NCBI RefSeq assembly: GCF_900129025.1
Contig: NZ_FQUM01000006.1
Span: 186,001-250,000 of the forward strand
Length of the DNA stretch: 64,000 bases
Direction of reading: 5' to 3'
Source of the DNA: Mariniphaga anaerophila
GTDB taxonomy: Bacteria > Bacteroidota > Bacteroidia > Bacteroidales > Prolixibacteraceae
Of the stretch, positions 1 through 64,000 are shown in pieces. The notes beneath the pieces are model-generated. The model was not told where the DNA came from and ran no database searches. It worked only from the letters and a program-made list of their open reading frames with translations. Each line of letters starts with the position of its first letter. The stretch's first letter is position 1. A program made the position numbers and the translations under genes.

Positions 1-309
1 ATAAAAAGCTGGGATTTTGGCCGTCAGCGGCGGGTATCTTTCGAGTACATTTTGTTTGAGGGGCTGAACGATTCGCCACAGCATGTGAAAGAGCTGGCGC
101 GTTTACTGAAAGGACTGAAATGCCGCATCAACCTTATTCGTTTTCATCCGGTGCCCGGAACGCCGCTGAAAAGTCCCGCAGAAGAAACCATTCAGCGTTT
201 TAAAGACGAACTCAATCAAAAGGGAATTCTGACCACAGTGAGAGCTTCCCGCGGCCAGGATATTTATGCTGCGTGCGGATTGCTTTCTACCAAGGAAATG
301 ACTAGCTAA
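1..309 (+). CDS. rlmN: 23S rRNA (adenine-C2)-methyltransferase RlmN, C-terminal part
   Basis: Only the last 102 codons lie in the window; the frame is open from base 1, so the gene is cut by the window edge. RlmN is a radical SAM enzyme that methylates A2503 of 23S rRNA (and some tRNAs) at C2. The visible part has the family's late motifs: FEYI, LNLIRFHP-like NLIRFHPVPGTPL, and the C-terminal SRGQDIYAACG segment that carries the second catalytic cysteine used in methyl transfer. The 4Fe-4S CxxxCxxC motif lies upstream, outside the window. The TTG near base 52 is internal, not a real start. It converges with the small minus-strand membrane gene at 406. Confidence 0.93.
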   Translation: MKSWDFGRQRRVSFEYILFEGLNDSPQHVKELARLLKGLKCRINLIRFHPVPGTPLKSPAEETIQRFKDELNQKGILTTVRASRGQDIYAACGLLSTKEMTS

Positions 310-405
310 AATATTTCCATTTCGGAAAAGACACACTTCAACCAGAAAAGTGCCCTTCTGAAAACGCCAGAGAAAACTTGATTACTTTTTGCGCTGCGCC
401 TGCTC

Positions 406-663
406 TTACCTGAAATGCGGCATTGCAGAAACAATAAGAACAATTACAAGCACAACAAATAACACAAATACTGCATCGTTCTGGATTTTTCGCAGAAAAT
501 AGATAATTGTTGGGGTGAATATTCCCAGAAAAACGGCTTCCCTTAATTCTCGCATGGTAATGCTAAAACTTCCGGTGGCAATCCAGTTGGATATTTCGGG
601 AAGCAACAAAAACAGGCCAATTGCAATTATAATTACTTCAATAAACTGAATAAACTGCTTCAT
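406..663 (-). CDS. small hydrophobic protein, 85 aa, unknown function
   Basis: An 85-residue protein with three hydrophobic stretches (about residues 5-23, 43-59 and 64-82), so probably an inner-membrane protein. I do not recognise the family. The start ATG is at 663, 21 bp downstream of the ruvC stop on the same strand, so it is probably the last gene of the TPR-EamA-ruvC-small protein run. No Cys, His or charged motif suggests chemistry. The length, clean start and operon position argue that it is real; function cannot be inferred. Confidence 0.6.
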   Translation of the reverse strand: MKQFIQFIEVIIIAIGLFLLLPEISNWIATGSFSITMRELREAVFLGIFTPTIIYFLRKIQNDAVFVLFVVLVIVLIVSAMPHFR

Positions 664-684
664 AATTATTAAACAAAATCAATA

Positions 685-1239
685 TTATTTTACTCTTCCG
701 GGATTCTTCTTAATAAAATCTCCCCAGTTTTTATACTCCTTGTTTTTTTGCGGTTTTCCCTGTTGTATAAAGTGGCAAATAGCTACGGCTACAGCATCTG
801 TGGCATCCAGAGCCTGGTCGAGGTCGGTCAGATTATAAACTTTCTGCAAAAAATATTTTACCTGTTCTTTTGAGGCTCTTCCCATGCCGGTAATGGCTTG
901 TTTTACCAACAGCGGTGCATATTCGTGGATGGGCACCGAAAAGTGGAGTGCTGCTGCCATAAGCACGCCTTGGCCGCGCCCCAGCTTTAACATCGACTGC
1001 ACATTTTTCCCGTAAAACGGCGCTTCAATAGCCATTACATCCGGACGGTATTCGTCTACCAAATGCAACGCCCGCTCGTGCAGATACTGCAACCGCTGGT
1101 AGTGGTCGGAATATTTACCAGGCACCAGGGTTCCCATGTTTATTATAACCGGTTTGTTGTTCCTCACTTCTACCAGTCCGTAGCCGGTTACGGTTGTCCC
1201 GGGGTCAATACCTAATATTTTGAGTGGCTTCCCGTTCAT
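685..1239 (-). CDS. ruvC: Holliday junction endonuclease RuvC
   Basis: Resolvase that nicks Holliday junctions symmetrically during recombinational repair with RuvAB. 184 aa, slightly longer than the usual 165-175 because of a Lys-rich tail. The four acidic metal ligands are all in place: Asp12 in LGIDPGT, Glu72 in AIEAPFYGKN, and Asp145 and Asp148 in DATDAVAVAICH. The ATG at 1239 overlaps the stop of the upstream EamA gene by 4 bp (ATGA), which fixes the start and indicates translational coupling. The acquired neighbours on this strand are not recombination genes. Confidence 0.96.
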   Translation of the reverse strand: MNGKPLKILGIDPGTTVTGYGLVEVRNNKPVIINMGTLVPGKYSDHYQRLQYLHERALHLVDEYRPDVMAIEAPFYGKNVQSMLKLGRGQGVLMAAALHFSVPIHEYAPLLVKQAITGMGRASKEQVKYFLQKVYNLTDLDQALDATDAVAVAICHFIQQGKPQKNKEYKNWGDFIKKNPGRVK

Positions 1240-2129
1240 GTATTTATTTGATTCTTCTTGTCAAACCTTTGAACTAAAATTCCGGCAATAATACATGCCA
1301 GTCCGGCAAAAGTAGTGATGAACAGGGTCTCCTTCAAAATAAACCGGATAAAAATGAGCGACAGGAAAGGCGTCAGAAATATCAGGTTCCCGATTTTTGC
1401 GTTGTTGGTACTCAATTGCATTGCTTTCATCCAGAAAACATAGGTTACGCCAACTTCAAAAATGCCAATGTAAATTGCAGCATACAACCCGGTTCCGGGT
1501 TCAATTCTGAATTCAGTAAAAAAGAAGACGGTTACCGCCAGAAAAATCAGGCCGAAAAAGAAATTTAAAAAAAGTTTTACAATGCCGTCTCTTTTGTCGC
1601 GAACATTCAAAACCCAGTACAGCGCCCAGAGCACTGAACTACCAAGCGCGAGCAAAACGCCGTTCAAACTGGTATTTTGAAAACCGCTAAGCCCTCCCTG
1701 CGACGAAATTAAAACCACACCGGCAAAACTGATAACAAGTCCGGCGATGCTCCATTTCCCAATTTTTTGCCCTAAAAGCGGGACAGAGAGCAGAGTTAGC
1801 ACAATGGGCCACACCATGTTGAGCGGCTGTGCCAGTTGCGCTGGCAAAAGCGAATAAGCTTTAAACAGAACCAGGTAATACAAAAGCGGATTGAGCGCCC
1901 CCAACACCATCGAATTGATCAGCTGGCCTACGGTTTGCTGCATCAAAAGCTTTGTCTTTTTTTGAATAACCAGTATAAAAAATAAAATAATTACCGAAGT
2001 TGCAGATGCGTAAAAAATAAGCTGAATGAAGTCGAGCTCGCTCAACCCCAGCTTAAACGAGGTAGCTACCGTTGACCACAGCAATACCGACAACCCTGCG
2101 TAGAGGTACGATTTTTCAATTGATTTCAT
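1236..2129 (-). CDS. EamA/DMT-family transporter (RhaT/YdcZ-like permease)
   Basis: Inner-membrane transporter of the drug/metabolite superfamily with about ten hydrophobic segments in two homologous EamA halves; substrate unknown. I place the start at the ATG at 2129 (MKSIEKSYLY, 297 aa). The longer open frame from 2237 would add 36 Arg-rich, non-membrane residues and overlap the TPR gene by 122 bp, whereas the 2129 start gives a 14-bp overlap typical of coupled genes. Visible family features include the LLWSTVATSFKLGL first helix and the LAQPLNMVWPIVLTLL mid-protein helix. The 3' end overlaps ruvC by 4 bp. Confidence 0.9.
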   Translation of the reverse strand: MKSIEKSYLYAGLSVLLWSTVATSFKLGLSELDFIQLIFYASATSVIILFFILVIQKKTKLLMQQTVGQLINSMVLGALNPLLYYLVLFKAYSLLPAQLAQPLNMVWPIVLTLLSVPLLGQKIGKWSIAGLVISFAGVVLISSQGGLSGFQNTSLNGVLLALGSSVLWALYWVLNVRDKRDGIVKLFLNFFFGLIFLAVTVFFFTEFRIEPGTGLYAAIYIGIFEVGVTYVFWMKAMQLSTNNAKIGNLIFLTPFLSLIFIRFILKETLFITTFAGLACIIAGILVQRFDKKNQINT

Positions 2130-4023
2130 TGGGGATAGTGTCCTGTATAAATAATTCTTCCTGCGGGTTAACCGGCGCATCCGGATAAATCTCCCGCAAC
2201 TCTCTGAACTTCTGGCGCGACTCTTCGGTAAAAACACTTCCCGGGAAGCGGCTTAACATATCGCGGTAAAGTTCTTTTGCACGTTCTTTTTCATTCAACT
2301 GGAAGTTGCACAATTCGGCCAACATAAACAGTGCATCGTCGGCCAGCAAACCTGAGCTGAAATTATCGGTAATCTCCTGCAGAAAGCCAGCAGCCTCTGT
2401 GTAATTGTTGCGGTCAATTTCAATTTTTGCTTTCCGGAAAAGAATATTGTCGGTTAACGAATGAAAAGGATAAATCTCAGCAATAGAATCGAGGGTCGTC
2501 ATCGCTTCAGATTCCTTATTCCTGAAAAACAACAGGTCGGCGCGGGCAAACATTTGCAAAGGCACGGCCGTGGTATCCAGGTTCAGATTGTTGCCAATAA
2601 GCATGGAAAGTTCCATGGCATCGTTAGCAGTTAATTTTGACGTGCTGGCCTTCAGAACATCCAGTTGAGCCTTGGCCCAACTAAAATTTCCCATATAATA
2701 TCCCAGTCTGGCTTTTTTTAATTTTACTTCATCGCCCAGCGTGTTGTTTTTGTTGGCATCAATTACCTGCGAGTAAAGCAGTGTTGCTTCCCACGGATCA
2801 CCGGCATAAACATAAATATCTGCCAATTCGGTTTTCAAAATTCCCAGATCTTCAGGTTTGAGAAGAGGGAGCTTCAATCCTTTTTCCAGTATGGAAATTG
2901 CTTTTTCAGAATCATTCAGATAAAACGCCAGCAGATGAGCATAATCATGAATTAGCCCAAGAGTGTTAACAGAATAGCCAAGCATTTCCAGACTACTTTC
3001 GAATTTTCCGGCCAGCTCGTTTCCATCCGCTTGCGACTCGGGCCCGCTGGTTGTGTAGCGCATGTACGATGCGCGAATGTTTTGGACAAACGCAGGAATG
3101 TAAAGCGGAGAATTTTCGCCTTTTTCAACCAGGTAATTAAAGGCACGCTCTGCCTCGTCGTACATTTTATTATTAAGCGCCATTTGTCCCATTTGCAGAA
3201 TGTGAGTGTCTTCTTCTCCGGTTCTCCGGTCTAATGCAAGTGCCTGTCGCAAAGCACCTGCAAATTGTTTTTCCTGAAGGAAGAACCAAATCAGCAGCCG
3301 GTTGTAAACAATTACACTGGGTTCTGCCTGAATTCGTTTTAAAATTTGTTCCCTGAAATTCTGGCGCAACCCGCCATCCACGTCAATGCGCATTGCCGAT
3401 GAAAGGGCACTTTGAACACGCTGAATCTGCTTGTCATCCTGCCTGATAAGGTTCAGGTACTCTTCCATCATTTTGTCGTAATCGCGTAAATAGAGGTAGT
3501 TACGCGCCAATTCGTAGTTAAACTGTTCCTGAGGTATCTCCTTGCGCCCTTTCAGGTAAACCTTTTTCGACCATTCAAACTCCTGCCACTGCATAAACGA
3601 GTTTGCCGCAACCAAAATACTTCCCTTGTTTGCCGGAACTTGTTTCAACGCTTCCGTGTATTTTTCATCGGCTTCTTTCAACTTCTTTTGTGCTTTTAAA
3701 AGATATCCCCAATGAATAAGCAGATCTGGACGGAGCGTGCGCTGTTTTTTCAGCTCTTTCTGAATGAAGGTTTCTGCTCCCTCAAAATCCTGCATCTCTA
3801 TCATGGAATTGAGGTAAAGCCTGAAATAGTAATTGTTTTTTGAAAGATTGTAAACTTCCAGCAACAGAGGTGCGGCTTTTTCGTAATCCTTTGCATTGTA
3901 GTACGACAATGCCAGCTTTGTGGCAGACTGAATTTCATTGGGTTGAGCTTGCGCCCACAGAACATTCGCGCCAAACAGCAGAAAAAAAGCTACAACAATA
4001 TGTTTTGTGTACTGTTTCATCAT
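2116..4023 (-). CDS. secreted/periplasmic tetratricopeptide repeat protein
   Basis: 635 aa beginning with a signal peptide (residues 1-25, cleavage near LWAQA). The rest is almost wholly helical with recognisable TPR pairs (for example ALSYYNAKDYEKAAPLLLEVY at 38-58, and repeats about 520-600 such as AEIYPFHS and LAELCNFQLNEKERAKELY). TPR solenoids are protein-binding scaffolds; the partner is unknown. The start is an ATGATG pair at 4023/4020. The gene heads the run leading to EamA, ruvC and the small membrane protein, and is divergent from lipA with only 97 bp between them. Broadly conserved in Bacteroidota in my experience, but unnamed. Confidence 0.88.
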   Translation of the reverse strand: MMKQYTKHIVVAFFLLFGANVLWAQAQPNEIQSATKLALSYYNAKDYEKAAPLLLEVYNLSKNNYYFRLYLNSMIEMQDFEGAETFIQKELKKQRTLRPDLLIHWGYLLKAQKKLKEADEKYTEALKQVPANKGSILVAANSFMQWQEFEWSKKVYLKGRKEIPQEQFNYELARNYLYLRDYDKMMEEYLNLIRQDDKQIQRVQSALSSAMRIDVDGGLRQNFREQILKRIQAEPSVIVYNRLLIWFFLQEKQFAGALRQALALDRRTGEEDTHILQMGQMALNNKMYDEAERAFNYLVEKGENSPLYIPAFVQNIRASYMRYTTSGPESQADGNELAGKFESSLEMLGYSVNTLGLIHDYAHLLAFYLNDSEKAISILEKGLKLPLLKPEDLGILKTELADIYVYAGDPWEATLLYSQVIDANKNNTLGDEVKLKKARLGYYMGNFSWAKAQLDVLKASTSKLTANDAMELSMLIGNNLNLDTTAVPLQMFARADLLFFRNKESEAMTTLDSIAEIYPFHSLTDNILFRKAKIEIDRNNYTEAAGFLQEITDNFSSGLLADDALFMLAELCNFQLNEKERAKELYRDMLSRFPGSVFTEESRQKFRELREIYPDAPVNPQEELFIQDTIPNEIN

Positions 4024-4072
4024 TATGCAAAAATAACAGGTAAAATAACATTACGGTTTTTGTGACCTGCTT

Positions 4073-4102
4073 TTTGCTTTTAAACATTTAGGGTTACTTT
4101 TG
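4073..4102 (+). promoter_or_regulatory. Bacteroidota-type promoter for lipA
   Basis: TTTG at 4073-4076, 18-bp spacer, then TACTTTTG at 4095-4102, a perfect match to the TAnnTTTG -7 element described for Bacteroides sigma-ABfr. Transcription would begin near 4109, giving a 12-nt leader to the ATG at 4121. Confidence 0.65.
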
Positions 4103-4120
4103 TACAAAACATTTTTTATT

Positions 4121-4984
4121 ATGGCGCACGAGTTGACAGAAAGGCAAAGGCTGCCGCGATGGATGAAGATGAAAATGCCAAAAGGCGAAAGCTATTCAAA
4201 GGTGAAAAATCTGGTTGAAAAGCATGGCCTTCATACAATATGCACCAGCGGGAACTGTCCGAATATTGGAGAATGCTGGAACCGTGGCACTGCCACATTT
4301 ATGATTTTGGGGGATATTTGCACCCGCCGTTGCAAATTTTGTGCGGTGAAAAGCGGAAAACCTCTGGCTCCCGACTTGAAAGAGCCGGAAAAAGTGGCTG
4401 AATCAGTCCGGATAATGGGAGTGAAACATTGTGTAATTACCTCGGTTGATCGTGACGATTTGGACGATCAGGGTGCCGGCATCTGGGCGCGTACCATAAC
4501 CGAAGTAAAACGGGTAAACCCGGACACACGCATCGAAGTGCTCATCCCCGATTTCAGAGGTAAGGAAGAACTCATTCAGCAGGTAATTGATGCCGGCCCG
4601 GATGTAATTTCCCACAATCTTGAAACCGTGGAAAGGTTAACTCCGTTTGTACGATTCGCATCAAAATACCGTCGCAGCCTTGATGTGATAAAATATGTAG
4701 CACAGCACTACACTGTTGCAAAATCAGGAATTATGCTTGGGCTGGGCGAAACTTACGACGAAGTGCTGCAAACAATGGACAATTTGCGTGAAGCCGGATG
4801 CAAGGTGATGACCATCGGGCAATATTTGGCTCCCACGTCAACACACATGCCGGTGGTAGAATACATTGAACCCGCACAATTTGCCGAGTACCGCAAAATA
4901 GGACTTGAAAAAGGATTCTCGTTTGTGGAAAGCTCTCCGTTGGTGCGAAGTTCATACAGAGCGGAAGAACATGTCAAAGCTTAA
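4121..4984 (+). CDS. lipA: lipoyl synthase LipA
   Basis: Radical SAM enzyme that inserts two sulfurs into protein-bound octanoyl groups to make lipoate. 287 aa from the ATG at 4121. The auxiliary-cluster cysteines sit in CTSGNCPNIGECW (Cys41, Cys46, Cys52), the radical SAM cysteines in CTRRCKFC (Cys67, Cys71, Cys74), and the C-terminal RSSY motif (276-279), whose serine ligates the auxiliary cluster, is present. A TTG at 4100 would add seven residues but lies inside the promoter. lipB follows 173 bp downstream on the same strand, so both steps of lipoylation are adjacent. Confidence 0.96.
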   Translation: MAHELTERQRLPRWMKMKMPKGESYSKVKNLVEKHGLHTICTSGNCPNIGECWNRGTATFMILGDICTRRCKFCAVKSGKPLAPDLKEPEKVAESVRIMGVKHCVITSVDRDDLDDQGAGIWARTITEVKRVNPDTRIEVLIPDFRGKEELIQQVIDAGPDVISHNLETVERLTPFVRFASKYRRSLDVIKYVAQHYTVAKSGIMLGLGETYDEVLQTMDNLREAGCKVMTIGQYLAPTSTHMPVVEYIEPAQFAEYRKIGLEKGFSFVESSPLVRSSYRAEEHVKA

Positions 4985-5157
4985 AAATACAGAGAGAAAA
5001 CTGTTCAGTATTTAAAAACTGAGAAAGTCTTTTTGTATTCAATTGGTTATTGGCAGGTGCTACGCAGGAATATAATTTTTATTGTTGGTTAAACAATATT
5101 ATGTTAGTTATTGCAAATCAGCAAACAATCTTGGTGAAATAAAAAACTGCAATAAAA

Positions 5158-5823
5158 GTGGCAAATTTTAATTATAACGACATTGGTCTGAAAGACTACC
5201 AGGAAGTTTGGGACTTTCAGGAACAGATTCTGGAGGAAATAGTAGCGGAAAAGCGGGCAACAAAAAAACCGTCTTCCAAAAATCAATTCATCCTGGTGGA
5301 GCATCCGCATGTTTACACGTTGGGAAAAAGCGGCGACGAAAAAAATCTTTTGGCACAAGACGATTTTCTGAAAAAAATCGAAGCTACTTTTTACCGAATT
5401 AACCGCGGCGGAGACATTACCTACCACGGACCCGGACAACTCGTAGGCTACCCGATTATTGACCTGGAATATTACAATATCGGAGTGCGCGAATACATCG
5501 AAAAGATGGAAGATGCCATTATTGCCACAGTTGCCGAATACGGTGTTAAAACAGGTCGAAAAGAGGGAGCAACCGGCGTGTGGATTGATGCGGAACATCC
5601 GTCGCGAGCCCGGAAGGTTTGTGCCATCGGAGTGCGTGTCAGCCGTTTTGTAACCATGCACGGATTTGCATTAAATGTAAACACAGACATGCGCTACTTT
5701 AATTACATCAACCCCTGTGGACTTACCTTTGGGGTAACTTCCATTCAGCAGGAATTGGGAAGAGAAGTGCCAATGGCGGAAGTAAAAGCACTACTTAAAG
5801 AAAAATTCAACGAGGTTTACTAG
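5158..5823 (+). CDS. lipB: octanoyltransferase LipB
   Basis: Transfers octanoyl from acyl carrier protein to lipoyl domains, supplying the substrate for LipA. 221 aa. The conserved RGGDITYHGPGQLVGYPI block spans 83-100, the catalytic lysine is Lys153 (KVCAIGVR) and the acyl-thioester cysteine is Cys187 (NPCGLT). I accept the GTG at 5158 as start: it gives the normal N-terminus just before the conserved DYQEVWDFQE segment, and no ATG lies upstream in frame. The family is cytoplasmic. The 173-bp gap from lipA shows no terminator, so the two may be co-transcribed. Confidence 0.95.
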   Translation: MANFNYNDIGLKDYQEVWDFQEQILEEIVAEKRATKKPSSKNQFILVEHPHVYTLGKSGDEKNLLAQDDFLKKIEATFYRINRGGDITYHGPGQLVGYPIIDLEYYNIGVREYIEKMEDAIIATVAEYGVKTGRKEGATGVWIDAEHPSRARKVCAIGVRVSRFVTMHGFALNVNTDMRYFNYINPCGLTFGVTSIQQELGREVPMAEVKALLKEKFNEVY

Positions 5824-6133
5824 ATAAGTACCCGACATTTCCGCACAACCCTTTTTTCGGATGAAAGCCAGACGCAAATGGCGTATTTTACTTGCTGAGA
5901 TTTTTGTTTGCGCGGTGTGTTGGAATGTTCGTCAGGCTGCATTGATTATGTTGCTGTCATTTAAAAATTGCTGGTTTCTGTTTCAGTGTACATATAATCT
6001 ACAGCCTTGTTTCTTATTTCAAGTATCTTAATGCACAACACAGTAGTTTGTGGCTCACAGATTTCTTTGTGTTTAATAATTGTAGTATATAGTCTCTTCG
6101 GCAATTTGAAATAAACTTGTATTTTTACCCCAC
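5824..6133. other. 310-bp intergenic region between lipB and PUL1
   Basis: No open frame, tRNA or strong hairpin found. Toward the 3' end TTTG at 6105-6108 and TATTTTTA at 6120-6127 resemble promoter elements but are only 11 bp apart, so I do not call a promoter. It marks the boundary between housekeeping genes and the glycoside-use locus. Confidence 0.5.
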
Positions 6134-6694
6134 ATGATTGATGCTCACAAAAGAGTTAAGGAAGAGTTCGCCTGGTCGCATAAACAATTTGCCGATTTTT
6201 TCAGGGAGAATTACCATACCGCCTGCCTGGTTGCATTGCGTTACATGTCAGATGTTGATGAGGCAGAAGATATGGTACAGGATATTTTTGCTGCTTTGTG
6301 GGAGAAGCGGAAAACCATTCAGGTTAAAACAAATCACAAAAATTATCTTTTTACGGCGGTTAGGAATCACGCTATAAACACCGTTCAGCGAAGCAAGGAG
6401 AAAACGATATCGCTTTCAGCGCTTTTTGTTGATGTTTCAGAAGAAGAGAATCCGAATCATTTTAAAGACGAGGAACTTGCTGCGGAAATTTCCAAAGCGA
6501 TAAATGAACTTCCCAAGGGCTGCCGGGCTGTTTTTACCTTGGCTTACCTGGAGAACATGACTTATCAGCAGATTGCAGATAAGCTGAATTTGTCTAAAAA
6601 CACCATAAAAACCCAAATGGGGGTTGCCTACCGACAATTGCGTGAAAAGCTGAAAAAGTATGTTGTTGTGTTGCTGGAGTTTGTTTTTAATTGA
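6134..6694 (+). CDS. ECF-type RNA polymerase sigma factor (SusCD-linked)
   Basis: 186 aa. Region 2 spans about residues 18-90 (FRENYHTACLVALRYMSDVDEAEDMVQDIFAALWE, then NYLFTAVRNHAIN) and region 4 about 125-178 (LPKGCRAVFTLAYLENMTYQQIADKLNLSKNTIKTQM). It belongs to the group paired with FecR anti-sigma factors and STN-containing SusC receptors, which activates the adjacent transport genes when the receptor is loaded. The fecR gene follows 79 bp downstream. Expected to direct transcription of PUL1, although its promoter sequence cannot be read from this single locus. Confidence 0.93.
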   Translation: MIDAHKRVKEEFAWSHKQFADFFRENYHTACLVALRYMSDVDEAEDMVQDIFAALWEKRKTIQVKTNHKNYLFTAVRNHAINTVQRSKEKTISLSALFVDVSEEENPNHFKDEELAAEISKAINELPKGCRAVFTLAYLENMTYQQIADKLNLSKNTIKTQMGVAYRQLREKLKKYVVVLLEFVFN

Positions 6695-6739
6695 AAGAAT
6701 ACGCAAAATAATTTTACTTTTTTTTAATGCGCTTTCACC

Positions 6740-6753
6740 CTTTTTTAAAAAAG
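6740..6753. promoter_or_regulatory. 14-bp palindrome in the sigma-fecR gap
   Basis: Perfect palindrome, C then six T, six A, G, flanked by CACC and TGTG and lying 21 bp upstream of the fecR ATG. It could be an operator or simply an AT-rich hairpin; the sequence alone does not decide. Confidence 0.3.
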
Positions 6754-6773
6754 TGTGTCATTAATAACAGAAC

Positions 6774-7754
6774 ATGGGAAATAATAACGAAAATAAGATA
6801 GAAGAATTTGTTGGCTACCTTCATGGGGAAGATGACGCATCGTTTGGCGGAGAACACTCGGATAGTAACGAGCTAAACGATGTAAGAAAAATTTTTAGCC
6901 TGCGCAAGAAAGTAAAACAGACTTTGTTGCTAAAAACCGGACAGGAAGCGTGGACAAATGTTGAACAACGGATGAAAAGCCACCGCACTTTTCGTGTAAA
7001 AAAAAATCTAAACTATTTTCGTTATGCGGCAGCAATCTTGGCAATTGTAACGCTGACCGGAGTTTTAGCTGTATTGTTTTTCCAATCCCCGTTCAATAAA
7101 GGAAAAGAGATTGTTACTGAGATAATATCCGGAATGGGAGAAATGAAGGAAGTTGTATTGCCGGACGGAACCGTTGTTGGGCTGGGATCCAACACCGTAA
7201 TAAAATACAGCAGTAGTTTTGGACGTAATAGCAGAGAGGTAGTTTTTAGCGGGGAGGCCATGTTTAATGTAAAAAAAGATGAGACTTCCCCTTTTTTCGT
7301 AAAAATGGGTGATGCACGGATTCAGGTGCTCGGAACAAAATTTTTGGTAACCAGCTTTGCGAAAGTAAACAGAAATGAAGTGGTATTACTGGAAGGAAAT
7401 GTGCAATACAAAAGGAATAACCATAATATTTCAATGTCGGCTGGTGAACGGATTACAGATGACTTGATTTTAGGAAATGTGGTTAGTAATCAGGTGGATG
7501 TGTCTCGTTATGTTGAATGGACAGCGGGTAAGGTATATTTGGATAACGACCTCTTGGAGTATTTGGTATTTCTTATGGAGCAGTGGTATGGAATTCCATT
7601 TGAATTCGGTTCTGAAGATATCAAGGATTATTGTTTTTCCGGTGTGATAAATAAGAATAAGACATTGGAGTACAATTTGAATATTATTTCACTAACTAAT
7701 AAAATAAAATTTAAACAAGATGAAAACAGGATAATTGTAAAGAAAAGGGCTTAA
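6774..7754 (+). CDS. FecR-family anti-sigma factor
   Basis: 326 aa inner-membrane protein: cytoplasmic sigma-binding N-terminus (1-80), one transmembrane helix (about 82-103), periplasmic FecR domain (about 115-215, with the family's GEMKEVVLPDGTVVGL strand pair) and a C-terminal DUF4974-like domain (about 250-322). In this system the periplasmic part contacts the STN domain of the outer-membrane SusC protein and releases the sigma factor. It sits between its expected partners, the sigma gene upstream and the STN-bearing SusC gene downstream. The start ATG at 6774 follows a purine-rich stretch. Confidence 0.94.
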   Translation: MGNNNENKIEEFVGYLHGEDDASFGGEHSDSNELNDVRKIFSLRKKVKQTLLLKTGQEAWTNVEQRMKSHRTFRVKKNLNYFRYAAAILAIVTLTGVLAVLFFQSPFNKGKEIVTEIISGMGEMKEVVLPDGTVVGLGSNTVIKYSSSFGRNSREVVFSGEAMFNVKKDETSPFFVKMGDARIQVLGTKFLVTSFAKVNRNEVVLLEGNVQYKRNNHNISMSAGERITDDLILGNVVSNQVDVSRYVEWTAGKVYLDNDLLEYLVFLMEQWYGIPFEFGSEDIKDYCFSGVINKNKTLEYNLNIISLTNKIKFKQDENRIIVKKRA

Positions 7755-7759
7755 AAAAA

Positions 7760-7828
7760 CCGGGAACTGCTCCAACAATTCCCGGCACATAAATCTCAAC
7801 CGTGCTTTTGGTTTAATGAAAAGCACGG
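7760..7828 (+). promoter_or_regulatory. two tandem hairpins upstream of susC (PUL1)
   Basis: Hairpin A: CCGGGAA (7760-7766) pairs with TTCCCGG (7779-7785). Hairpin B: CCGTGCTTTT (7800-7809) pairs perfectly with AAAAGCACGG (7819-7828), 9-nt loop. Neither is followed by a U-tract, so they are not ordinary terminators. They occupy most of the 102-bp leader between fecR and susC and could protect the susCD mRNA or act as an attenuator. Confidence 0.55.
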
Positions 7829-7856
7829 AATTGTTTAACTAACAAAAATCAAATGT

Positions 7857-10800
7857 ATGAAAAAAATTTTTTTCCTGCGTAGGAGCAGGGATGGTGTGTC
7901 AAAAATTATTCTTTGTATGCGATTGACATTATTTTTCGTTTTACTGAATGTTTTTGGAGTCTATGCGAAAAATTCTTATTCACAGAATGTCAGACTCAGC
8001 CTCAATTACAAAAACGCAACAATTAAGCAAGTGTTAGAACAAATTGAGCAGCAAAGTGACTTTGAGTTTTTTTACAGTAACAATGATTTTAACACAAATT
8101 CCAGGGTGGATATCTCAATAGAAGATGGGACATTGGAAGAGGTGTTGAATCGTATTGTGCTCCCCAGAGGGTTGCAGTATCAGTTGGTTGATAACCTGGT
8201 GGTAATATCAAAGGTCTCCGGAGAATCCAAAGCTTTAACTTATCAACCCAGGAGTCAGAAAATTATACGTGGAACAGTGACTGATGCGAAAGGAGAAGGT
8301 ATCCCTTTTGTAAACATTCTTATTAAAGGCTCAACAATTGGTACGGCAACGAATGAATTTGGGGAGTATGAAATATCAGTTAGAGATGACGTGACCCTGA
8401 TATTCAGTAGTATCGGTTTTAGAGACTATGAGGTACACACTGCGGGGAAACAAAAAATTGACGTTAAGCTCGTTGAGGATAACATTAGTGTGGGAGAAGT
8501 AGTTGTAATGGGTTACAACGAGGTGGAACGAAAGCATCTGGCTTCTTCTGTTGAAACTGTTGAAATGGATCGGGTTAAAAATCGTCCTATAGCTAAATTA
8601 GAGGAGGGGTTCAGTGGAACTGTTGCAGGCGCTACGCTTTTGCAAGGGGATAACTTACCGGGAAGTGTTCCGGGAACTATCTCCATAAGAGGATTAAGCA
8701 CTCTGCAAAATGCTTCCCCTTTGGTTATTGTTGATGGTATGGAGCAGTCATTAACCGACATTGATCCAAATCAGATAAAAAGCATCAGCGTATTAAAAGA
8801 TGCAGCTTCTGCTTCGATGTACGGATCGCGGGGAGCAAACGGTGTAATTATTATCGAAACAGAACGAGGAAGTACAGGTGAATTTAAAGTCGATTTGCAT
8901 AGTTGGTTTGCCATGCAATCACCTATTGATTTACCTGATTTTGTAGGTTCTACTGAGTATATGCGTTTAAACAACGAGGCAAGGGAGATGCAAGGACAAT
9001 CTCTGCTATTTTCGGAGCAAGATATTGCGCAGGCAGAAAGCGGAAATTATACTAATACCGACTGGCTCGATGCAATAATGCAGCGCACCGCATATTCTCA
9101 TAATACTTCAGCAAATATTTCAGGAGGGGGAGGTGTTGGTACGTTTAACTTAATGTTGGGATATGTCGAGGAAAACGGGTTGAATAACATTGAAGGGACA
9201 AACAAATTTAGCGCACGTTTTAACACCAACATAAATATTGCCGACCGGTTTGTGTTATTAGCAGATTTTTACGCACATAGATTGCAGGTTGACCGGTTGA
9301 TGGCAAATGATGACGGACATGGGTTGTATCAAATTGCATGGCGGATGAATCCTACTCAAGCAATTACTTATGAGTCGGAACTGGAAGACCACTATATCCT
9401 GCATAACAACTACAACCCCTTGGCTTCAATAGAGCGTGGTGGAATAAAAAATTATATGCACGATAGAAGCACCATTAATTTGAGGCCCAGGTATTACATT
9501 AATGATAACCTTTACGTTTCGGGAAATGTTTCATATCTGATTAATAAATCGGCAAACAAATACAAGCGGGAAACCTTTAAATTTTTTGACGGTGATGGGA
9601 AACCGGTTGATGTTTGGAAAAACTCAGTAGGTGCAGAGCAGGGAGTAAGTACGAGTCAGATAACAGCGCGTGGACTTGTTAATTACGATCAGGATCTTCG
9701 AAAAGGGAAAGACAAAATATATCTTGTGCTTGGTTCAGAGATTATGAATTATATTTATACTGATTATAGAGAAATATCGAAAACGTCATTTTTTACAAAA
9801 CTTAATTACTCTTTTGATGATCGGTACCTGCTTGAAACTACTGTGAGAACTGACGGTAGTAGTAAGTTTGCTCCAGGAAATCAATGGGGTTTTTTCCCTT
9901 CAGCATCATTGGGTTGGAATGTCCACAACGAGGCTTTTATGGATCCGCTGGTTAGTTCGGATGTCATTAATAATTTCAAAATACGGGTTTCATACGGATT
10001 AATTGGAAACGAAAACGTTGATCCGTACCTGTGGGAAGAAATTGTGAATACCTGGGGGTGGACGATGCGCGTTCCTAACCCGGATTTCACTTGGGAAAAA
10101 CAACAACAGAAAAATTTCGGGGTGGATCTTTCCGTACTAAAAAATAGGTTAAATATTACTTTTGATACATATAATAAATTTTCTCACGACCTTATCTACT
10201 CCAATTTTCCGGTTCCTCCTCTTACCGGTTCATACTATTTAACATCATCGGTAAATATAGGTGAAGTTGAAAATAAAGGATGGGAAATATCGGCAAAATG
10301 GTCAGATAATATTGGTGACTTTTCCTACAGTGTAGGCGCAATGCTTTTTGACAATAAAAACAAGGTGTTGAAGGCAGGATATTCAAATTCGGATACCTTA
10401 ATCTTTAAAAATAACTCCGACAAAATTTGGTATAGAGGTATCGCTGTTGACAATTATTATGGTTACGAAAGCGATGGATACTTTAAGGACCAGACTGAAG
10501 TGGATGCAACAGCAGCCAAATTACCTAATACATTGCCCGGAGACATTAAGTATATAGATCAAAACAATGATGGTATTATTAACGACCTCGACAAAATAAA
10601 CCTTGGTGATCCCTTCCCTCATTACAATTATTCTATTAGTATCGATTTAAGCTACAAACAATGGGACTTTACTATTTTGGGACAAGGGGTAGGTAAACGT
10701 ACAGGAAGGCTGAATGGACAAGAGGGTTATCCTGTCCTTATGGACGGCTCCAGCAACAGTTTAGGGGCACCTCGTAAGTATTACGCAGAGAACCGTTGGA

Positions 10801-11096
10801 CTCCCGATAATCAAAACAGTCGTTTCCCACGTGTATGGACTGGTTCCAGCTCAAACGCGGTATTAAGTGATGTATGGTTGAGTGATGCTTCTTTCTTCAG
10901 ATTAAAAACAATTCAGTTGGGATATTCTATACCCAAAATAGGGAAGAACATAAGAAATGTAAGGTTTTATATAAATGCCCAGGATGCAATTACTTTTACT
11001 AAGTGGGAAGGACTCGAGCCAGAACGGGATGGTGGAAATGGAAATTATCCCAGAATGGCATCTTATAGCCTGGGAGTAAAAGCAACGATATTTTAA
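7857..11096 (+). CDS. SusC/RagA-type TonB-dependent transporter with STN domain
   Basis: 1079 aa outer-membrane receptor. Domains: signal peptide (to about residue 43), STN signalling domain (about 46-118), carboxypeptidase-regulatory-like beta domain (about 134-206), plug (about 225-335, with VDGMEQSL and the SASMYGSRGANGVI signature), then the 22-stranded beta barrel to the C-terminus ending in aromatic Phe. STN carries the signal to FecR, so uptake and induction are coupled. It imports glycan or glycoside ligands together with the SusD lipoprotein encoded 23 bp downstream. The ATG at 7857 was chosen because it gives MKKIFF, a positively charged signal-peptide start. Confidence 0.95.
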   Translation: MKKIFFLRRSRDGVSKIILCMRLTLFFVLLNVFGVYAKNSYSQNVRLSLNYKNATIKQVLEQIEQQSDFEFFYSNNDFNTNSRVDISIEDGTLEEVLNRIVLPRGLQYQLVDNLVVISKVSGESKALTYQPRSQKIIRGTVTDAKGEGIPFVNILIKGSTIGTATNEFGEYEISVRDDVTLIFSSIGFRDYEVHTAGKQKIDVKLVEDNISVGEVVVMGYNEVERKHLASSVETVEMDRVKNRPIAKLEEGFSGTVAGATLLQGDNLPGSVPGTISIRGLSTLQNASPLVIVDGMEQSLTDIDPNQIKSISVLKDAASASMYGSRGANGVIIIETERGSTGEFKVDLHSWFAMQSPIDLPDFVGSTEYMRLNNEAREMQGQSLLFSEQDIAQAESGNYTNTDWLDAIMQRTAYSHNTSANISGGGGVGTFNLMLGYVEENGLNNIEGTNKFSARFNTNINIADRFVLLADFYAHRLQVDRLMANDDGHGLYQIAWRMNPTQAITYESELEDHYILHNNYNPLASIERGGIKNYMHDRSTINLRPRYYINDNLYVSGNVSYLINKSANKYKRETFKFFDGDGKPVDVWKNSVGAEQGVSTSQITARGLVNYDQDLRKGKDKIYLVLGSEIMNYIYTDYREISKTSFFTKLNYSFDDRYLLETTVRTDGSSKFAPGNQWGFFPSASLGWNVHNEAFMDPLVSSDVINNFKIRVSYGLIGNENVDPYLWEEIVNTWGWTMRVPNPDFTWEKQQQKNFGVDLSVLKNRLNITFDTYNKFSHDLIYSNFPVPPLTGSYYLTSSVNIGEVENKGWEISAKWSDNIGDFSYSVGAMLFDNKNKVLKAGYSNSDTLIFKNNSDKIWYRGIAVDNYYGYESDGYFKDQTEVDATAAKLPNTLPGDIKYIDQNNDGIINDLDKINLGDPFPHYNYSISIDLSYKQWDFTILGQGVGKRTGRLNGQEGYPVLMDGSSNSLGAPRKYYAENRWTPDNQNSRFPRVWTGSSSNAVLSDVWLSDASFFRLKTIQLGYSIPKIGKNIRNVRFYINAQDAITFTKWEGLEPERDGGNGNYPRMASYSLGVKATIF

Positions 11097-11119
11097 TAAA
11101 CGCAAAAGGTTATTTTACA

Positions 11120-12718
11120 ATGAAAAAACTATTATATATCTTCTTCTTGGCATTTACTTTTTTAGGGTGCGAAGAATTTCTAGACAAAAAAGATCCCACA
11201 GCAACTTCTTTCGTAGAGTTTTTCAATGACGAAGAAGATTTGCGTCGTGTCGTTTATAGCAGTTATCTTGATGTTTTTACTCATCCCAGCAACAGAAAAA
11301 CCCTGTTTTATATGGATGACGGGAAATCGGATAATGCCTATAGTCGTTTGGAGAATGACCATCAACAACGAATCGCAAATGGTAACTTTAATAGCAATAC
11401 TGATGCATTTTTATATTATTATGAATTGCAAATGAAGCATCTTGGTCGCTTGAACACCTTTATCTCATATACTGACGTTCCTTATGTCGAGGACGAATTA
11501 GTAAGACAGAAGTATAAAAGTATTCTCGAGTCATTAAGGGTCTGGCATTATTTCAAGTTGACATTTAGGTGGGGAAACGTACCTTTTGTTCTCAAACCAG
11601 CAGATTTATCTGAAGCAAGGCAGGACGCTACTCCGAAAGATGAAATTCTGGAACAGTTGTTTCCTTTGGCAGAAGAAATTGCCAGCAGATTACCAGAGGA
11701 CGAATATACAACTGACAAATACATGTTCAACCGGTATTCCTTAAAGGCTTTAACCATGAGGTATGCGTTATACAACGAGCGCTATGAAATGGCAGCAAGA
11801 CTAGCAAAAGAAATAATAGATAGTAAAAAGTATGAACTTTATCCTGTATATGGTGACCTATTTCAGTACAAAGCCTCGTCAAGTAACAAGGAATTTATCA
11901 TGCATATGAACAGGGAAAGTAATGGTAATTCTGCGACTTATTCGTTTAGGGATCTTGGTCCCCATTATCGAACAGGAGCAGGTCAATCATATCTTGTCCC
12001 TTTAAAATCGTTGGTTGATTCCTATTGGACATTGCAGGGAAACTCCATTGGTAGTTGCCCGCTGCATTCAAAAGAAGAGTATGAATTAAATCCAAATTTG
12101 AATCGCGACCCGCGTTACGCCGCAAGCATTATGGGGCAAGGGGATGAATTTTATGGTGATACGATTGATATCTATAACGTAAATGACCCCATGTATTATG
12201 AGAATATAAGGGCAAGTAGGTCTGGATATTGGTTTCGTAAGTTTGTTGATGAATCGGATGCTTTTAAAGGAAGCGGAAATATGGAATATGGGTTATTGCG
12301 TTATGCAGAAGTTTTGTTGAGTTATGCAGAAGCCAAAATAATGCTTAATGATGTAGATGACCTTGCAAAAAGTTGTATTAATCAGATTCGCAGTAGGGCA
12401 GGTTTGGATATGACTGAAGCAGACGTTACTTTGCCAAAATATTCTTCTTTTACACAACAGCAATGGATTGAGCTGATAAGGAATGAAAGAAGGATAGAGC
12501 TGGCAGCTGAAGGGCTGAGATATGATGATATTATAAGGTGGCGGATAGCTGAAGATGTACTGAATAAACCGGCGTTGGGGCATACCCAGATGATAGATGG
12601 AGATTTAGTATCTCTAAAAATTGAAGATCGAACATTCAGAACATATAACTATTTATGGCCATTTCATGAAAATAGCTTGCGGGTTGAACCTGGGTTAAAA
12701 CAGAACCCGGGATATTAG
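11120..12718 (+). CDS. SusD/RagB-family outer-membrane lipoprotein
   Basis: 532 aa. The signal peptide ends in a lipobox (TFLGCEEFLD, Cys at about residue 17). SusD-like TPR fold features run through the protein and the family's C-terminal block is clear (LIRNERRIELAAEGLRYDD, then IIRWR). SusD proteins cap the SusC barrel and bind the incoming glycan at the cell surface. It lies 23 bp after susC with a strong terminator 15 bp after its stop, so the sigma-fecR-susC-susD block ends here for most transcripts. The ligand cannot be inferred from the sequence. Confidence 0.95.
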   Translation: MKKLLYIFFLAFTFLGCEEFLDKKDPTATSFVEFFNDEEDLRRVVYSSYLDVFTHPSNRKTLFYMDDGKSDNAYSRLENDHQQRIANGNFNSNTDAFLYYYELQMKHLGRLNTFISYTDVPYVEDELVRQKYKSILESLRVWHYFKLTFRWGNVPFVLKPADLSEARQDATPKDEILEQLFPLAEEIASRLPEDEYTTDKYMFNRYSLKALTMRYALYNERYEMAARLAKEIIDSKKYELYPVYGDLFQYKASSSNKEFIMHMNRESNGNSATYSFRDLGPHYRTGAGQSYLVPLKSLVDSYWTLQGNSIGSCPLHSKEEYELNPNLNRDPRYAASIMGQGDEFYGDTIDIYNVNDPMYYENIRASRSGYWFRKFVDESDAFKGSGNMEYGLLRYAEVLLSYAEAKIMLNDVDDLAKSCINQIRSRAGLDMTEADVTLPKYSSFTQQQWIELIRNERRIELAAEGLRYDDIIRWRIAEDVLNKPALGHTQMIDGDLVSLKIEDRTFRTYNYLWPFHENSLRVEPGLKQNPGY

Positions 12719-12732
12719 AATCTCATTAAAGT

Positions 12733-12772
12733 ATCCCTGGTAGATTTAATATCTCTGCCAGGGATTTTTTTT
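12733..12772 (+). terminator. rho-independent terminator after susD (PUL1)
   Basis: ATCCCTGG (12733-12740) pairs perfectly with CCAGGGAT (12758-12765), with an inner AGAT/ATCT pairing and a run of eight T. It would separate expression of susCD from the downstream enzymes unless read through. Confidence 0.85.
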
Positions 12773-12785
12773 ATACATAACACCA

Positions 12786-14195
12786 ATGATTAATTTGAAA
12801 ATACCGTATGGTTATCTGGTCAGCATACTAATGAGCTGCCTATTGGTATTGAACACACAGGCACAACCGTTTACATGGAAAGTCAATAACGACGGCTGGG
12901 TGTTGAGTAAGAATCCGGATAGTAATAGATATGAGAAATTTTTCGCCATTGGAACGTGGCATGTCCCTGGTTACGAATTTACAAATTCGCAGGAGCCGGA
13001 TGAGCAAAAACGCCAGTCTAATGCTGCTTTGTTTAAAGAAAGGACCAAGCCCTTTAATATGTTTTTTGTGACGCCCGGTTACGAAAAAGATTATATGTCT
13101 GACAAAATACATATTCTGAACCCCTTCTCGCCAATTTTGCACGGTTATCTGGATGAGGTCTCCGAATTGCCCGATGGAAATGATAAAGATTATTACCGGG
13201 CTCAGTACATTAAACAAAATGTGGATAGTCCGGAGTTTGAAAAATATCTCGATAAAAAAATTGAAGGCGTGTTGGAAAAGCTTCCTAACGATAAATACAT
13301 CTACTCTCACATTGATGAGCTGGCACTGGGTGGAGTTGCCAGGTGGGCGGTTCCGCCGTCAGTGGGCGCGAAAATAAATAGCAGGTTGAAAAAGCAGGAT
13401 CGAGAAGCACTGGTTTTTGTCGATTTGGTTGGGCATTGCAAGGGCAGTACCTACTTTTTTGAACAGCGGTACTTGAAAAATCACGACTCTCTTCCTGAAA
13501 ATCCGCCTTACGAGTTGGTTGATCCGGAAGCACGCAATTGCAAAATTCCACTGTTGGGTTTTTACGAAGCACACAACGGCAGTCCGGTCTATCAGTTTGA
13601 TGACGGAAAATATTCCTACACCAATTATGATTTTGAAACTTTGAAATCCATTTGGTACGAGAATGCTAAGCTACTGGCCGGCGATTATAAAGAGAGCGGC
13701 GATGTGTTCGGAATAAATGCATTTCTGGATTTTTCAAACTACCCGGTTCTGACCGGAGTAACAGTTGATGCACTTAAAGACGCGTTGGGAGATGAGGTCC
13801 CGGTATGGTTGTATTTCGACGGGAACGGATATGCAAAACCTTCTTCTTTATCATCGCAGGAGTATGTTGATATGGTGAAGTGCCAGATTTATACAGCCAT
13901 TATTCATGGCGCAACCGGCATTCTTTTCTGGAACGACTGGAGTAAAACGCCTGAGGTTTTCGAGACTCTTCTTCCCGTATTGGAAGAGTTAAATGACAAT
14001 TTATCTGTTGTGAAACTCGATACAGAACAAAAAACAATTGATGATGATTTGCACATGGTTATCAAAAGCGGAAAGAAAGGGGAGAAATACATAATGGTCT
14101 CCAACACCAGCAAAACAGAAACCTTATCAATCGGCATTCACGGCGTGGATAAGAAAGAGCTGCTCCCTTTGGAAGTTTACATAGCATCTTTTTAA
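12786..14195 (+). CDS. secreted TIM-barrel-like protein, putative glycoside hydrolase
   Basis: 469 aa with a signal peptide (about 1-26, NTQAQP). I do not recognise a named CAZy family. The order of short beta-strand segments ending in acids or aromatics resembles a TIM-barrel glycosidase: SHIDELALGG, VFVDLVGH, LLGFYEAHNG, VFGINAFLDFSN, VWLYFDGNGY and YTAIIHGATGILFWNDW, the last like the strand 7-8 region of clan GH-A-like or DUF-type hydrolases, followed by a small beta domain (about 410-469). Candidate acids lie in HIDE and in FYEAH. Set between susD and the oxidoreductase/DUF1080 genes, it may act on the imported or surface glycoside, but no activity is proven by the sequence. Confidence 0.65.
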   Translation: MINLKIPYGYLVSILMSCLLVLNTQAQPFTWKVNNDGWVLSKNPDSNRYEKFFAIGTWHVPGYEFTNSQEPDEQKRQSNAALFKERTKPFNMFFVTPGYEKDYMSDKIHILNPFSPILHGYLDEVSELPDGNDKDYYRAQYIKQNVDSPEFEKYLDKKIEGVLEKLPNDKYIYSHIDELALGGVARWAVPPSVGAKINSRLKKQDREALVFVDLVGHCKGSTYFFEQRYLKNHDSLPENPPYELVDPEARNCKIPLLGFYEAHNGSPVYQFDDGKYSYTNYDFETLKSIWYENAKLLAGDYKESGDVFGINAFLDFSNYPVLTGVTVDALKDALGDEVPVWLYFDGNGYAKPSSLSSQEYVDMVKCQIYTAIIHGATGILFWNDWSKTPEVFETLLPVLEELNDNLSVVKLDTEQKTIDDDLHMVIKSGKKGEKYIMVSNTSKTETLSIGIHGVDKKELLPLEVYIASF

Positions 14196-14377
14196 AATAG
14201 TTCAGTCTCGGCTTATCAATCTGTTTGCATTCTTGTGTCCTGATTAATGTGCTGCTTTAGTCGTAGTATATTCAGTGACAGTTGAATCTTGGTAATATTT
14301 TGTGGTAACTTTAGAAGTCATAAAAAGATATAATCGTTTTAACGAATACGAATCGTCAATAATTTAGCATACTTGAT

Positions 14378-15676
14378 ATGAATGAAAAACTAAAAATCAA
14401 TCGAAGGCATTTTGTAAAAACAGCAGGCATTGGATTGGCCGGATTTCCGCTGATAGCCAATGCTTTTACACGAGTGGCACCCAGCGACAAAATAAGGGTT
14501 GCCCATATTGGAACCGGAAACATGGGAGGAGCCCATATTCGCTGGTTTGCCGGCTTTCCTGACGTGGAAACAGTGGCTCTGTGCGATGTAGACGAGGTGA
14601 GATTAGGAAAAGCACGGGAGTTGCTTGTCTCACGTAAATCCTCGGCAAACCCGGATCTTTATTCCGATTTTCGTCGAATTATAGACAGAAAAGACATTGA
14701 TGTAATAACCTGTGCCACACCCGACCACTGGCATGCGTTGGTTGCAATTATGGCATTCGAATCCGGGAAAGATGTGTACGGAGAAAAACCACTCTCTTTT
14801 TCGGTAAAGGAAGGGAAGGTAATGCTGGAATCCCTCAAAAAAAATGATCGTATCTTCCAGTTGGGAACTCAAATTCATGCCGGCGATAACTATCACCGTG
14901 TAGCCGAAATTATTCAATCGGGGGTTTTGGGAAAAATTCACACTGTTCGCTTGTGGAAAACAGGCGGCACGTCCGGATTAGGATTCCCGGCAAACGAAAC
15001 ACCGCCAAAAACGCTCGACTGGAATATGTGGCTGGGGCCCGCTCCTTACGCAGAATATACTCCTGTAAAATGCCATGGAACCTATCGCAGCTTTTTTGAT
15101 TATTCAGGTGGTGTATTTGCTGACTTTTGGTGCCACATTGCAGATATTATGTACATGTCGGTTCATCCCAAAGGTCTCTCCAGTATTGATGCTCGCGGCG
15201 AAGTACCCAACGACGGGATTGCCGATACACCCAAATGGATTGACGTAGATTTTAAATTCAAAGACCTGGATGTTTTCTGGACTACCACGCCTCCCAAAGT
15301 TCCCGGAGCCGAAAAGATGGGTATTGGCGCCCATTTCGAAGGGGAAAAAGGCACGTTGACCTGCGACTATGAGAACAGGGTTGTTTCAATAGGCAACGAA
15401 ACCACCAACGATGTCCCGGAGGTGCCGAAAACAATCTCCCGATCGCCCGGGCATCAGCGTAATTTCCTCGATTCTGTAAAATCGAGACAGCAGCCCGAGA
15501 GTAATCTGGAATACGCCCGGGAAATGACACTCCCCATGCATTTGGCTCTAATTTCTTTTCGGTTGAAACGTAAGTTGCAATGGGATAGCGTGAAGGAGGA
15601 ATTTGTAAATGATCCGGTAGCAAATTTTTTGTTGTCAAGAGAATATCGGTCACCTTGGTCGTTGCCGGTTTATTAA
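14378..15676 (+). CDS. Gfo/Idh/MocA-family oxidoreductase with Tat signal (1)
   Basis: 432 aa NAD(P)-dependent sugar oxidoreductase. A twin-arginine signal (NRRHFVK, residues 8-14) predicts export in folded form with cofactor bound. The Rossmann motif GTGNMG is at 45-50, the conserved EKP at 136-138, and the Trp-rich catalytic half includes WNMWLGPAPYAEY and WCHIADI. Members of this exported subgroup in Bacteroidota have been linked to oxidation of glycosides at C3 to 3-keto sugars. It is followed by a DUF1080 gene and a second Tat-type paralogue, matching that pathway. Start at 14378 puts the RR motif at the expected distance. Confidence 0.92.
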   Translation: MNEKLKINRRHFVKTAGIGLAGFPLIANAFTRVAPSDKIRVAHIGTGNMGGAHIRWFAGFPDVETVALCDVDEVRLGKARELLVSRKSSANPDLYSDFRRIIDRKDIDVITCATPDHWHALVAIMAFESGKDVYGEKPLSFSVKEGKVMLESLKKNDRIFQLGTQIHAGDNYHRVAEIIQSGVLGKIHTVRLWKTGGTSGLGFPANETPPKTLDWNMWLGPAPYAEYTPVKCHGTYRSFFDYSGGVFADFWCHIADIMYMSVHPKGLSSIDARGEVPNDGIADTPKWIDVDFKFKDLDVFWTTTPPKVPGAEKMGIGAHFEGEKGTLTCDYENRVVSIGNETTNDVPEVPKTISRSPGHQRNFLDSVKSRQQPESNLEYAREMTLPMHLALISFRLKRKLQWDSVKEEFVNDPVANFLLSREYRSPWSLPVY

Positions 15677-15786
15677 TTAGGATTACGAAAAGAACATGAA
15701 ATTTTTTTTTGTGAGAGCGACGGATGGAGCAATTCCTTCTGTCAAATTGGAATTTTTAGAACATTAGAAAATTAAAGTTTTTACAG

Positions 15787-16725
15787 ATGAAAGTGAAAAG
15801 ATTATTGATATTGGTTGCCTTTTGGGGATTCACTCTTTTGGGGTTTGCGCAGAAAAACGATGGGTTTACTTCGTTGTTTAACGGGAAAGATCTTTCCGGA
15901 TGGATTATGCCGGGAAAAGTTCCCGGGTTTGAAGTGGCCGACAGTGTTTTGTTTGCTTCACCTCACAACGGAAGCGAGCTTTTTACGAAAGAGAAATATG
16001 GCAACTTTGTTTTTAAGTTTGAATACCTGTTGTCGGAAGTGGGGAACAGTGGTGTGCTTATTCGTTGCGAACCCGAAAATCCCTGGAACTCTGGTGTTGA
16101 AATACAATTACTCGCTCCCTGGACGCCTTATCGCGACGATCTCCATTGCACCGGTTCCATATACGGACATGTTGCCGTAACTAACCGTCCGGACGAAACT
16201 ACCGGAATTTGGCATACCATGGAAATCAAGTGCGACCGCGAAAATGTAACTATTTCAGTGGATGGTAAGGTAACTACCGTTGCAAATACTGATACGGTAA
16301 AAAGCATGCAGGGCAAACATGTTGCCGGTTCCATCGGTTTTCAGTCGAACCACAGCAAAGAAGGGGAATTTGTGAAATTCAGGAACGTATTTGTAAAGAA
16401 TATGGATTCGGATCCTGACTATGTAAGCAAGGGATTTTATCATGAAAATGCCGGGTTTCGAAGCCAGGCTCATGATGCTGCCGAGGTTATTGGAGTTCCC
16501 ATGATTGGTCGGCTTTCAGAAATGATGTCGGGAGAAAATGTAATGGCACAAGCCGGAGCAAAACAGGTCCTTTTTGATATAGTAGCTAAAGTAGCTTCAG
16601 ATGGAACAAAAAGAGAACGAAACGCATTGGCGAAAGCGCTTGGCAAAGAGCAGAAATCAAGTCGCTCGAAAGCCGTGAAAAGTTATTTTGAGTGGTTGTT
16701 GAAAATGGCGAAAAGCGCAAAATGA
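15787..16725 (+). CDS. DUF1080 (3-keto-disaccharide hydrolase/lyase type) secreted protein
   Basis: 312 aa with a signal peptide (about 1-21, GFAQK). The DUF1080 beta-sandwich domain covers about 25-208: it opens with GFTSLFNGKDLSGW, contains GNSGVLIRCE and IQLLAPW, and ends in KFRNVFVK. This domain family cleaves 3-keto-glycosides. The last 90 residues form a separate helical, Lys/Ala-rich tail that is not part of DUF1080 and that I do not recognise. Located 110 bp after oxidoreductase 1 and before oxidoreductase 2, so it probably processes their 3-keto products in the periplasm. Confidence 0.9.
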   Translation: MKVKRLLILVAFWGFTLLGFAQKNDGFTSLFNGKDLSGWIMPGKVPGFEVADSVLFASPHNGSELFTKEKYGNFVFKFEYLLSEVGNSGVLIRCEPENPWNSGVEIQLLAPWTPYRDDLHCTGSIYGHVAVTNRPDETTGIWHTMEIKCDRENVTISVDGKVTTVANTDTVKSMQGKHVAGSIGFQSNHSKEGEFVKFRNVFVKNMDSDPDYVSKGFYHENAGFRSQAHDAAEVIGVPMIGRLSEMMSGENVMAQAGAKQVLFDIVAKVASDGTKRERNALAKALGKEQKSSRSKAVKSYFEWLLKMAKSAK

Positions 16726-16847
16726 TGTTGTAAATATTGCAATTTCGGAGGAGCGCCTTCTGTGGGCAAACCATAATTCCCCGGTCAGGATAGGAATTTT
16801 ATGGGGATTTCACGTCAGGGTTTCTTATTTTTTTCAGAAGCAAATAT

Positions 16848-16855
16848 TATCTTTG
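16848..16855 (+). promoter_or_regulatory. candidate -7 element upstream of oxidoreductase 2
   Basis: TATCTTTG matches TAnnTTTG exactly and lies 92 bp before the ATG at 16947. The -33 side is weak (TTTC at 16821-16824, spacer 23), so an internal promoter in the 221-bp gap is possible rather than certain. Confidence 0.4.
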
Positions 16856-16946
16856 AAATTTATTGCGAAAACCTTGCTGTGTGTGGTTTTCTCTAACAGA
16901 TTAATAATATTAACAGCGAATTTCCGAAAATTCTAAAACAGTAACA

Positions 16947-18218
16947 ATGAATAGTAAAAATCCGACTTCAAGAAGAAGATTTTTGAAAAGCGCATTGGTT
17001 GCCGGGGCAGGTTTAACCATTATTCCGCGTCATGTGTTGGGCGGAAACGGTTTCGTCCCGCCATCCGATCAGCTTACTAAGGCCATTATTGGTGTAGGAG
17101 GAATGGGACGCGGCCACATTCCATACGAAGGAACCCGGGTGGTAGCCATTTGCGATGTGGATCGTCTGCATCTGGAGAAAGCAAAAAGTATGATTGATTA
17201 CAACGTGAAAACTTTTCACGATTTCAGGGAAGTTGTTCAATTGCCCGAAGTAGATATCGTTCATATTGCAACGCCTCCTCACTGGCACGGACTTATGGCT
17301 GTTGAAGCCGCCAAAGCCGGGAAAGATATCTGGTGCGAAAAACCCATGACCCGTACAATTGGCGAAGGCAAAAAAGTAATGGAGGCAGTAAATGCCCACG
17401 GGCGCATGTTCCGTCTGAACACTTGGTTCCGTTTTAAAGATACATTTTACGGACTGGGCACAGATGTGAAACCGCTGAAGAAAGTAATTGACAGCGGTAT
17501 TTTGGGATGGCCTTTGAAATTTACGGTAAGCGGTATTACCGGTTACAACTGGAAATTCTTCTGGAGTGGCGAACATAATCTTAAACCCATGCCGGTACCC
17601 GAAAACCTGGATTACGACATGTGGCTCGGACCTGCTCCGTACAGACCGTATAATCCCGAACGTGTTCACGCAAAATTCCGCGGCTACTGGGACTACGATG
17701 GCGGTGGACTGGGCGACATGGGACAGCACTACTTAGATCCGGTTCAATATATGCTTGGAAAAGACGACACCAGCCCGGTAAAAATTGAAGTGGATGCTCC
17801 TCAGCAACATTACGATGCAGTAGGTTCCTGGCGCCGGATTACTTATACATATGCCGACGGTTGCCAGATTATTCTCGACGGAGAAAACAAGGACAAAGAT
17901 GCTGCTTACATCGAAGGGCCTAACGGTAAAATTTACCGCGGATTCCGCTCTGATATTCCAAATTTACAATCATTCCTGAAAACATTGCCTGATCCTGAAC
18001 CGCAAATTTCTGTGTTCTCTGAATCAGTAAAAACCAGGAAGAAGTTTGCACTGAATGAAACCAACGGATTCTGGTCTGCTACACTGGTAAACCTTGGTAT
18101 CATTGCAGTACGATTGGGACGCACGTTGAACTTCGACCCCGATAAACTGGAGTTTATTGACGACGAAGGTGCCAACAGAATGATTAACCAACCAATGCGT
18201 GCTCCGTGGACGATCTGA
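16947..18218 (+). CDS. Gfo/Idh/MocA-family oxidoreductase with Tat signal (2)
   Basis: 423 aa paralogue of the first oxidoreductase. Tat signal SRRRFLKS (residues 8-15), Rossmann GVGGMG (49-54), CEKP (130-133), and the downstream MWLGPAPYRPY and GDMGQHYLDP segments of the catalytic domain. The two paralogues differ in their active-site halves, so one may oxidise the glycoside and the other reduce or act on the released 3-keto sugar, regenerating cofactor; this is inference. The stop is 36 bp before the HEAT-DUF1080 gene, indicating co-transcription. Confidence 0.92.
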   Translation: MNSKNPTSRRRFLKSALVAGAGLTIIPRHVLGGNGFVPPSDQLTKAIIGVGGMGRGHIPYEGTRVVAICDVDRLHLEKAKSMIDYNVKTFHDFREVVQLPEVDIVHIATPPHWHGLMAVEAAKAGKDIWCEKPMTRTIGEGKKVMEAVNAHGRMFRLNTWFRFKDTFYGLGTDVKPLKKVIDSGILGWPLKFTVSGITGYNWKFFWSGEHNLKPMPVPENLDYDMWLGPAPYRPYNPERVHAKFRGYWDYDGGGLGDMGQHYLDPVQYMLGKDDTSPVKIEVDAPQQHYDAVGSWRRITYTYADGCQIILDGENKDKDAAYIEGPNGKIYRGFRSDIPNLQSFLKTLPDPEPQISVFSESVKTRKKFALNETNGFWSATLVNLGIIAVRLGRTLNFDPDKLEFIDDEGANRMINQPMRAPWTI

Positions 18219-18254
18219 TTCGCTAAGGATGATTATAATTTAGAATAAAGAAAA

Positions 18255-21200
18255 ATGAACAAAAGAATATTTCAATTTACAGCTATATTGTTTCTGGCGC
18301 TGATTACCTCCGTAACTTTTGCCCAGGACAGGAGAACTCTTGATACGAAGGTGGCAGATGCACTGGCGCAAATGCCAACCAAAGATTTGGTGCATCGCGA
18401 TAGGGTGCTGGTCGATTTAGTAGAACTGGGGCCTGAAGGTTTTCAGAAACTGGCACAACTGTTAACTCCTCCGGGGGTTGGCGACGATACGGCAGTACGT
18501 TTTGCCATTAACAGCCTGGCCAGATATGCAAGCGAGTTTGGAAAAGAAAACGCCCGCACCCTGACAGAATCGGGTTTGCTGGCCGCTTTAAATGAACATT
18601 CCGATACCGAGGTAAAAACCTTTTTGCTGAATCAGCAGAATTTGGTGGGAAGCGATAAATCAGTTGATGCCATAAAAAAATACCTGGCAGAAGCAGATCT
18701 TGTTGAGCCGGTAACACAAACTCTGGTTGCCATCGGATCCGAAAAGGCTGCAATTGCACTTTACGAAGCTTTGCCGGGAACTGACGATGCAGCAAAAGCC
18801 ACGTTAGCAAGAGCACTCGGCGTACTTCGGTACGAACCTGCCGTGCGCCCTGTTACTACTTTCGCCTCGACAGACAACGTTGGGTTGCGCAAAGTTGTAT
18901 TGGCTGCGTTGGCAAATATTGGCAGTCCCGAATCTTATAATTTGCTGCTGAAAGCTGCAAAAGATGTGGATTTTAAATATGACCCTACAAATGCCGCTGA
19001 AGCATTTCTGGAATACGCCAACCGCCTGGGAGAAAAAGGCGAACTGAAACTTTGCCAAAAAGCGTTGAAAACTATTTTCAAAGCCAATCGGGAAAGCGGA
19101 AATCTGCACAATTACTCCGTTGCACTGTCGGTTTACGCACAGCATTTCGACTACGAAGCACTGCCGTTATTATTAAAAGCAGTGGAAAACAGCGATAAAG
19201 CATTTCGCTATTTAGCATTAAATACCGCTGAAAATATCGGTGGCGCTGCCGGAACCCGGATGTGGATTGAAAAAGCAACCGCTGTTCCTGCCGAAACAAA
19301 AGCCGAAATTATTGATATGCTTGGTCGGCGTGGCGATAAACTGGCAGTGGGTTTTGTTACCGAAAGCCTGAACGACGCTTCGGCTGCAGTTCGTGAAGAT
19401 GCCATTGAAGCACTGACCAGGCTGCAGGGAAAGAAAGCAGTTCCTGTCTTAATCGATCACCTGGAAAAAGGTACAGATGCTGAAGCCACAAAACTTGCGC
19501 TGTCGCAGCTCATTGACCGCGAGCACTTGGCTCCGGTTGCAGCCCGGCTAAAAACAACTTCGGGAGCAACCAAGGCAGCATTTATCGATTTGATTGCCGC
19601 AAAATCAGGGAATGGATATTTTTCTGAAGTACTTGCGTTAACCGGGTCAAAAGATGAAAAAGAAAGCACTGCTGCTTTTGCCGCTTTAAAAAATATCTCC
19701 TGCGAAAAAAACCTGGATGCACTGATTAAGCTGCTGCTTGACGCCAACGAGAAAGACGTTCCACAGGTACAAATGGCCGTAGTTGCTGCTGCAAAAGGTA
19801 CAAAAACAGAACAAACTGAAAACGGCAAACTGCTGCGTGCGCTAAAATCAACCGGGAAAAAAGAAAGAATAGTGGCAATTCTGCCTGAAATTGGTGGCGA
19901 CGTCGCTTTGCAAACTGTTACCGACTATTTTAATAATTCAACCGGCAGCCTCAAAGCCACAGCTTTTGAAGCGCTTACCAGTTGGAAAGATTATTCGGCT
20001 GCGGCATCGCTTTATGAAGTAGCAGAAAATTCAACCGGCGAATACCGCGCAAAAGCATTCTCAAATTTTGTTCGGCAGGTACGTTCGGCCAATCTTCCCG
20101 ACGACCAGAAATTACTACAGTACCGGAAAATTATGCCTTTCGCATCGGGTGCTGCAGACCAGAAACTGGTTATTAATGCAATTGGCGGATTGAAAACCTT
20201 CCTGTCGTTGGTTTATCTAGAACAATTTCTGGACAACAACGAACTGCAACAAACCGCAGCCCGCGCAATCATGAAAGTAGCATTGCCCGATGCTGACGGC
20301 AAAAATGCTTTTTCAGGAAAAATTGTAACGAAACTGTTAAAACGGGTTGTTTCTATATTAAAGGGAGAAGAGAGTGATTATGACATTATCAACATCAATA
20401 ATTACCTCGATAAAATGCCCAAAGACGAAGGCTTTGTTTCAATGTTTAACGGGAAAAACCTGGAAGGTTGGCAGGGAATGCTGCTGGACGGCAACCCGAT
20501 AAAAATTGCTGAACTTAGCGCAGCAGAACGCGCCAAAGCTCAGGAAGAAGCCAACAAAAAAATGTTCGACAACTGGAGCGTTAAAGACGGCCAGATTATT
20601 TTTAACGGACACGGAGCTAACCTTGTTTCTGTAAAAGAATACAAAGATTTTGAGATGATTGTTGACTGGAAAATCACCAAAGAAGGCGATAGCGGAATCT
20701 ACCTCAGAGGAACGCCGCAGGTTCAAATTTGGGATACTTCGCGTGTAGAAGTAGGCGCCCAGGTTGGTTCCGGCGGGCTTTACAACAATAATCCCGACAA
20801 TATTCGCAACCCGCTAAAAGTTGCCGACAATCCTCTCGACGATTGGAATACATTCAGAATTACCATGATTGGCGAAAATGTTACGGTTTACCTTAACGGA
20901 GAACTGGTGGTTGACAATGTGACGATGGACAACTTCTGGAATCGCAGCATTCCGATTTTTGAAAAAGGAACTATTGAATTGCAGGCTCACGGAAATGAAC
21001 TGGCATTCAGAGATGTTTATGTCAGAGAAATAAATACCGACGAAATAGGATTAACTGAGGAAGAGAAAAACGAAGGATTTGTTTCGTTGTTCAACGGAAT
21101 GAACCTCGATGGCTGGCAGGGAAACAAAACTGACTACTACGCTGAAAACGGCGAGTTGGTTGTTCAGCCTGCACGCGGCGGCCACGGCAATTTGTTTACC

Positions 21201-21653
21201 GACAAAGAATACGGCGATTTTATTTTCAGGTTCGAATTTCAGCTTACACCGGGTGCCAACAACGGATTGGGAATTCGGGCGCCGCTGGAAGGCGATGCTG
21301 CTTATGCCGGAATTGAACTGCAAATTCTTGACAATACAGCGCCTATTTATGCCAACTTAAAGGAGTACCAGTACCACGGTTCTGCATACGGAATTATTGC
21401 AGCAAAACGTGGCTATCTGAATCCTGTGGGCGAGTGGAACGTGCAGGAAGTGGTAGTAAAAGGGTCGAAGATTAAAGTCACTCTGAATGGCACTGTAATT
21501 TTAGATGGCGATGTTGCAGAAGCGAGCAAAAACGGAACACGTGACGGGAAAAATCACCCGGGCTTAAAACGCGAAAAAGGATACATCGGATTTCTTGGGC
21601 ATGGATCTGAACTGAAGTTCAGAAACATCCGTCTAAAGGATCTGAGTAACTAA
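18255..21653 (+). CDS. secreted HEAT-repeat protein with two C-terminal DUF1080 domains
   Basis: 1132 aa. Signal peptide 1-23 (TFAQD). Residues about 30-700 are an Ala-rich helical solenoid of HEAT/armadillo-like repeats, for example VREDAIEALTRLQGKKAV and repeated LxxALxxIxS units. Two DUF1080 domains follow: about 722-932 (opens DEGFVSMFNGKNLEGWQG) and about 937-1130 (opens NEGFVSLFNGMNLDGWQG), each ending in a FRDVYV or FRNIRL strand. The second is shorter. DUF1080 units cleave 3-keto glycosides; the solenoid may hold the enzymes or the glycan. It is three to four times the usual DUF1080 length and ends PUL1, followed by a terminator. Confidence 0.9.
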   Translation: MNKRIFQFTAILFLALITSVTFAQDRRTLDTKVADALAQMPTKDLVHRDRVLVDLVELGPEGFQKLAQLLTPPGVGDDTAVRFAINSLARYASEFGKENARTLTESGLLAALNEHSDTEVKTFLLNQQNLVGSDKSVDAIKKYLAEADLVEPVTQTLVAIGSEKAAIALYEALPGTDDAAKATLARALGVLRYEPAVRPVTTFASTDNVGLRKVVLAALANIGSPESYNLLLKAAKDVDFKYDPTNAAEAFLEYANRLGEKGELKLCQKALKTIFKANRESGNLHNYSVALSVYAQHFDYEALPLLLKAVENSDKAFRYLALNTAENIGGAAGTRMWIEKATAVPAETKAEIIDMLGRRGDKLAVGFVTESLNDASAAVREDAIEALTRLQGKKAVPVLIDHLEKGTDAEATKLALSQLIDREHLAPVAARLKTTSGATKAAFIDLIAAKSGNGYFSEVLALTGSKDEKESTAAFAALKNISCEKNLDALIKLLLDANEKDVPQVQMAVVAAAKGTKTEQTENGKLLRALKSTGKKERIVAILPEIGGDVALQTVTDYFNNSTGSLKATAFEALTSWKDYSAAASLYEVAENSTGEYRAKAFSNFVRQVRSANLPDDQKLLQYRKIMPFASGAADQKLVINAIGGLKTFLSLVYLEQFLDNNELQQTAARAIMKVALPDADGKNAFSGKIVTKLLKRVVSILKGEESDYDIININNYLDKMPKDEGFVSMFNGKNLEGWQGMLLDGNPIKIAELSAAERAKAQEEANKKMFDNWSVKDGQIIFNGHGANLVSVKEYKDFEMIVDWKITKEGDSGIYLRGTPQVQIWDTSRVEVGAQVGSGGLYNNNPDNIRNPLKVADNPLDDWNTFRITMIGENVTVYLNGELVVDNVTMDNFWNRSIPIFEKGTIELQAHGNELAFRDVYVREINTDEIGLTEEEKNEGFVSLFNGMNLDGWQGNKTDYYAENGELVVQPARGGHGNLFTDKEYGDFIFRFEFQLTPGANNGLGIRAPLEGDAAYAGIELQILDNTAPIYANLKEYQYHGSAYGIIAAKRGYLNPVGEWNVQEVVVKGSKIKVTLNGTVILDGDVAEASKNGTRDGKNHPGLKREKGYIGFLGHGSELKFRNIRLKDLSN

Positions 21654-21674
21654 AAACTAGATTGTTGATAGTAG

Positions 21675-21709
21675 AACGGGATTTCATGTTTTTGAAGTCC
21701 CGTTTTTAT
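21675..21709 (+). terminator. rho-independent terminator ending PUL1
   Basis: AACGGGATTTCA (21675-21686) pairs with TGAAGTCCCGTT (21693-21704) with one G-U pair and a 6-nt loop, followed by a T-run. It closes the enzyme block that began after susD. Confidence 0.85.
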
Positions 21710-21744
21710 TTTGATAATATTTCAGCAGCCCGTCAACGGCATTC

Positions 21745-22524
21745 TTAATAAGATACCTGAACTTTGAAACCGGCCTTTTCCACTTTTGCGGCAATGGCAT
21801 CCAGCTTTTCTGCCGAAACTTTTTCGAGCGAATTTACCGGAGTATCACGGGCAATGGTGTAAATCATCACCTGCTTGGGTTTTATTTCCTGAATTTTCTC
21901 CAACCAGGCAGAGACTTCTTTTTCAGTGGAATTGTCAACAACTACACCTTTAAGACTACCCTTCACAAAAAGGGTTTGCACAATCACTTTCCCGTTAAAA
22001 CTCTTAAACTGCTCAACTACGCTATCCAGGCTGTAATCATTTTTAGGACAGTTTATCAGATTCACTGTTTCGTCAAAAGCCGAATCCAGTTTCAGAATAT
22101 TATCTTCTATTTTAAGCAGGGCATTGAAAACATCGGGCTTGTGCAGCATGGTAGAATTGGACAAAACTGCAATGGACGCATCTGGCGCCAACTGGTTGCG
22201 CAATTCAATAGTATCGTCAATAATTCCGGCAAACTGAGGATGGAGTGTCGGCTCACCATTCCCGGCAAAAGTTATTACGTCGGGCAATTGTTTGTCGGCT
22301 TTCATTTCGTGTAACTTTTCATCCAGCTTTTTCCGAACTTCCTCACGCGAAGGAAGCATTGCCTTTTTGGTTCGTGTTTTTGGCGTAAACCCACATTCGC
22401 AGTAAATACAGTCAAACGAACATACTTTCACATCAACCGGCATTAAATTTATCCCCAGAGAGACACCAAGCCGGCGACTTTTTACCGGGCCGAAAATAAT
22501 TTTATCAAACAGAAATGTAGCCAT
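21745..22524 (-). CDS. radical SAM protein (COG0731-like)
   Basis: 259 aa. The 4Fe-4S/SAM cysteines are in CSFDCIYCECG (Cys35, Cys39, Cys42), followed by the SAM-binding FAGNGEPTLHP segment, and there is no SPASM extension. The N-terminus FDKIIFGPVKSRRLGVSLG is typical of this uncharacterised Fe-S oxidoreductase group. Reaction and substrate are unknown. It stands alone on the minus strand between the end of PUL1 and the pnt operon, separated from pntB by a terminator. Confidence 0.85.
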   Translation of the reverse strand: MATFLFDKIIFGPVKSRRLGVSLGINLMPVDVKVCSFDCIYCECGFTPKTRTKKAMLPSREEVRKKLDEKLHEMKADKQLPDVITFAGNGEPTLHPQFAGIIDDTIELRNQLAPDASIAVLSNSTMLHKPDVFNALLKIEDNILKLDSAFDETVNLINCPKNDYSLDSVVEQFKSFNGKVIVQTLFVKGSLKGVVVDNSTEKEVSAWLEKIQEIKPKQVMIYTIARDTPVNSLEKVSAEKLDAIAAKVEKAGFKVQVSY

Positions 22525-22563
22525 AATTCTTAATTTCCCGGTAAAGGTAATTTCAATCCAGAG

Positions 22564-22590
22564 AATTCGGGATTAAAAATTCGGGATTAA
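22564..22590. repeat. tandem 13-bp direct repeat downstream of pntB
   Basis: AATTCGGGATTAA occurs at 22564-22576 and again at 22578-22590. A third copy of its core ATTCGGGATT lies at 25685-25694, on the other side of the pnt operon. Confidence 0.6.
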
Positions 22591-22604
22591 TTTGAAATTT
22601 CATG

Positions 22605-22636
22605 AAAAAACCTCTCGCCGGCCGGCAAGAGGTTTT
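22605..22636 (-). terminator. rho-independent terminator of the pnt operon
   Basis: On the minus strand AAAACCTCT pairs perfectly with AGAGGTTTT (plus coordinates 22607-22615 and 22628-22636) around a GC-rich GCCGGC-containing loop, with a T-run after it (AAAAAA at 22605-22610 on the plus strand). Confidence 0.85.
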
Positions 22637-22683
22637 CAATATTACTAATTTAACGAATGTAAGGAGTGTCGATTTTGGTTGTT

Positions 22684-24114
22684 TTACAGTTCAGATAGAA
22701 ATTGAGCGACAGTGTCTTTTGCATCGCCTTGTATTACCCACACGCCCTCTTTTCTGTTGTAAATCGGGTTGTCAACTCCCGAGTACCCGGGTTTTAGGTC
22801 GTAATTAAAAATAATTATTTTGGAACACTGATCCACGTTCAAAATGGGCATTCCGTAAATAGGAGTTCCTTCGGCGTTGCGGGCAGCAGGGTTTAACACG
22901 TCGTTGGCTCCCACAACAATGGCAACATCAGCATCTTTAAATTCTTCATTAATATCGTCCATTTCATAAACATCTTCAAAAGGAACGCCTGCTTCAATCA
23001 GCAGAACATCCATGTGCCCCGGCATGCGCCCTGCAACAGGATGAATGGCGTACTTTACGGTTGCTCCGTCGGCAGTCAGCTTTTGGGCAAGGCTTTTAAC
23101 CAGATGCTGCGCGTGGGCAAGAGCCATTCCGTAGCCCGGTACAATGATTACTTTTTTAACTCCTTTTACAACTTCTGCCGGGTTAACAGTCGCTGCAACT
23201 TCTTCCGTCGCCGCAACTTCAGGTGCCTTTTCTGTTTTACTCTCCCCTTTCCCCTGAACCGAAGTCTTTCCAAGTAAAATGTCAGCAAGGTTCCGGTTCA
23301 TGGCTTTGCACATAATTTGGGTAAGGAATAAACCCGATGCCCCCACTATTCCGCCAACTGCAACCAACAAAATATCGGTAACGGCAAAACCTGCAATTGC
23401 TGCAGCCAAACCGCTTAAACTGTTTAGCAGAGAGATGGTAATTGGCATATCGGCGCCGCCAACTCTCACCGAGAAAACCACTCCGAAGGCAGCAGCAAAA
23501 ATCAGCATAACAGAAAGCAGCACCGGAAAAGAAAAATTATTCAGGAAGCCGCCACTAACGATGGAGAACAGCAGAACAACTAACAGAATTGTAGTAATTA
23601 CCTGGTGCAGCGGGAGAACTACCGGTTTTTGTGAAATTACTTTATGAAGTTTGCCTGCGGCAATTAAACTGCCAAACAGAGTAATTGTGCCGATTACAAT
23701 GGCCAGAGAAGCGGTAACTTTTCCGAAAACATCAGGGCTCTGATACAGTGAAACAAGAGCGAAGGAAGCCACAATAGCAGAGGCTGCACCACCAATTCCG
23801 TTCAACAGTGCAACCAACTGAGGCATCTGAATCATTTTTACTTTTTTGGCCAGAATCAATCCAAAAATCAATCCGATGGCCATTCCCGGATAAATAAGCC
23901 AAACCGGCAGAATATCCTTCTTAATAAGCGTAATAACAATACCCAACGCCACTGCAACGGCACTAATAAGGTTTCCCTGCCTGGCGGTTTCTACTTTACT
24001 CATAAAATGGATGCCCAGCAAAACTGCCATTGCCAGTACTCCACACAAAATGTAATAAACCGGATCGGAAAGCAGGCTGGCTGTCGAAAACTGAAGTAAT
24101 ATGCTACTGTTCAT
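22684..24114 (-). CDS. pntB: NAD(P) transhydrogenase subunit beta
   Basis: 476 aa inner-membrane protein: about nine transmembrane helices of domain II (1-270), a Glu/Ala-rich linker, then the NADP-binding domain III (about 305-476, with VPGYGMALAHAQH and the VGANDVLNPAAR block). With the two alpha subunits it couples hydride transfer between NADH and NADP+ to proton flow, supplying NADPH. I start at the ATG at 24114, which overlaps the upstream subunit gene by 11 bp; an upstream in-frame codon at 24138 would add eight Arg/Lys-rich residues. Length matches the family (about 460). Confidence 0.94.
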   Translation of the reverse strand: MNSSILLQFSTASLLSDPVYYILCGVLAMAVLLGIHFMSKVETARQGNLISAVAVALGIVITLIKKDILPVWLIYPGMAIGLIFGLILAKKVKMIQMPQLVALLNGIGGAASAIVASFALVSLYQSPDVFGKVTASLAIVIGTITLFGSLIAAGKLHKVISQKPVVLPLHQVITTILLVVLLFSIVSGGFLNNFSFPVLLSVMLIFAAAFGVVFSVRVGGADMPITISLLNSLSGLAAAIAGFAVTDILLVAVGGIVGASGLFLTQIMCKAMNRNLADILLGKTSVQGKGESKTEKAPEVAATEEVAATVNPAEVVKGVKKVIIVPGYGMALAHAQHLVKSLAQKLTADGATVKYAIHPVAGRMPGHMDVLLIEAGVPFEDVYEMDDINEEFKDADVAIVVGANDVLNPAARNAEGTPIYGMPILNVDQCSKIIIFNYDLKPGYSGVDNPIYNRKEGVWVIQGDAKDTVAQFLSEL

Positions 24115-24418
24115 TGTTGTCCTCCTTTTTTTTGCCAAACATTTTCAGCATCCGGTTGGTTACGGCAAACCCACCTGCAACATTAATCATTGCAAGAATA
24201 ATTGCCAGGCTCCCGAATACATAGCCGACAACAGGGTTTGAACTTGACAGTGCAGTAGCCGTGGCAAGCAAAGCTCCCAGAATAGTAATGCCCGACAACG
24301 CATTCATCCCCGACATTAGCGGCGTGTGCAATCGGCTCGGAACATTATTAATAAGCAGGTACCCCACAACCGAGGCCACAACAAAAACTCCCAATAAAAT
24401 GTACTGTATCAAATTCAT
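24104..24418 (-). CDS. pntAB: NAD(P) transhydrogenase alpha-2 (membrane) subunit
   Basis: 104 aa with three hydrophobic helices (about 5-22, 42-60 and 66-88), corresponding to the C-terminal membrane part of the single-chain PntA of E. coli. The split alpha arrangement is the one known from Rhodospirillum rubrum. The motif SRLHTPLMSGMNALSGI in helix 2 is conserved. It lies 29 bp after pntAA and overlaps pntB by 11 bp, so all three subunits are translated from one message. Confidence 0.93.
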   Translation of the reverse strand: MNLIQYILLGVFVVASVVGYLLINNVPSRLHTPLMSGMNALSGITILGALLATATALSSSNPVVGYVFGSLAIILAMINVAGGFAVTNRMLKMFGKKKEDNNEQ

Positions 24419-24447
24419 AGTTTCTTTCTATTTTTTCCTGCCGCATT

Positions 24448-25611
24448 TTATTTTAATCCCATCGCTTCCAGTGCCCCTTCGTGTACAATTTTGCTGTCTT
24501 TTGTAACCAGGATCGAAGCCACAATCTCGTCGGATAAGTCGAGGGCGATTTCATTATCTTTTGTCAGGTAAGTTAGCAGGTTATGAATATTTTTTGAAAA
24601 CATGATAGTGGAGCTGGTAGACAGCATTCCCGGAATATTTTTGATTCCCTGGATGATTACGTCGTGTTTTGTTTCAACAGCTCCCGGCGTTGTAATGGCG
24701 CAGTTTCCTCCCTGGTCGATGGAAATGTCCACAATTACGCTTCCAGGATTCATTGACTCTACCAACTCTTCGGTCAGCAGAACCGGCGCAACTTTTCCCT
24801 GAATCAAAGCCGAACAGAATACGATGTCAGCTTTGGCAATGGTTTCTTTTAAATGGTCACGTTCAATCTCCAGCCATTTCTCGGGCAGTTGGTTGGCATG
24901 TTTTCCGTCGGCACTAACTGCAATTTCCGCAGGAACTCCGGTGTCAACGATAATTGCACCAAGAGATTCAGCATTGCTGTTGGCTTCCGGACGGATGTCT
25001 GCCGAATAAACCATTGCTCCCAGCCCTTTGGCAGTTGCCAGCGCCCGGAGCCCGGCAACACCGGTTCCAATCACAAAAACAGTTGCAGGTTTTAGTCTGC
25101 CCACTGCACTTGTTACAAAAGGCGCAAATTTGCTGATGTCGTTAATTCCCATAATCATACCTTTGTACCCTGCACAGGCACTCATCGACGATAAAGCATC
25201 CATGGACTGGGCGCGGCTGATTCGCGGAACCCCGTCGAGAGTTAATCCGATTATACCCCGTTCTGCCATGTGTTTTACCATTTGATGGTTGGCCGGAGAT
25301 GCCGGGTGAATGAACGTAATCAGATACTGGCCTTCGTGCATCATGTCCAGCTCGTGCTTATTTTTTTCGTGATTGAATTGTGGTTCTTTCACTTTCAGAA
25401 TTACTTCTGCTTTGGAAAAAAGTTCTTCTACGTCGGCTATTGTTTGTGCTCCGGCCTCTTCGTAAGCCTCGTCCCAGTAATGTGAACCGACTCCGGCGCC
25501 TTTTTCAAACAGGACTGTAGCACCGCTTTCAACCATTTTTTTTACGGTTTCGGGAATTGCTGCTACGCGTTTTTCCCCCCGCATTATTTCTTTTGGTACT
25601 CCGATAATCAT
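24448..25611 (-). CDS. pntAA: NAD(P) transhydrogenase alpha-1 (NAD-binding) subunit
   Basis: 387 aa cytoplasmic domain I of the proton-translocating transhydrogenase; binds NAD(H). The N-terminus MIIGVPKEIMRGEKRVAAIPETVKK is that of the AlaDH/PNT family (shown here as two halves: MIIGVPKEI and EKRVAAIPET), and the Rossmann motif VIGTGVAGLRALATAKGLGA starts near residue 180. ADIRPEA, the mobile-loop region and the C-terminal GMLSTSSTIMFSKN are present. First gene of the pntAA-pntAB-pntB operon, with a promoter 28 bp upstream of its ATG. Confidence 0.95.
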   Translation of the reverse strand: MIIGVPKEIMRGEKRVAAIPETVKKMVESGATVLFEKGAGVGSHYWDEAYEEAGAQTIADVEELFSKAEVILKVKEPQFNHEKNKHELDMMHEGQYLITFIHPASPANHQMVKHMAERGIIGLTLDGVPRISRAQSMDALSSMSACAGYKGMIMGINDISKFAPFVTSAVGRLKPATVFVIGTGVAGLRALATAKGLGAMVYSADIRPEANSNAESLGAIIVDTGVPAEIAVSADGKHANQLPEKWLEIERDHLKETIAKADIVFCSALIQGKVAPVLLTEELVESMNPGSVIVDISIDQGGNCAITTPGAVETKHDVIIQGIKNIPGMLSTSSTIMFSKNIHNLLTYLTKDNEIALDLSDEIVASILVTKDSKIVHEGALEAMGLK

Positions 25612-25638
25612 TTGTGCAAAGTTTTTTTAATTTCCTAT

Positions 25639-25666
25639 CAAAAATAGATACACCTTTTGGTTCAAA
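25639..25666 (-). promoter_or_regulatory. promoter of the pnt operon
   Basis: On the minus strand TTTG (25663-25666), 16-bp spacer, TATTTTTG (25639-25646), an exact TAnnTTTG -7 element. Start near 25632 gives a leader of about 20 nt to the pntAA ATG. Confidence 0.6.
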
Positions 25667-25787
25667 ATATGATAAAACTTAATGATTCGGGATTCTTCGG
25701 ATTCAGAAAAGTAACTGAAACTGAGCCCGTCATTAATTTGAAAGTTAATTTTCCAATAATACAGTGAATTGAAAATTTTCGATAATC

Positions 25788-25817
25788 ATTGTTTTCAGAT
25801 TGATACTTGTATCTTTG
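25788..25817 (+). promoter_or_regulatory. promoter of the PLP aminotransferase gene
   Basis: ATTG at 25788-25791 (3 of 4 to TTTG), 18-bp spacer, TATCTTTG at 25810-25817 (exact TAnnTTTG). It lies inside the N-terminal extension that a longer reading of the gene would need, supporting the 25844 start. Confidence 0.6.
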
Positions 25818-25843
25818 TCCCCTCACAAAACATTTTGTACAAC

Positions 25844-27073
25844 ATGCCAGAAGTTTCAGAAAGAGGATTGGCCATGCCAAATTCACCAATACGAAAGTTG
25901 GCTCCGCTGGCAAACAAAGCCAAAGCGCGGGGAGTGAAAGTTTACTACCTAAATATCGGTCAGCCCGATTTACCCACCCCGCCTGAAGCGTTGGCAGCGA
26001 TTAAAAATATCGACAGGACAGTTTTAGAATATACACCCAGTGAGGGAATTCGCTCGCTTCGTGAAAAGCTGGCGAAATATTACCAAAAGTTCAACATTAG
26101 TGTTGATGCGGATGATATTATTATTACTACCGGAGGCAGCGAAGCTGTTACTTTTGCGTTTATGAGTTGCCTTGACCCGGGCGACGAAATAATTGTGCCC
26201 GAACCGGCATACGCCAATTACGAGGCTTTCGCCATTGTGGCGGGTGCGGTAATTAAGTCAATTGCAGCCAGCATCGAAGACGGGTTTGCACTACCGCCAA
26301 TCGAAGAGTTTGAGAAACTCATTACACCCAAAACAAAGGGAATAATGATTTGCAACCCGAACAACCCTACCGGATATCTGTACACTCGCGAGGAGATGAA
26401 CAAAATTCGGGATTTGGTAAAAAAGCACGACTTATACCTTTTCTCTGATGAGGTGTACCGCGAGTTTTGCTATACCGGTTCGCCTTACATTTCTGCTTTT
26501 CATTTGGATGGCATTGAGCAGAATGTGGTTCTTATTGATTCTGTTTCGAAACGGTACAGCGAATGCGGGCTGCGAATCGGGGCACTTATCACAAAAAACA
26601 AAGATGTAGAACGGAATGTAATGAAGTTTTGCCAGGCTCGTTTGAGCCCGCCGCTGATTGGTCAAATTGCTGCCGAAGCATCGCTTGATGCCGATCCGGA
26701 ATATATGCTGAACAACTACAATGAATATGTGAATCGCCGAAAATTTCTTATTGACGGACTGAACCGCATTAATGGGGTTTATTCGCCTATTCCAATGGGA
26801 GCTTTTTACACGGTTGCCCGCCTGCCGGTTGATAATGCCGATGATTTCTGTGCGTGGTTACTTTCGGATTTCACCTACGATAATCAGACCCTGTTTCTGG
26901 CTCCGGCCTCGGGTTTTTACACTGCTTCCGACAAAGGAATGGATGAAGTGCGAATTGCTTATGTGCTGAAAAAAGAAGACCTGGCTGTTTGCCTGAAAAT
27001 TCTGGAAGAAGCATTGAAGGTTTATCCGGGAAGCAAAGTAAGAAAGGAAATTTCAATGAAAGAACCGGTTTAG
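25844..27073 (+). CDS. class I/II PLP-dependent aminotransferase
   Basis: 409 aa from the ATG at 25844; upstream in-frame codons from 25769 cross the promoter. Fold-type I aminotransferase of the aspartate-aminotransferase-like group: NIGQPDLPTPPEA near 40, TTGGSEAV, CNPNNPTGYLYT, SDEVYREF, and the Schiff-base lysine in DSVSKRYSECGLRIG. Its N-terminal SERGLAMPNSPIRKL is common in Bacteroidota homologues. The amino donor and acceptor are not decidable; the position next to dapL, dapF and lysA hints at amino-acid synthesis, but it is separated from them by a bidirectional terminator. Confidence 0.9.
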   Translation: MPEVSERGLAMPNSPIRKLAPLANKAKARGVKVYYLNIGQPDLPTPPEALAAIKNIDRTVLEYTPSEGIRSLREKLAKYYQKFNISVDADDIIITTGGSEAVTFAFMSCLDPGDEIIVPEPAYANYEAFAIVAGAVIKSIAASIEDGFALPPIEEFEKLITPKTKGIMICNPNNPTGYLYTREEMNKIRDLVKKHDLYLFSDEVYREFCYTGSPYISAFHLDGIEQNVVLIDSVSKRYSECGLRIGALITKNKDVERNVMKFCQARLSPPLIGQIAAEASLDADPEYMLNNYNEYVNRRKFLIDGLNRINGVYSPIPMGAFYTVARLPVDNADDFCAWLLSDFTYDNQTLFLAPASGFYTASDKGMDEVRIAYVLKKEDLAVCLKILEEALKVYPGSKVRKEISMKEPV

Positions 27074-27094
27074 CTTTTGGTTCTTCAACATCAT

Positions 27095-27133
27095 AAAAAA
27101 ATCCGGCTTGATAATTTCAAGCCGGATTTTTTT
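27095..27133 (+). terminator. bidirectional terminator between the aminotransferase gene and dapL
   Basis: Perfect 17-bp stem, seven A then TCCGGCTTGA (27095-27111) against its complement (27117-27133), 5-nt loop. A-tract and T-tract flank both sides, so it serves the plus-strand aminotransferase and minus-strand dapL. Confidence 0.92.
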
Positions 27134-27158
27134 ATCACCCCCTGAAAACGGGGAAAAA

Positions 27159-28385
27159 CTACTTCAGATTTTTAATCCGTTCCATGGCTTCAATGGTATT
27201 TGCACGGTCGGCAAATGCTGAAAACCGGAAATATCCTTCTCCTGCAGGACCGAATCCCGAACCGGGAGTACCTACAACATTGGCTTCGTTCAGTACTTTA
27301 TCAAAGAAGTCCCAGGAGCTCATTCCGTTTTTGGTTTTTACCCAAATGTAGGGAGCATTTACGCCGCCAAAAACTTCGTACCCTGCTTCAATCAGGCTTT
27401 CTTTCATAATTTTTGCATTTTCGAGATAGTATGCAATTTCTTCGGCTACTTCTTTTTGGCCTTCCTCGGAGTAAACGGCCGCAGCAGCTTTTTGTACCGG
27501 GTACGAAACACCGTTAAATTTAGTGGACTGGCGACGGTTCCATAAAGGTTTCACGTCATGAGCGTTCCCTTCTGAATCGTAAGCTTTTAGTCCTTCCGGA
27601 ATTACTGTAAAAGCGCACCGGGTACCTGTAAATCCGGCAGTTTTTGAAAAACTACGGAATTCAATAGCCACATCCAAAGCACCTTCAATTTCGTATATGG
27701 AATGCGGAATACCTTCTTCAGTAATAAACGCTTCGTAAGCCGCATCGTACAAAATAATGCTTTTGTTTTTGCGGGCGTAATCCACCCATTTTTTCAATTC
27801 CTCTTTTGAAGCTACCGTACCGGTTGGATTGTTCGGATAGCACAGAAAAATGAGGTCGGGTGTTTCCGAAGGCAGGTCAGGAATAAACCCATTATCGCTG
27901 GTACAGGGCATGTAAATAATTCCGTCGTAATGTCCGGAATCGTAACTCCCCGTTTTTCCGGACATAACGGTAGTATCGGCATAAACCGGGTAAACCGGGT
28001 CGCAAATAGCAATTTTGTTATCGTTTCCGAAAATTTCCTGAATGTTTCCGGTATCGCATTTCGAACCGTCCGAAATAAAAATGTCATCTGCAGAAATATT
28101 CACGCCCCTGTTCTGGTATGCATTTTTCGCAATCACTTCACGCAGGAAAGCGTACCCCTGTTCCGGACCGTATCCTTTAAAGGTTTCTGCTTTTGCCATT
28201 TCATCTACCCCTTCGTGAAATGCTTTTACCACGGTGGGAACCAACGGCTGGGTAACATCGCCAATACCCATTTTAATAACTTTTTTGTCAGGGTTGGCAG
28301 CCACAAATTCGTTTACCCTTCTTCCAATTTCAGGGAAAAGGTACCCCGCCTGTAGTTTTAGATAGTTCTCGTTAATTTTTGCCAT
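27159..28385 (-). CDS. dapL: LL-diaminopimelate aminotransferase DapL
   Basis: 408 aa. Converts tetrahydrodipicolinate directly to LL-diaminopimelate using glutamate, bypassing the succinylase/acetylase steps. The DapL signature is clear: [14 protein letters not shown] at the N-terminus, [38 protein letters not shown], and the PLP lysine Lys248 in [15 protein letters not shown]. Length is that of characterised enzymes (about 410). Divergent from dapF with 135 bp between, so this is a local lysine/peptidoglycan cluster. Confidence 0.95.
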
Positions 28386-28423
28386 ACTATTTTTCTGTTA
28401 TTTGCTGTTCATTTTATCGTACA

Positions 28424-28431
28424 CAAAGTTA
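28424..28431 (-). promoter_or_regulatory. -7 element for dapL
   Basis: Minus-strand TAACTTTG (plus CAAAGTTA) matches TAnnTTTG exactly, 38 bp before the ATG. No clear -33 box was seen. Confidence 0.5.
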
Positions 28432-28493
28432 AAAATAAAATGATGAGCGGAGAATTCGTCGATATCTGCCCGAGAAAATTGACTGATGTTTAA

Positions 28494-28501
28494 TACTTTT
28501 G
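28494..28501 (+). promoter_or_regulatory. -7 element for dapF
   Basis: TACTTTTG matches TAnnTTTG exactly, 19 bp before the dapF ATG, so the mRNA leader would be about 13 nt. The -33 box is unclear. Confidence 0.5.
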
Positions 28502-28520
28502 TAAAACTAAATTTCAAGCT

Positions 28521-29381
28521 ATGCACAATTTTTTTGTTAAATCCCATGGTCTGGGTAACGACTATATTGTTTTGAATCAGGATGAAATAGGATTTGAACT
28601 GACTGAAGATGCAATCCGAAGAATTTGCGACGTTCATTTTGGCATTGGTTCCGACGGAATTTTGCTAAAAGTGCCTACTTTCCATGCCAACTTTGGGCTG
28701 CGTATTCTGAATCCTGATGGTTCGGAAGCCGAAAAAAGCGGCAACGGGTTACGCATTTTTGCAAAGTACTTGCATGATTATCAGTTCGCAAAATCCAGGA
28801 AATTTACCATTGAAACACCCGGGGGATTAGTGCAGGCAGAAATTATTAAAGAGAAAAACGGAAAAGCCAAAACAGTGAGGGTTGACATGGGGAAAGCCAT
28901 TTTTTCTTCTACAAAAATTCCGGTTAACTGCGAAAAAGAAGAATGTATCGATGAAACTCTTCATCTGGAATACCGTGATTACCCGGTGAATTGTGTGTCG
29001 ATGGGCAACCCGCATTGCGTAATTTTTACCGAGAATCTCGACGAAAAAGAAGTAAAAACATTTGGCCCGCAGATCGAAACCAACCCGTTTTTCCCGAACC
29101 GGATTAATGTTCAATTTGTAAAAGTAATTTCGCCTACCGAAGTGGAAGCCATGATATGGGAACGCGGTGCCGGCTGGACTTTGGCTTCGGGCAGCTCGTC
29201 GTGCGCAGTGGCTGCTGTTGCAGTAAAAAAAGGACTCGTACAGAAGTGCTTAACCGTAAAAATGCCGGGAGGAAGTTTGCAAATAGAAACCGACGAACAT
29301 TGGAACATGCGCATGACCGGTGAGGTAAGTGAAATTGCCAGCGGAGTATTAAGTCGCGAACTTTTGGCTGAACTGTCCTAA
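28521..29381 (+). CDS. dapF: diaminopimelate epimerase-like protein with Ser in place of both catalytic Cys
   Basis: 286 aa with the two-domain DapF fold: GLGNDYIVL at 11-18, GIGSDGILL at 41-49, NPDGSEAE at 64-71, GNPHCVIF, PNRINVQF and WERGAGWTLASG at 213-224. DapF normally uses two cysteines as acid and base, in CGNGxRC and ACGTG. Here they read KSGNGLRIF (Ser73, codon AGC) and LASGSSSC (Ser223, codon TCG). Neighbouring Cys228 is not at the catalytic position. The rest of the active-site frame is intact, so it is either a Ser/Ser subfamily, an enzyme of other specificity or a poor epimerase. It sits between dapL and lysA, which favours a role in meso-diaminopimelate formation. Confidence 0.85.
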   Translation: MHNFFVKSHGLGNDYIVLNQDEIGFELTEDAIRRICDVHFGIGSDGILLKVPTFHANFGLRILNPDGSEAEKSGNGLRIFAKYLHDYQFAKSRKFTIETPGGLVQAEIIKEKNGKAKTVRVDMGKAIFSSTKIPVNCEKEECIDETLHLEYRDYPVNCVSMGNPHCVIFTENLDEKEVKTFGPQIETNPFFPNRINVQFVKVISPTEVEAMIWERGAGWTLASGSSSCAVAAVAVKKGLVQKCLTVKMPGGSLQIETDEHWNMRMTGEVSEIASGVLSRELLAELS

Positions 29382-29460
29382 CCCCAAAGGATGTATTAAT
29401 TATCCACTAAATATACCGGCCCTTATTTAGAATTAATCCAAGAAGTTAAACCGAAAGTGG

Positions 29461-29468
29461 TACATTTG
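29461..29468 (+). promoter_or_regulatory. -7 element for lysA
   Basis: TACATTTG matches TAnnTTTG exactly and is 26 bp before the lysA ATG. No good -33 match; co-transcription from dapF is also possible. Confidence 0.45.
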
Positions 29469-29494
29469 TCTGTAATAAAAAGAATCTATACTGT

Positions 29495-30760
29495 ATGGCA
29501 ACGAAAAGTATTCCTTTCTCTAAAGAAGAGATCGAAAAAATAATTGAAAAATTCCCCACTCCTTTTCACATATACGACGAAAAGGCGATTCGCGAAAATG
29601 CCCGCAGGTTTAAAAAGGCGTTTGAGTGGAACGAGGGATTTAAAGAGTACTTTGCCATAAAAGCCACTCCCAACCCCTATTTGATGAAAATATTGCGGGA
29701 AGAAGGCTTCGGTATTGATTGCAGTTCCGAGGCTGAACTGGAACTGGCGAAAAAAGTAGGAATGAGTGGAGAAGAGATTATGCTCACCTCCAACGATACG
29801 CCGGCATCGGAATTCAGTGCAGCGAAAGATTTGGGAGCAATTATTAATCTCGACGATATTTCGCACATCGAATACCTCGAAAAGAATGTAGGCCTGCCCG
29901 AAACCATTTGTATGCGCTACAATCCGGGAAACCTGAAAAAAGGGAACCTGATAATCGGACGCCCCGAGGAAGCCAAGTATGGTTTCACCCGCGATCAGAT
30001 AATTGAAGGGTACCGCATTCTGAAAAACAAAGGCGTTAAAAAGTTTGGTATTCATACCATGGTTGCATCCAACGAGCTGGATCCCGACTATTTTATTGAA
30101 ACAGCCGAAATTCTTTTTAGCCTGATTGCGGAAGTGCACGAAAAGGCAGGAGTAAAAATAAGCTTTGCCAATTTGGGTGGAGGCGTCGGAATTCCCTACA
30201 AACCTGAAGAAAAAGCCGTGGATCTGGAATATGTAAGCGCCGGAATACAAAAACTGTACAAACAGAAAATTGCAGGAAACGGACTTGCCCCGCTAAAATT
30301 ATTTTTTGAGCTGGGCAGGGCAATCACCGGACCCTACGGATATTTGGTGGCAAAAGTGCTGCACATTAAAAAAACCTACAAGCAGTTTGCAGGCCTCGAT
30401 GCCAGCATGGTTAACCTGATGCGTCCGGGAATGTACGGAGCTTATCATCATATTACTGTGGTAGGGAAAGAAAGCGAACCGCACAATCAAAAATACGATG
30501 TAACCGGGTCGCTCTGCGAAAACAACGATAAATTTGCGATAGATCGTATGCTGCCGGAAGTTGAGCCGGGAGATATTGTCGTCATTCACGACGCCGGAGC
30601 TCACGGACATGCCATGGGATTTAACTACAATGGCAAACTAAAATCGGCAGAACTGTTGTTGCGCGAAAACGGAGAGGTGGTTCAAATCCGCCGAGCCGAA
30701 ACAATAGAGGATTATTTTGCAACCCTCGACTTTAGCGGATTAAAAGATTTTGAAGTTTAA
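29495..30760 (+). CDS. lysA: diaminopimelate decarboxylase-type PLP enzyme (LysA subfamily)
   Basis: 421 aa fold-type III decarboxylase. The PLP lysine is Lys56 in YFAIKATPNP. Further signatures: GIDCSSEAEL, NLGGGVGIPY, ELGRAITG, MRPGMYGAYHHI, GSLCENNDKFA and HDAGAHGHAMGFNYNGKL. LysA decarboxylates meso-diaminopimelate to lysine. Classical LysA reads HIGSQ and CESGD where this protein has HTMVASNE and CENNDKFA, and DAGAH in place of DAGAY, so it belongs to a distinct LysA-like group that I recall from some Firmicutes and Bacteroidota. Lies 113 bp after the unusual dapF and ends at a terminator. Confidence 0.85.
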   Translation: MATKSIPFSKEEIEKIIEKFPTPFHIYDEKAIRENARRFKKAFEWNEGFKEYFAIKATPNPYLMKILREEGFGIDCSSEAELELAKKVGMSGEEIMLTSNDTPASEFSAAKDLGAIINLDDISHIEYLEKNVGLPETICMRYNPGNLKKGNLIIGRPEEAKYGFTRDQIIEGYRILKNKGVKKFGIHTMVASNELDPDYFIETAEILFSLIAEVHEKAGVKISFANLGGGVGIPYKPEEKAVDLEYVSAGIQKLYKQKIAGNGLAPLKLFFELGRAITGPYGYLVAKVLHIKKTYKQFAGLDASMVNLMRPGMYGAYHHITVVGKESEPHNQKYDVTGSLCENNDKFAIDRMLPEVEPGDIVVIHDAGAHGHAMGFNYNGKLKSAELLLRENGEVVQIRRAETIEDYFATLDFSGLKDFEV

Positions 30761-30785
30761 AAATCAAACGAAATAAATTCAAACC

Positions 30786-30813
30786 GGCCGGGGACTTTAA
30801 CCCGGCCTTTTTT
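30786..30813 (+). terminator. rho-independent terminator after lysA
   Basis: GGCCGGG (30786-30792) pairs with CCCGGCC (30801-30807), 8-nt loop, followed by six T. Only 14 bp precede the glycosyltransferase ATG. Confidence 0.85.
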
Positions 30814-30826
30814 GTAATTTCGGGCT

Positions 30827-31951
30827 ATGAAAATAGGGTTTGACGCCAAGCGGGCATTTCTCAATTCTTCGGGTCTGGGTAACTACAGCCGGAACACGTT
30901 GAATGCACTTCACAGTTTTTTTGCGGAGAACGAATACGTTTTATTCACTCCCGAAGTGAAAAGCAATCTGTTCGATAATTATCAGCGCTTTAAGGTAGTA
31001 TCTCCCCAAAGTCAACTGGCAAAAAAAATGAAGTCGCTGTGGCGCAGTTTGTTTCTGGTGCCGCATTTAAAAAAGCATGAAGTGGATCTGTTTCACGGGC
31101 TGAGTAACGAACTGCCCAAAGGAATTCACACCAGCGGAATTCCTTCGGTGGTAACCATTCACGACCTTATTTTTATGCGCTACCCCGAATTCTACAAAGC
31201 CATCGATTGTAAAATATATTTCAAAAAAGTTAAATATGCCTGCCACGCAGCTGATAGAATTATTGCCATCAGCAAGCAGACAAAACATGACATTGAAACC
31301 TTTTTCCACATTCCGTCAGAGAAAATTGAGCTGATATATCAGCCGGTGGCCCCGGCTTTTTTCGAAGAGAAAAACACTTCAGAAGTTTTAAAAAAGTATC
31401 ATCTTCCCGAAAGGTTTATTCTGGCAGTTGGAACGCTGGAGCGCAGGAAAAACCAACAGGCATTGTTACAGGCTGTTTATTCGGCAAAAATTAAAACTCC
31501 GGTAGTTTTTGTGGGAAAACAAACTTCTTCTTACATGACCGGAATCAGCCAGATCATAAAAGAAAACGAAATGGACGACCAGGTAAAATTTCTGAACAAC
31601 GTTCCGGAGCCTGATTTGGCTGCTCTTTACCAGTCAGCCCTATTTTCGGTTTACATTTCGGTTTTCGAAGGATTTGGACTGCCTGTAATTGAATCCATGG
31701 CCAGCGGCTGCCCGGTAATTACCTCCAGCGTTTCGGTTTTACCAGAAACTGCCGGAGATGCAGCTCTTTTGTGCGACCCTGCCAACATCGAAGAAATTGC
31801 CGAAAAACTGTTAATGCTGGAAACCAACGAGCAGCTCAGAACAACATTAAAACAAAAAGGAATCAGGCGCGCAGAAGAGTTTCACCCGGAAAACTACGCC
31901 AAGAAGCTGACTTCTTTGTACACCAAAATTTTAACAGAAACAAATGCATAA
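30827..31951 (+). CDS. GT4-type glycosyltransferase
   Basis: 374 aa GT-B fold transferase. N-terminal half opens with MKIGFDAKRAFLNSSGLGNYSR, here GLGNYSR being the typical acceptor-side glycine loop; the C-terminal donor half has AVGTLERRKN (about 200) and the EFGFxxP-like motif VFEGFGLPVIESMASGCPVI (about 280-300) that binds the nucleotide sugar. Acceptor and donor are unknown. It overlaps tsaC by 8 bp, so they are co-transcribed. No other polysaccharide genes are adjacent, which suggests a cell-wall or storage-glycan role rather than a capsule locus. Confidence 0.88.
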   Translation: MKIGFDAKRAFLNSSGLGNYSRNTLNALHSFFAENEYVLFTPEVKSNLFDNYQRFKVVSPQSQLAKKMKSLWRSLFLVPHLKKHEVDLFHGLSNELPKGIHTSGIPSVVTIHDLIFMRYPEFYKAIDCKIYFKKVKYACHAADRIIAISKQTKHDIETFFHIPSEKIELIYQPVAPAFFEEKNTSEVLKKYHLPERFILAVGTLERRKNQQALLQAVYSAKIKTPVVFVGKQTSSYMTGISQIIKENEMDDQVKFLNNVPEPDLAALYQSALFSVYISVFEGFGLPVIESMASGCPVITSSVSVLPETAGDAALLCDPANIEEIAEKLLMLETNEQLRTTLKQKGIRRAEEFHPENYAKKLTSLYTKILTETNA

Positions 31952-32507
31952 CGATCTGAAAAACGCAACGGAAGCTTTAAAAAAAGGCGGAATAATTCTT
32001 TACCCGACCGATACGATCTGGGGCATTGGTTGCGATGCCACAAACCCGGAAGCAGTAGCTCGCATTTACCAGATAAAAAAGAGAGAAGATTCCAAAAGCA
32101 TGCTGGTTTTAATGGAGAACCCTGCATTACTCGAACGTTATGTAAACGAAGTGCCTGAAATTGCCTGGGATCTGGTAGAAGTTAGCACCAAGCCGCTGAC
32201 GGTAATTTATCCCGGGGCAAAAAACCTGGCGCCCAACCTGGTTGCCGGCGACGGCAGTATCGGTATTCGTTTTACCAAAGAAGAGTTTACCGCAAAGCTT
32301 TTGCAACGGTTTCGCAGGCCCGTGGTTTCAACCTCGGCCAACATCAGTGGACAAAAATCTCCGGCTTTTTTCGACGAAATATCAGAAGAGATAAAAAGCC
32401 AGGTAGACTACATTGTTGAATACCGGCAAGATGACATCAATCCGGCTCAACCGTCCAGTATTATTAAACTCTGGCCCGGTGGCCGGATTGAAATCCTTCG
32501 CAAATAG
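31944..32507 (+). CDS. tsaC: L-threonylcarbamoyladenylate synthase (Sua5/YrdC/TsaC)
   Basis: 187 aa, single YrdC domain. Makes threonylcarbamoyl-AMP from threonine, bicarbonate and ATP for the t6A37 modification of tRNA. Signature segments are PTDTIWGIGCDA (about 21-32), KKREDSKSM (about 45-53), GIRFTKE and STSANISGQKSP (about 128-139). The short length (no Sua5 C-terminal domain) matches the TsaC form. The ATG at 31944 overlaps the glycosyltransferase stop. Confidence 0.93.
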   Translation: MHNDLKNATEALKKGGIILYPTDTIWGIGCDATNPEAVARIYQIKKREDSKSMLVLMENPALLERYVNEVPEIAWDLVEVSTKPLTVIYPGAKNLAPNLVAGDGSIGIRFTKEEFTAKLLQRFRRPVVSTSANISGQKSPAFFDEISEEIKSQVDYIVEYRQDDINPAQPSSIIKLWPGGRIEILRK

Positions 32508-32538
32508 CATTCAGCCGAAACTATACGGAACTGCTTTT

Positions 32539-33243
32539 TTAAAGTTTTGTTACGGTTCCCGAACCTAAAACCGAGGTGTCAATCTGCGGGTTACCAGCGT
32601 ATTTTACATTGCCCGAACCGGCAATTCTTGCTTTAAGTTTTTGGGAGGCATTTACTACACAGTTGCCCGAGCCGGCAATTGCAGCTTCTACGTTTTCTGC
32701 TTCAAACCTCTCTGCCCTCATGTTGCCTGAGCCCGAGATTGTAACCGACAAATCGTTGGTACTGCCGTTGCCAATGGTAATGTCTCCCGAACCTGAAACA
32801 GCAGCTTTAACGCGTTCTGAATCCAATTTTTTCAGCAAAATATCACCACTTCCGCTAACCGCCAGGTCGAGTATGCGCGACTTGATTTTTTGATCTGCTA
32901 CAATATCACCAGACCCAGAAACCGACAGTGCATTTATTTCGGGAACAGTTACAAAAATTTCAATTTTGCCTGCCTGAAAATTCTGTTTGAAAATATTGTT
33001 GGTTTTGAACCGCACAACAAGGCTTCGTCCTCTGACTTCTGTTATCAGCTGATCGAGAACAGACTGTTTGGCTACAATTTTTACGCTTTGTTTTTCGCCT
33101 TGCGTGAGGTAAAGATTTCCAGAAATGCGCAATGAAACTTCAGCGAAAGAAGGTACACTTCTTTCTTCGCCTTCGGCAAAAACGGTGTTTACCGCCAGTA
33201 ATCCAATCATTAAAATGGAGAGGAACAATTGTTTTTTCTTCAT
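32539..33243 (-). CDS. secreted DUF2807 (GIN-domain) protein
   Basis: 234 aa with a signal peptide (1-23). The body is a right-handed beta-helix of the putative autotransporter adhesin, head GIN domain type: the tripeptide GSG recurs with D, N or T after it (SGSGDI, SGSGNM, AGSGNC, AGSGNV, LGSGTV), each marking a turn. Function unproven; such proteins are common and often stress-induced in Bacteroidota. Single gene, convergent with tsaC (31 bp). No promoter element recognised upstream. Confidence 0.9.
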   Translation of the reverse strand: MKKKQLFLSILMIGLLAVNTVFAEGEERSVPSFAEVSLRISGNLYLTQGEKQSVKIVAKQSVLDQLITEVRGRSLVVRFKTNNIFKQNFQAGKIEIFVTVPEINALSVSGSGDIVADQKIKSRILDLAVSGSGDILLKKLDSERVKAAVSGSGDITIGNGSTNDLSVTISGSGNMRAERFEAENVEAAIAGSGNCVVNASQKLKARIAGSGNVKYAGNPQIDTSVLGSGTVTKL

Positions 33244-33357
33244 GGTAATTTTTTATAATCCTTTTTTTTGACACTATAGTTTAATAATGACGTATGATTT
33301 TAGCGGAAGTTGCATCCGAAGGAATTTTTTTTGAACAGAAGTATCGATTGTGACTTT

Positions 33358-33885
33358 CTAGTCGGTCAGTCCTTCGGGCAGTTTTAGCTGAATTGTCTTT
33401 TCCTGCTCATCGAAGTTCAGCAGAAAATCTTCGTTATACGGAACCAAAATTTCGTTCCCGTTGGCGTCAACCGTAAAAACAATATTCCCGGCGTAATCGT
33501 CAACATTTGTTATTTCCCCTATTTGTTCTCCGTTCTCGTCCGTTAAACGAAAATGAATAAACTGGGAAAGTGCAAGGTCGTTTTCCTCATCAATAATTTC
33601 GTTATTGAAAAGAAAAACCGGGCTGCCTACCAACCGGCGGGCATATTTTTCGGTATCTACCCATTTGAAGATAACCAGCGCTGTTTTGGCCGACTTAAAT
33701 CGAAATCCGTCTTCGTTGATGAAGAACGGCACAAGCAACCCGTCAATTTCCAGAAAAAACCGTTCGGATTCAGCTACCGACTCTTCAAATTCGGACTCAA
33801 ATTCGAAAACCAACTCGCCGTGTACACCGTGAGTTTTTCTGATGAAGCCAATTTTCTGGCAGTCGGATTTTGGTATCGTTTCCAT
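33358..33885 (-). CDS. rimM: ribosome maturation factor RimM
   Basis: 175 aa from the ATG at 33885 (METIPKSDCQ). 16S processing factor that binds S19 in the 30S head. N-terminal RimM barrel (IGFIRKTHGVHGELVF at about 11-26, shortened as KTHGVHGE) and C-terminal PRC-like barrel (VDDYAGNIVFTV, ILVPYNEDFLLNFD). The open frame starting at 33921 begins inside the terminator T-run and is rejected. Follows rpsP on the same strand, the ancestral rpsP-rimM order. Confidence 0.93.
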   Translation of the reverse strand: METIPKSDCQKIGFIRKTHGVHGELVFEFESEFEESVAESERFFLEIDGLLVPFFINEDGFRFKSAKTALVIFKWVDTEKYARRLVGSPVFLFNNEIIDEENDLALSQFIHFRLTDENGEQIGEITNVDDYAGNIVFTVDANGNEILVPYNEDFLLNFDEQEKTIQLKLPEGLTD

Positions 33886-33921
33886 TAAATGCAAATATAA
33901 GTAAATCAGGTTTTGGAACAT

Positions 33922-33953
33922 AAAAAAACCACCTGCCTTCTGAGCAGATGGTT
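33922..33953 (-). terminator. terminator/attenuator between rpsP and rimM
   Basis: On the minus strand AACCATCTGC pairs with GCAGGTGGTT (plus 33944-33953 and 33927-33936), one G-U pair and a 7-nt loop, followed by seven T (plus AAAAAAA 33922-33928). Confidence 0.8.
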
Positions 33954-33980
33954 CTTATTTTCTTTGTGAAAATTTCCTGA

Positions 33981-34598
33981 TTAAGAGTCGGCGCCTTCTT
34001 CTTTAGGTGCTTCTTCGGTTTCTGCAGGTTTTTCTTCAGCAGCAGGAGCCTCTTCGGCTTGTGCTTCTTCGGTTTCCCCGGCTGCTTCTGCTGCCTCGGC
34101 AGCTTCTTGAGCTTTTGCAGCTTCAGCTTCGGCAGCTAATTCTGCATTTCTGGCAGCAATTTCTGCTTCTTTTGCTTCTCTCAGTTTTGTTTCAGCTTCA
34201 AACTGTTTTTTAATAGCTGCATCTTCTTCCCCGGCCAGGCGATCGCGTTTTGCCTGAATCTGGGCTTCTTTTTCAGTCAGCCATTTTTCCAGTCTTTTTT
34301 CTGCTTCTTCTTCACTGAAAGCTCCTTTTTTTACACCACCCATAAGGTGTTTTTTGTAGAGCACACCTTTGTAAGACAAAATTGCCTTAACGGTGTCGGT
34401 AGGTTGAGCGCCATTTAAAAGCCAGTTGTAAGCTTTGTCAAAATCGAGATCTATTGTAGCAGGATTCGTATTCGGATTATATGTGCCAATCCGTTCAATG
34501 TACCTGCCATCTCGTGGCGCCCTGCCATCTGCTACCACAATGTGGTAGTAAGCATAACGTTTGCGGCCATGCCGCGCTAATCTCATTTTTACTGGCAT
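33981..34598 (-). CDS. rpsP: 30S ribosomal protein S16 with long Ala/Glu-rich C-terminal extension
   Basis: 205 aa. Residues 1-80 are a normal S16 (MPVKMRLARHGRKRYAYYHI start, shown as far as RLARHGRKRYAYYHIV, then DGRYIERIGTYNP and GAQPTDTV), which binds 16S rRNA and stabilises the 30S body. The remaining 125 residues form an acidic/basic helical region followed by a low-complexity Ala/Glu/Pro tail (residues about 140-205). Extended S16 tails occur in Bacteroidota, but this one exceeds the S16 core. The reading frame is undamaged. First gene of rpsP-rimM, with a strong promoter. Confidence 0.95.
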   Translation of the reverse strand: MPVKMRLARHGRKRYAYYHIVVADGRAPRDGRYIERIGTYNPNTNPATIDLDFDKAYNWLLNGAQPTDTVKAILSYKGVLYKKHLMGGVKKGAFSEEEAEKRLEKWLTEKEAQIQAKRDRLAGEEDAAIKKQFEAETKLREAKEAEIAARNAELAAEAEAAKAQEAAEAAEAAGETEEAQAEEAPAAEEKPAETEEAPKEEGADS

Positions 34599-34963
34599 AT
34601 TTTCTTTTTTTATTTTGAAAAATGTGGGCGCAAAGATAGTATAAAATTCTGTTTGTGAAACCGATTGCTGCTTTTTTTGCCTATTCTTAAAAAACCGATA
34701 AGCAATTTCCCACGGGTGTTTTCAGCTACGTTTTTTTAAGCTCAGGAATAATATACTTTTTGTAAAATGCTGGAGCCTGCTAAAAATTTACTTTTCGGAA
34801 TTTTTTCGGCTTAAACTAACCTGGAAACTATGGCTTTACCCAAATGTTTTAGCGTGAATTTTTTACCGGTTTCAAAAAACGCTTTTCCCCCATTTTATGA
34901 AAGCAGTAGAAAGCGTTGAAAAAAGAGATGTATTCACATGTTGCTGCTCCGGCTAAAACCCGA
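34599..34963. other. 365-bp intergenic region rpsP to O-antigen gene
   Basis: Holds the rpsP promoter and otherwise AT-rich sequence with several T-tracts but no convincing hairpin or open frame. Transcripts from both flanking genes diverge from or end near it. Confidence 0.4.
34631..34660 (-). promoter_or_regulatory. promoter of rpsP
   Basis: Minus-strand TTTC (plus GAAA 34657-34660, 3 of 4 to TTTG), 18-bp spacer, TATCTTTG (plus 34631-34638). Start near 34624, 26-nt leader. Confidence 0.6.
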
Positions 34964-36424
34964 CTATTCCACTAAATCGGGGGTGGAATCAGGGGTTTTT
35001 CGCGAGTACAAATCGATGGCAACAATCATGGCTGTAAATCCCCAGAACGGAACGGACAGTTTATCGGTATCCAGAAAATTATTAAGAAACCCGTGAATGT
35101 AGTAGGTTACCAAACCGGTGGTTGCAGCCAGAACAATGCCTTTCATCCGTTTGTCGGTGAGCCTGCTCCAGGTATGAACCCCGGTGTATATTACAACAAT
35201 AATTAAAACAAGAAAGGTCACAAGCCCCAAAACTCCCGACTCGGAGAGCGGGCCAAGGTATTCGCTGTGCGCATTGCCGGCGTCGCCTGCATTGGTACTG
35301 ATAATGGTACGGTCTCTCTTGAGCTGGTATTTGGCGTATTGAAACATGTAAGTACCCGGCCCGTATCCCCAAAACGGTTTCTCTTCAAACATTCTGATTG
35401 CACATCCCCAGCGATTGATTCTTTCAAGGTTAGATGCATCTGAAGAGATGTTGGTCATTGACGAAAAATGCTCCGTTAAATTGGAAGACGATTCGTCGGA
35501 GTTTTTTTCGAGATACATCACAATCTGCGTCTGAAAGGAAAAAGCCAGCCCAATAAAAACAATTGCAGCTATAAAAATAGGCCGGAACCGGATTTTCAGT
35601 TTAATAATTGCCCACACTGTCAGCGCAATTATCATGCTCAACCAGGCAGCGCGACTGTATGAAAGCACAAAAGCCCCTGCCAAAATTGCGGACACAAGCC
35701 AGGCTGCGGTTCGTACCTTTTTCGGGTAGCTTTTGCAAAGCGCAAAGAAAAATGTAAACGGGAGGTACATGGCCAGGGTGGCTCCATACGAAGTATGATC
35801 GTTAAAAAAAGGCACCATAACGAAGTGAGCTGCCTGCTTGTTTAACAACCCGTACCCCAGATGCCTGAATGTGGTATAAAAAACAACAATAAGAAGTCCG
35901 GCAAGGTAAAGCCAGATGTATTGTTCCATCTTTTTCCCGCTAGAGAAAATTTTGGCTGTCAAAAAATAAAAAGCTACAACAAACCATATGCGCGACAATA
36001 AAAATTTGAATGACACAACCGGCATGCTGCTCGTTAAGCTGGTAAGAAAAATCCAAAACAAGTTAACATAAATTGCAATGGATACAGGGTGCAGTAGAAT
36101 TTTCCTGTCGAAACTCCTTTCCTGAATCACTTTAAGTAAAAACAGAACAAGTATGCCAAAGAGAATAGGCTCGGTGGGCAAATACATGTTAAACCCGAAC
36201 CCCGGAAACAACCTGCTTAGTTCGATGGACAGCGGTGAAAAAAACACAACGAAATAAAGTAGCTTATCAAAAGAGAAGATAGCAAAAAGAGCAGCTCCCA
36301 GCAACACCGGAAGCGTGTTCAGCACTATGGTTTCTTTTTCGACTACAAACCATATATTCAGTAAAATAAAACCTACTGAAATCAGGTAGAAAAATGAAAT
36401 TTTTATTGTGTTGTTTTGAATCAC
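34964..36424 (-). CDS. O-antigen ligase/polymerase-like membrane protein
   Basis: 486 aa with about 11-12 transmembrane helices and a large periplasmic loop (about 300-395), the Wzy_C/O-antigen ligase topology. Charged periplasmic segment includes LERINRWGCAIRMFEEKPFWGYGPGTYM (about 333-360 in short form: GYGPGTYM), a motif typical of this family, and SRAAWLS at about 255. Ligases join polymer to lipid A or polymerise repeat units; which one cannot be told. It starts 3 bp after the Wzz-like gene, so the two are one unit controlling surface polysaccharide assembly. Confidence 0.85.
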   Translation of the reverse strand: MIQNNTIKISFFYLISVGFILLNIWFVVEKETIVLNTLPVLLGAALFAIFSFDKLLYFVVFFSPLSIELSRLFPGFGFNMYLPTEPILFGILVLFLLKVIQERSFDRKILLHPVSIAIYVNLFWIFLTSLTSSMPVVSFKFLLSRIWFVVAFYFLTAKIFSSGKKMEQYIWLYLAGLLIVVFYTTFRHLGYGLLNKQAAHFVMVPFFNDHTSYGATLAMYLPFTFFFALCKSYPKKVRTAAWLVSAILAGAFVLSYSRAAWLSMIIALTVWAIIKLKIRFRPIFIAAIVFIGLAFSFQTQIVMYLEKNSDESSSNLTEHFSSMTNISSDASNLERINRWGCAIRMFEEKPFWGYGPGTYMFQYAKYQLKRDRTIISTNAGDAGNAHSEYLGPLSESGVLGLVTFLVLIIVVIYTGVHTWSRLTDKRMKGIVLAATTGLVTYYIHGFLNNFLDTDKLSVPFWGFTAMIVAIDLYSRKTPDSTPDLVE

Positions 36425-36427
36425 CCG

Positions 36428-37378
36428 CTATTCGAATTTCCGGTAATCGAGAACAAGAAAAACAAGCAATGCAAGAAAAATGGCAGAGAAAGTAGTAAAC
36501 ACAACGATAAGCCACCGGACAGGATACGATTTTTTATCTGCCGGGAAAGGGTATTCTACTATGTGAGAATAGGTGATATCTTTCTCAAATTCGCTTAAAT
36601 GAGTATCGTACAACGTAGTTAACGAGTCGATGACTCCGGTTAAGTACTTTAACCGGTTTTCCAAAATACGTGCTTCTGTCCCTTTGTCAGCCAGATTATT
36701 GTAGAGTTTTTCAATCTTTTTCAGGTCGCTGCTTCCAGCCCTTCCGTTTGCCAGGGCATTCATATAACCTTCGGTAACCCGCTCGGCCTGGCTTTTAAAA
36801 TCCAAAATCCCATACTCTTTCTGAATCAAATCTATTTTAGAAATCAGCGTATCCCGTTCCGCAGATCTTTTCTCCAGGTTATTTTTTGAGACGGTGACCA
36901 TTTCCCAGTCTTTGGCTTTGTGCATTTTTCTCACCTTCTTGTTGTAAAAATTGATGATGGAATCGCACATATCGCTGGCGCGCTGAGGGTCGGCATCCAT
37001 TACTTTTATTTCAACCGTTTCGAATTTTGTTTTGCTGGCATTTACATTTTTGTTGTATTCGCCCAGCATGTATGTCATATAATGCGGATCGTTGCGGTCA
37101 ATCCCGTACACTTCGGCGAGGTTAAATGCATCAAACATTTTCTGCTTAATGTCAGTTGAACCAACAATCTCCAGCATCTGCTCGGTTTCCGATTCTTCAC
37201 TTAATGCCCAAATGTTACTCGGATAAATACGGGCAGTTGATTTAAATTTTGGTTCGATAAATTTTGGCCCGGAAAAAATTGCAGAAAACAAAAAAGCAAT
37301 TATTCCTACGATAATAAAATGAAATTTGCGTTTCCAGATCAGCTGCAGGATTCGCTGGTTGTCAAAGAAATTATTCAT
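36428..37378 (-). CDS. Wzz-like polysaccharide chain-length/export protein
   Basis: 316 aa from the ATG at 37378 (MNNFFDNQRI). Transmembrane helices near 19-38 and 288-310 flank a periplasmic coiled domain, the Wzz/PCP topology; no C-terminal tyrosine kinase is present. PFPADKKSYPVRW before TM2 is the usual Pro-rich pre-helix segment. Regulates polymer chain length with the adjacent ligase/polymerase. The longer frame from 37447 adds 23 residues overlapping the tyrS terminator and is rejected. Confidence 0.85.
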   Translation of the reverse strand: MNNFFDNQRILQLIWKRKFHFIIVGIIAFLFSAIFSGPKFIEPKFKSTARIYPSNIWALSEESETEQMLEIVGSTDIKQKMFDAFNLAEVYGIDRNDPHYMTYMLGEYNKNVNASKTKFETVEIKVMDADPQRASDMCDSIINFYNKKVRKMHKAKDWEMVTVSKNNLEKRSAERDTLISKIDLIQKEYGILDFKSQAERVTEGYMNALANGRAGSSDLKKIEKLYNNLADKGTEARILENRLKYLTGVIDSLTTLYDTHLSEFEKDITYSHIVEYPFPADKKSYPVRWLIVVFTTFSAIFLALLVFLVLDYRKFE

Positions 37379-37413
37379 AAATGTGGTTTCAATTTGATAG
37401 CACTTAAGCAACG

Positions 37414-37445
37414 AAAAAGAAAGGGATTTAGTATCAATCCCTTTC
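37414..37445 (-). terminator. terminator after tyrS
   Basis: Minus-strand GAAAGGGATT pairs perfectly with AATCCCTTTC (plus 37436-37445 and 37419-37428), 7-nt loop, followed by five T. The Wzz gene must therefore be read through or have its own promoter. Confidence 0.85.
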
Positions 37446-37460
37446 AAAAATCTTTCAATA

Positions 37461-38753
37461 CTATGAAACTATTATCAGGGAATAATTTTTCTTCCCTTTT
37501 TGGGCTAGAATGTATTTTCCACCAATTAAAAAATTTTCGTTTATAACCAGATTTTCATCGGTTATTTTGTCTTTGTTTATGCTCAACCCGTTTCCTTTTA
37601 TAGTACGTCGCAATTCGCCTTTAGAAGGGAACACTTCTGTTTTTTCGGCCAGCAGATCTACCACATTAATTCCTTGCTCCAGCTCTGATTTCGACAGGTT
37701 GAATTGAGGAACACCCTCAAAAACCGACAGAAAAGTGCTTTCGTTCAATTTGCGTAATTGATCGGCAGTTCCTTTTCCAAAAAGAATTTGAGAGGCTTCC
37801 ACTGCCATTTCGTAATCTTCTTTTGAATGCACCATTGTGGTAACTTCTTCGGCCAATCTTTTCTGAAGAACACGTGCATGCGGTGCTGCTTTATGTTCAG
37901 CAACAAGAGCATCGATTTCAGCTTTGGGAAGTGCCGTAAATATTTTGATGTACCTTTCGGCATCGTCGTCTGAAGCATTCAGCCAGAACTGGTAGAACTG
38001 GTAAGGGGTTGTACGTTCCGGATCGAGCCATACATTTCCCTGTTCGGTTTTCCCAAACTTGGTTCCGTCGGCTTTGGTAATTAGCGGAACAGTAAGGGCA
38101 AATGCTTCGCCCCCCACTTTTCTGCGAATAAGTTCAGTTCCGGTGGTTATGTTTCCCCACTGGTCGGAACCGCCCATTTGCAGTTTGCAGTTCATGTTGT
38201 TGTACAGCCACAAAAAGTCGTATCCCTGAACCAACTGATAGGTGAATTCAGTAAAAGACATTCCTTCTTTGGATTCGGCGCTAAGGCGTTTTTTTACCGA
38301 ATCCTTGGCCATCATATAATTTACGGTGATGTGTTTCCCGATATCGCGAATGAACTCCAGAAATGAAATTTCTTTCATCCAGTCGTAGTTGTTTACAAGC
38401 ACTGCAGCATTAGGCGCATCAGTTTCAAAATCGAGGAATTTGGCCAGTTGCTGTTTGATGCATTTTTGATTGTGCCGAAGCGTGGGCTCGTCGAGCAGGT
38501 TACGCTCCTGTGATTTTCCCGACGGGTCTCCAATCATTCCGGTGGCTCCGCCAATCAGCGCAATGGGCTTGTGCCCGGCCAATTGAAAATGCTTTAAAAC
38601 CATTACACCAACCAGGTGCCCGATATGCAGTGAATCAGCTGTAGGATCGATTCCAAGATAAGCTGAAGTAAGTTCTTTTTTAAGTTGTTCTTCGGTTCCG
38701 GGCATCGAATCGTGCAACATGCCCCGCCATTTGAGTTCTTCTACAAAATTCAT
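37461..38753 (-). CDS. tyrS: tyrosyl-tRNA synthetase
   Basis: 430 aa from the ATG at 38753 ([11 protein letters not shown]). Class Ic synthetase with the HIGH motif as HIGHLVG near residue 45, the KMSKS loop as [11 protein letters not shown] (about 233) and a C-terminal S4 RNA-binding domain (about 360-430, [18 protein letters not shown]). Attaches tyrosine to tRNA-Tyr. The TTG at 38762 would add three residues and is not preferred. A -7 element lies 46 bp upstream. Confidence 0.96.
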
Positions 38754-38798
38754 TATAAACAATTTTAATTCGCCATCTTACGAGGCCAAAATGTTGCG

Positions 38799-38806
38799 CA
38801 AAGATA
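38799..38806 (-). promoter_or_regulatory. -7 element for tyrS
   Basis: Minus-strand TATCTTTG (plus CAAAGATA) matches TAnnTTTG exactly; a start near 38792 gives a 39-nt leader. -33 box weak. Confidence 0.5.
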
Positions 38807-39144
38807 AGAAATGCAGTTGGTAAATTGGAGCCTGAATTTTAAAACGCCAATGTTTTAACAACTGGCAAACAATAGAGCCTGTAATTCAACCAAGAGAGAT
38901 AGTCTGTTCAGCACTCCTTATTAAAAGGATGTTGACTATTTCTACTGATTTAATGATACCGAAGTTAAAAGTAGCTTCCCCTGAAATAAGAATGTCCCGG
39001 CGAATCATTTTTGAATAGTTTTCACCCTTCATGCCCCCTGATACGAAATAAATGTTGTCGACTTAATGAACTTAGTAAGCTAGAACCATGCGTCCGTATA
39101 GTCCAAAAACTTTTTCCGGAAAACAACCAGGTTTTTAGTTATAT

Positions 39145-39183
39145 TGATTGCAACAACCATTACTAAAATGGCTGTTGCAATCA
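39145..39183 (-). promoter_or_regulatory. long hairpin at the 3' end of PUL2
   Basis: TGATTGCAACA and CCATT (39145-39155, 39157-39161) pair with AATGG and TGTTGCAATCA (39167-39171, 39173-39183): 16 pairs with one A-C mismatch and a 5-nt ACTAA loop. There is no T-run on either side, so it is not a standard terminator; it may protect the 3' end of the GH88 operon mRNA. Confidence 0.55.
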
Positions 39184-39272
39184 GTATAAACTCTTCATAA
39201 TATTGCCATCGACAATAAGGCTAATTGGTGCCAAACAAAGAGAAAAAACCTGTTGTCAGCAAAAAACAATTC

Positions 39273-40469
39273 TTAGTTTTTCGCTGATAGTCTTAAAAGC
39301 GCTTCAATGTAGTAATAGTCTGCATAGTTTAACGGCACGTCAATTTCATTACCATGTGGTATGCTTCCAACACTATGCTTCAATAAAAAATTTCCGTTTT
39401 CACCCGGATTGGCACTATATTCTTCGGACGCCAACGATTTTAAAATATGCTTGGCGTTATCCAGATACTTCCCATTTGTATATGCACTTAGTTCTATCAT
39501 GGCCGACGCCATAATTGCTGCGGCTGACGCATCTCTTTCAGCATCGGGTATCCTCGGCGCATCAAAATCCCAGTAAGGAACTCCGTCTTCCGGATAGTTC
39601 GGATGATTCAAAATGAAATCTGCAATTTTCTTAGCAAAATCAAGATACTTTTGGTCTTTTGTATATCGGTAACACATGGTATAACCATAAAGTCCCCATG
39701 CCTGTCCACGAGCCCAGGCGCTCTCATCTGCATATCCCTGAGCGGTTTCCTTGCTTCTTGTTTCTCCGGTTTCGGGGTCATAATCTACCACATGATAAGA
39801 ACTACCATCTGGTCTGAAATGATTTTTCATAGTTATGTTGGCATGAGCAATAGCTATCTCTTTATACTTTTCATTCCCTGTATATTGAGATACTTCGAAT
39901 AACATTTCAAGATTCATCAAATTGTCTACGATTACCGGGAACTTCCAACCTCTTTTACTTTGCCAGTTATCTACACAATCCCAGCTCTGAATACAGCCAA
40001 CTGATTCATTAAAACGCGTACTTAACGATTCAGCAGCATCAATAAGAACTTGTTTGTTCGTTTCATCTCCGGTTACTTTATAGGCTTTTCCAAAAGAGTT
40101 ATTAAAGATAAATCCCAAGTCGTGGTCGTTAGTCAAGTTTTTATGATGCCTGAATAATTCTTGTGCAGCAACTGCTCCTTTCTTCCATTGTTCGTTTTTT
40201 GTGTAGTCATATAACATCCAACAAGTTCCGGGCCAGAAACCTTCTGTCCAGTCGTACCCTTTTCCTATCCAGCGTATGCTTCCATCTTCGGAAATAGAAC
40301 GGGGTATCTTATTGTTTTCAAGGGCACTTGTTAAAAGCGGCTTCAATTGGTGTTCAATTCGGTCAAAACTATCGGTACCTAAAGACGCAACTGCCTTTTC
40401 TGTAAAGACCTGGCTCCACACTATCAACCCGATGGCAACAATACCAACTGCTGCTAAAATCTTCTTCAT
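39273..40469 (-). CDS. GH88-family unsaturated glucuronyl hydrolase
   Basis: 398 aa with an N-terminal signal/anchor helix (residues 1-27). GH88 alpha/alpha-toroid: Trp-rich entry (GYDWTEGFWPGTCW, 71-84), HDLGF with catalytic Asp117, and VDNLMN with Asp182, aligning with the paired aspartates known for the Bacillus enzyme. It removes the 4,5-unsaturated uronic acid left at the non-reducing end by polysaccharide lyases, by hydration of the double bond. Last gene of the PUL2 operon and the logical next step after the two lyases encoded just upstream. Which uronate is released is not decidable. Confidence 0.92.
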   Translation of the reverse strand: MKKILAAVGIVAIGLIVWSQVFTEKAVASLGTDSFDRIEHQLKPLLTSALENNKIPRSISEDGSIRWIGKGYDWTEGFWPGTCWMLYDYTKNEQWKKGAVAAQELFRHHKNLTNDHDLGFIFNNSFGKAYKVTGDETNKQVLIDAAESLSTRFNESVGCIQSWDCVDNWQSKRGWKFPVIVDNLMNLEMLFEVSQYTGNEKYKEIAIAHANITMKNHFRPDGSSYHVVDYDPETGETRSKETAQGYADESAWARGQAWGLYGYTMCYRYTKDQKYLDFAKKIADFILNHPNYPEDGVPYWDFDAPRIPDAERDASAAAIMASAMIELSAYTNGKYLDNAKHILKSLASEEYSANPGENGNFLLKHSVGSIPHGNEIDVPLNYADYYYIEALLRLSAKN

Positions 40470-40477
40470 AATTGTAT

Positions 40478-43300
40478 TTATTTTTTGATTATTTTCTTAC
40501 TTACTCTTCTGGTTCCATTTTCAATACAACAAACATAGATTCCCGGGGAGAACCCACTTAGATTTAATCTCACCTGTTTTTCTCCGTTTGTTTTTATATG
40601 TTTGATGTACAAACACCTTCCATGTATATCTAATATTTTAATGCGAGTTTCAGAATCTGAATTCAACTTTACATTAACTACGTCTGCAAACGGATTAGGC
40701 CAAATACTGATTGATTGTGAACCAGCCGTTTTGTTCTCGTCCAGCAAAGTACCAGTCAGGGTATTTGTGTCAATTACTTTTAATCGAAAACCATGTATCC
40801 GAAAACTACCGGATGAACTATTGGAGAATACTGAAGCGAGATCTTGATCTAGCTGCCCACCGTTTAAAAATATGTTTAAGTCTTCCACATTGATATACCC
40901 TCCTGACAACTCAACTTCAGTTCCGGTTCCCGGGGCGCCAAAGGTTTTGGTTAACGAAGTATTATTTCGATTGACAACGACACCTGTTTCTAATCCTCCT
41001 ACATACTTTACGCCGACTTCTGCCAACAATACTTTAACCGAAGGCGGAACATAAGTCAGGTCAAGCCCTAACCGAAACCCTTCATTGGGGTCTATTCCAT
41101 TGGTTCCTCCCCTTACACCCAGTATACCATCATTAGCCCTGTCAATACCTGCCTGCGACAGAATATCTCCGTAGCTGTCTCCGGCACTAGTGTTAGTTGT
41201 TCCCATGGCGGCATATCTAAACAGAAACTGTTTGCCCATTATGTCGTCAATATCACTATTACCATATACATTCCACCCGTAGCGACTCGCAAAACCGCCA
41301 ATGTAAGCATCTCCTGAAGTGTTAATGCCCAACGGAGATTCGTCGTAATAAAGAGTGTTTCCTTCCAGGCCGGTGTTCGGATCTGGTAAATCCAGGTAGA
41401 TATAATTTGTTGTAACAACAGGTGGTGTCTGTGTGTCTTCTTTCAATGTAACAGTAAAAGTAGCAGTTGAATTTGCTGATAAAACAGCATCAAAACCTAC
41501 CATGGAAGTACCGGAATTTGAAGTTTCATATGAATTACCCGGATCCGTTGAACGGCTGGCAGTAAGTATAAAGGGAGTGGCTGACGTAAATTTCAGTAAC
41601 ATTCTTTTGCCTCCTTGCGCTAAGCGTATTGTTGAAGGATTAACAATTTCGGCTCGTGCAGGAGTCACCATGTTCCAATACAAGTCAACCGAACCGCTGC
41701 CTGTTGTAATTTCATCTACAACTTTAAGGAAGGTTTCATTTTCAATGGACACCTCGCGAGTTGCGCGTCTCACTTCACTGTCCAGATTGAGTGTGTTGGT
41801 CAAATCTATTTTCGCACCAAGTTTTGCAGATGTTTGATAGTATTCTTCAAACCAGGCATTACCATTTACATTGTGCCTCTGGTTATTAATTGAAAGGGTA
41901 TTATGGTTTTTATTGCCAAGACGAAAAACCCCCCACCGCTCCGAATTTTGTGACATATTCCAAAAGTCGACTCCGGCATTCTCTACTGCGGCGTAACTTT
42001 GAAGCCCAAAATCCATTGCCCACCTGTACCTGTCAGAATCATAAACAAACGATCCTGCGTCCATGTGAGCGTGACTTGTTGACGCTGAGCCTCCTTTTAT
42101 TCCAAGGTATTTTTCGTTAGCACCTTCCCATCCGGTACGTACAATTACAACAGGGGTTGTTCCTCTGCCTATCCAGATTTTCTCGGTAGGAGCAGTCATC
42201 TTATCCAAAGCAATTCCTTTTCCAAAAATCAGGGCTATTGGAAGAAGCCTGTCTTCGGCAAACGGCTTTAAATAAGCATTCATTCTCAGCAATCTTTTTT
42301 CTCCGAAAAGGAGCGATGGATTGTTACTTTTCTTTGCAAACCAAAACATAGCCGGATTAGGACTTTGCAAACTACTACAGTCTGAATAGTTATTGCGAAG
42401 CTGCGTTGGCCCACTCATGTACATCATGTATTTGGCCGATTCCATGAATCCGGAATATTGAGACAATCCATAATCTGTTCCCAATGCGCTTTCTAGTGCA
42501 GCTAACATCATCACCTGAAAACTTGTTCCGTACCTCCAGTACATTGCCCCTTCAATATAATTGCCATCAGGGCCATATTCGCTTAATGGAAGTGACATCG
42601 ATTGCAGAGCCTGTTCGATTATTGCAACTGAAGCTGATTCTTCATGTTCAAATATCGCCAACGCCCCGTATACCAATCCGGCATTACACACCTGATTCCA
42701 GTTATTGGTTGCATTTAAGAACCACTGCCCGGAAGATGTATCAAAAGCTTTTGTAACAATTGCTTTTCGCACGTTCCGTTTTGTAGCCTCCTGCAAATTA
42801 TCGTATAACCAGTCGTAGCCAATAGATACAGCCATACACATTTCTCCAACATCGAGGTAGTGAGATGGATTCCAGTCGGCAAATGCGCAAACTGTATTGA
42901 TTTCGCTTTCTGCTTTATTCAGATATTGAGAATTGCCAGTCAGACGGTAGCTATACGAGAGATAAAAAATACGACGCAATGCCTCTCGCGATACTGCCAA
43001 AAGCCTTTTCCCTGCTTTTTCATACTTCAAACCATCCAGTACCAACATACCATCACTCTGTGTAATAATAAAATCGTGAAGCTGTTGCATGCGTGCAGAT
43101 TGAGCAATTGCTTGCTGAAGATCCAGCAAGTCAGAATTACTCATTAACAAACGCGGATGGGCTGAAATGTCAGCAAAGAGTGAATTGTTTTCTGAGACTT
43201 TGCCGGCTGAGACTGCTGCAATAGCATTGTTTTGTGCCGAAGTCACCAAACTTAACAACACAAACATTACCCGAATCAGTATTCTCGCGAGATTTTTCAT
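40478..43300 (-). CDS. heparinase II/III-type lyase with novel module and T9SS sorting domain
   Basis: 940 aa. Signal peptide (1-22, VTSAQ). Lyase region about 40-620: alpha/alpha-toroid entry HPRLLMSNSDLLDL, DWNPSHYLDVGEM (142-154), NNWNQVCNAG (199-208), GAMYWRYGTSFQ (251-262), then the Hepar_II_III beta part with SHAHMDAGSFVYD (409-421). Asn199/Asn200, Tyr258 and His412 are the likely catalytic set by analogy with heparinases II and III. Residues about 631-845 are the shared module (see findings), and 862-940 a type A T9SS sorting domain (SISIWPNPF to SPGIYVCCIENG). Polysaccharide lyase family uncertain. The ATG is 38 bp after the partner lyase stop. Confidence 0.9.
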   Translation of the reverse strand: MKNLARILIRVMFVLLSLVTSAQNNAIAAVSAGKVSENNSLFADISAHPRLLMSNSDLLDLQQAIAQSARMQQLHDFIITQSDGMLVLDGLKYEKAGKRLLAVSREALRRIFYLSYSYRLTGNSQYLNKAESEINTVCAFADWNPSHYLDVGEMCMAVSIGYDWLYDNLQEATKRNVRKAIVTKAFDTSSGQWFLNATNNWNQVCNAGLVYGALAIFEHEESASVAIIEQALQSMSLPLSEYGPDGNYIEGAMYWRYGTSFQVMMLAALESALGTDYGLSQYSGFMESAKYMMYMSGPTQLRNNYSDCSSLQSPNPAMFWFAKKSNNPSLLFGEKRLLRMNAYLKPFAEDRLLPIALIFGKGIALDKMTAPTEKIWIGRGTTPVVIVRTGWEGANEKYLGIKGGSASTSHAHMDAGSFVYDSDRYRWAMDFGLQSYAAVENAGVDFWNMSQNSERWGVFRLGNKNHNTLSINNQRHNVNGNAWFEEYYQTSAKLGAKIDLTNTLNLDSEVRRATREVSIENETFLKVVDEITTGSGSVDLYWNMVTPARAEIVNPSTIRLAQGGKRMLLKFTSATPFILTASRSTDPGNSYETSNSGTSMVGFDAVLSANSTATFTVTLKEDTQTPPVVTTNYIYLDLPDPNTGLEGNTLYYDESPLGINTSGDAYIGGFASRYGWNVYGNSDIDDIMGKQFLFRYAAMGTTNTSAGDSYGDILSQAGIDRANDGILGVRGGTNGIDPNEGFRLGLDLTYVPPSVKVLLAEVGVKYVGGLETGVVVNRNNTSLTKTFGAPGTGTEVELSGGYINVEDLNIFLNGGQLDQDLASVFSNSSSGSFRIHGFRLKVIDTNTLTGTLLDENKTAGSQSISIWPNPFADVVNVKLNSDSETRIKILDIHGRCLYIKHIKTNGEKQVRLNLSGFSPGIYVCCIENGTRRVSKKIIKK

Positions 43301-43337
43301 GGAGAAAATTTTAATGCCAATGAGTTTATTGAAGATA

Positions 43338-45884
43338 TCAATTCTCAGTTACCCTGAATTCAAATGCAGCAATTCTGTAAGAACCCCCACCCGTGCTAAA
43401 TACCGATGCAATTTCGTTGTATTTCTTTCCTCCTTTAACTACAATGTTTAAATCAGAAATATCAGTAAACTCTTTCTCTGAATTAGCTGTTACTTTAACA
43501 AATGCAGCATTGCTTTTATCTCCGCCACTTAAGCTCTTCATCCTGCCCGCTTCCTGACGGTTAACAATTATACACGATTCTGTTCTGTCAAAAAAGGTGA
43601 GTTGAATCTTGGTTAGTTCAAATGTAACTGATGGATCTATTTCACTTAGATCCAATCCGAATATGTAGCCCTCATTATTCTCTATTCCATTGTTTTCACC
43701 ACCTCTGATTCCAAGTTGCCCGTTGGCTGCCCGGTCAATTCCTGCATCCACAAGACCAGAGTCTTCAATACGTTTTGCGCTTATAATAAAAGAGAAGGAT
43801 TTGTCGACAGCTGATGGAATTGAGACCATACCGTACGGAGTCCAATCGGGCTTTTCCTTGGCAAAAACATAGCCGTCGCCATCGATGCCAAATGGAGAAA
43901 CATCCATAAAAAAATTGTCGCCCTCTGAGGCTGTGCTCGGATCGGGTGCATCCAAAACAATTGTATTTTTCTTTAGCTTAATGTCTGACGGCCCTTCGGT
44001 GAGTGTGACCGTAAATTTGGCTTTTTCTCCGGCAGGTACTTCTGCATCAAACCCCACCATTACTGTCCCAATATTTTTGTGGTTATAGTCTTCGTACTTT
44101 CTATTGGTAAAATCGCATTTAACGGTAGAAGGATTTTCAGACTCCCGAATTGCTATTTTGAAAGATGTTTTTGATTGAACTTTCAAAAACATCGTCTTCC
44201 CTTTTTGCGAAAGACGGATTGTATTTTTATTGACCTTTTCAGCCTTTGATGGCGTTACCATGTTCCACCTTATTTTTACCGCTTCTTCATTCGCTTCAAT
44301 TATATCTTCAACTTTCAGGTAAGAATCTTTTACAATAGTAACTTTTCTGGTAGCGTTTTTTACTTCATTGTTTAAATTCAGCACATCCGTTAAATCCACT
44401 TTTGCACCTAGTTCGTCTCCATCATCGTATGTTTCAACTATTTTTGCCCGGCCTTCAATATTATGTTTCTGCCCATTGATGGAAATTGTATTATGATTTA
44501 AATTGTTGTACCTAAACACGTCCCAACGCTGCGAGTTTTGTGTCATGCTCCACAAATCGACACCTTCGCTTTCCAGCGTACCATAACTTTGCAGGCCAAG
44601 GTCCATAGCCCATCGGTTTCGTCCCACATCGTATACAAAAGTCCCCTGGTCCATATGTGAATGCCCGTCAGAAGCACTTCCTCCTTTAATTCCCATGTAT
44701 TTTCCCTTGGTTCCCTCCCAGTTGGTTCTTACAATAGTAACAGGGGTTATTCCATGCCCGGTAAAAGTTTTAACATTGGGTTTCGGAATGTTTTCAAGGT
44801 TTATATTCCTCCCGAAAACAATGGCATTGGGCAAAATCCGTTCTATATCGGAAGATACCTTCTTTGTGTAACCACCATCTCTAATCATGGCTAATTCCTG
44901 ATAGACAAGTGACGGATTATTCAATTTATCAGCAAACCAAAAAATGGAAGACCTTGCCGTTTGCTCTCGTCCGCAGTCGTAATAGTTGAAGTATTCTCCC
45001 GACGGACCGCTTGCAAACACAATATATTCAGCTGTTCTCATAAACCCAGGAGCCTGAGACAAACCATTATCAGACCCTAATGCGCTTTCCAACGCAGCGA
45101 TTAACATCACCTGAAAAGAAGTTCCATAATTCCAGTAGCCTGGACCTTCGGGATAGTTTCCATCCGGAGCAAAAACTTCTAACGGAAGACGATTGGACAC
45201 CAGGGCTCTTTCGATAATAGCGATACTCTGTTCGGGTTCATCTTCCATAATAGCCAGGGCACCAAATACCAACCCGGCGTTGCACACCGAATTCCAGTTG
45301 CTATGTTTATTCAAAAACCAACTGTATTTTTCAATATATGAAGGTTTAAAGGCTTTCTCAACAATCGCTTCGCGAACATTTTTCTTGGTTTCTTCCTTTA
45401 ACCCATCGAACAACCAGTCGTAAGCAATTGCAACCGCCATCGTCATTTCTCCAATATCCAGAAAGTGTGAAGGATTCCAGCTTTCAAAGTCAGCAATAGT
45501 ATTCAGCTCGAGCTCTGCTCTTTCGAGGTATTTAGTTTCTCCGGTAATACGGTAGCTGTACGAAAGGTAGTAGAGGCGGGTAAGCGCAATGCGCGAAACC
45601 CACAATAAACGTTTGCCTCGCTTCTCGAAATGAACAGGCTTCTGGGATAAAATCACATCGCTCTGTTCAATAATGTAATCGTTAATTTTTTTAAACTCCG
45701 GGGTTGATTTCACAACCGTTTTTACGGTTTGTTCTCCACTACGATTCAGCAGTAAACGAGGATGATCGGCTATCTCTGAATAATTGTAGGAATACTCTTC
45801 CTGACCTTTGCTTTTTATAGTAAATGCTAAAAGCAAAGCCAAACAAATTAGTATACTTCGTTGATTTATGCGATAAACTTTCAT
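43338..45884 (-). CDS. heparinase II/III-type lyase with novel C-terminal module, no T9SS tail
   Basis: 848 aa from the ATG at 45884 (MKVYRINQRS); the frame from 45923 adds 13 unlikely residues. Signal peptide to about residue 27. Paralogue of the adjacent 940-residue lyase throughout the catalytic part: HPRLLLNRSGE, SWNPSHFLDIGEM, HSNWNSVCNAG, GPGYWNYGTSFQ, GHSHMDQGTFVYD. The shared module occupies about 639-848 and ends the protein, so unlike its neighbour it has no sorting domain and is probably periplasmic. This suggests stepwise cleavage outside, then inside, the outer membrane. A hairpin lies in the leader upstream. Confidence 0.9.
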   Translation of the reverse strand: MKVYRINQRSILICLALLLAFTIKSKGQEEYSYNYSEIADHPRLLLNRSGEQTVKTVVKSTPEFKKINDYIIEQSDVILSQKPVHFEKRGKRLLWVSRIALTRLYYLSYSYRITGETKYLERAELELNTIADFESWNPSHFLDIGEMTMAVAIAYDWLFDGLKEETKKNVREAIVEKAFKPSYIEKYSWFLNKHSNWNSVCNAGLVFGALAIMEDEPEQSIAIIERALVSNRLPLEVFAPDGNYPEGPGYWNYGTSFQVMLIAALESALGSDNGLSQAPGFMRTAEYIVFASGPSGEYFNYYDCGREQTARSSIFWFADKLNNPSLVYQELAMIRDGGYTKKVSSDIERILPNAIVFGRNINLENIPKPNVKTFTGHGITPVTIVRTNWEGTKGKYMGIKGGSASDGHSHMDQGTFVYDVGRNRWAMDLGLQSYGTLESEGVDLWSMTQNSQRWDVFRYNNLNHNTISINGQKHNIEGRAKIVETYDDGDELGAKVDLTDVLNLNNEVKNATRKVTIVKDSYLKVEDIIEANEEAVKIRWNMVTPSKAEKVNKNTIRLSQKGKTMFLKVQSKTSFKIAIRESENPSTVKCDFTNRKYEDYNHKNIGTVMVGFDAEVPAGEKAKFTVTLTEGPSDIKLKKNTIVLDAPDPSTASEGDNFFMDVSPFGIDGDGYVFAKEKPDWTPYGMVSIPSAVDKSFSFIISAKRIEDSGLVDAGIDRAANGQLGIRGGENNGIENNEGYIFGLDLSEIDPSVTFELTKIQLTFFDRTESCIIVNRQEAGRMKSLSGGDKSNAAFVKVTANSEKEFTDISDLNIVVKGGKKYNEIASVFSTGGGSYRIAAFEFRVTEN

Positions 45885-45923
45885 ATTAGTAGTAAAATTT
45901 AAATGGATCATCCTTATTAGCAA

Positions 45924-45956
45924 ATTGCTACTGCCGTTATAAGCAGCAGTAGCAAT
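45924..45956 (-). promoter_or_regulatory. hairpin in PUL2 operon upstream of the lyase gene
   Basis: ATTGCTACTGC (45924-45934) pairs perfectly with GCAGTAGCAAT (45946-45956), 11-nt loop, no T-run. Lies between the small exported protein and the 848-residue lyase. Confidence 0.6.
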
Positions 45957-46010
45957 ATCTATCTGTCAAAACGCTAGGAAAACATAAATTCAATAAACAA
46001 TATGTTACTA

Positions 46011-46985
46011 TTACTTTTTAACAACCTTTTTAGTAATTGTAGTGGTACCATTATTTATCTTGCAGAAATATATGCCTGATGGCAAATCGCTCGCGTTGAG
46101 CGTCAAACGGGATCCTGCTGTTTTATATTCCTTTTTTACCAACTGACCGTTTATGTTATAAAGTTCTGCGGATAAGCTATTTTTACCTTCTATTGTTAGA
46201 ACACTATTAAAAGGGTTCGGGTAAATAGTAAATTCATTTAATCCCATATCGTTAATGCCCGTAGTTCGATTATCGATCACTTCCAGTCTGATACCCAGAA
46301 TTCTAAAATTACCAATACCTCCGCTGTTATATGCCATCACCAGATGAGGGGTTGAGGTTCCCCCCTTAACCGTGAGGTCGAAAGAAGATATATCTACCGT
46401 GCCATCACCATTGGGAAGTTTTACTTCTCCATCATCATTTGCGTCACTTGCGGTTATTGTATTTTCCTTGTTCAACAAACTGGTTACAGTTGCAATCTCT
46501 CCACCGCCCATGTACTGAAATCTTATTCCTGTTAACCGAACGCTGACAGTACTGGGGATATCAGCGAGGTCTAGTCCAAAATAAAAACCTTCCATTTCAT
46601 CGATACCATTACCTGCACCGCCGCGTACGCCTAATTGTCCTGTGCCTGCACGATCGATTCCTCGCTGTTCAATCATCTCGGCAAAAGAAGTTCCGTCTAG
46701 GTTAGTTACTTCAAAAGCCCCAAAGTCGATGTTGAAGGTAGTATTGAGCGCATTGGGCAGTGTTACAGTCCCGGTTACAGTCCAATCATCATAAGCATCA
46801 TCAGTACTGTTGGTTACGACTCCTTCGCCATCAATGCTTATCGGCGATTTGTCACTATAAAACGTATTGCCTTCGGAGCCGGTACCTGCAGCTTTTAGAG
46901 TGATTACATTGTCCTGAGCATTAAGAGCCATACATGCACTAGTTGCAAATACTAATGCCAAAAATCTAGAAGTAAAATTTTTCAT
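46011..46985 (-). CDS. small exported protein: novel module plus T9SS sorting domain
   Basis: 324 aa. Signal peptide 1-24 (ALNAQD). Residues 25-239 are the same module found at the C-termini of both lyases in this operon: GSEGNTFYSDKSPI, GIDRAGTGQLGVRGG (109-123), GNGIDEMEGFYFGLDL, and FRILGIRLEVID at the end. Residues 249-324 are a T9SS type A sorting domain (FTIYPNPFNSVL, LPSGIYFCKINNG). So it is the module exported alone to the cell surface, plausibly a carbohydrate-binding or lyase-partner protein. No catalytic motif is visible. Family unrecognised. Confidence 0.8.
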   Translation of the reverse strand: MKNFTSRFLALVFATSACMALNAQDNVITLKAAGTGSEGNTFYSDKSPISIDGEGVVTNSTDDAYDDWTVTGTVTLPNALNTTFNIDFGAFEVTNLDGTSFAEMIEQRGIDRAGTGQLGVRGGAGNGIDEMEGFYFGLDLADIPSTVSVRLTGIRFQYMGGGEIATVTSLLNKENTITASDANDDGEVKLPNGDGTVDISSFDLTVKGGTSTPHLVMAYNSGGIGNFRILGIRLEVIDNRTTGINDMGLNEFTIYPNPFNSVLTIEGKNSLSAELYNINGQLVKKEYKTAGSRLTLNASDLPSGIYFCKINNGTTTITKKVVKK

Positions 46986-47200
46986 AGGTAACTGTTTTAA
47001 TTAAAAATTTGAATTATTTGTATTTACACTGTTTAACCAATCCCTCAGCCCCGGATACTGCCTTTTATGATGGTTGCGCTGTTTCCGGTTCCGTCGGGAT
47101 GCGGTTATTCAGCTAAAATTGTGACCAGTTAAAAAAGAGTATACACTCGCCCTTAATTTGGTCTGTATTCTTTTTATTGTTGCCGAAGGCTCATCTTTTT

Positions 47201-48925
47201 TTACCATCCTGTACGTTGGTCTAGCTGTTGGTTTATTTGAACCTCCTGCAGCGGGTATGGTAATAACAGGTGTTTACTTCTGTTAAAACTATTGCCTGCT
47301 GTAAGAAATGTTTGATGGTATTGGTTATTACTTACATAGCTGGGATCTGTTCTGATGATATTATTCGTTTCTTTCAGTTTGTCTTCCAGAAGATCCCATC
47401 TGATTAAATCCTGTTTTCTCAAGCCTTCGAAGCATAATTCTCTCAAGCGCTCATCTACTATTTCATTAAAAAAATCGTCATGGGCAGTGCTGCCAAGATA
47501 GGGTTCTAATCCGGCACGCTCTCTTACTTTATTGAGGCACTCTACTGCGTCAGAAGCTGCACTTTGGCTTCCGAATCGTCCACCAATAGAAGCCTCTGCA
47601 TACATTAATAAAATGTCGGAGTATCGTAATATCGGAAAATTGATGCTGGTATAGTTTGCGTCAGTGGCCGAGCCCGGAGTATTGTTAAGAATAACATATT
47701 CAGCCCCAGGGATGCTTCCTGCTGCTTTAAGAGCATCCATGTCTACCGGCTCCCATCTGCGAAATTTTCCGGGAGCATACTCCTGATGAAGTGGCATATC
47801 GAAAATATATCCCATAATGAACCCTTGCGCAGAAGTAGAATATTTATTTCGGTAACCTGCAATATTCCATTCTCTACGCTTATCTTCAGCTGAATATTTA
47901 TAATAAAGTGGAAGCGCAGCATTTATTTTACAAAATCCTCTGGGAATATCTAAGGTACCAACAAACTCTACCCCATTTATATTCCCCAGGCGTCCACTCA
48001 CATGTATTCCTATATCTTCCAGATTACCGAAAGATATTTCAAAGAGTGATTCTTTTAAATCGTAATAATCCTGCAGATAAGACATAAAATGGTTTCTGTA
48101 ACTATCAGAATCGACAGATGCAGGCGTGAGATCATGCCATCCGTCTGTTATTACAATATTGCATTGTTGTTTTGCCTGTTCAAAATATTGTTGATTATTT
48201 TCGAAATAGCAACTCGCATCATCGGCCTCTAAATAAGGCTGATACCCCCCCATGCGAAGATATAATCTTGCCAACAAGCCATGGGCTGCCATCTTATTAG
48301 GCTCTCCGGGCACATATGAAGCATCCTTGGAATGATAAAGATGTTCTGCTGCAAATAAAAGATCGGTTTCTACCTGCTCATAAACCTTTTTTACAGGAGA
48401 CGGAGCAATATTATTATCTTCCTGAGAATAGCTAGGCGTCAAGCGGAGGGGAACCGGGCCGAACCAGTTAGCCAGATTGAAATAGCAGAAACCTCTATAG
48501 AACCGGGCTTTTGCTAACAAACGGTTATACTCGGCAGTGCTGAACATTGAAGGCTCCAGGTTAACTTCAAAAAGATTTACCAATTGAATACAAGTATAAA
48601 ATTTCAACCAGGCATTCTTTATTTCATCATTAGATGATGTGTGTTCATATTTTGACGCCCCCCAGGTGTTATTTCCGTCGTTGGTATAACTTTCATCGGT
48701 GCCTCCTTCCATTAACACATTAAAATTCCATCCATAAAGGTCGTCGTGTGCCAACACTCCATAGATGCCTGACAGAGCCATGTATGCTTCGGCCTCGTTT
48801 GCATAAAAATCTTCTGCTTTCCAGTTGGAGGAAGGTTTAACATCCAAAAATTTTTCCTGACAACTATTGCTTGTTATAAGCAACAGAAGTGATATAGCAG
48901 CGATAATAATATTATTGTTTTTCAT
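47201..48925 (-). CDS. SusD/RagB-family outer-membrane lipoprotein (PUL2)
   Basis: 574 aa. The signal peptide ends in the lipobox ITSNSCQEKFLD (Cys near residue 22). SusD fold with the family's C-terminal LREL-type block (VDERLRELCFEGLRKQDLIRWD, shortened as ELCFEGLRKQDLIRWD). Binds the polysaccharide fragments at the cell surface above the SusC barrel encoded just upstream (39-bp gap). Larger than the PUL1 SusD (532 aa), and the two sequences are not close, consistent with different ligands. Confidence 0.95.
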   Translation of the reverse strand: MKNNNIIIAAISLLLLITSNSCQEKFLDVKPSSNWKAEDFYANEAEAYMALSGIYGVLAHDDLYGWNFNVLMEGGTDESYTNDGNNTWGASKYEHTSSNDEIKNAWLKFYTCIQLVNLFEVNLEPSMFSTAEYNRLLAKARFYRGFCYFNLANWFGPVPLRLTPSYSQEDNNIAPSPVKKVYEQVETDLLFAAEHLYHSKDASYVPGEPNKMAAHGLLARLYLRMGGYQPYLEADDASCYFENNQQYFEQAKQQCNIVITDGWHDLTPASVDSDSYRNHFMSYLQDYYDLKESLFEISFGNLEDIGIHVSGRLGNINGVEFVGTLDIPRGFCKINAALPLYYKYSAEDKRREWNIAGYRNKYSTSAQGFIMGYIFDMPLHQEYAPGKFRRWEPVDMDALKAAGSIPGAEYVILNNTPGSATDANYTSINFPILRYSDILLMYAEASIGGRFGSQSAASDAVECLNKVRERAGLEPYLGSTAHDDFFNEIVDERLRELCFEGLRKQDLIRWDLLEDKLKETNNIIRTDPSYVSNNQYHQTFLTAGNSFNRSKHLLLPYPLQEVQINQQLDQRTGW

Positions 48926-48963
48926 TTTATTCTATTTTAAAACTATTACACTTCAGATTGATT

Positions 48964-51900
48964 TTAGAAAACGATATCAATGCCACCTGTTATAGCTATG
49001 CTTTGCGGATATGCAGAGTAATCCAGTCCGGGAGTTAAAGCGCCATATCTTCCAACCGATACGTCAGGGTTATATCCTTTGTACTTTGTCCATGTATAAA
49101 GATTCTGAGCTGAAACAGAAAGTCTGCATCTATCAACATTGAACTTCTTTAATACCTTTCTTGATAAATTATACCCCAAAACCACTGTTTTCAGTTTCAG
49201 GTAAGAGCCGTCATCTATGAAACGATCATCAAGTTTATACCCGTATGGAGTAGTAAGGTTAACACCATTATAACGTATTCCGGAAACATCTGTATCTGTA
49301 TTGGTGGGAGTCCAGATGTTTGCTAATTCAGACAGGCCATTTCTTGTGTTCTTATAAAAACCACCGAACTCAGCCTTGTTTCCATTAAGTATATCAAAAT
49401 CGTAAGCCCATTGAAACAATACTTGTAAATCAAATCCTTTATAACTTATGTTATTGGTGAATCCGCCAAAATGTTTGGGGTGTGGGTTTCCGATAATCAC
49501 GCGGTCTTTTTCATCGATAACGCCATCGCCTGCATCTGCAATACCGTCTCCGTTGGTATCAACGGTCAGCTGATCTTTGAATTTCGCCATGCCTGGCTGC
49601 ATTTGAGAACGGTATGTTGGCACCCCATCTTTTAATTGATAGCCGCTACCACTAGTCACAATAAAGTCTTCTAACTGATATAAACCATCAAATTCTAACC
49701 CGTACATCATTCCCACAGTGTGTCCCACTCTGGTTACGTACTGATACTCCGATTGCATAAACTGAGTATCCCACCTGGGGTCAATAAGAATTTCCTGCTG
49801 ACCACTGTTTAATTTAACTGTTTTGGTTCTGTTGAACGATATATTGAAATCTGTTGACCATTTGAATTTTGATCTTTTTATAATGGTATTGTTCAATGAT
49901 ATTTCGATCCCTTTATTTTCTACTTCGCCCACGTTTTGCTGCACCCTGTTAAAGCCTGAGCTGGGAGCCATTTCCGCATCCAGCAATAAATCCTTTGTAC
50001 GCTTATGATAGAGGTCTACAGTTCCATTCACCAACTGATCAAAGAAACCAAAATCAACTCCCAGGTTTGTTTGCGCTGTGGTTTCCCATCTTAAATCAGG
50101 AACAGCCATATTGCGTTGATAAGCTCCGGGCGAATAATCCTGATTTGGCCCCAAAACATATCCGCTAGTTGTTCCAACGGCCAGTAGATTATATGCATCA
50201 AAATCTCCTATCCTGTTATTACCTGTTAACCCGTAACCTGCGCGAATTTTTAAATTAGAGATGACATCAACCGACTTTAAAAATGCTTCTTCTTTAATTC
50301 TCCATGCAGCAGAGAACGAAGGGAAATACCCCCAACGATTTGCCTTTTGGAATTTAGAAGAACCATCAGTCCTCAGGTTTAATGTTAATAAGTAGCGTTC
50401 GTTGTAATTGTAATTAACACGACCAAAATAAGATAGCAAAGTACTCCCTGACTTTCCGGATATGGCTATTGTAGAACCAGTTGCAATCCCGATGTTATCA
50501 ATTCCAAAAACATCTGTTGGTAAGTTTGTATTTTCTAAAGATGAAATTTTGAAAGTTCGGTGCTGTGCCTCAACACCAATTAATGCCCCAAAAGAACTTT
50601 TCCCAATTTTATCTTTGTACCTCAAAGTATTCGATGTTGCTAATGTTGTATATCGCCGGTTAGCAATATTGCCATGTATCCCTTTGTCAGTCCTTGAAGC
50701 TTGCTGTGTGTCAGCCCGATAAAAAATACTCTCTTCCCGTATGTTTCTCCAATAGCTGCCTTTCACATCCAAAGTAAATTTTTCCCAGAAACTATAGTTT
50801 AAAGCTAAGTATCCGCCAATTACATCATCAGCTCTTTTGCGGTCTGTGTTATTAAGCGTTTTTACCGGATTATATAAATAAGGATCCTGATCGATAGCAT
50901 ATTCTTCATCATCTCCGCTCCAGTTAATCGGATCCACCGGTCTGAAAGTTACTGCATCGCGAATAACGCTAGAGGCAGTATTTCCTGACACTTGCAATCC
51001 CGATCTAATGTAATGGTCATAACTAATCTGCCCGGTAAATTGCAGATTATCGGCTATCTTCTGATTGAATTTCAACCGGTTATTAAACTTTTCAAAACCG
51101 GTAGTAATTAATGTCCCGTCTTGTTTTAAGTAGCTTCCACTATAATATATTGAGCTGTTCTGGCTACCTCCTCCAATAGAAAAGTTGTAATCCTGAACTA
51201 CTGCAGCACGGAATATTTCGTCCTGCCAATTGGTTCCTTTAACATTTTCATAGTTTTTCGGGTCCAGCCAGTTGGTTTCGAATATCCTAATATACTCTCC
51301 CGGGGAATAATTATCATTGGCGTAGGCTATATTTTTTTGATATTTTACATATTCGTAAGGAGACATCACTTCCATTCTGTTAGGTATGTATTGTACACCT
51401 AGCGAGCTGTGCATTTTTACTTCAACACTACCATCTGAACGCCCACCATGGGTAGTAATTACAATAACACCATTTGCTCCTCGTGCTCCATAAATGGCGG
51501 TTGCCGATGCATCTTTCAGAATGTCGAAATTTTTAATATCTCTCGTGCTAATGCTCGCCGGGTCAAAATCTTCCATAGGAAATCCATCCACAACATATAA
51601 AGGAGAATTATCTCCGGTTATTGAATTTCCCCCACGAATTACAATGTTAAGCCCTTCGCCCGGGGTTCCATCCGTTGACGTAACCTGCACTCCGGACACA
51701 CGACCTGCCAGAGCCTGGTCGAAGTTAGTTGTTGCAGTTTTTGCAATATCATCGGTATTCACTTTTGCAACAGCGCCTGTTAAATCTCTTTTCCTTACAA
51801 CATCATATCCAACTGCTACTACATCCTCAAGCATAATTTCTGATGTTTTAAGAACAACATCTATTGAGCTCTGATTGCCTACCTTGATTTCTACGTTCTC

Positions 51901-52128
51901 GAACCCGATAAAACTAAATTGTAAGATATCTGATGATTTAATATTGTTGAGCTTATAGCTTCCCTCAACATCAGTTATAGTACCAACAGTACTGCCTTTA
52001 ATAACAATGTTGGTTCCGGGAATAGGTAACCCGTTGACATCTTTTACAACTCCGGTAACTGTTTTCTGTGCAAAAACAGCTGATGTGGATAATATAATTA
52101 GTATGAATACTATTTGAATTCGTTTCAT
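48964..52128 (-). CDS. SusC/RagA-type TonB-dependent transporter without STN domain (PUL2)
   Basis: 1054 aa. Signal peptide 1-20 (AVFAQ), carboxypeptidase-regulatory-like domain (about 22-95, VTGVVKDVNGLPIPGTNIV start), plug (about 105-225, with YVVDGFPMEDFDPASI and TAIYGARGANGVIV), then barrel ending in Phe. It lacks the STN domain present in the PUL1 SusC, matching control by a hybrid two-component regulator instead of sigma/FecR. Imports oligosaccharides with SusD. A hairpin lies just upstream of its ribosome binding region. Confidence 0.95.
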   Translation of the reverse strand: MKRIQIVFILIILSTSAVFAQKTVTGVVKDVNGLPIPGTNIVIKGSTVGTITDVEGSYKLNNIKSSDILQFSFIGFENVEIKVGNQSSIDVVLKTSEIMLEDVVAVGYDVVRKRDLTGAVAKVNTDDIAKTATTNFDQALAGRVSGVQVTSTDGTPGEGLNIVIRGGNSITGDNSPLYVVDGFPMEDFDPASISTRDIKNFDILKDASATAIYGARGANGVIVITTHGGRSDGSVEVKMHSSLGVQYIPNRMEVMSPYEYVKYQKNIAYANDNYSPGEYIRIFETNWLDPKNYENVKGTNWQDEIFRAAVVQDYNFSIGGGSQNSSIYYSGSYLKQDGTLITTGFEKFNNRLKFNQKIADNLQFTGQISYDHYIRSGLQVSGNTASSVIRDAVTFRPVDPINWSGDDEEYAIDQDPYLYNPVKTLNNTDRKRADDVIGGYLALNYSFWEKFTLDVKGSYWRNIREESIFYRADTQQASRTDKGIHGNIANRRYTTLATSNTLRYKDKIGKSSFGALIGVEAQHRTFKISSLENTNLPTDVFGIDNIGIATGSTIAISGKSGSTLLSYFGRVNYNYNERYLLTLNLRTDGSSKFQKANRWGYFPSFSAAWRIKEEAFLKSVDVISNLKIRAGYGLTGNNRIGDFDAYNLLAVGTTSGYVLGPNQDYSPGAYQRNMAVPDLRWETTAQTNLGVDFGFFDQLVNGTVDLYHKRTKDLLLDAEMAPSSGFNRVQQNVGEVENKGIEISLNNTIIKRSKFKWSTDFNISFNRTKTVKLNSGQQEILIDPRWDTQFMQSEYQYVTRVGHTVGMMYGLEFDGLYQLEDFIVTSGSGYQLKDGVPTYRSQMQPGMAKFKDQLTVDTNGDGIADAGDGVIDEKDRVIIGNPHPKHFGGFTNNISYKGFDLQVLFQWAYDFDILNGNKAEFGGFYKNTRNGLSELANIWTPTNTDTDVSGIRYNGVNLTTPYGYKLDDRFIDDGSYLKLKTVVLGYNLSRKVLKKFNVDRCRLSVSAQNLYTWTKYKGYNPDVSVGRYGALTPGLDYSAYPQSIAITGGIDIVF

Positions 52129-52142
52129 GGAGATATTTTTTC

Positions 52143-52168
52143 CACAAGAGCTATAAATAGCCCTTGTG
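52143..52168 (-). promoter_or_regulatory. hairpin directly upstream of PUL2 susC
   Basis: CACAAG and GCTA pair with TAGC and CTTGTG across 52143-52168 with one A-C mismatch and a 4-nt loop, 15 bp before the susC start; no T-run beyond it. Confidence 0.45.
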
Positions 52169-52198
52169 ATAGTTTTTAATAGTTGTTTGCAAATGTTA

Positions 52199-53815
52199 TT
52201 AATCAGCTATTTCTGCTGCTCTGTAATAGAAATCAGATAAAAAGAAAACACCGCCTCTGCCAGGGATAGTTGAATTATTTAATAACTCACCCTCGAAATA
52301 AGAGGCTACCTTAAAGGCAACGGTAAAGGTTTTACAAGTTTTATATTCTGAAATGTTATAAGTACATTTTACCCATTTTCCATATACATTTCTTCCTGCA
52401 ACTTTTCTTCCTTCAGGGTCAGGCCCGGTATTATCACCCGGATATGGAGTGCCAATAAATGGCTCACCCCAGGGAGCTCCTGCAGGTTTTCCATTGCTGG
52501 AAACCCCCGCTCCAATCTGGCAAGCTATCTGCTCGTTAAGTTTCTTCCATGTTCCGTTTATCCAATTCCCATTCCCGTCCTGAATGTCTCCTCCTGTATA
52601 ATCGGTTGATATATATACTTCCAGATCATTCGGAGCCCTGCCATCTTCCATATATCTTAAAAAAGAAGCATTATAATAGTAATTAAAGGATAGATCGTAC
52701 CCATATTGAAAAGCTGACAGGTCTTGTGTACTGGTTACACACCACGACTGTGTTGGCTTCGTAACACCAGCACTATTGAATGTCTGCGTTTCCAAAACCG
52801 TTTGAGCGGTGTTTTTTTCCGGTCGTTGCGAGGGTGTTTCCAGGTATCTGCCATTGCTGTTATCAACCTCTCCCCAAATATCATCGCCATTACCGGGGAT
52901 GTCTACTTGCACCGAAAAACCATCTCCCCCGGAGGGTTTCGAGCCCGAAGTCTTTAATGTCGGGTAGAAAAAATTTATAGTATCTACCGGCATTTGTTCT
53001 GCCTGGTTGGTTACAATAGCGATTAAACTATTACTAAAGCTAACCAACTCTCCACTTATATTATTTACAACATTAATAACCGGGAACAAAGTGTCGTATC
53101 CTGAGTAAACATAATCAGGCGATAATGAAACGACTCCGGTTGAAGGGTTAATTACCAGTTCCTCTTTATTAGCTGCCAACTCAAAAGTTACATCTGCATT
53201 GGCAGAAGGCAGTAGAGGTACACTTGTTTTACTCTCTGTATTTCCATATACCAGGTTTTGATTTTTGGGAGAGTAAATGAGATAGCTGGCCAGCAAAGGC
53301 TCAATGTTTAAATGAAAAACATCATCAAAAGTTGTAGAGAAGACCTTTCCTTCATGTTGGGTAGTTGCCTTAACCGAAAAATAGTAATCACCGACGGTGA
53401 AGCTGTTACCATCTGCAATGGAAATAACGCCGTTGTTTGATGTATTTAATGCAGAAACAGACCGAAGAGTATCTCCATTTTCATCTACTTTATTGTTGTA
53501 TGAATTATCCAATCTCATAACAATAGTATCAAATTGGGCAATACTTACATATTGCATGTATGACTCATCGAGCAGTGTGCCATCATCTTTTCTTCCGGCC
53601 ACAATTTCGTACATGGGGGTTAATCCTCCGGTGTTAATCGAAGGAACTCCGGACGATATAGCTTTCCCTTCACGGGCATTTTTAATATCCATATACTTTA
53701 ACCCTGTTGGATTGCCAAATGAATCTAACGGCACATCATCCATAAATGTATTTTCTATACATGAATACAAAGCAAGGAGGGATATAAAGAGTAGTAACTT
53801 TAGAGTAGGTTTCAT
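52199..53815 (-). CDS. outer-membrane lipoprotein, candidate surface glycan-binding protein
   Basis: 538 aa. The signal peptide ends in the lipobox LLALYSCIEN (Cys about 19). The middle looks like Ig/cadherin-like beta repeats (for example NPSTGVVSLSPDYVYSGYD near 240-258), and the last 200 residues form a beta-rich domain with a DGRAPNDLEVYISTDYTGG segment and an ending on FFLSDFYY. I do not recognise a Pfam family. As the first gene of the operon, upstream of susC, and lipid-anchored, it is likely to bind the glycan at the cell surface in place of SusE/SusF. Unusual position: such proteins normally follow susD. Confidence 0.7.
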   Translation of the reverse strand: MKPTLKLLLFISLLALYSCIENTFMDDVPLDSFGNPTGLKYMDIKNAREGKAISSGVPSINTGGLTPMYEIVAGRKDDGTLLDESYMQYVSIAQFDTIVMRLDNSYNNKVDENGDTLRSVSALNTSNNGVISIADGNSFTVGDYYFSVKATTQHEGKVFSTTFDDVFHLNIEPLLASYLIYSPKNQNLVYGNTESKTSVPLLPSANADVTFELAANKEELVINPSTGVVSLSPDYVYSGYDTLFPVINVVNNISGELVSFSNSLIAIVTNQAEQMPVDTINFFYPTLKTSGSKPSGGDGFSVQVDIPGNGDDIWGEVDNSNGRYLETPSQRPEKNTAQTVLETQTFNSAGVTKPTQSWCVTSTQDLSAFQYGYDLSFNYYYNASFLRYMEDGRAPNDLEVYISTDYTGGDIQDGNGNWINGTWKKLNEQIACQIGAGVSSNGKPAGAPWGEPFIGTPYPGDNTGPDPEGRKVAGRNVYGKWVKCTYNISEYKTCKTFTVAFKVASYFEGELLNNSTIPGRGGVFFLSDFYYRAAEIAD

Positions 53816-53862
53816 TTACATAATCATTTTAATTGGTTGACTGATTTATTCACATCCTGAAA

Positions 53863-53870
53863 CAAATATA
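53863..53870 (-). promoter_or_regulatory. -7 element for the PUL2 operon
   Basis: Minus-strand TATATTTG (plus CAAATATA) matches TAnnTTTG exactly, 47 bp before the lipoprotein ATG. Activator sites for the divergent regulator should lie upstream, in 53871-54040; no repeat was resolved there. Confidence 0.45.
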
Positions 53871-54040
53871 GAAGCATATCTTCCAACAGAAAATGCAAAA
53901 TTCTCCCAAATATGTAGACTATTGTTCAGACGCCATATATACCTGATAATGAACACAAAATTTATTATCATTCAATAAATACCCAAACGATATTACCCAT
54001 TATTAAAACGTTAATACACCCACTTCGCACAATCTTTTCT

Positions 54041-54048
54041 TATTTTTG
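54041..54048 (+). promoter_or_regulatory. -7 element for the hybrid regulator gene
   Basis: TATTTTTG matches TAnnTTTG exactly, 50 bp before the ATG at 54099. -33 box unclear. Confidence 0.45.
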
Positions 54049-54098
54049 AAGCCTTTTAATACGGATTGAGAGTTTTTTTGTAAACAAATGTTAATCCA

Positions 54099-57000
54099 AT
54101 GAAGTGGTTGCCACATATTGTATTTCTGTTTTTAAGTGCTGCTATTTACGCACAAAACATCTCTTTTCAACACTTGGGGATCAATGAAGGATTATCTCAA
54201 AACTCTGTTTCGTCAATTGTGCAAGACAGCCTGGGACGTTTGTGGATTGGTACGAGAGATGGGCTAAATATATTTGACGGCACAACTGTTGAAAGTTTGA
54301 GACCTATACGTGGCGACTCAACCTCATTATTGGGGCATTTTGTAACAGATATAGTTAAAGATGGGGCTTCCTTGTGGGTTGTCACAAAAAACGGACTGTC
54401 TCACCTCAATATAAAAACATTAAAATTCACGCAGTACCCAATAACTGATTGCGAAACTGTGCTCCCGTACCGGGGAGAAATTTTAGTTGGCACAAAAAGC
54501 GGGTTATACAAGTTAAATACGTGTACAAAACAATTAAGTCCGTATTCCCAAATATTGAATGGGAAGTTTAATTTACAGCATCTGTATACAGACCAATCCG
54601 GACTTTTATGGATAGGAACTGTTCAGGGCGCATACCTGTACTCTCCGCATCAAAATAAAGCCACCAGAGTTTTAGGCAAAAACACAAAATACTTATTTAG
54701 TGATTCACAAAAACGCACCTGGGCTGGCACTTATAACGACGGTATCTATTTACTTGATAACAAACAACAAATCATTAAACACTTCACCCATAAAAAAGAA
54801 GAACCTTCGTCAATTATAAACAATATAATTCGCGACATAAACGAAGACACTAATGGAAATATATGGGTAGGAACTCTCGAAGGGCTAAGCATTATCGACG
54901 GGGGTAACTACAGCGTCACTAACTACAGCCACAAAAACAACGACCCTTCATCTTTGTCACACAATAGTATTTTATGTATTCTCCGCGACAACCAGGGAAG
55001 TATGTGGCTGGGGACCTATTTTGGAGGGATAAACTACTACAACCCGAGCTTCGCTATATACAATAAGTACACAAGCAAATTAAACATAAATTCTGAGTCA
55101 AATATTGGATTTAACATCATCGGAGAAATGCTCGAAGACGACGATAACAACCTTTGGATTGCGTCGGAAGGCAACGGTGTTGATTGCTACAGCAGAGAGC
55201 ATAAAACATTCACTCACTACCCTTTGAGCATAAAACCGCTGGCACAAATACCCACAAATGTTAAAGCACTGACGTTTTTGGACAAGACTCATCTGATGAT
55301 AGGAACACACCTGGGTGGATTGATTGTTCTAAATACTAAAACCGGATCGTTTAAGACATACCTACCCGATAATGAAAACGAGTACTCCATTTCCGGAAAT
55401 ATCATTGAAGATATTATCCCTTTCGGAGATGTGTTTCTTTTAGGCACCAATAAAGGCGTTGAAACTTTTGACCCCAAAACGGAAAAATTCAGCCACCTGA
55501 TTATTGACGCTGCGACCAGCCAACCTTTTACCAAACGAATTACTTGCCTGTATGAAGACAGTTATGGTGTGCTATGGATCGGAACATTAGAACAGGGATT
55601 GTATGCCTACCACAAAGAAAAAAAGAAGCTAAAAGCCTACAAATCATCGTCTACCGATTTATCAACTATCAGCTCAAACAACATATCGTGCGTTTATGAA
55701 GATCACTATTTCAGATTATGGTTTGGAACGCATGGAGGAGGCCTTAATTTGTACAATAAAGAGCAGGATTCGTTTAGCGCTTTAAACGTGAGCAACTCAA
55801 ATATTCCCAGCGACTTTATTCAGGGAATTAAAAAGTCAAAGCAAGGAAACATCTGGGTTGCAACCACTAAAGGGCTTTCCATATTGGAAGTAGACAACCG
55901 CCATTTTATTAACTACTCAACACAAAATGGATTCCCTTTAGGTGAACTTAATCATAGAGCACTCTATTTAACAAACGACGGAGAGGTATTTGCCGGTGGC
56001 ATTAATGGGCTTGTCTCCTTTAAAGAAGAAGCACTACTCAAACAATCAAATCATTTCAATACAATTTTTTCCTCGCTCAAAGTAAACGGAGAAAGAATCT
56101 CGCCCAATGACAGTTCGGATATCTTAAAAGAAGATTTACCATATACAAAAAGTATCAGACTAAAATCAAGTCAAAACTCTTTTACAATACAATACTCTGC
56201 CTGTAACTACATAAGTACCAGTAAAAGTAATTACAGATATAAACTTGAAAATCTTCATGACAATTGGATTAATGCCGGAAACAACACAACCCTTTCTTTT
56301 TCAAAACTACCGCCGGGAGAATATAATTTAAGAGTACAATCGATTGATAATGATGAAACCACTATTATCGATGACGATAATCTGAAGATAATTGTAGAAC
56401 CCCCAATATATTTAACCTGGTATGCTTTTCTTCTATATATAAGTGTTTCTGCTGGATTAGCCTGGGGATTAAACAAATTGTACAGGGCACGGTTAAAAAT
56501 AACCAGCCAACTAAAATCTGAGCTGCAGGAAAAGGAACAAATAAAAAAAATGAATAAAGCGAAACTCAATTTTTTTACGAATATATCGCACGAGTTCAGA
56601 ACTCCTTTAACCTTGATAAACGGCACGTTGGAAGCCATTCAGGAAAACAAAAACACCTCTCCGCAAAACCTAGAACTTGTTAACAAGACCCTGATTAACA
56701 CGAAGCGCCTCAATAATTTAATTGATGAACTGCTTGATTTCAGAAAGTTGGAATACGGGAAAAGTGTTCTGAAAGTATCTCAGGTTGAGATTAACGGATT
56801 TCTCGAAGAAATATTCAAGGTATTTAAAGACAATGCTCAGTTCAGAAATATATCGTATCAACTGAATCCACTATCGAGCAACAGTTCTATATGGATAGAT
56901 TCCAGGCAGATGGAGAAGGTATTTTTCAATATCATATCCAACGCTTTTAAATTTGTAACCGACAAATCAGGCAAAATAAAAATAGAAGCAGTCGAACATA

Positions 57001-58133
57001 AAAAACACGTTGACATATTAGTTAGTGATAACGGAACTGGTATTTCTTCTGAAGAGATTGACAACATATTTGACCCTTATTTTCAGGGCAAATATTCCAA
57101 TCCTCAAAAAAACAGAATTGGAAGCGGAATTGGCTTAGCATTCTCGAAAAGCATTATTGACGAACACAAAGGTAGAATTTCAGTAACAAGCTTATTAGGA
57201 GAAGGAACAACAGTAAAAATAAGCATTCTAAAAGGCAATTCTCACTTTAGCGAGAATGTACTTGTGGAGAACCCCGAAAACATTGTTTTTAGTAAAACCG
57301 GAAATCAAATTTCTTCTATTCCGAAGCACAAAGCAAAATTAACTCAGGCACCAGAAAATGCACATACTATTCTTATTGTAGAGGACAATAAAGATGTTCA
57401 GGATCTTTTGTATTACATGTTCTGCCCTGATTATAAAATTATTACAGCCGACAATGGAAAAGAAGGTCTGGACATAGCCATCGAAAAACAACCTGACTTA
57501 ATTATTTCGGATGTAATGATGCCGGTGATGTCGGGGACAGAAATGTGTAGTATTTTAAAGCGAAACATTGACACTTCACACATACCCATCGTTTTGCTGA
57601 CAGCGAAAGCTGCTCCCAAATATCACATAAAAGGGTTAGAGACCGGAGCCGATGACTATATTTCTAAACCCTACAACGGAAAAATTCTGAAAACTCGTAT
57701 TAAAAGTATTATTCATAACAGAATGCTTATTCAGCAGAAGTACAAATTTGGTTCTCATTTAAAAATCAGCGAAGTAACATCCTCTGTAATCGACCAGAAA
57801 CTGCTAACCAAGGTTGAAAGCATTATTACAAACCATATTGATGACCCGGAATTTAATGTTCAGGATTTTGCCGAGGAAATGAACCTTAGCCGGTCAAAAC
57901 TCTACCAGAAAATCAAAGGGTTAACCGGACAAACTCCAAACGATCTAATTCTTTCTATGCGTTTAAAAAAAGCTGCGGAGCTGCTTACAGAGCCTGCTAA
58001 TGATTTTACTGTAGCTGACGTCGCCTATAAGGTTGGGTACACTGATCCTCGGTATTTTAGCAAAAGTTTCAAATCACATTTTGGCGTTTCTCCTACTAAA
58101 TACGGGAAAAAGAACAGTGTAATAGCAGTCTGA
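54099..58133 (+). CDS. hybrid two-component system regulator (HTCS)
   Basis: 1344 aa single-chain sensor-regulator. Signal peptide/first membrane part 1-19; periplasmic Reg_prop beta-propeller repeats (about 25-670, LWIGT-type motifs repeated) and Y_Y_Y domain (about 690-755); transmembrane helix about 770-790; HisKA with His831 in ISHEFRTPL; HATPase (about 935-1045); receiver with Asp1138 in IISDVMMPV; C-terminal AraC-type HTH (about 1250-1340). Binds an oligosaccharide in the periplasm and activates the adjacent susCD operon. Divergent from PUL2, 283 bp apart. Confidence 0.95.
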   Translation: MKWLPHIVFLFLSAAIYAQNISFQHLGINEGLSQNSVSSIVQDSLGRLWIGTRDGLNIFDGTTVESLRPIRGDSTSLLGHFVTDIVKDGASLWVVTKNGLSHLNIKTLKFTQYPITDCETVLPYRGEILVGTKSGLYKLNTCTKQLSPYSQILNGKFNLQHLYTDQSGLLWIGTVQGAYLYSPHQNKATRVLGKNTKYLFSDSQKRTWAGTYNDGIYLLDNKQQIIKHFTHKKEEPSSIINNIIRDINEDTNGNIWVGTLEGLSIIDGGNYSVTNYSHKNNDPSSLSHNSILCILRDNQGSMWLGTYFGGINYYNPSFAIYNKYTSKLNINSESNIGFNIIGEMLEDDDNNLWIASEGNGVDCYSREHKTFTHYPLSIKPLAQIPTNVKALTFLDKTHLMIGTHLGGLIVLNTKTGSFKTYLPDNENEYSISGNIIEDIIPFGDVFLLGTNKGVETFDPKTEKFSHLIIDAATSQPFTKRITCLYEDSYGVLWIGTLEQGLYAYHKEKKKLKAYKSSSTDLSTISSNNISCVYEDHYFRLWFGTHGGGLNLYNKEQDSFSALNVSNSNIPSDFIQGIKKSKQGNIWVATTKGLSILEVDNRHFINYSTQNGFPLGELNHRALYLTNDGEVFAGGINGLVSFKEEALLKQSNHFNTIFSSLKVNGERISPNDSSDILKEDLPYTKSIRLKSSQNSFTIQYSACNYISTSKSNYRYKLENLHDNWINAGNNTTLSFSKLPPGEYNLRVQSIDNDETTIIDDDNLKIIVEPPIYLTWYAFLLYISVSAGLAWGLNKLYRARLKITSQLKSELQEKEQIKKMNKAKLNFFTNISHEFRTPLTLINGTLEAIQENKNTSPQNLELVNKTLINTKRLNNLIDELLDFRKLEYGKSVLKVSQVEINGFLEEIFKVFKDNAQFRNISYQLNPLSSNSSIWIDSRQMEKVFFNIISNAFKFVTDKSGKIKIEAVEHKKHVDILVSDNGTGISSEEIDNIFDPYFQGKYSNPQKNRIGSGIGLAFSKSIIDEHKGRISVTSLLGEGTTVKISILKGNSHFSENVLVENPENIVFSKTGNQISSIPKHKAKLTQAPENAHTILIVEDNKDVQDLLYYMFCPDYKIITADNGKEGLDIAIEKQPDLIISDVMMPVMSGTEMCSILKRNIDTSHIPIVLLTAKAAPKYHIKGLETGADDYISKPYNGKILKTRIKSIIHNRMLIQQKYKFGSHLKISEVTSSVIDQKLLTKVESIITNHIDDPEFNVQDFAEEMNLSRSKLYQKIKGLTGQTPNDLILSMRLKKAAELLTEPANDFTVADVAYKVGYTDPRYFSKSFKSHFGVSPTKYGKKNSVIAV

Positions 58134-58177
58134 TGTCTGGCGAATTCTTTAACCAATAGTTATTTCCGGTATCCACC

Positions 58178-58729
58178 TCACGCTTTAAACGCGTCTTTTA
58201 TCTGGTCAATAACGTTTTCGTTTTCATCCTTCCCGTTTTCGGAATTGTCCCAGTTTCTGATGAATGGGAAAATAGCCGGAGCCAGTTTCCGAACGGGTTC
58301 ATAAAGCTTTGATTCAGCTTTCGCTTCATTTGAAATAATTTTTACATCTTCATCAATTTTGTCGAAAACCAGCAAAACTATACTTAGCACAAGTGCCGAT
58401 CTGAGAATGCCGAATACCAGTCCTGCCAACTTATTCAACACGCCAAGCATGGCAACTTCAATAAGCTTGTTTACTGAACTCCCCACAACGTGTACCAGAA
58501 TTACAATGACAACAAACGTTACCACAAAAGAAATGATGTTTAAATAGTCGGTTTCGAGGTTGAAATGTTCAGTCAGAAAATCAGAAGTTATGTACGAAAA
58601 TTCAATGGCTCCCCAAATGCCCAGAATTAATGCCGCCAGCGATGCCAGCTCTGAAACCAGCCCCTTTCTGAATCCGCCAATGGCAGCAACCAGCAGTACT
58701 ATACCCAGAATAATATCGATGTAATTCAT
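58178..58729 (-). CDS. CvpA-family membrane protein
   Basis: 183 aa with about four transmembrane helices (5-22, 26-46, 62-84, 100-122) and a charged cytoplasmic tail. The N-terminus YIDIILGIVLLVAAIGGFRKG is the CvpA start (shortened: IGGFRKGLVSEL). In E. coli CvpA is needed for colicin V production and lies beside purF; here the neighbours differ, so the role is likely general membrane/envelope maintenance. Convergent with the HTCS gene; divergent from rfaE2. Confidence 0.88.
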   Translation of the reverse strand: MNYIDIILGIVLLVAAIGGFRKGLVSELASLAALILGIWGAIEFSYITSDFLTEHFNLETDYLNIISFVVTFVVIVILVHVVGSSVNKLIEVAMLGVLNKLAGLVFGILRSALVLSIVLLVFDKIDEDVKIISNEAKAESKLYEPVRKLAPAIFPFIRNWDNSENGKDENENVIDQIKDAFKA

Positions 58730-58783
58730 TTTTCAGTTTTCTTTTGGAACAGGTAAAAGTAGGAATAATTTCTAAAATTGCAT

Positions 58784-58812
58784 TTTGAAACCACTCAGGT
58801 TTATTACTTTTG
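58784..58812 (+). promoter_or_regulatory. promoter of rfaE2-radA
   Basis: TTTG (58784-58787), 17-bp spacer, TACTTTTG (58805-58812), exact match to both boxes; start near 58819, 15-nt leader to the ATG at 58834. Confidence 0.7.
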
Positions 58813-58833
58813 GGGCAAAGTTGCAAAAGGACT

Positions 58834-59325
58834 ATGAAGTTTGATATCCAGACAAAAATATTCACTGATTTTGAGTCGTTTGAACCAACCCTGAAAAAAT
58901 GGAGAGCGCAGGGAGACTCCGTTGTTTTTACAAACGGATGTTTTGATATTATCCATCACGGGCATGTAGATTCGTTACTAAAATCTTCTGCACTGGGAAC
59001 CCATTTAATTGTAGGGCTGAATTCAGATGAGTCGGTAACACTGCTGAAAGGACGCGGCAGACCGGTTTTGAATGTTGATGCGCGCGCCAGTCTGTTGGCG
59101 GCTTTTGTGTTTGTGGATGCAGTAATTATTTTTCCTGAAGAAACCCCTGCCCGGCTAATAAAGCAAATTGTGCCGGACGTTCTGGTAAAAGGAAAAGAAT
59201 ACGAGTTGCACGAAATTGCCGGTCACGAAACGGTTTTGCAGAATAACGGGAAAGTAGAACGGTTGGATCTGGTTTCCGGAATTTCCACCTCAGAATTGAT
59301 TGCACGAATTAAAAACCTCGATTAA
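58834..59325 (+). CDS. rfaE2: D-glycero-beta-D-manno-heptose 1-phosphate adenylyltransferase (RfaE2 domain)
   Basis: 163 aa nucleotidyltransferase with the T/HxGH-type motif in FTNGCFDIIHHGHVDSL (about 31-47, motif HHGH) and the substrate loop KGKEYELHEIAGHE. Makes ADP-heptose from heptose 1-phosphate for lipopolysaccharide. It is the stand-alone equivalent of the C-terminal half of E. coli HldE, so a separate kinase is expected elsewhere. The ATG at 58834 is preferred to 58810, which lies in the promoter. Stop overlaps the radA ATG by one base (TAATG). Confidence 0.9.
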   Translation: MKFDIQTKIFTDFESFEPTLKKWRAQGDSVVFTNGCFDIIHHGHVDSLLKSSALGTHLIVGLNSDESVTLLKGRGRPVLNVDARASLLAAFVFVDAVIIFPEETPARLIKQIVPDVLVKGKEYELHEIAGHETVLQNNGKVERLDLVSGISTSELIARIKNLD

Positions 59326-60683
59326 TGGCTCAGACAAAAACGGTTTACATTTGCCAGGACTGCGGCGCCCAGTCGCCAAAATGGATGGGAAAATGCCCTT
59401 CGTGTGGTGGATGGAATACGTTTGTCGAAGAAATTGTTGAGAAAAAGAAACCGGGGGCAGCCGCAGTAAATGCTGCAATTGGCAGTCAGCCGCTCACCCT
59501 GGAGCAGGTAACCACCGAAAAAATGGAACGCATTAAGGTCGGAATTACCGAGTTCGACCGCGTGCTGGGGGGCGGAATTGTTCCCGGCTCCATTGTGCTG
59601 CTGGGAGGTGAGCCGGGCATCGGAAAATCTACGTTGGTACTGCAAATGGCGTTGGGAATGACCCACAAAAAAATTCTGTATGTTTCCGGAGAAGAGAGCT
59701 TGCAACAGATTAAATTGCGGGCAGGCCGACTGGGAATGTACGGCAGCAATTGCCTGTTTTTAAGCGAAACTTCGCTTGGGAATGTGCTTGCGCAATCTGG
59801 GCAGGTAAAACCGGAACTGCTCATTATCGATTCCATCCAGACTCTCGCTTCAGAAAATTTAGAATCTTCGCCGGGTTCGGTAACACAGGTGCGCGAGTGC
59901 ACTTCGGCTATTCTGAAGTACGCCAAACAAAATCATGTTGCTGTAATTTTAATCGGCCATATTAATAAAGAAGGAAGCCTTGCAGGGCCAAAAGTGTTGG
60001 AACACATTGTGGATTCAGTGTTGCAGTTTGAAGGCGATACCAACTATTTATATCGAATACTTCGTGCCAGCAAAAACCGCTTTGGCTCTACCAACGAGCT
60101 GGGCATTTTTGAAATGCGGGGCGATGGATTGCGGGAAATCCTGAATCCGTCTGAACAGCTTATTTCCAAAATAAGCGACGATGTAAGTGGCACTGCAGTG
60201 GCTGCCACCATCGAAGGAATCCGCCCGTTTCTTATAGAAATTCAGGCGCTGGTTAGTTCGGCTGCCTATGGAACGCCACAACGCTCTTCCACCGGGTTCG
60301 ATTTACGCCGGCTGAACATGTTGCTGGCGGTACTCGAAAAAAGGGCCGGTTTTAAACTGCTTGCAAAAGATGTCTTTCTGAATATCGCCGGCGGGTTGCG
60401 AATAAATGACCCGGCCACCGACCTGGCCGTAATCTGTTCCATTCTTTCGTCGAACATCGATATTGCCATTGACCACCAGCTTTGCTTTACCGGAGAAGTT
60501 GGGCTTACCGGTGAAATTCGCGGAGTGAGCCGCATCGAACAACGCATTGCCGAAGCTGCAAAACTGGGATTTCAACGAATTTTTATTCCTGCGCTGAATA
60601 AAGGTTTTGACGGATCCAAGTTCTCCATCGAAATAGAAAGAGTATCTCGCGTAGAAGAAGTTTTCAGAAAAATATTCGGGTAA
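59325..60683 (+). CDS. radA: DNA repair protein RadA (Sms)
   Basis: 452 aa. Zinc finger CQDCGAQSPKWMGKCPSCGGW at about 10-29 (Cys pairs CQDC and CPSC), Walker A GEPGIGKST (about 90-98), the RadA signature KNRFGSTNELG (about 250) and a C-terminal Lon-protease-like domain with TGEVGLTGEIRGV. RadA branch-migrates recombination intermediates with RecA. Co-transcribed with rfaE2 (1-bp overlap) and the nitroreductase gene 1 bp after its stop. Confidence 0.96.
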   Translation: MAQTKTVYICQDCGAQSPKWMGKCPSCGGWNTFVEEIVEKKKPGAAAVNAAIGSQPLTLEQVTTEKMERIKVGITEFDRVLGGGIVPGSIVLLGGEPGIGKSTLVLQMALGMTHKKILYVSGEESLQQIKLRAGRLGMYGSNCLFLSETSLGNVLAQSGQVKPELLIIDSIQTLASENLESSPGSVTQVRECTSAILKYAKQNHVAVILIGHINKEGSLAGPKVLEHIVDSVLQFEGDTNYLYRILRASKNRFGSTNELGIFEMRGDGLREILNPSEQLISKISDDVSGTAVAATIEGIRPFLIEIQALVSSAAYGTPQRSSTGFDLRRLNMLLAVLEKRAGFKLLAKDVFLNIAGGLRINDPATDLAVICSILSSNIDIAIDHQLCFTGEVGLTGEIRGVSRIEQRIAEAAKLGFQRIFIPALNKGFDGSKFSIEIERVSRVEEVFRKIFG

Positions 60684-60684
60684 A

Positions 60685-61236
60685 ATGATATCGTTTGAAG
60701 CATTAATCCACAGCCGCCAGAGTGTTCGAAAATACCAGAACAAACCGGTTGAGCGCGAAAAGATCGAAAAACTCATCGAAGCAGTGCATCTGGCGCCATC
60801 GGCCTGCAACTCACAACCCTGGAAATTAATAGTTGTTGATAACCCTGAACTGAAAAACGAAGTGGCTCAGGCGACTTTCAGTAAAACAATATCATTCAAT
60901 AAATTTGCGCAGGAAGCCCCGGTAATAGCTGTCTTGATAATTGAAAAAGCAAAACTGATTGCACAAATAGGCGGGCTGGTAAAAAATCAGGAATACGTTC
61001 AGTATGATATCGGAATTGCAGCAGCTCATTTCTGTTTGCAGGCAGCCGAGCTGCAATTGGGAACCTGCATCATCGGGTGGTTTAACGGGAAGAAGATAAA
61101 GAAACTGCTGAATGTTCCCAAAAGCAAAAAAATAGGGTTGGTAATAACTTTAGGCTATCCGCCGGATGATTACAAACAGCGCAAAAAAATCCGCAAACCT
61201 GTTCAGGAGATCTGCGGATTCAATTCGTACTCATAA
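60685..61236 (+). CDS. nitroreductase-family FMN protein
   Basis: 183 aa. FMN-binding RQSVRKYQNKP at about 10-20, PSACNSQPW at 37-45 and the GTCIIGWFNGKKIKKLL segment near 128 place it in the nitroreductase fold. It lacks a ferredoxin domain. The natural substrate is unknown. Starts one base after the radA stop, so it is in the rfaE2-radA operon. Confidence 0.88.
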   Translation: MISFEALIHSRQSVRKYQNKPVEREKIEKLIEAVHLAPSACNSQPWKLIVVDNPELKNEVAQATFSKTISFNKFAQEAPVIAVLIIEKAKLIAQIGGLVKNQEYVQYDIGIAAAHFCLQAAELQLGTCIIGWFNGKKIKKLLNVPKSKKIGLVITLGYPPDDYKQRKKIRKPVQEICGFNSYS

Positions 61237-61241
61237 TAATT

Positions 61242-62159
61242 TTATGCCAGGAATTGTTTAATGTAATTCCGGCTGGTTAAAATGGCCGATTCAATATCTT
61301 TTTCCGAGCCTTCGTAAGCTTTGTCTTCTACTTCAATGCAAACGGGGCCGCGGTATTTAACCGAAGTAAGTGCAGAGAAAAATCCTCTCCAGTTAACATC
61401 GCCCAACCCGGGAATTTTCGGGGAATGGTAATCCAGCGGATAGCCCATAATTCCTACTTCATTTAATTTCTCCGGATAAACTTTAACATCTTTCAGGTGA
61501 ATGTGGAACAGCTTTTCATGAAAATCGTAAATGGGTTTTACCTCGTCCATTTGCATCCAAACCAGGTGCGAAGGATCGTAGTTTAGCCCAAATGCCGGAC
61601 TTGGAATAATCTCGAACATTTTTTCCCAGATGGCGGGAGTAGTAGCCAGGTTTTTACCGCCGGGCCACTCGTCGCGGGTAAACAACATCGGGCAGTTTTC
61701 AATCCCTACTTTTATGTTGTTTTCTTCAGCCACTTTTATGATTCCCGGCCAGACTTCTGCAAACTTTTTCAGGTTGTCTTCAACGCTTTTTGCCGGGTCG
61801 CGTCCTACAAAAGTATTTACTACTCCAACCCCCAGCCGGGCGGCGGTACGAATAATTTTTTTGATGTGCTCAATGTAAACTTCCGCCTGTTTTTCGTCGG
61901 GATCAAGCGGATTAGGATAATAACCCAGTCCGGAGATGTACACATTGTTCAGCCCGAGTATATTTCGGATACTTGCCACATCTTCATCGCCGGTTTCATC
62001 AACATTAATGTGGGTTACTCCTGCATACCGGCGTTCTGCCTTACCCACCGGCCAACACATAATTTCCACACACTTAAACTGGTTTTTCGAGGCGAATTCT
62101 ATCACCTCTTCAAAATTTTTCTCGGCCAGAATGGCGCTCACAAATCCTAAGTCTAACAT
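61242..62159 (-). CDS. sugar phosphate isomerase/epimerase-type TIM-barrel protein
   Basis: 305 aa AP-endonuclease-2 fold. The metal-binding set of this superfamily is visible: Glu in VGIENCPMLF, Asp and His in NYDPSHLVW, His in LFHIHLKDVKV, Glu in CIEVEDKAYEG. It may be an epimerase or dehydratase for free sugars or inositol derivatives, but it is not next to a pathway that would decide. Single gene; convergent with the nitroreductase gene. Confidence 0.88.
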   Translation of the reverse strand: MLDLGFVSAILAEKNFEEVIEFASKNQFKCVEIMCWPVGKAERRYAGVTHINVDETGDEDVASIRNILGLNNVYISGLGYYPNPLDPDEKQAEVYIEHIKKIIRTAARLGVGVVNTFVGRDPAKSVEDNLKKFAEVWPGIIKVAEENNIKVGIENCPMLFTRDEWPGGKNLATTPAIWEKMFEIIPSPAFGLNYDPSHLVWMQMDEVKPIYDFHEKLFHIHLKDVKVYPEKLNEVGIMGYPLDYHSPKIPGLGDVNWRGFFSALTSVKYRGPVCIEVEDKAYEGSEKDIESAILTSRNYIKQFLA

Positions 62160-62193
62160 AGTATTATGGTTTGAAATTGTTTTTGGCTACTTA

Positions 62194-63204
62194 CTAAGGT
62201 GCCAGCACCCACACTCCCGAACCCGGGTGTTTATCCAAAAAATTATATTGTGCGCCGTATGCTTCTGTTTCGTTGTTGTAGGTTTCCAGCCCTACCAGAA
62301 AAAAGTTCCCACGTTTGCCCAAAAAGAACGGTTCAAATCCTTTCGCTTTCATGTGTTGAAAATATTCTTCGGCATTTTTTGCTTCCACAAAACTACCGCC
62401 TACAAGGTAAAATTTCGAAGAATCGATCTTAACAAAGTTCAATGAATCCATTGTTCCGGGCTCGGTCTTTACCGAGTCAATTGCCGGCGTGGCAACAGAA
62501 TCTGTAGCCAAAACAGGTGGTTCTTCCTGCTGGGCAGGAGATTCAACAATTATTTCAACGAGTTTCGGAGGCTCCTGTCTCTCTTTTTTCAGGATAAAAA
62601 AACCAGCCGCAGCAACCGGAATAAGAATAAGCAAAAACCACAACCAGCCTCTTTTCTTCTTTTGTGTTGGTTCTTCAGGCTGCGGTTCAGCCTGCCTGAA
62701 TGCCGCCATCGGATTCTCATCCGGCTCCGCTTCTTCGTCATTTTCAGCAGTAATAACCGGAGCGCTAACTTCTTCGTCAACTTCTTCCGGTTCCTCCTTT
62801 GTTGAAGTCACATCCAATCCAAATGCATCCAGCAGCAGGTTTTCTTTTTCAGAGGAGGTAAACTGAATTTCACGATTTTCATTATAAAAAATGGTTCCTG
62901 TATTTTCGATGGTAACTTTATCGCCTTTATCCAGATGGTAATAAATTTCTTCCAGCTCTTCGCCAATTTTCTGTAGCGCTTCTGATTCCGAAATTTGTTC
63001 GTCTGCGGCAATTTCATCTGCCAGCAGCCCGTCGTTATTTTTGATTTTAGAATCGAAATAAATTGCCTTGGAAGGCGGTGTCATTTCCCCCGATTTTTTA
63101 TCTATCCGGGCCGGTTTATACTCAGAAATGAATGCACCGAAGCCGGGCACAATAACTGTTTCGTTTTCAAGCAGAAGATGTTGGATGTATTTGCCTAATT
63201 TCAT
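62194..63204 (-). CDS. HU-CCDC81 and SPOR domain membrane protein
   Basis: 336 aa. N-terminal pair of HU-like (CCDC81-type) domains about 1-115 (LGKYIQHLLLENETVIVPGFGAFI start), an acidic linker, one transmembrane helix (187-206), a Pro/Glu/Gln-rich periplasmic linker, and a SPOR domain (about 262-336) that should bind denuded septal peptidoglycan. The combination is common in Bacteroidota and links a cytoplasmic, possibly filament-forming or DNA-binding part to cell division. Start chosen at MKLGKYIQHL. Confidence 0.9.
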   Translation of the reverse strand: MKLGKYIQHLLLENETVIVPGFGAFISEYKPARIDKKSGEMTPPSKAIYFDSKIKNNDGLLADEIAADEQISESEALQKIGEELEEIYYHLDKGDKVTIENTGTIFYNENREIQFTSSEKENLLLDAFGLDVTSTKEEPEEVDEEVSAPVITAENDEEAEPDENPMAAFRQAEPQPEEPTQKKKRGWLWFLLILIPVAAAGFFILKKERQEPPKLVEIIVESPAQQEEPPVLATDSVATPAIDSVKTEPGTMDSLNFVKIDSSKFYLVGGSFVEAKNAEEYFQHMKAKGFEPFFLGKRGNFFLVGLETYNNETEAYGAQYNFLDKHPGSGVWVLAP

Positions 63205-63343
63205 GTTGATTGATTTGCAGGTGTAAAATTAAGAAAATAGCTGTTGGGGCAAAGGTTAAGTTTTATCAAAAAAATGGGGAACAACAAAATTCTGTTTTTC
63301 GGCTGCATGTAAAATGTTTAAATTTACCGGTAAAATCGAAAAA

Positions 63344-64000
63344 ATGAGTAAAAAAATATTGGTGACAGGCGGAACCGGATACATTGGTTCGCATACAGTA
63401 GTAGAGTTGCAGGAGTCGGGCTACGAAGTGCTCGTGGTAGATAACCTTTCCAACTCGAGCATTGAAGTTCTCGACAGCATCGAGAAAATTACAGGGATAA
63501 AGCCATATTTCGAACAGTTTGATTTAGCCGACCAAAAGAAAACCGATGATTTTTTCCAACGGAATTCCGGGATTGAAGCCATCATACATTTTGCTGCTTC
63601 TAAAGCCGTGGGCGAATCAGTAGAAAAACCATTGCTGTACTACAGGAACAACCTGGTTACGATGATGAATTTGCTGGAATGCCAAATAAAATATGGCGTT
63701 CGGAACATTGTATTTTCATCGTCGTGCACTGTTTACGGGCAACCCAACAAACTTCCTGTAACCGAAGAAACTCCGCGAAAAGACGCCGAATCGCCTTACG
63801 GAAATACAAAAAGGGTAAACGAAGATATTTTGCACGATACCATTTTTGCAAACCCACAGCTTTGCGGAATTGCCCTTCGTTATTTTAACCCGGTAGGAGC
63901 GCATCCTTCTGCCTTAATTGGCGAGCTGCCATTGGGTGTACCACAAAACCTTGTGCCGTTTATTACACAAACCGCAGCAGGAATTCGCGAGGAGCTAAAA
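63344..64000 (+). CDS. galE: UDP-glucose 4-epimerase GalE, N-terminal part
   Basis: Open from the ATG at 63344 to the window end (219 codons, gene continues). Extended SDR fold: NAD-binding TGGTGYIGSH at about 8-17, FAASKAVGESVE, catalytic SSSCTVYG and the YxxxK pair in SPYGNTKRV (about 150-158), then LRYFNPVGAHPS. Interconverts UDP-glucose and UDP-galactose for surface glycans and galactose use. An in-frame ATG at 63314 would add ten residues and is less likely. Confidence 0.94.
   Translation, partial: MSKKILVTGGTGYIGSHTVVELQESGYEVLVVDNLSNSSIEVLDSIEKITGIKPYFEQFDLADQKKTDDFFQRNSGIEAIIHFAASKAVGESVEKPLLYYRNNLVTMMNLLECQIKYGVRNIVFSSSCTVYGQPNKLPVTEETPRKDAESPYGNTKRVNEDILHDTIFANPQLCGIALRYFNPVGAHPSALIGELPLGVPQNLVPFITQTAAGIREELK

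Follow-up and report, generated by a model that had tools for sequence, protein, structure and literature searches.

A module of about 215 residues is common to three adjacent proteins encoded in the window, a stretch of 64,000 nucleotides from Mariniphaga anaerophila, and the sequence evidence leads us to regard it, with a probability of roughly 0.6, as a new family that resembles carbohydrate-binding modules (CBMs) and serves glycosaminoglycans (GAGs). The simplest interpretation is that it binds glycan, because it has no credible match among named domains and because all copies found are carried by the PL35 lyases of a single kind of locus or encoded next to them; the target is narrowed to GAGs because these lyases are of the PL35 GAGase type. 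The module would be an accessory all-beta domain, able to fold on its own, with GAGs or their oligosaccharides as ligands. As part of a lyase, it would keep the polymer near the catalytic groove; the free copy, exported by the T9SS, would give the cell surface further capacity to bind glycans, next to SusCD and a surface lipoprotein.

All three copies are encoded on the minus strand, and their coordinates differ by no more than 3 bases from those of the first-pass annotation. In lyase A (43338..45923), the module follows the PL35 domain (about 43989-45785) and forms the C-terminal end (43341..43973), residues 651-861 as counted on an 861-aa open reading frame that starts with TTG; an internal ATG gives a protein of 848 aa. 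In lyase B (40478..43300, minus strand), the module (40763..41410, residues 631-846) is found between the lyase domain (about 41438-43168) and a T9SS type A tail (40487-40705; PF18962, E 1.2e-14). The third copy (46266..46913, residues 25-240) belongs to a free-standing exported protein of 324 aa (46011..46985, minus strand), which has a signal peptide, recognised by eye, and its own T9SS type A tail (46020-46226; PF18962, E 1.6e-17; TIGR04183, E 7e-17). The copies share 34-36% identity, and when each of the three pairs is aligned locally, its score exceeds that of 500 shuffles by 36-44 standard deviations. In blastp, the free protein matches lyase B, T9SS tail included, with E 2e-42 and lyase A with E 9e-29. 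The earlier claim of a module common to three neighbours is thus confirmed, and the motif quoted for it holds up, with 45 columns invariant among the window's three copies and 17 among 20 copies from 8 genomes. A search of the same genome gives no further copy, even at E<=10.

What do the lyases act on? From their sequences, A and B are both PL35 'GAGase'-type GAG lyases with intact catalytic residues. The closest solved structure to both is GAGase II (8khv; chain A, E 1.2e-151 for lyase A and 7e-157 for lyase B), to which each is 41% identical, and the PL35 chondroitinase 9o3q is matched with E 2.7e-75 and 1e-66, respectively. The catalytic Asn192, Tyr246, and His401 and the Mn-site residues His403, Asp405, Asp421, and His457, numbered as in an excerpt of PMC12088678, are kept in all five lyases aligned. 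On the same strand, the lyases are adjoined by their partner, a GH88 unsaturated glucuronyl hydrolase (39273..40469; PF07470, E 1.3e-12; 3wiw_A, E 8e-100), a neighbour that speaks for the CBM-like reading. Beyond the free protein, the minus strand encodes SusD (47201..48925; PF07980, E 1.9e-35), a SusC-like TonB-dependent transporter named from its position and sequence (48964..52128), and, at the SGBP position, a putative surface glycan-binding lipoprotein (52199..53815) with no Pfam match above the cut-off and a Cys19 that is invariant in 9/9 homologues. A hybrid two-component regulator of HTCS type, named by reading its sequence, is encoded on the plus strand (54099..58133). The host bacterium probably eats GAGs, sugars of animal tissue such as chondroitin.

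The first-pass annotation had the module delivered both fused to lyases and alone at the surface. This stands for lyase B and the free protein, which carry T9SS tails, but not for lyase A: Pfam (PF18962) and NCBIfam scans find no T9SS tail in it, and its chain ends right after the module. Lacking such a tail, lyase A may display its module in the periplasm, where there is less need to capture the polymer. The position of the module in lyase B, exactly between the enzyme and the T9SS tail, could also fit a structural or spacer domain, one that stabilises the lyase or distances it from the T9SS anchor and binds no sugar of its own. The conserved core, largely glycine and charged residues with few aromatics, and the mostly acidic modules would suit such a role as well. 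However, the module stands at the C-terminal end of lyase A with nothing after it, and five of six B lyases also have it N-terminally; a spacer offers no obvious reason for an exported protein of its own, which measures 324 aa in the window and 418 aa in locus L004, or for 17 columns that stay invariant across position-specific clades. We consider a spacer unlikely.

The module also recurs outside the window. In total, 20 copies were found, spread over 15 proteins from 8 genomes; each belongs to the same kind of PUL. In 9/9 loci read, two of them adjacent to each other in genome G933, the module is on or beside PL35 lyases, and SusC, SusD, a protein at the SGBP position, and PL35 are present. 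Five of the other module loci encode homologues of the window's HTCS-type regulator, and two of the module loci encode sulfatases. The sampling is partial (about 1,483 genomes, with the own genome and two named relatives counted more than once). Profile searches of genomes were made within the phylum, two of them with the 3-row module profile alone, and one pattern scan of contigs, which misses divergent copies, spans all phyla. A tblastn search of plasmids with one L004 module gave no match, and 0/17 pattern matches in IMG/VR were confirmed. A match in G1027, which covers 57 positions at E 5.9e-4 and contains three in-frame stops, was discounted as a chance match. So was a weak match in an own-family relative (locus L007; G745/G746), which by eye falls in a TonB-dependent outer-membrane barrel. 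The weak match in the other of these relatives (L008) covers the same stretch of the profile.

Is the module needed where it occurs? Four sister PULs with the same set of SGBP, SusC, SusD, and PL35 lyase A lack it; the module is therefore dispensable, which is what one would expect if it is an accessory domain for binding. Two losses are suggested by the tree of lyase A, and other PL35 proteins of the own family have a different C-terminal domain in its place. The same loci bear on the idea of a protein-protein docking module, cohesin-like or self-associating, that would assemble a surface complex from both lyases, the free protein, and either SusCD or the SGBP. One domain on several partners of a locus, free copies without an enzyme, and position-specific clades would all be consistent with docking. 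On the other hand, loci without the module keep SusC, SusD, the SGBP, and lyase A; Pfam scans of six locus proteins (SusC and the regulator not among them) reveal no dockerin-like partner; and a relationship of the module to the SGBP family was rejected at an hhalign probability of 0.2%. Docking therefore seems decidedly improbable.

The 20 copies fall into three position-specific clades: the C-terminal end of lyase A, the C-terminal end of lyase B, and the N-terminal end of lyase B together with the free proteins. Five of the six B lyases carry two modules, one of them at the N-terminus, and it is with this N-terminal module that the free copies group. The window's lyase B retains what is recognisable as a 24-residue remnant of an N-terminal module (residues 23-46; 43163..43234, minus strand), namely its start; 0/5000 shuffles reach its score against the free copy, and seven control segments of lyase A proteins gave p values of 0.19-0.99.

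Which known domain might the module be? The first-pass annotation knew of none, and this is borne out by the absence of a credible match in Pfam, NCBIfam, and PDB sequences. For all 20 modules, nothing in Pfam or NCBIfam exceeds the curated cut-offs (best E 0.05 and 0.053, each in a single member); Pfam and PHROGs scans of the window's three modules yield chance-level matches only, and the 3-row profile searched against PDB sequences yields none that is credible. The lowest E in the PHROGs scan of all 20 modules, 0.0059 for a tail fiber protein in one member, was set aside as chance-level or non-significant. A similar glycine-rich pattern may occur in PEP-CTERM secreted proteins, a likeness that is not relied on here. 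The open PMC literature yielded no earlier description of the module.

Structural comparison was possible with AlphaFold models of the free copy (pLDDT 90.3) and the lyase A copy (pLDDT 92.1), both confident and all-beta; the module is accordingly a discrete domain attached to a CAZyme and predicted to fold autonomously. The Foldseek check proposed earlier, run on these two models, returned 0/695 and 0/853 PDB matches at E<=0.001, and thus no significant match to a CBM, the CBM6, CBM15, CBM16, CBM22, and CBM35 fold families included; one model searched against BFVD gave chance-level or non-significant matches only. Among the weak, non-significant matches are CBM15, CBM6, CBM16, and SGBP-B. Judged by title, CBMs, SGBPs, or a lectin make up 19 of the best 50 rows of the free copy and 11 of the best 50 of the lyase A copy, all of them non-significant, with query TM-scores of just 0.17-0.36 for the CBM rows; a phage T7 structure and an esterase also recur in both lists. 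The lack of a Foldseek match at E 0.001 and the low TM-scores count against the CBM-like reading. In its favour are the linkage to the locus, the likeness of the lyases to GAGase II and their intact catalytic and Mn-site residues, the sulfatases in two loci, the rows titled CBM or SGBP, the dispensability, and the all-beta models of two copies.

The modules are 205-224 aa long. Their invariant columns in 20 copies include GIDR, the two glycines of G-x-LG, GI of NGI, EG, GG, and one tryptophan, Trp44 (lyase A module numbering, as for all residues here), which is the sole aromatic residue invariant in 20/20 copies; Phe60 and Phe192, on strands, are kept in 19/20. Apart from these few aromatics, the conserved core is largely glycine plus Asp/Arg/Glu, with Asp80, Arg81, Glu101, and Arg200 invariant and Arg90 and Asp98 nearly so. 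Such a core is as compatible with a structural or metal site as with one for sugar, and a pI of 4.1-5.8 in 19/20 modules (8.0 in one) is awkward for an anionic ligand; both points tell against a CBM-like module. Could the charged residues be the active site of an enzyme, for example a second lyase or esterase domain? This is very improbable, since the module is small and all-beta, matches no enzyme credibly when searched against Pfam, NCBIfam, or PDB sequences, is optional, and occurs together with complete PL35 lyases.

Returning to GAG binding, a fuller version can be offered tentatively. The module may recognise GAGs without an aromatic platform, through the invariant Asp/Arg/Glu network, possibly with a metal. 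It would then be put to three uses in one kind of locus: as two clamps flanking a lyase, as one on a second lyase, and as a detached surface copy gathering host-type glycans. The detached copy would have arisen when lyase B split, and the first residues of the module would survive as a fossil in the enzyme of the window. Glycan binding, the GAG ligand, the proximity effect, and the direction of the split are all inferred. If binding is true, the module would offer a natural way to target or improve PL35 lyases and a possible GAG reagent, and would be the founding member of a new CBM family. The locus, with the remnant as witness, would exemplify the transfer of a binding domain between enzyme and free surface protein.

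How does the module compare with known systems? The PL35 GAGases (GAGase I-VIII; 8KHV, 8KHW; chondroitinase 9o3q) have the same enzyme part and the same catalytic and Mn-site residues as lyases A and B. Excerpts of PMC11262172 and PMC12088678 credit PL35 lyases with an ultrabroad GAG spectrum and give no binding module for them; the characterised GAGases are described in the former as 624-648 residues in two parts, and the term carbohydrate-binding is absent from the main text of both papers and of PMC12269599. In contrast, the lyases here have an extra module of about 215 residues, and two in five of six B lyases. CBM70 is a GAG-specific CBM of the pneumococcal hyaluronate lyase, according to an excerpt of PMC4175358. 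The module described here would likewise, putatively, be a binding module on a GAG lyase. The search of the whole PDB brought up nothing credible, CBM70 included, provided that its chains are in the searched set, as we presume. Liu et al. in 2024 reportedly described a novel CBM of chondroitinase ABC, again on a GAG lyase.

The beta-sandwich CBMs (CBM15 1gny, CBM6 1uy0, CBM16 2zey, CBM22 4xup, CBM35 3zm8) are, like the module, all-beta and appended to CAZymes, and are among its best, non-significant Foldseek matches; there is no sequence match, and the module is longer than the single CBM6, CBM15, and CBM16 chains listed (124-153 aa). The SGBPs of Sus-type PULs resemble the free protein in being non-catalytic, exported, and encoded beside SusCD, and the SGBP-B chains 7k44, 7kwb, and 7kwc are weak fold matches of the module. 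Unlike SGBPs, the free protein carries a tail of T9SS type A and has a domain in common with the lyases, in a locus with its own SGBP-position lipoprotein that is not detectably related to the module.

Three proteins in the window, all encoded on the minus strand, share a homologous module of about 215 residues. Lyase A (43338-45923) has a PL35 domain followed by the module at its C-terminus (43341-43973); lyase B (40478-43300) has a PL35 domain, the module (40763-41410) and a T9SS tail; and the free protein (46011-46985, 324 aa) consists of a putative signal peptide, the module (46266-46913) and a T9SS type A tail. The three copies described in the first-pass annotation were borne out, with coordinates agreeing within 3 bases. 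Blastp aligns 315 residues of the free protein, the T9SS tail among them, with lyase B at 35% identity (E 2e-42), and 225 residues with lyase A at 32% (E 9e-29); the two lyases are 48% identical across 827 residues. The module copies are 34-36% identical in pairs, share 45 invariant columns, and score 36-44 standard deviations over shuffles (500 per pair).

Does the module belong to a named family? The first-pass annotation recognised none, and this holds in Pfam, NCBIfam, PHROGs and PDB-sequence searches. There was no credible match for the three modules in Pfam or PHROGs, for the module part of the whole proteins in Pfam or NCBIfam, or for a three-row module profile against all PDB sequences. 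When all 20 copies found were scanned, the best E-values were 0.05 (Pfam), 0.053 (NCBIfam) and 0.0059 (PHROGs), each from one member. AlphaFold2 models of the free copy (9 aligned copies; pLDDT 90.3, pTM 0.89) and the lyase A copy (20 copies; pLDDT 92.1, pTM 0.89) contain 15 strands with one short helix and 17 strands, respectively; together with weak fold matches, the strands point to a predicted sandwich fold. The Foldseek comparison that had been proposed, run with both models, gave no significant CBM match, with 0/695 and 0/853 PDB matches at E<=0.001; against BFVD the count was 0/1204. CBM15, CBM6, CBM16 and SGBP-B recur among the best 50 rows of both models, as do 8e4g, from phage T7, and the peptidoglycan esterase 8gkd, and the CBM rows have query TM-scores of 0.17-0.36. 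Judged by title, the best 50 rows include 19 entries that are CBMs, surface glycan-binding proteins (SGBPs) or a lectin when the free copy is the query, and 11 when it is the lyase A copy, a share that is a hint and not a match because such chains are numerous in the PDB. The module defines a genuine domain family that has no name and a narrow distribution within the sample; it is probably a new CBM-like family.

A pattern scan of genome contigs found the module in two relatives, Pedobacter sp. BS3 and Sinomicrobium sp. N-1-3-6. With the three-row profile, the M. anaerophila genome was the sole carrier among 395 genomes of the phylum and 295 of the order; a profile search of 140 genomes of its family added two chance matches, and the module was absent from three genomes of the same genus. 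The Pedobacter family (301 genomes) gave five real matches, BS3 included, and one chance match, and the Sinomicrobium family (349 genomes) gave two, Sinomicrobium included. In total, 20 copies were found in 15 proteins from 8 genomes. PL35 is common: searches with the domain of lyase A (E<=1e-50) place it in 56/140 genomes of the organism's own family and 49/301 of the Pedobacter family. Since carriers are few whereas PL35 is widespread, the module is, as far as sampled, an uncommon extra with a patchy distribution in one PL35 lineage. Among 22 lyase domains compared, that of Sinomicrobium lyase A is nearest to window lyase A (68%), which, because the three own-genus genomes lack the module, suggests that the whole locus may have been transferred.

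All nine module loci read, that of the window included, have SusC, SusD, an SGBP-position protein and PL35. The SGBP-position protein of the window (52199-53815) has no Pfam family over cut-off; with nine homologues at 67% mean column identity, it is another unnamed family. A second locus in the window (6774-21653) encodes FecR, a SusC-like receptor, SusD, two Gfo/Idh/MocA oxidoreductases and two 3-keto-disaccharide hydrolase proteins, one of them 1132 aa long and combining HEAT repeats with the hydrolase domain; the gene content of this locus points to 3-keto-glycoside metabolism.

Lyase A with a C-terminal module was found as seven proteins of 842-873 aa. The five lyase B proteins from outside the window measure 1181-1218 aa and bear modules at both ends; a T9SS tail is present in the two that were scanned (L004, the BS3 locus, and L029). 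In the window, by comparison, the 940-aa lyase B has no module at its N-terminus and there is a free protein; BS3 combines a two-module lyase B with a free protein of 418 aa. Two genomes, G933 and G1068, carry the module on lyase A only. The stretches concerned are L031:3664-7223 and L032:1885-4122 and 10848-12290 in G933, and L033:6308-9871 in G1068; neither genome has a module-bearing lyase B. The two G933 loci adjoin and are accompanied by additional Hepar_II_III proteins, an M20 peptidase and a zinc carboxypeptidase, a gene content that may hint at proteoglycan as food.

A tree of the 20 modules has three groups: the C-terminal modules of lyase A (support 100/99), those of lyase B (97/96), and the N-terminal modules of lyase B with both free copies (97/95). 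The branch leading to the window free protein is long (1.15), which makes the position of this protein within that last group uncertain. Residues 23-46 of window lyase B match the module start, with 10/24 identical to the free copy. None of 5000 shuffles was as good; p was 0.0004-0.0096 against the other six copies that are N-terminal or free, and 0.19-0.99 in a control of the same kind on seven lyase A sequences. In the simplest history, lyase B would formerly have had an N-terminal module of which only the first residues are left, the free protein being of the same module lineage; we infer the order and direction of these events.

Five lyase A orthologues (62-65% identity) lack the module. 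In G993, G866, G1119 and G996 they sit with SGBP, SusC and SusD, and the profile search found no module match in these four genomes; in the fifth, G1120, lyase B alone carries the module. The five fall at two places in the lyase-domain tree, and most simply the module would have been lost twice, although several branches there have support of only 80-95. Three PL35 proteins read from the organism's own family (906-918 aa; L080:854-3574, L081:1805-4540 and L082:842-3598) have another C-terminal domain in the module's place. This unnamed domain of about 200 aa is 73-74% identical to the first of the three; in the two proteins scanned, Pfam gave it no name and placed a T9SS tail in L081 only, with a score under cut-off. 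Binding modules typically look like this: extra domains at enzyme ends that can be swapped or lost.

The module is most likely a glycosaminoglycan (GAG)-binding accessory domain, to which we assign a probability of roughly 60%. The computations bear out homology, a predicted fold class, linkage to the locus and the grouping of the copies; on this reading the domain would in addition bind sugar, with a GAG as ligand, and exert a proximity effect. Against GAG binding, the modules are acidic (pI 4.1-5.8 in 19/20) and have few conserved aromatics (Trp44 in 20/20, Phe60 and Phe192 in 19/20; lyase A module numbering). The lyase A chain also stops at the module without a T9SS tail, so its module may face the periplasm. 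Besides the invariant Trp44, there is an invariant charged set of D80, R81, E101 and R200, with R90 and D98 nearly invariant.

What is the likely substrate? Both lyases match the PL35 structure 8khv (GAGase II; E 1.2e-151 for A, 7e-157 for B) and, with lower scores, 8khw (GAGase VII) and the PL35 chondroitinase 9o3q. The GAGase catalytic residues (Asn192, Tyr246, His401) and Mn-site residues (His403, Asp405, Asp421, His457), numbered as in PMC12088678, are retained in 5/5 aligned lyases, of which the window and L004 contribute two each and the Sinomicrobium locus L005 one; Asn191 is replaced by Ser in 3/5. The L004 and L005 B lyases (L004:11277-14843, L005:9929-13480) diverge at additional substrate-site positions: besides Ser at the position of Asn191 in GAGase II, they have Tyr in place of His136 and Lys in place of Glu431, and may therefore prefer other substrates than lyase A does. 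The neighbouring gene at 39273-40469 encodes a GH88 protein. Relatives' loci contain sulfatases (Sinomicrobium L005 and L035; L034 of G1419) and SASA-type esterases (L030, L034). Because of the PL35 lyases, the GH88 neighbour, these sulfatases and esterases and a parallel in Bacteroides caccae, the locus target is likely a GAG, and the module very probably belongs to a system for GAG utilisation. The pairing of PL35 with GH88 is common to the window locus and the B. caccae PUL, whose target is chondroitin according to PMC12269599.
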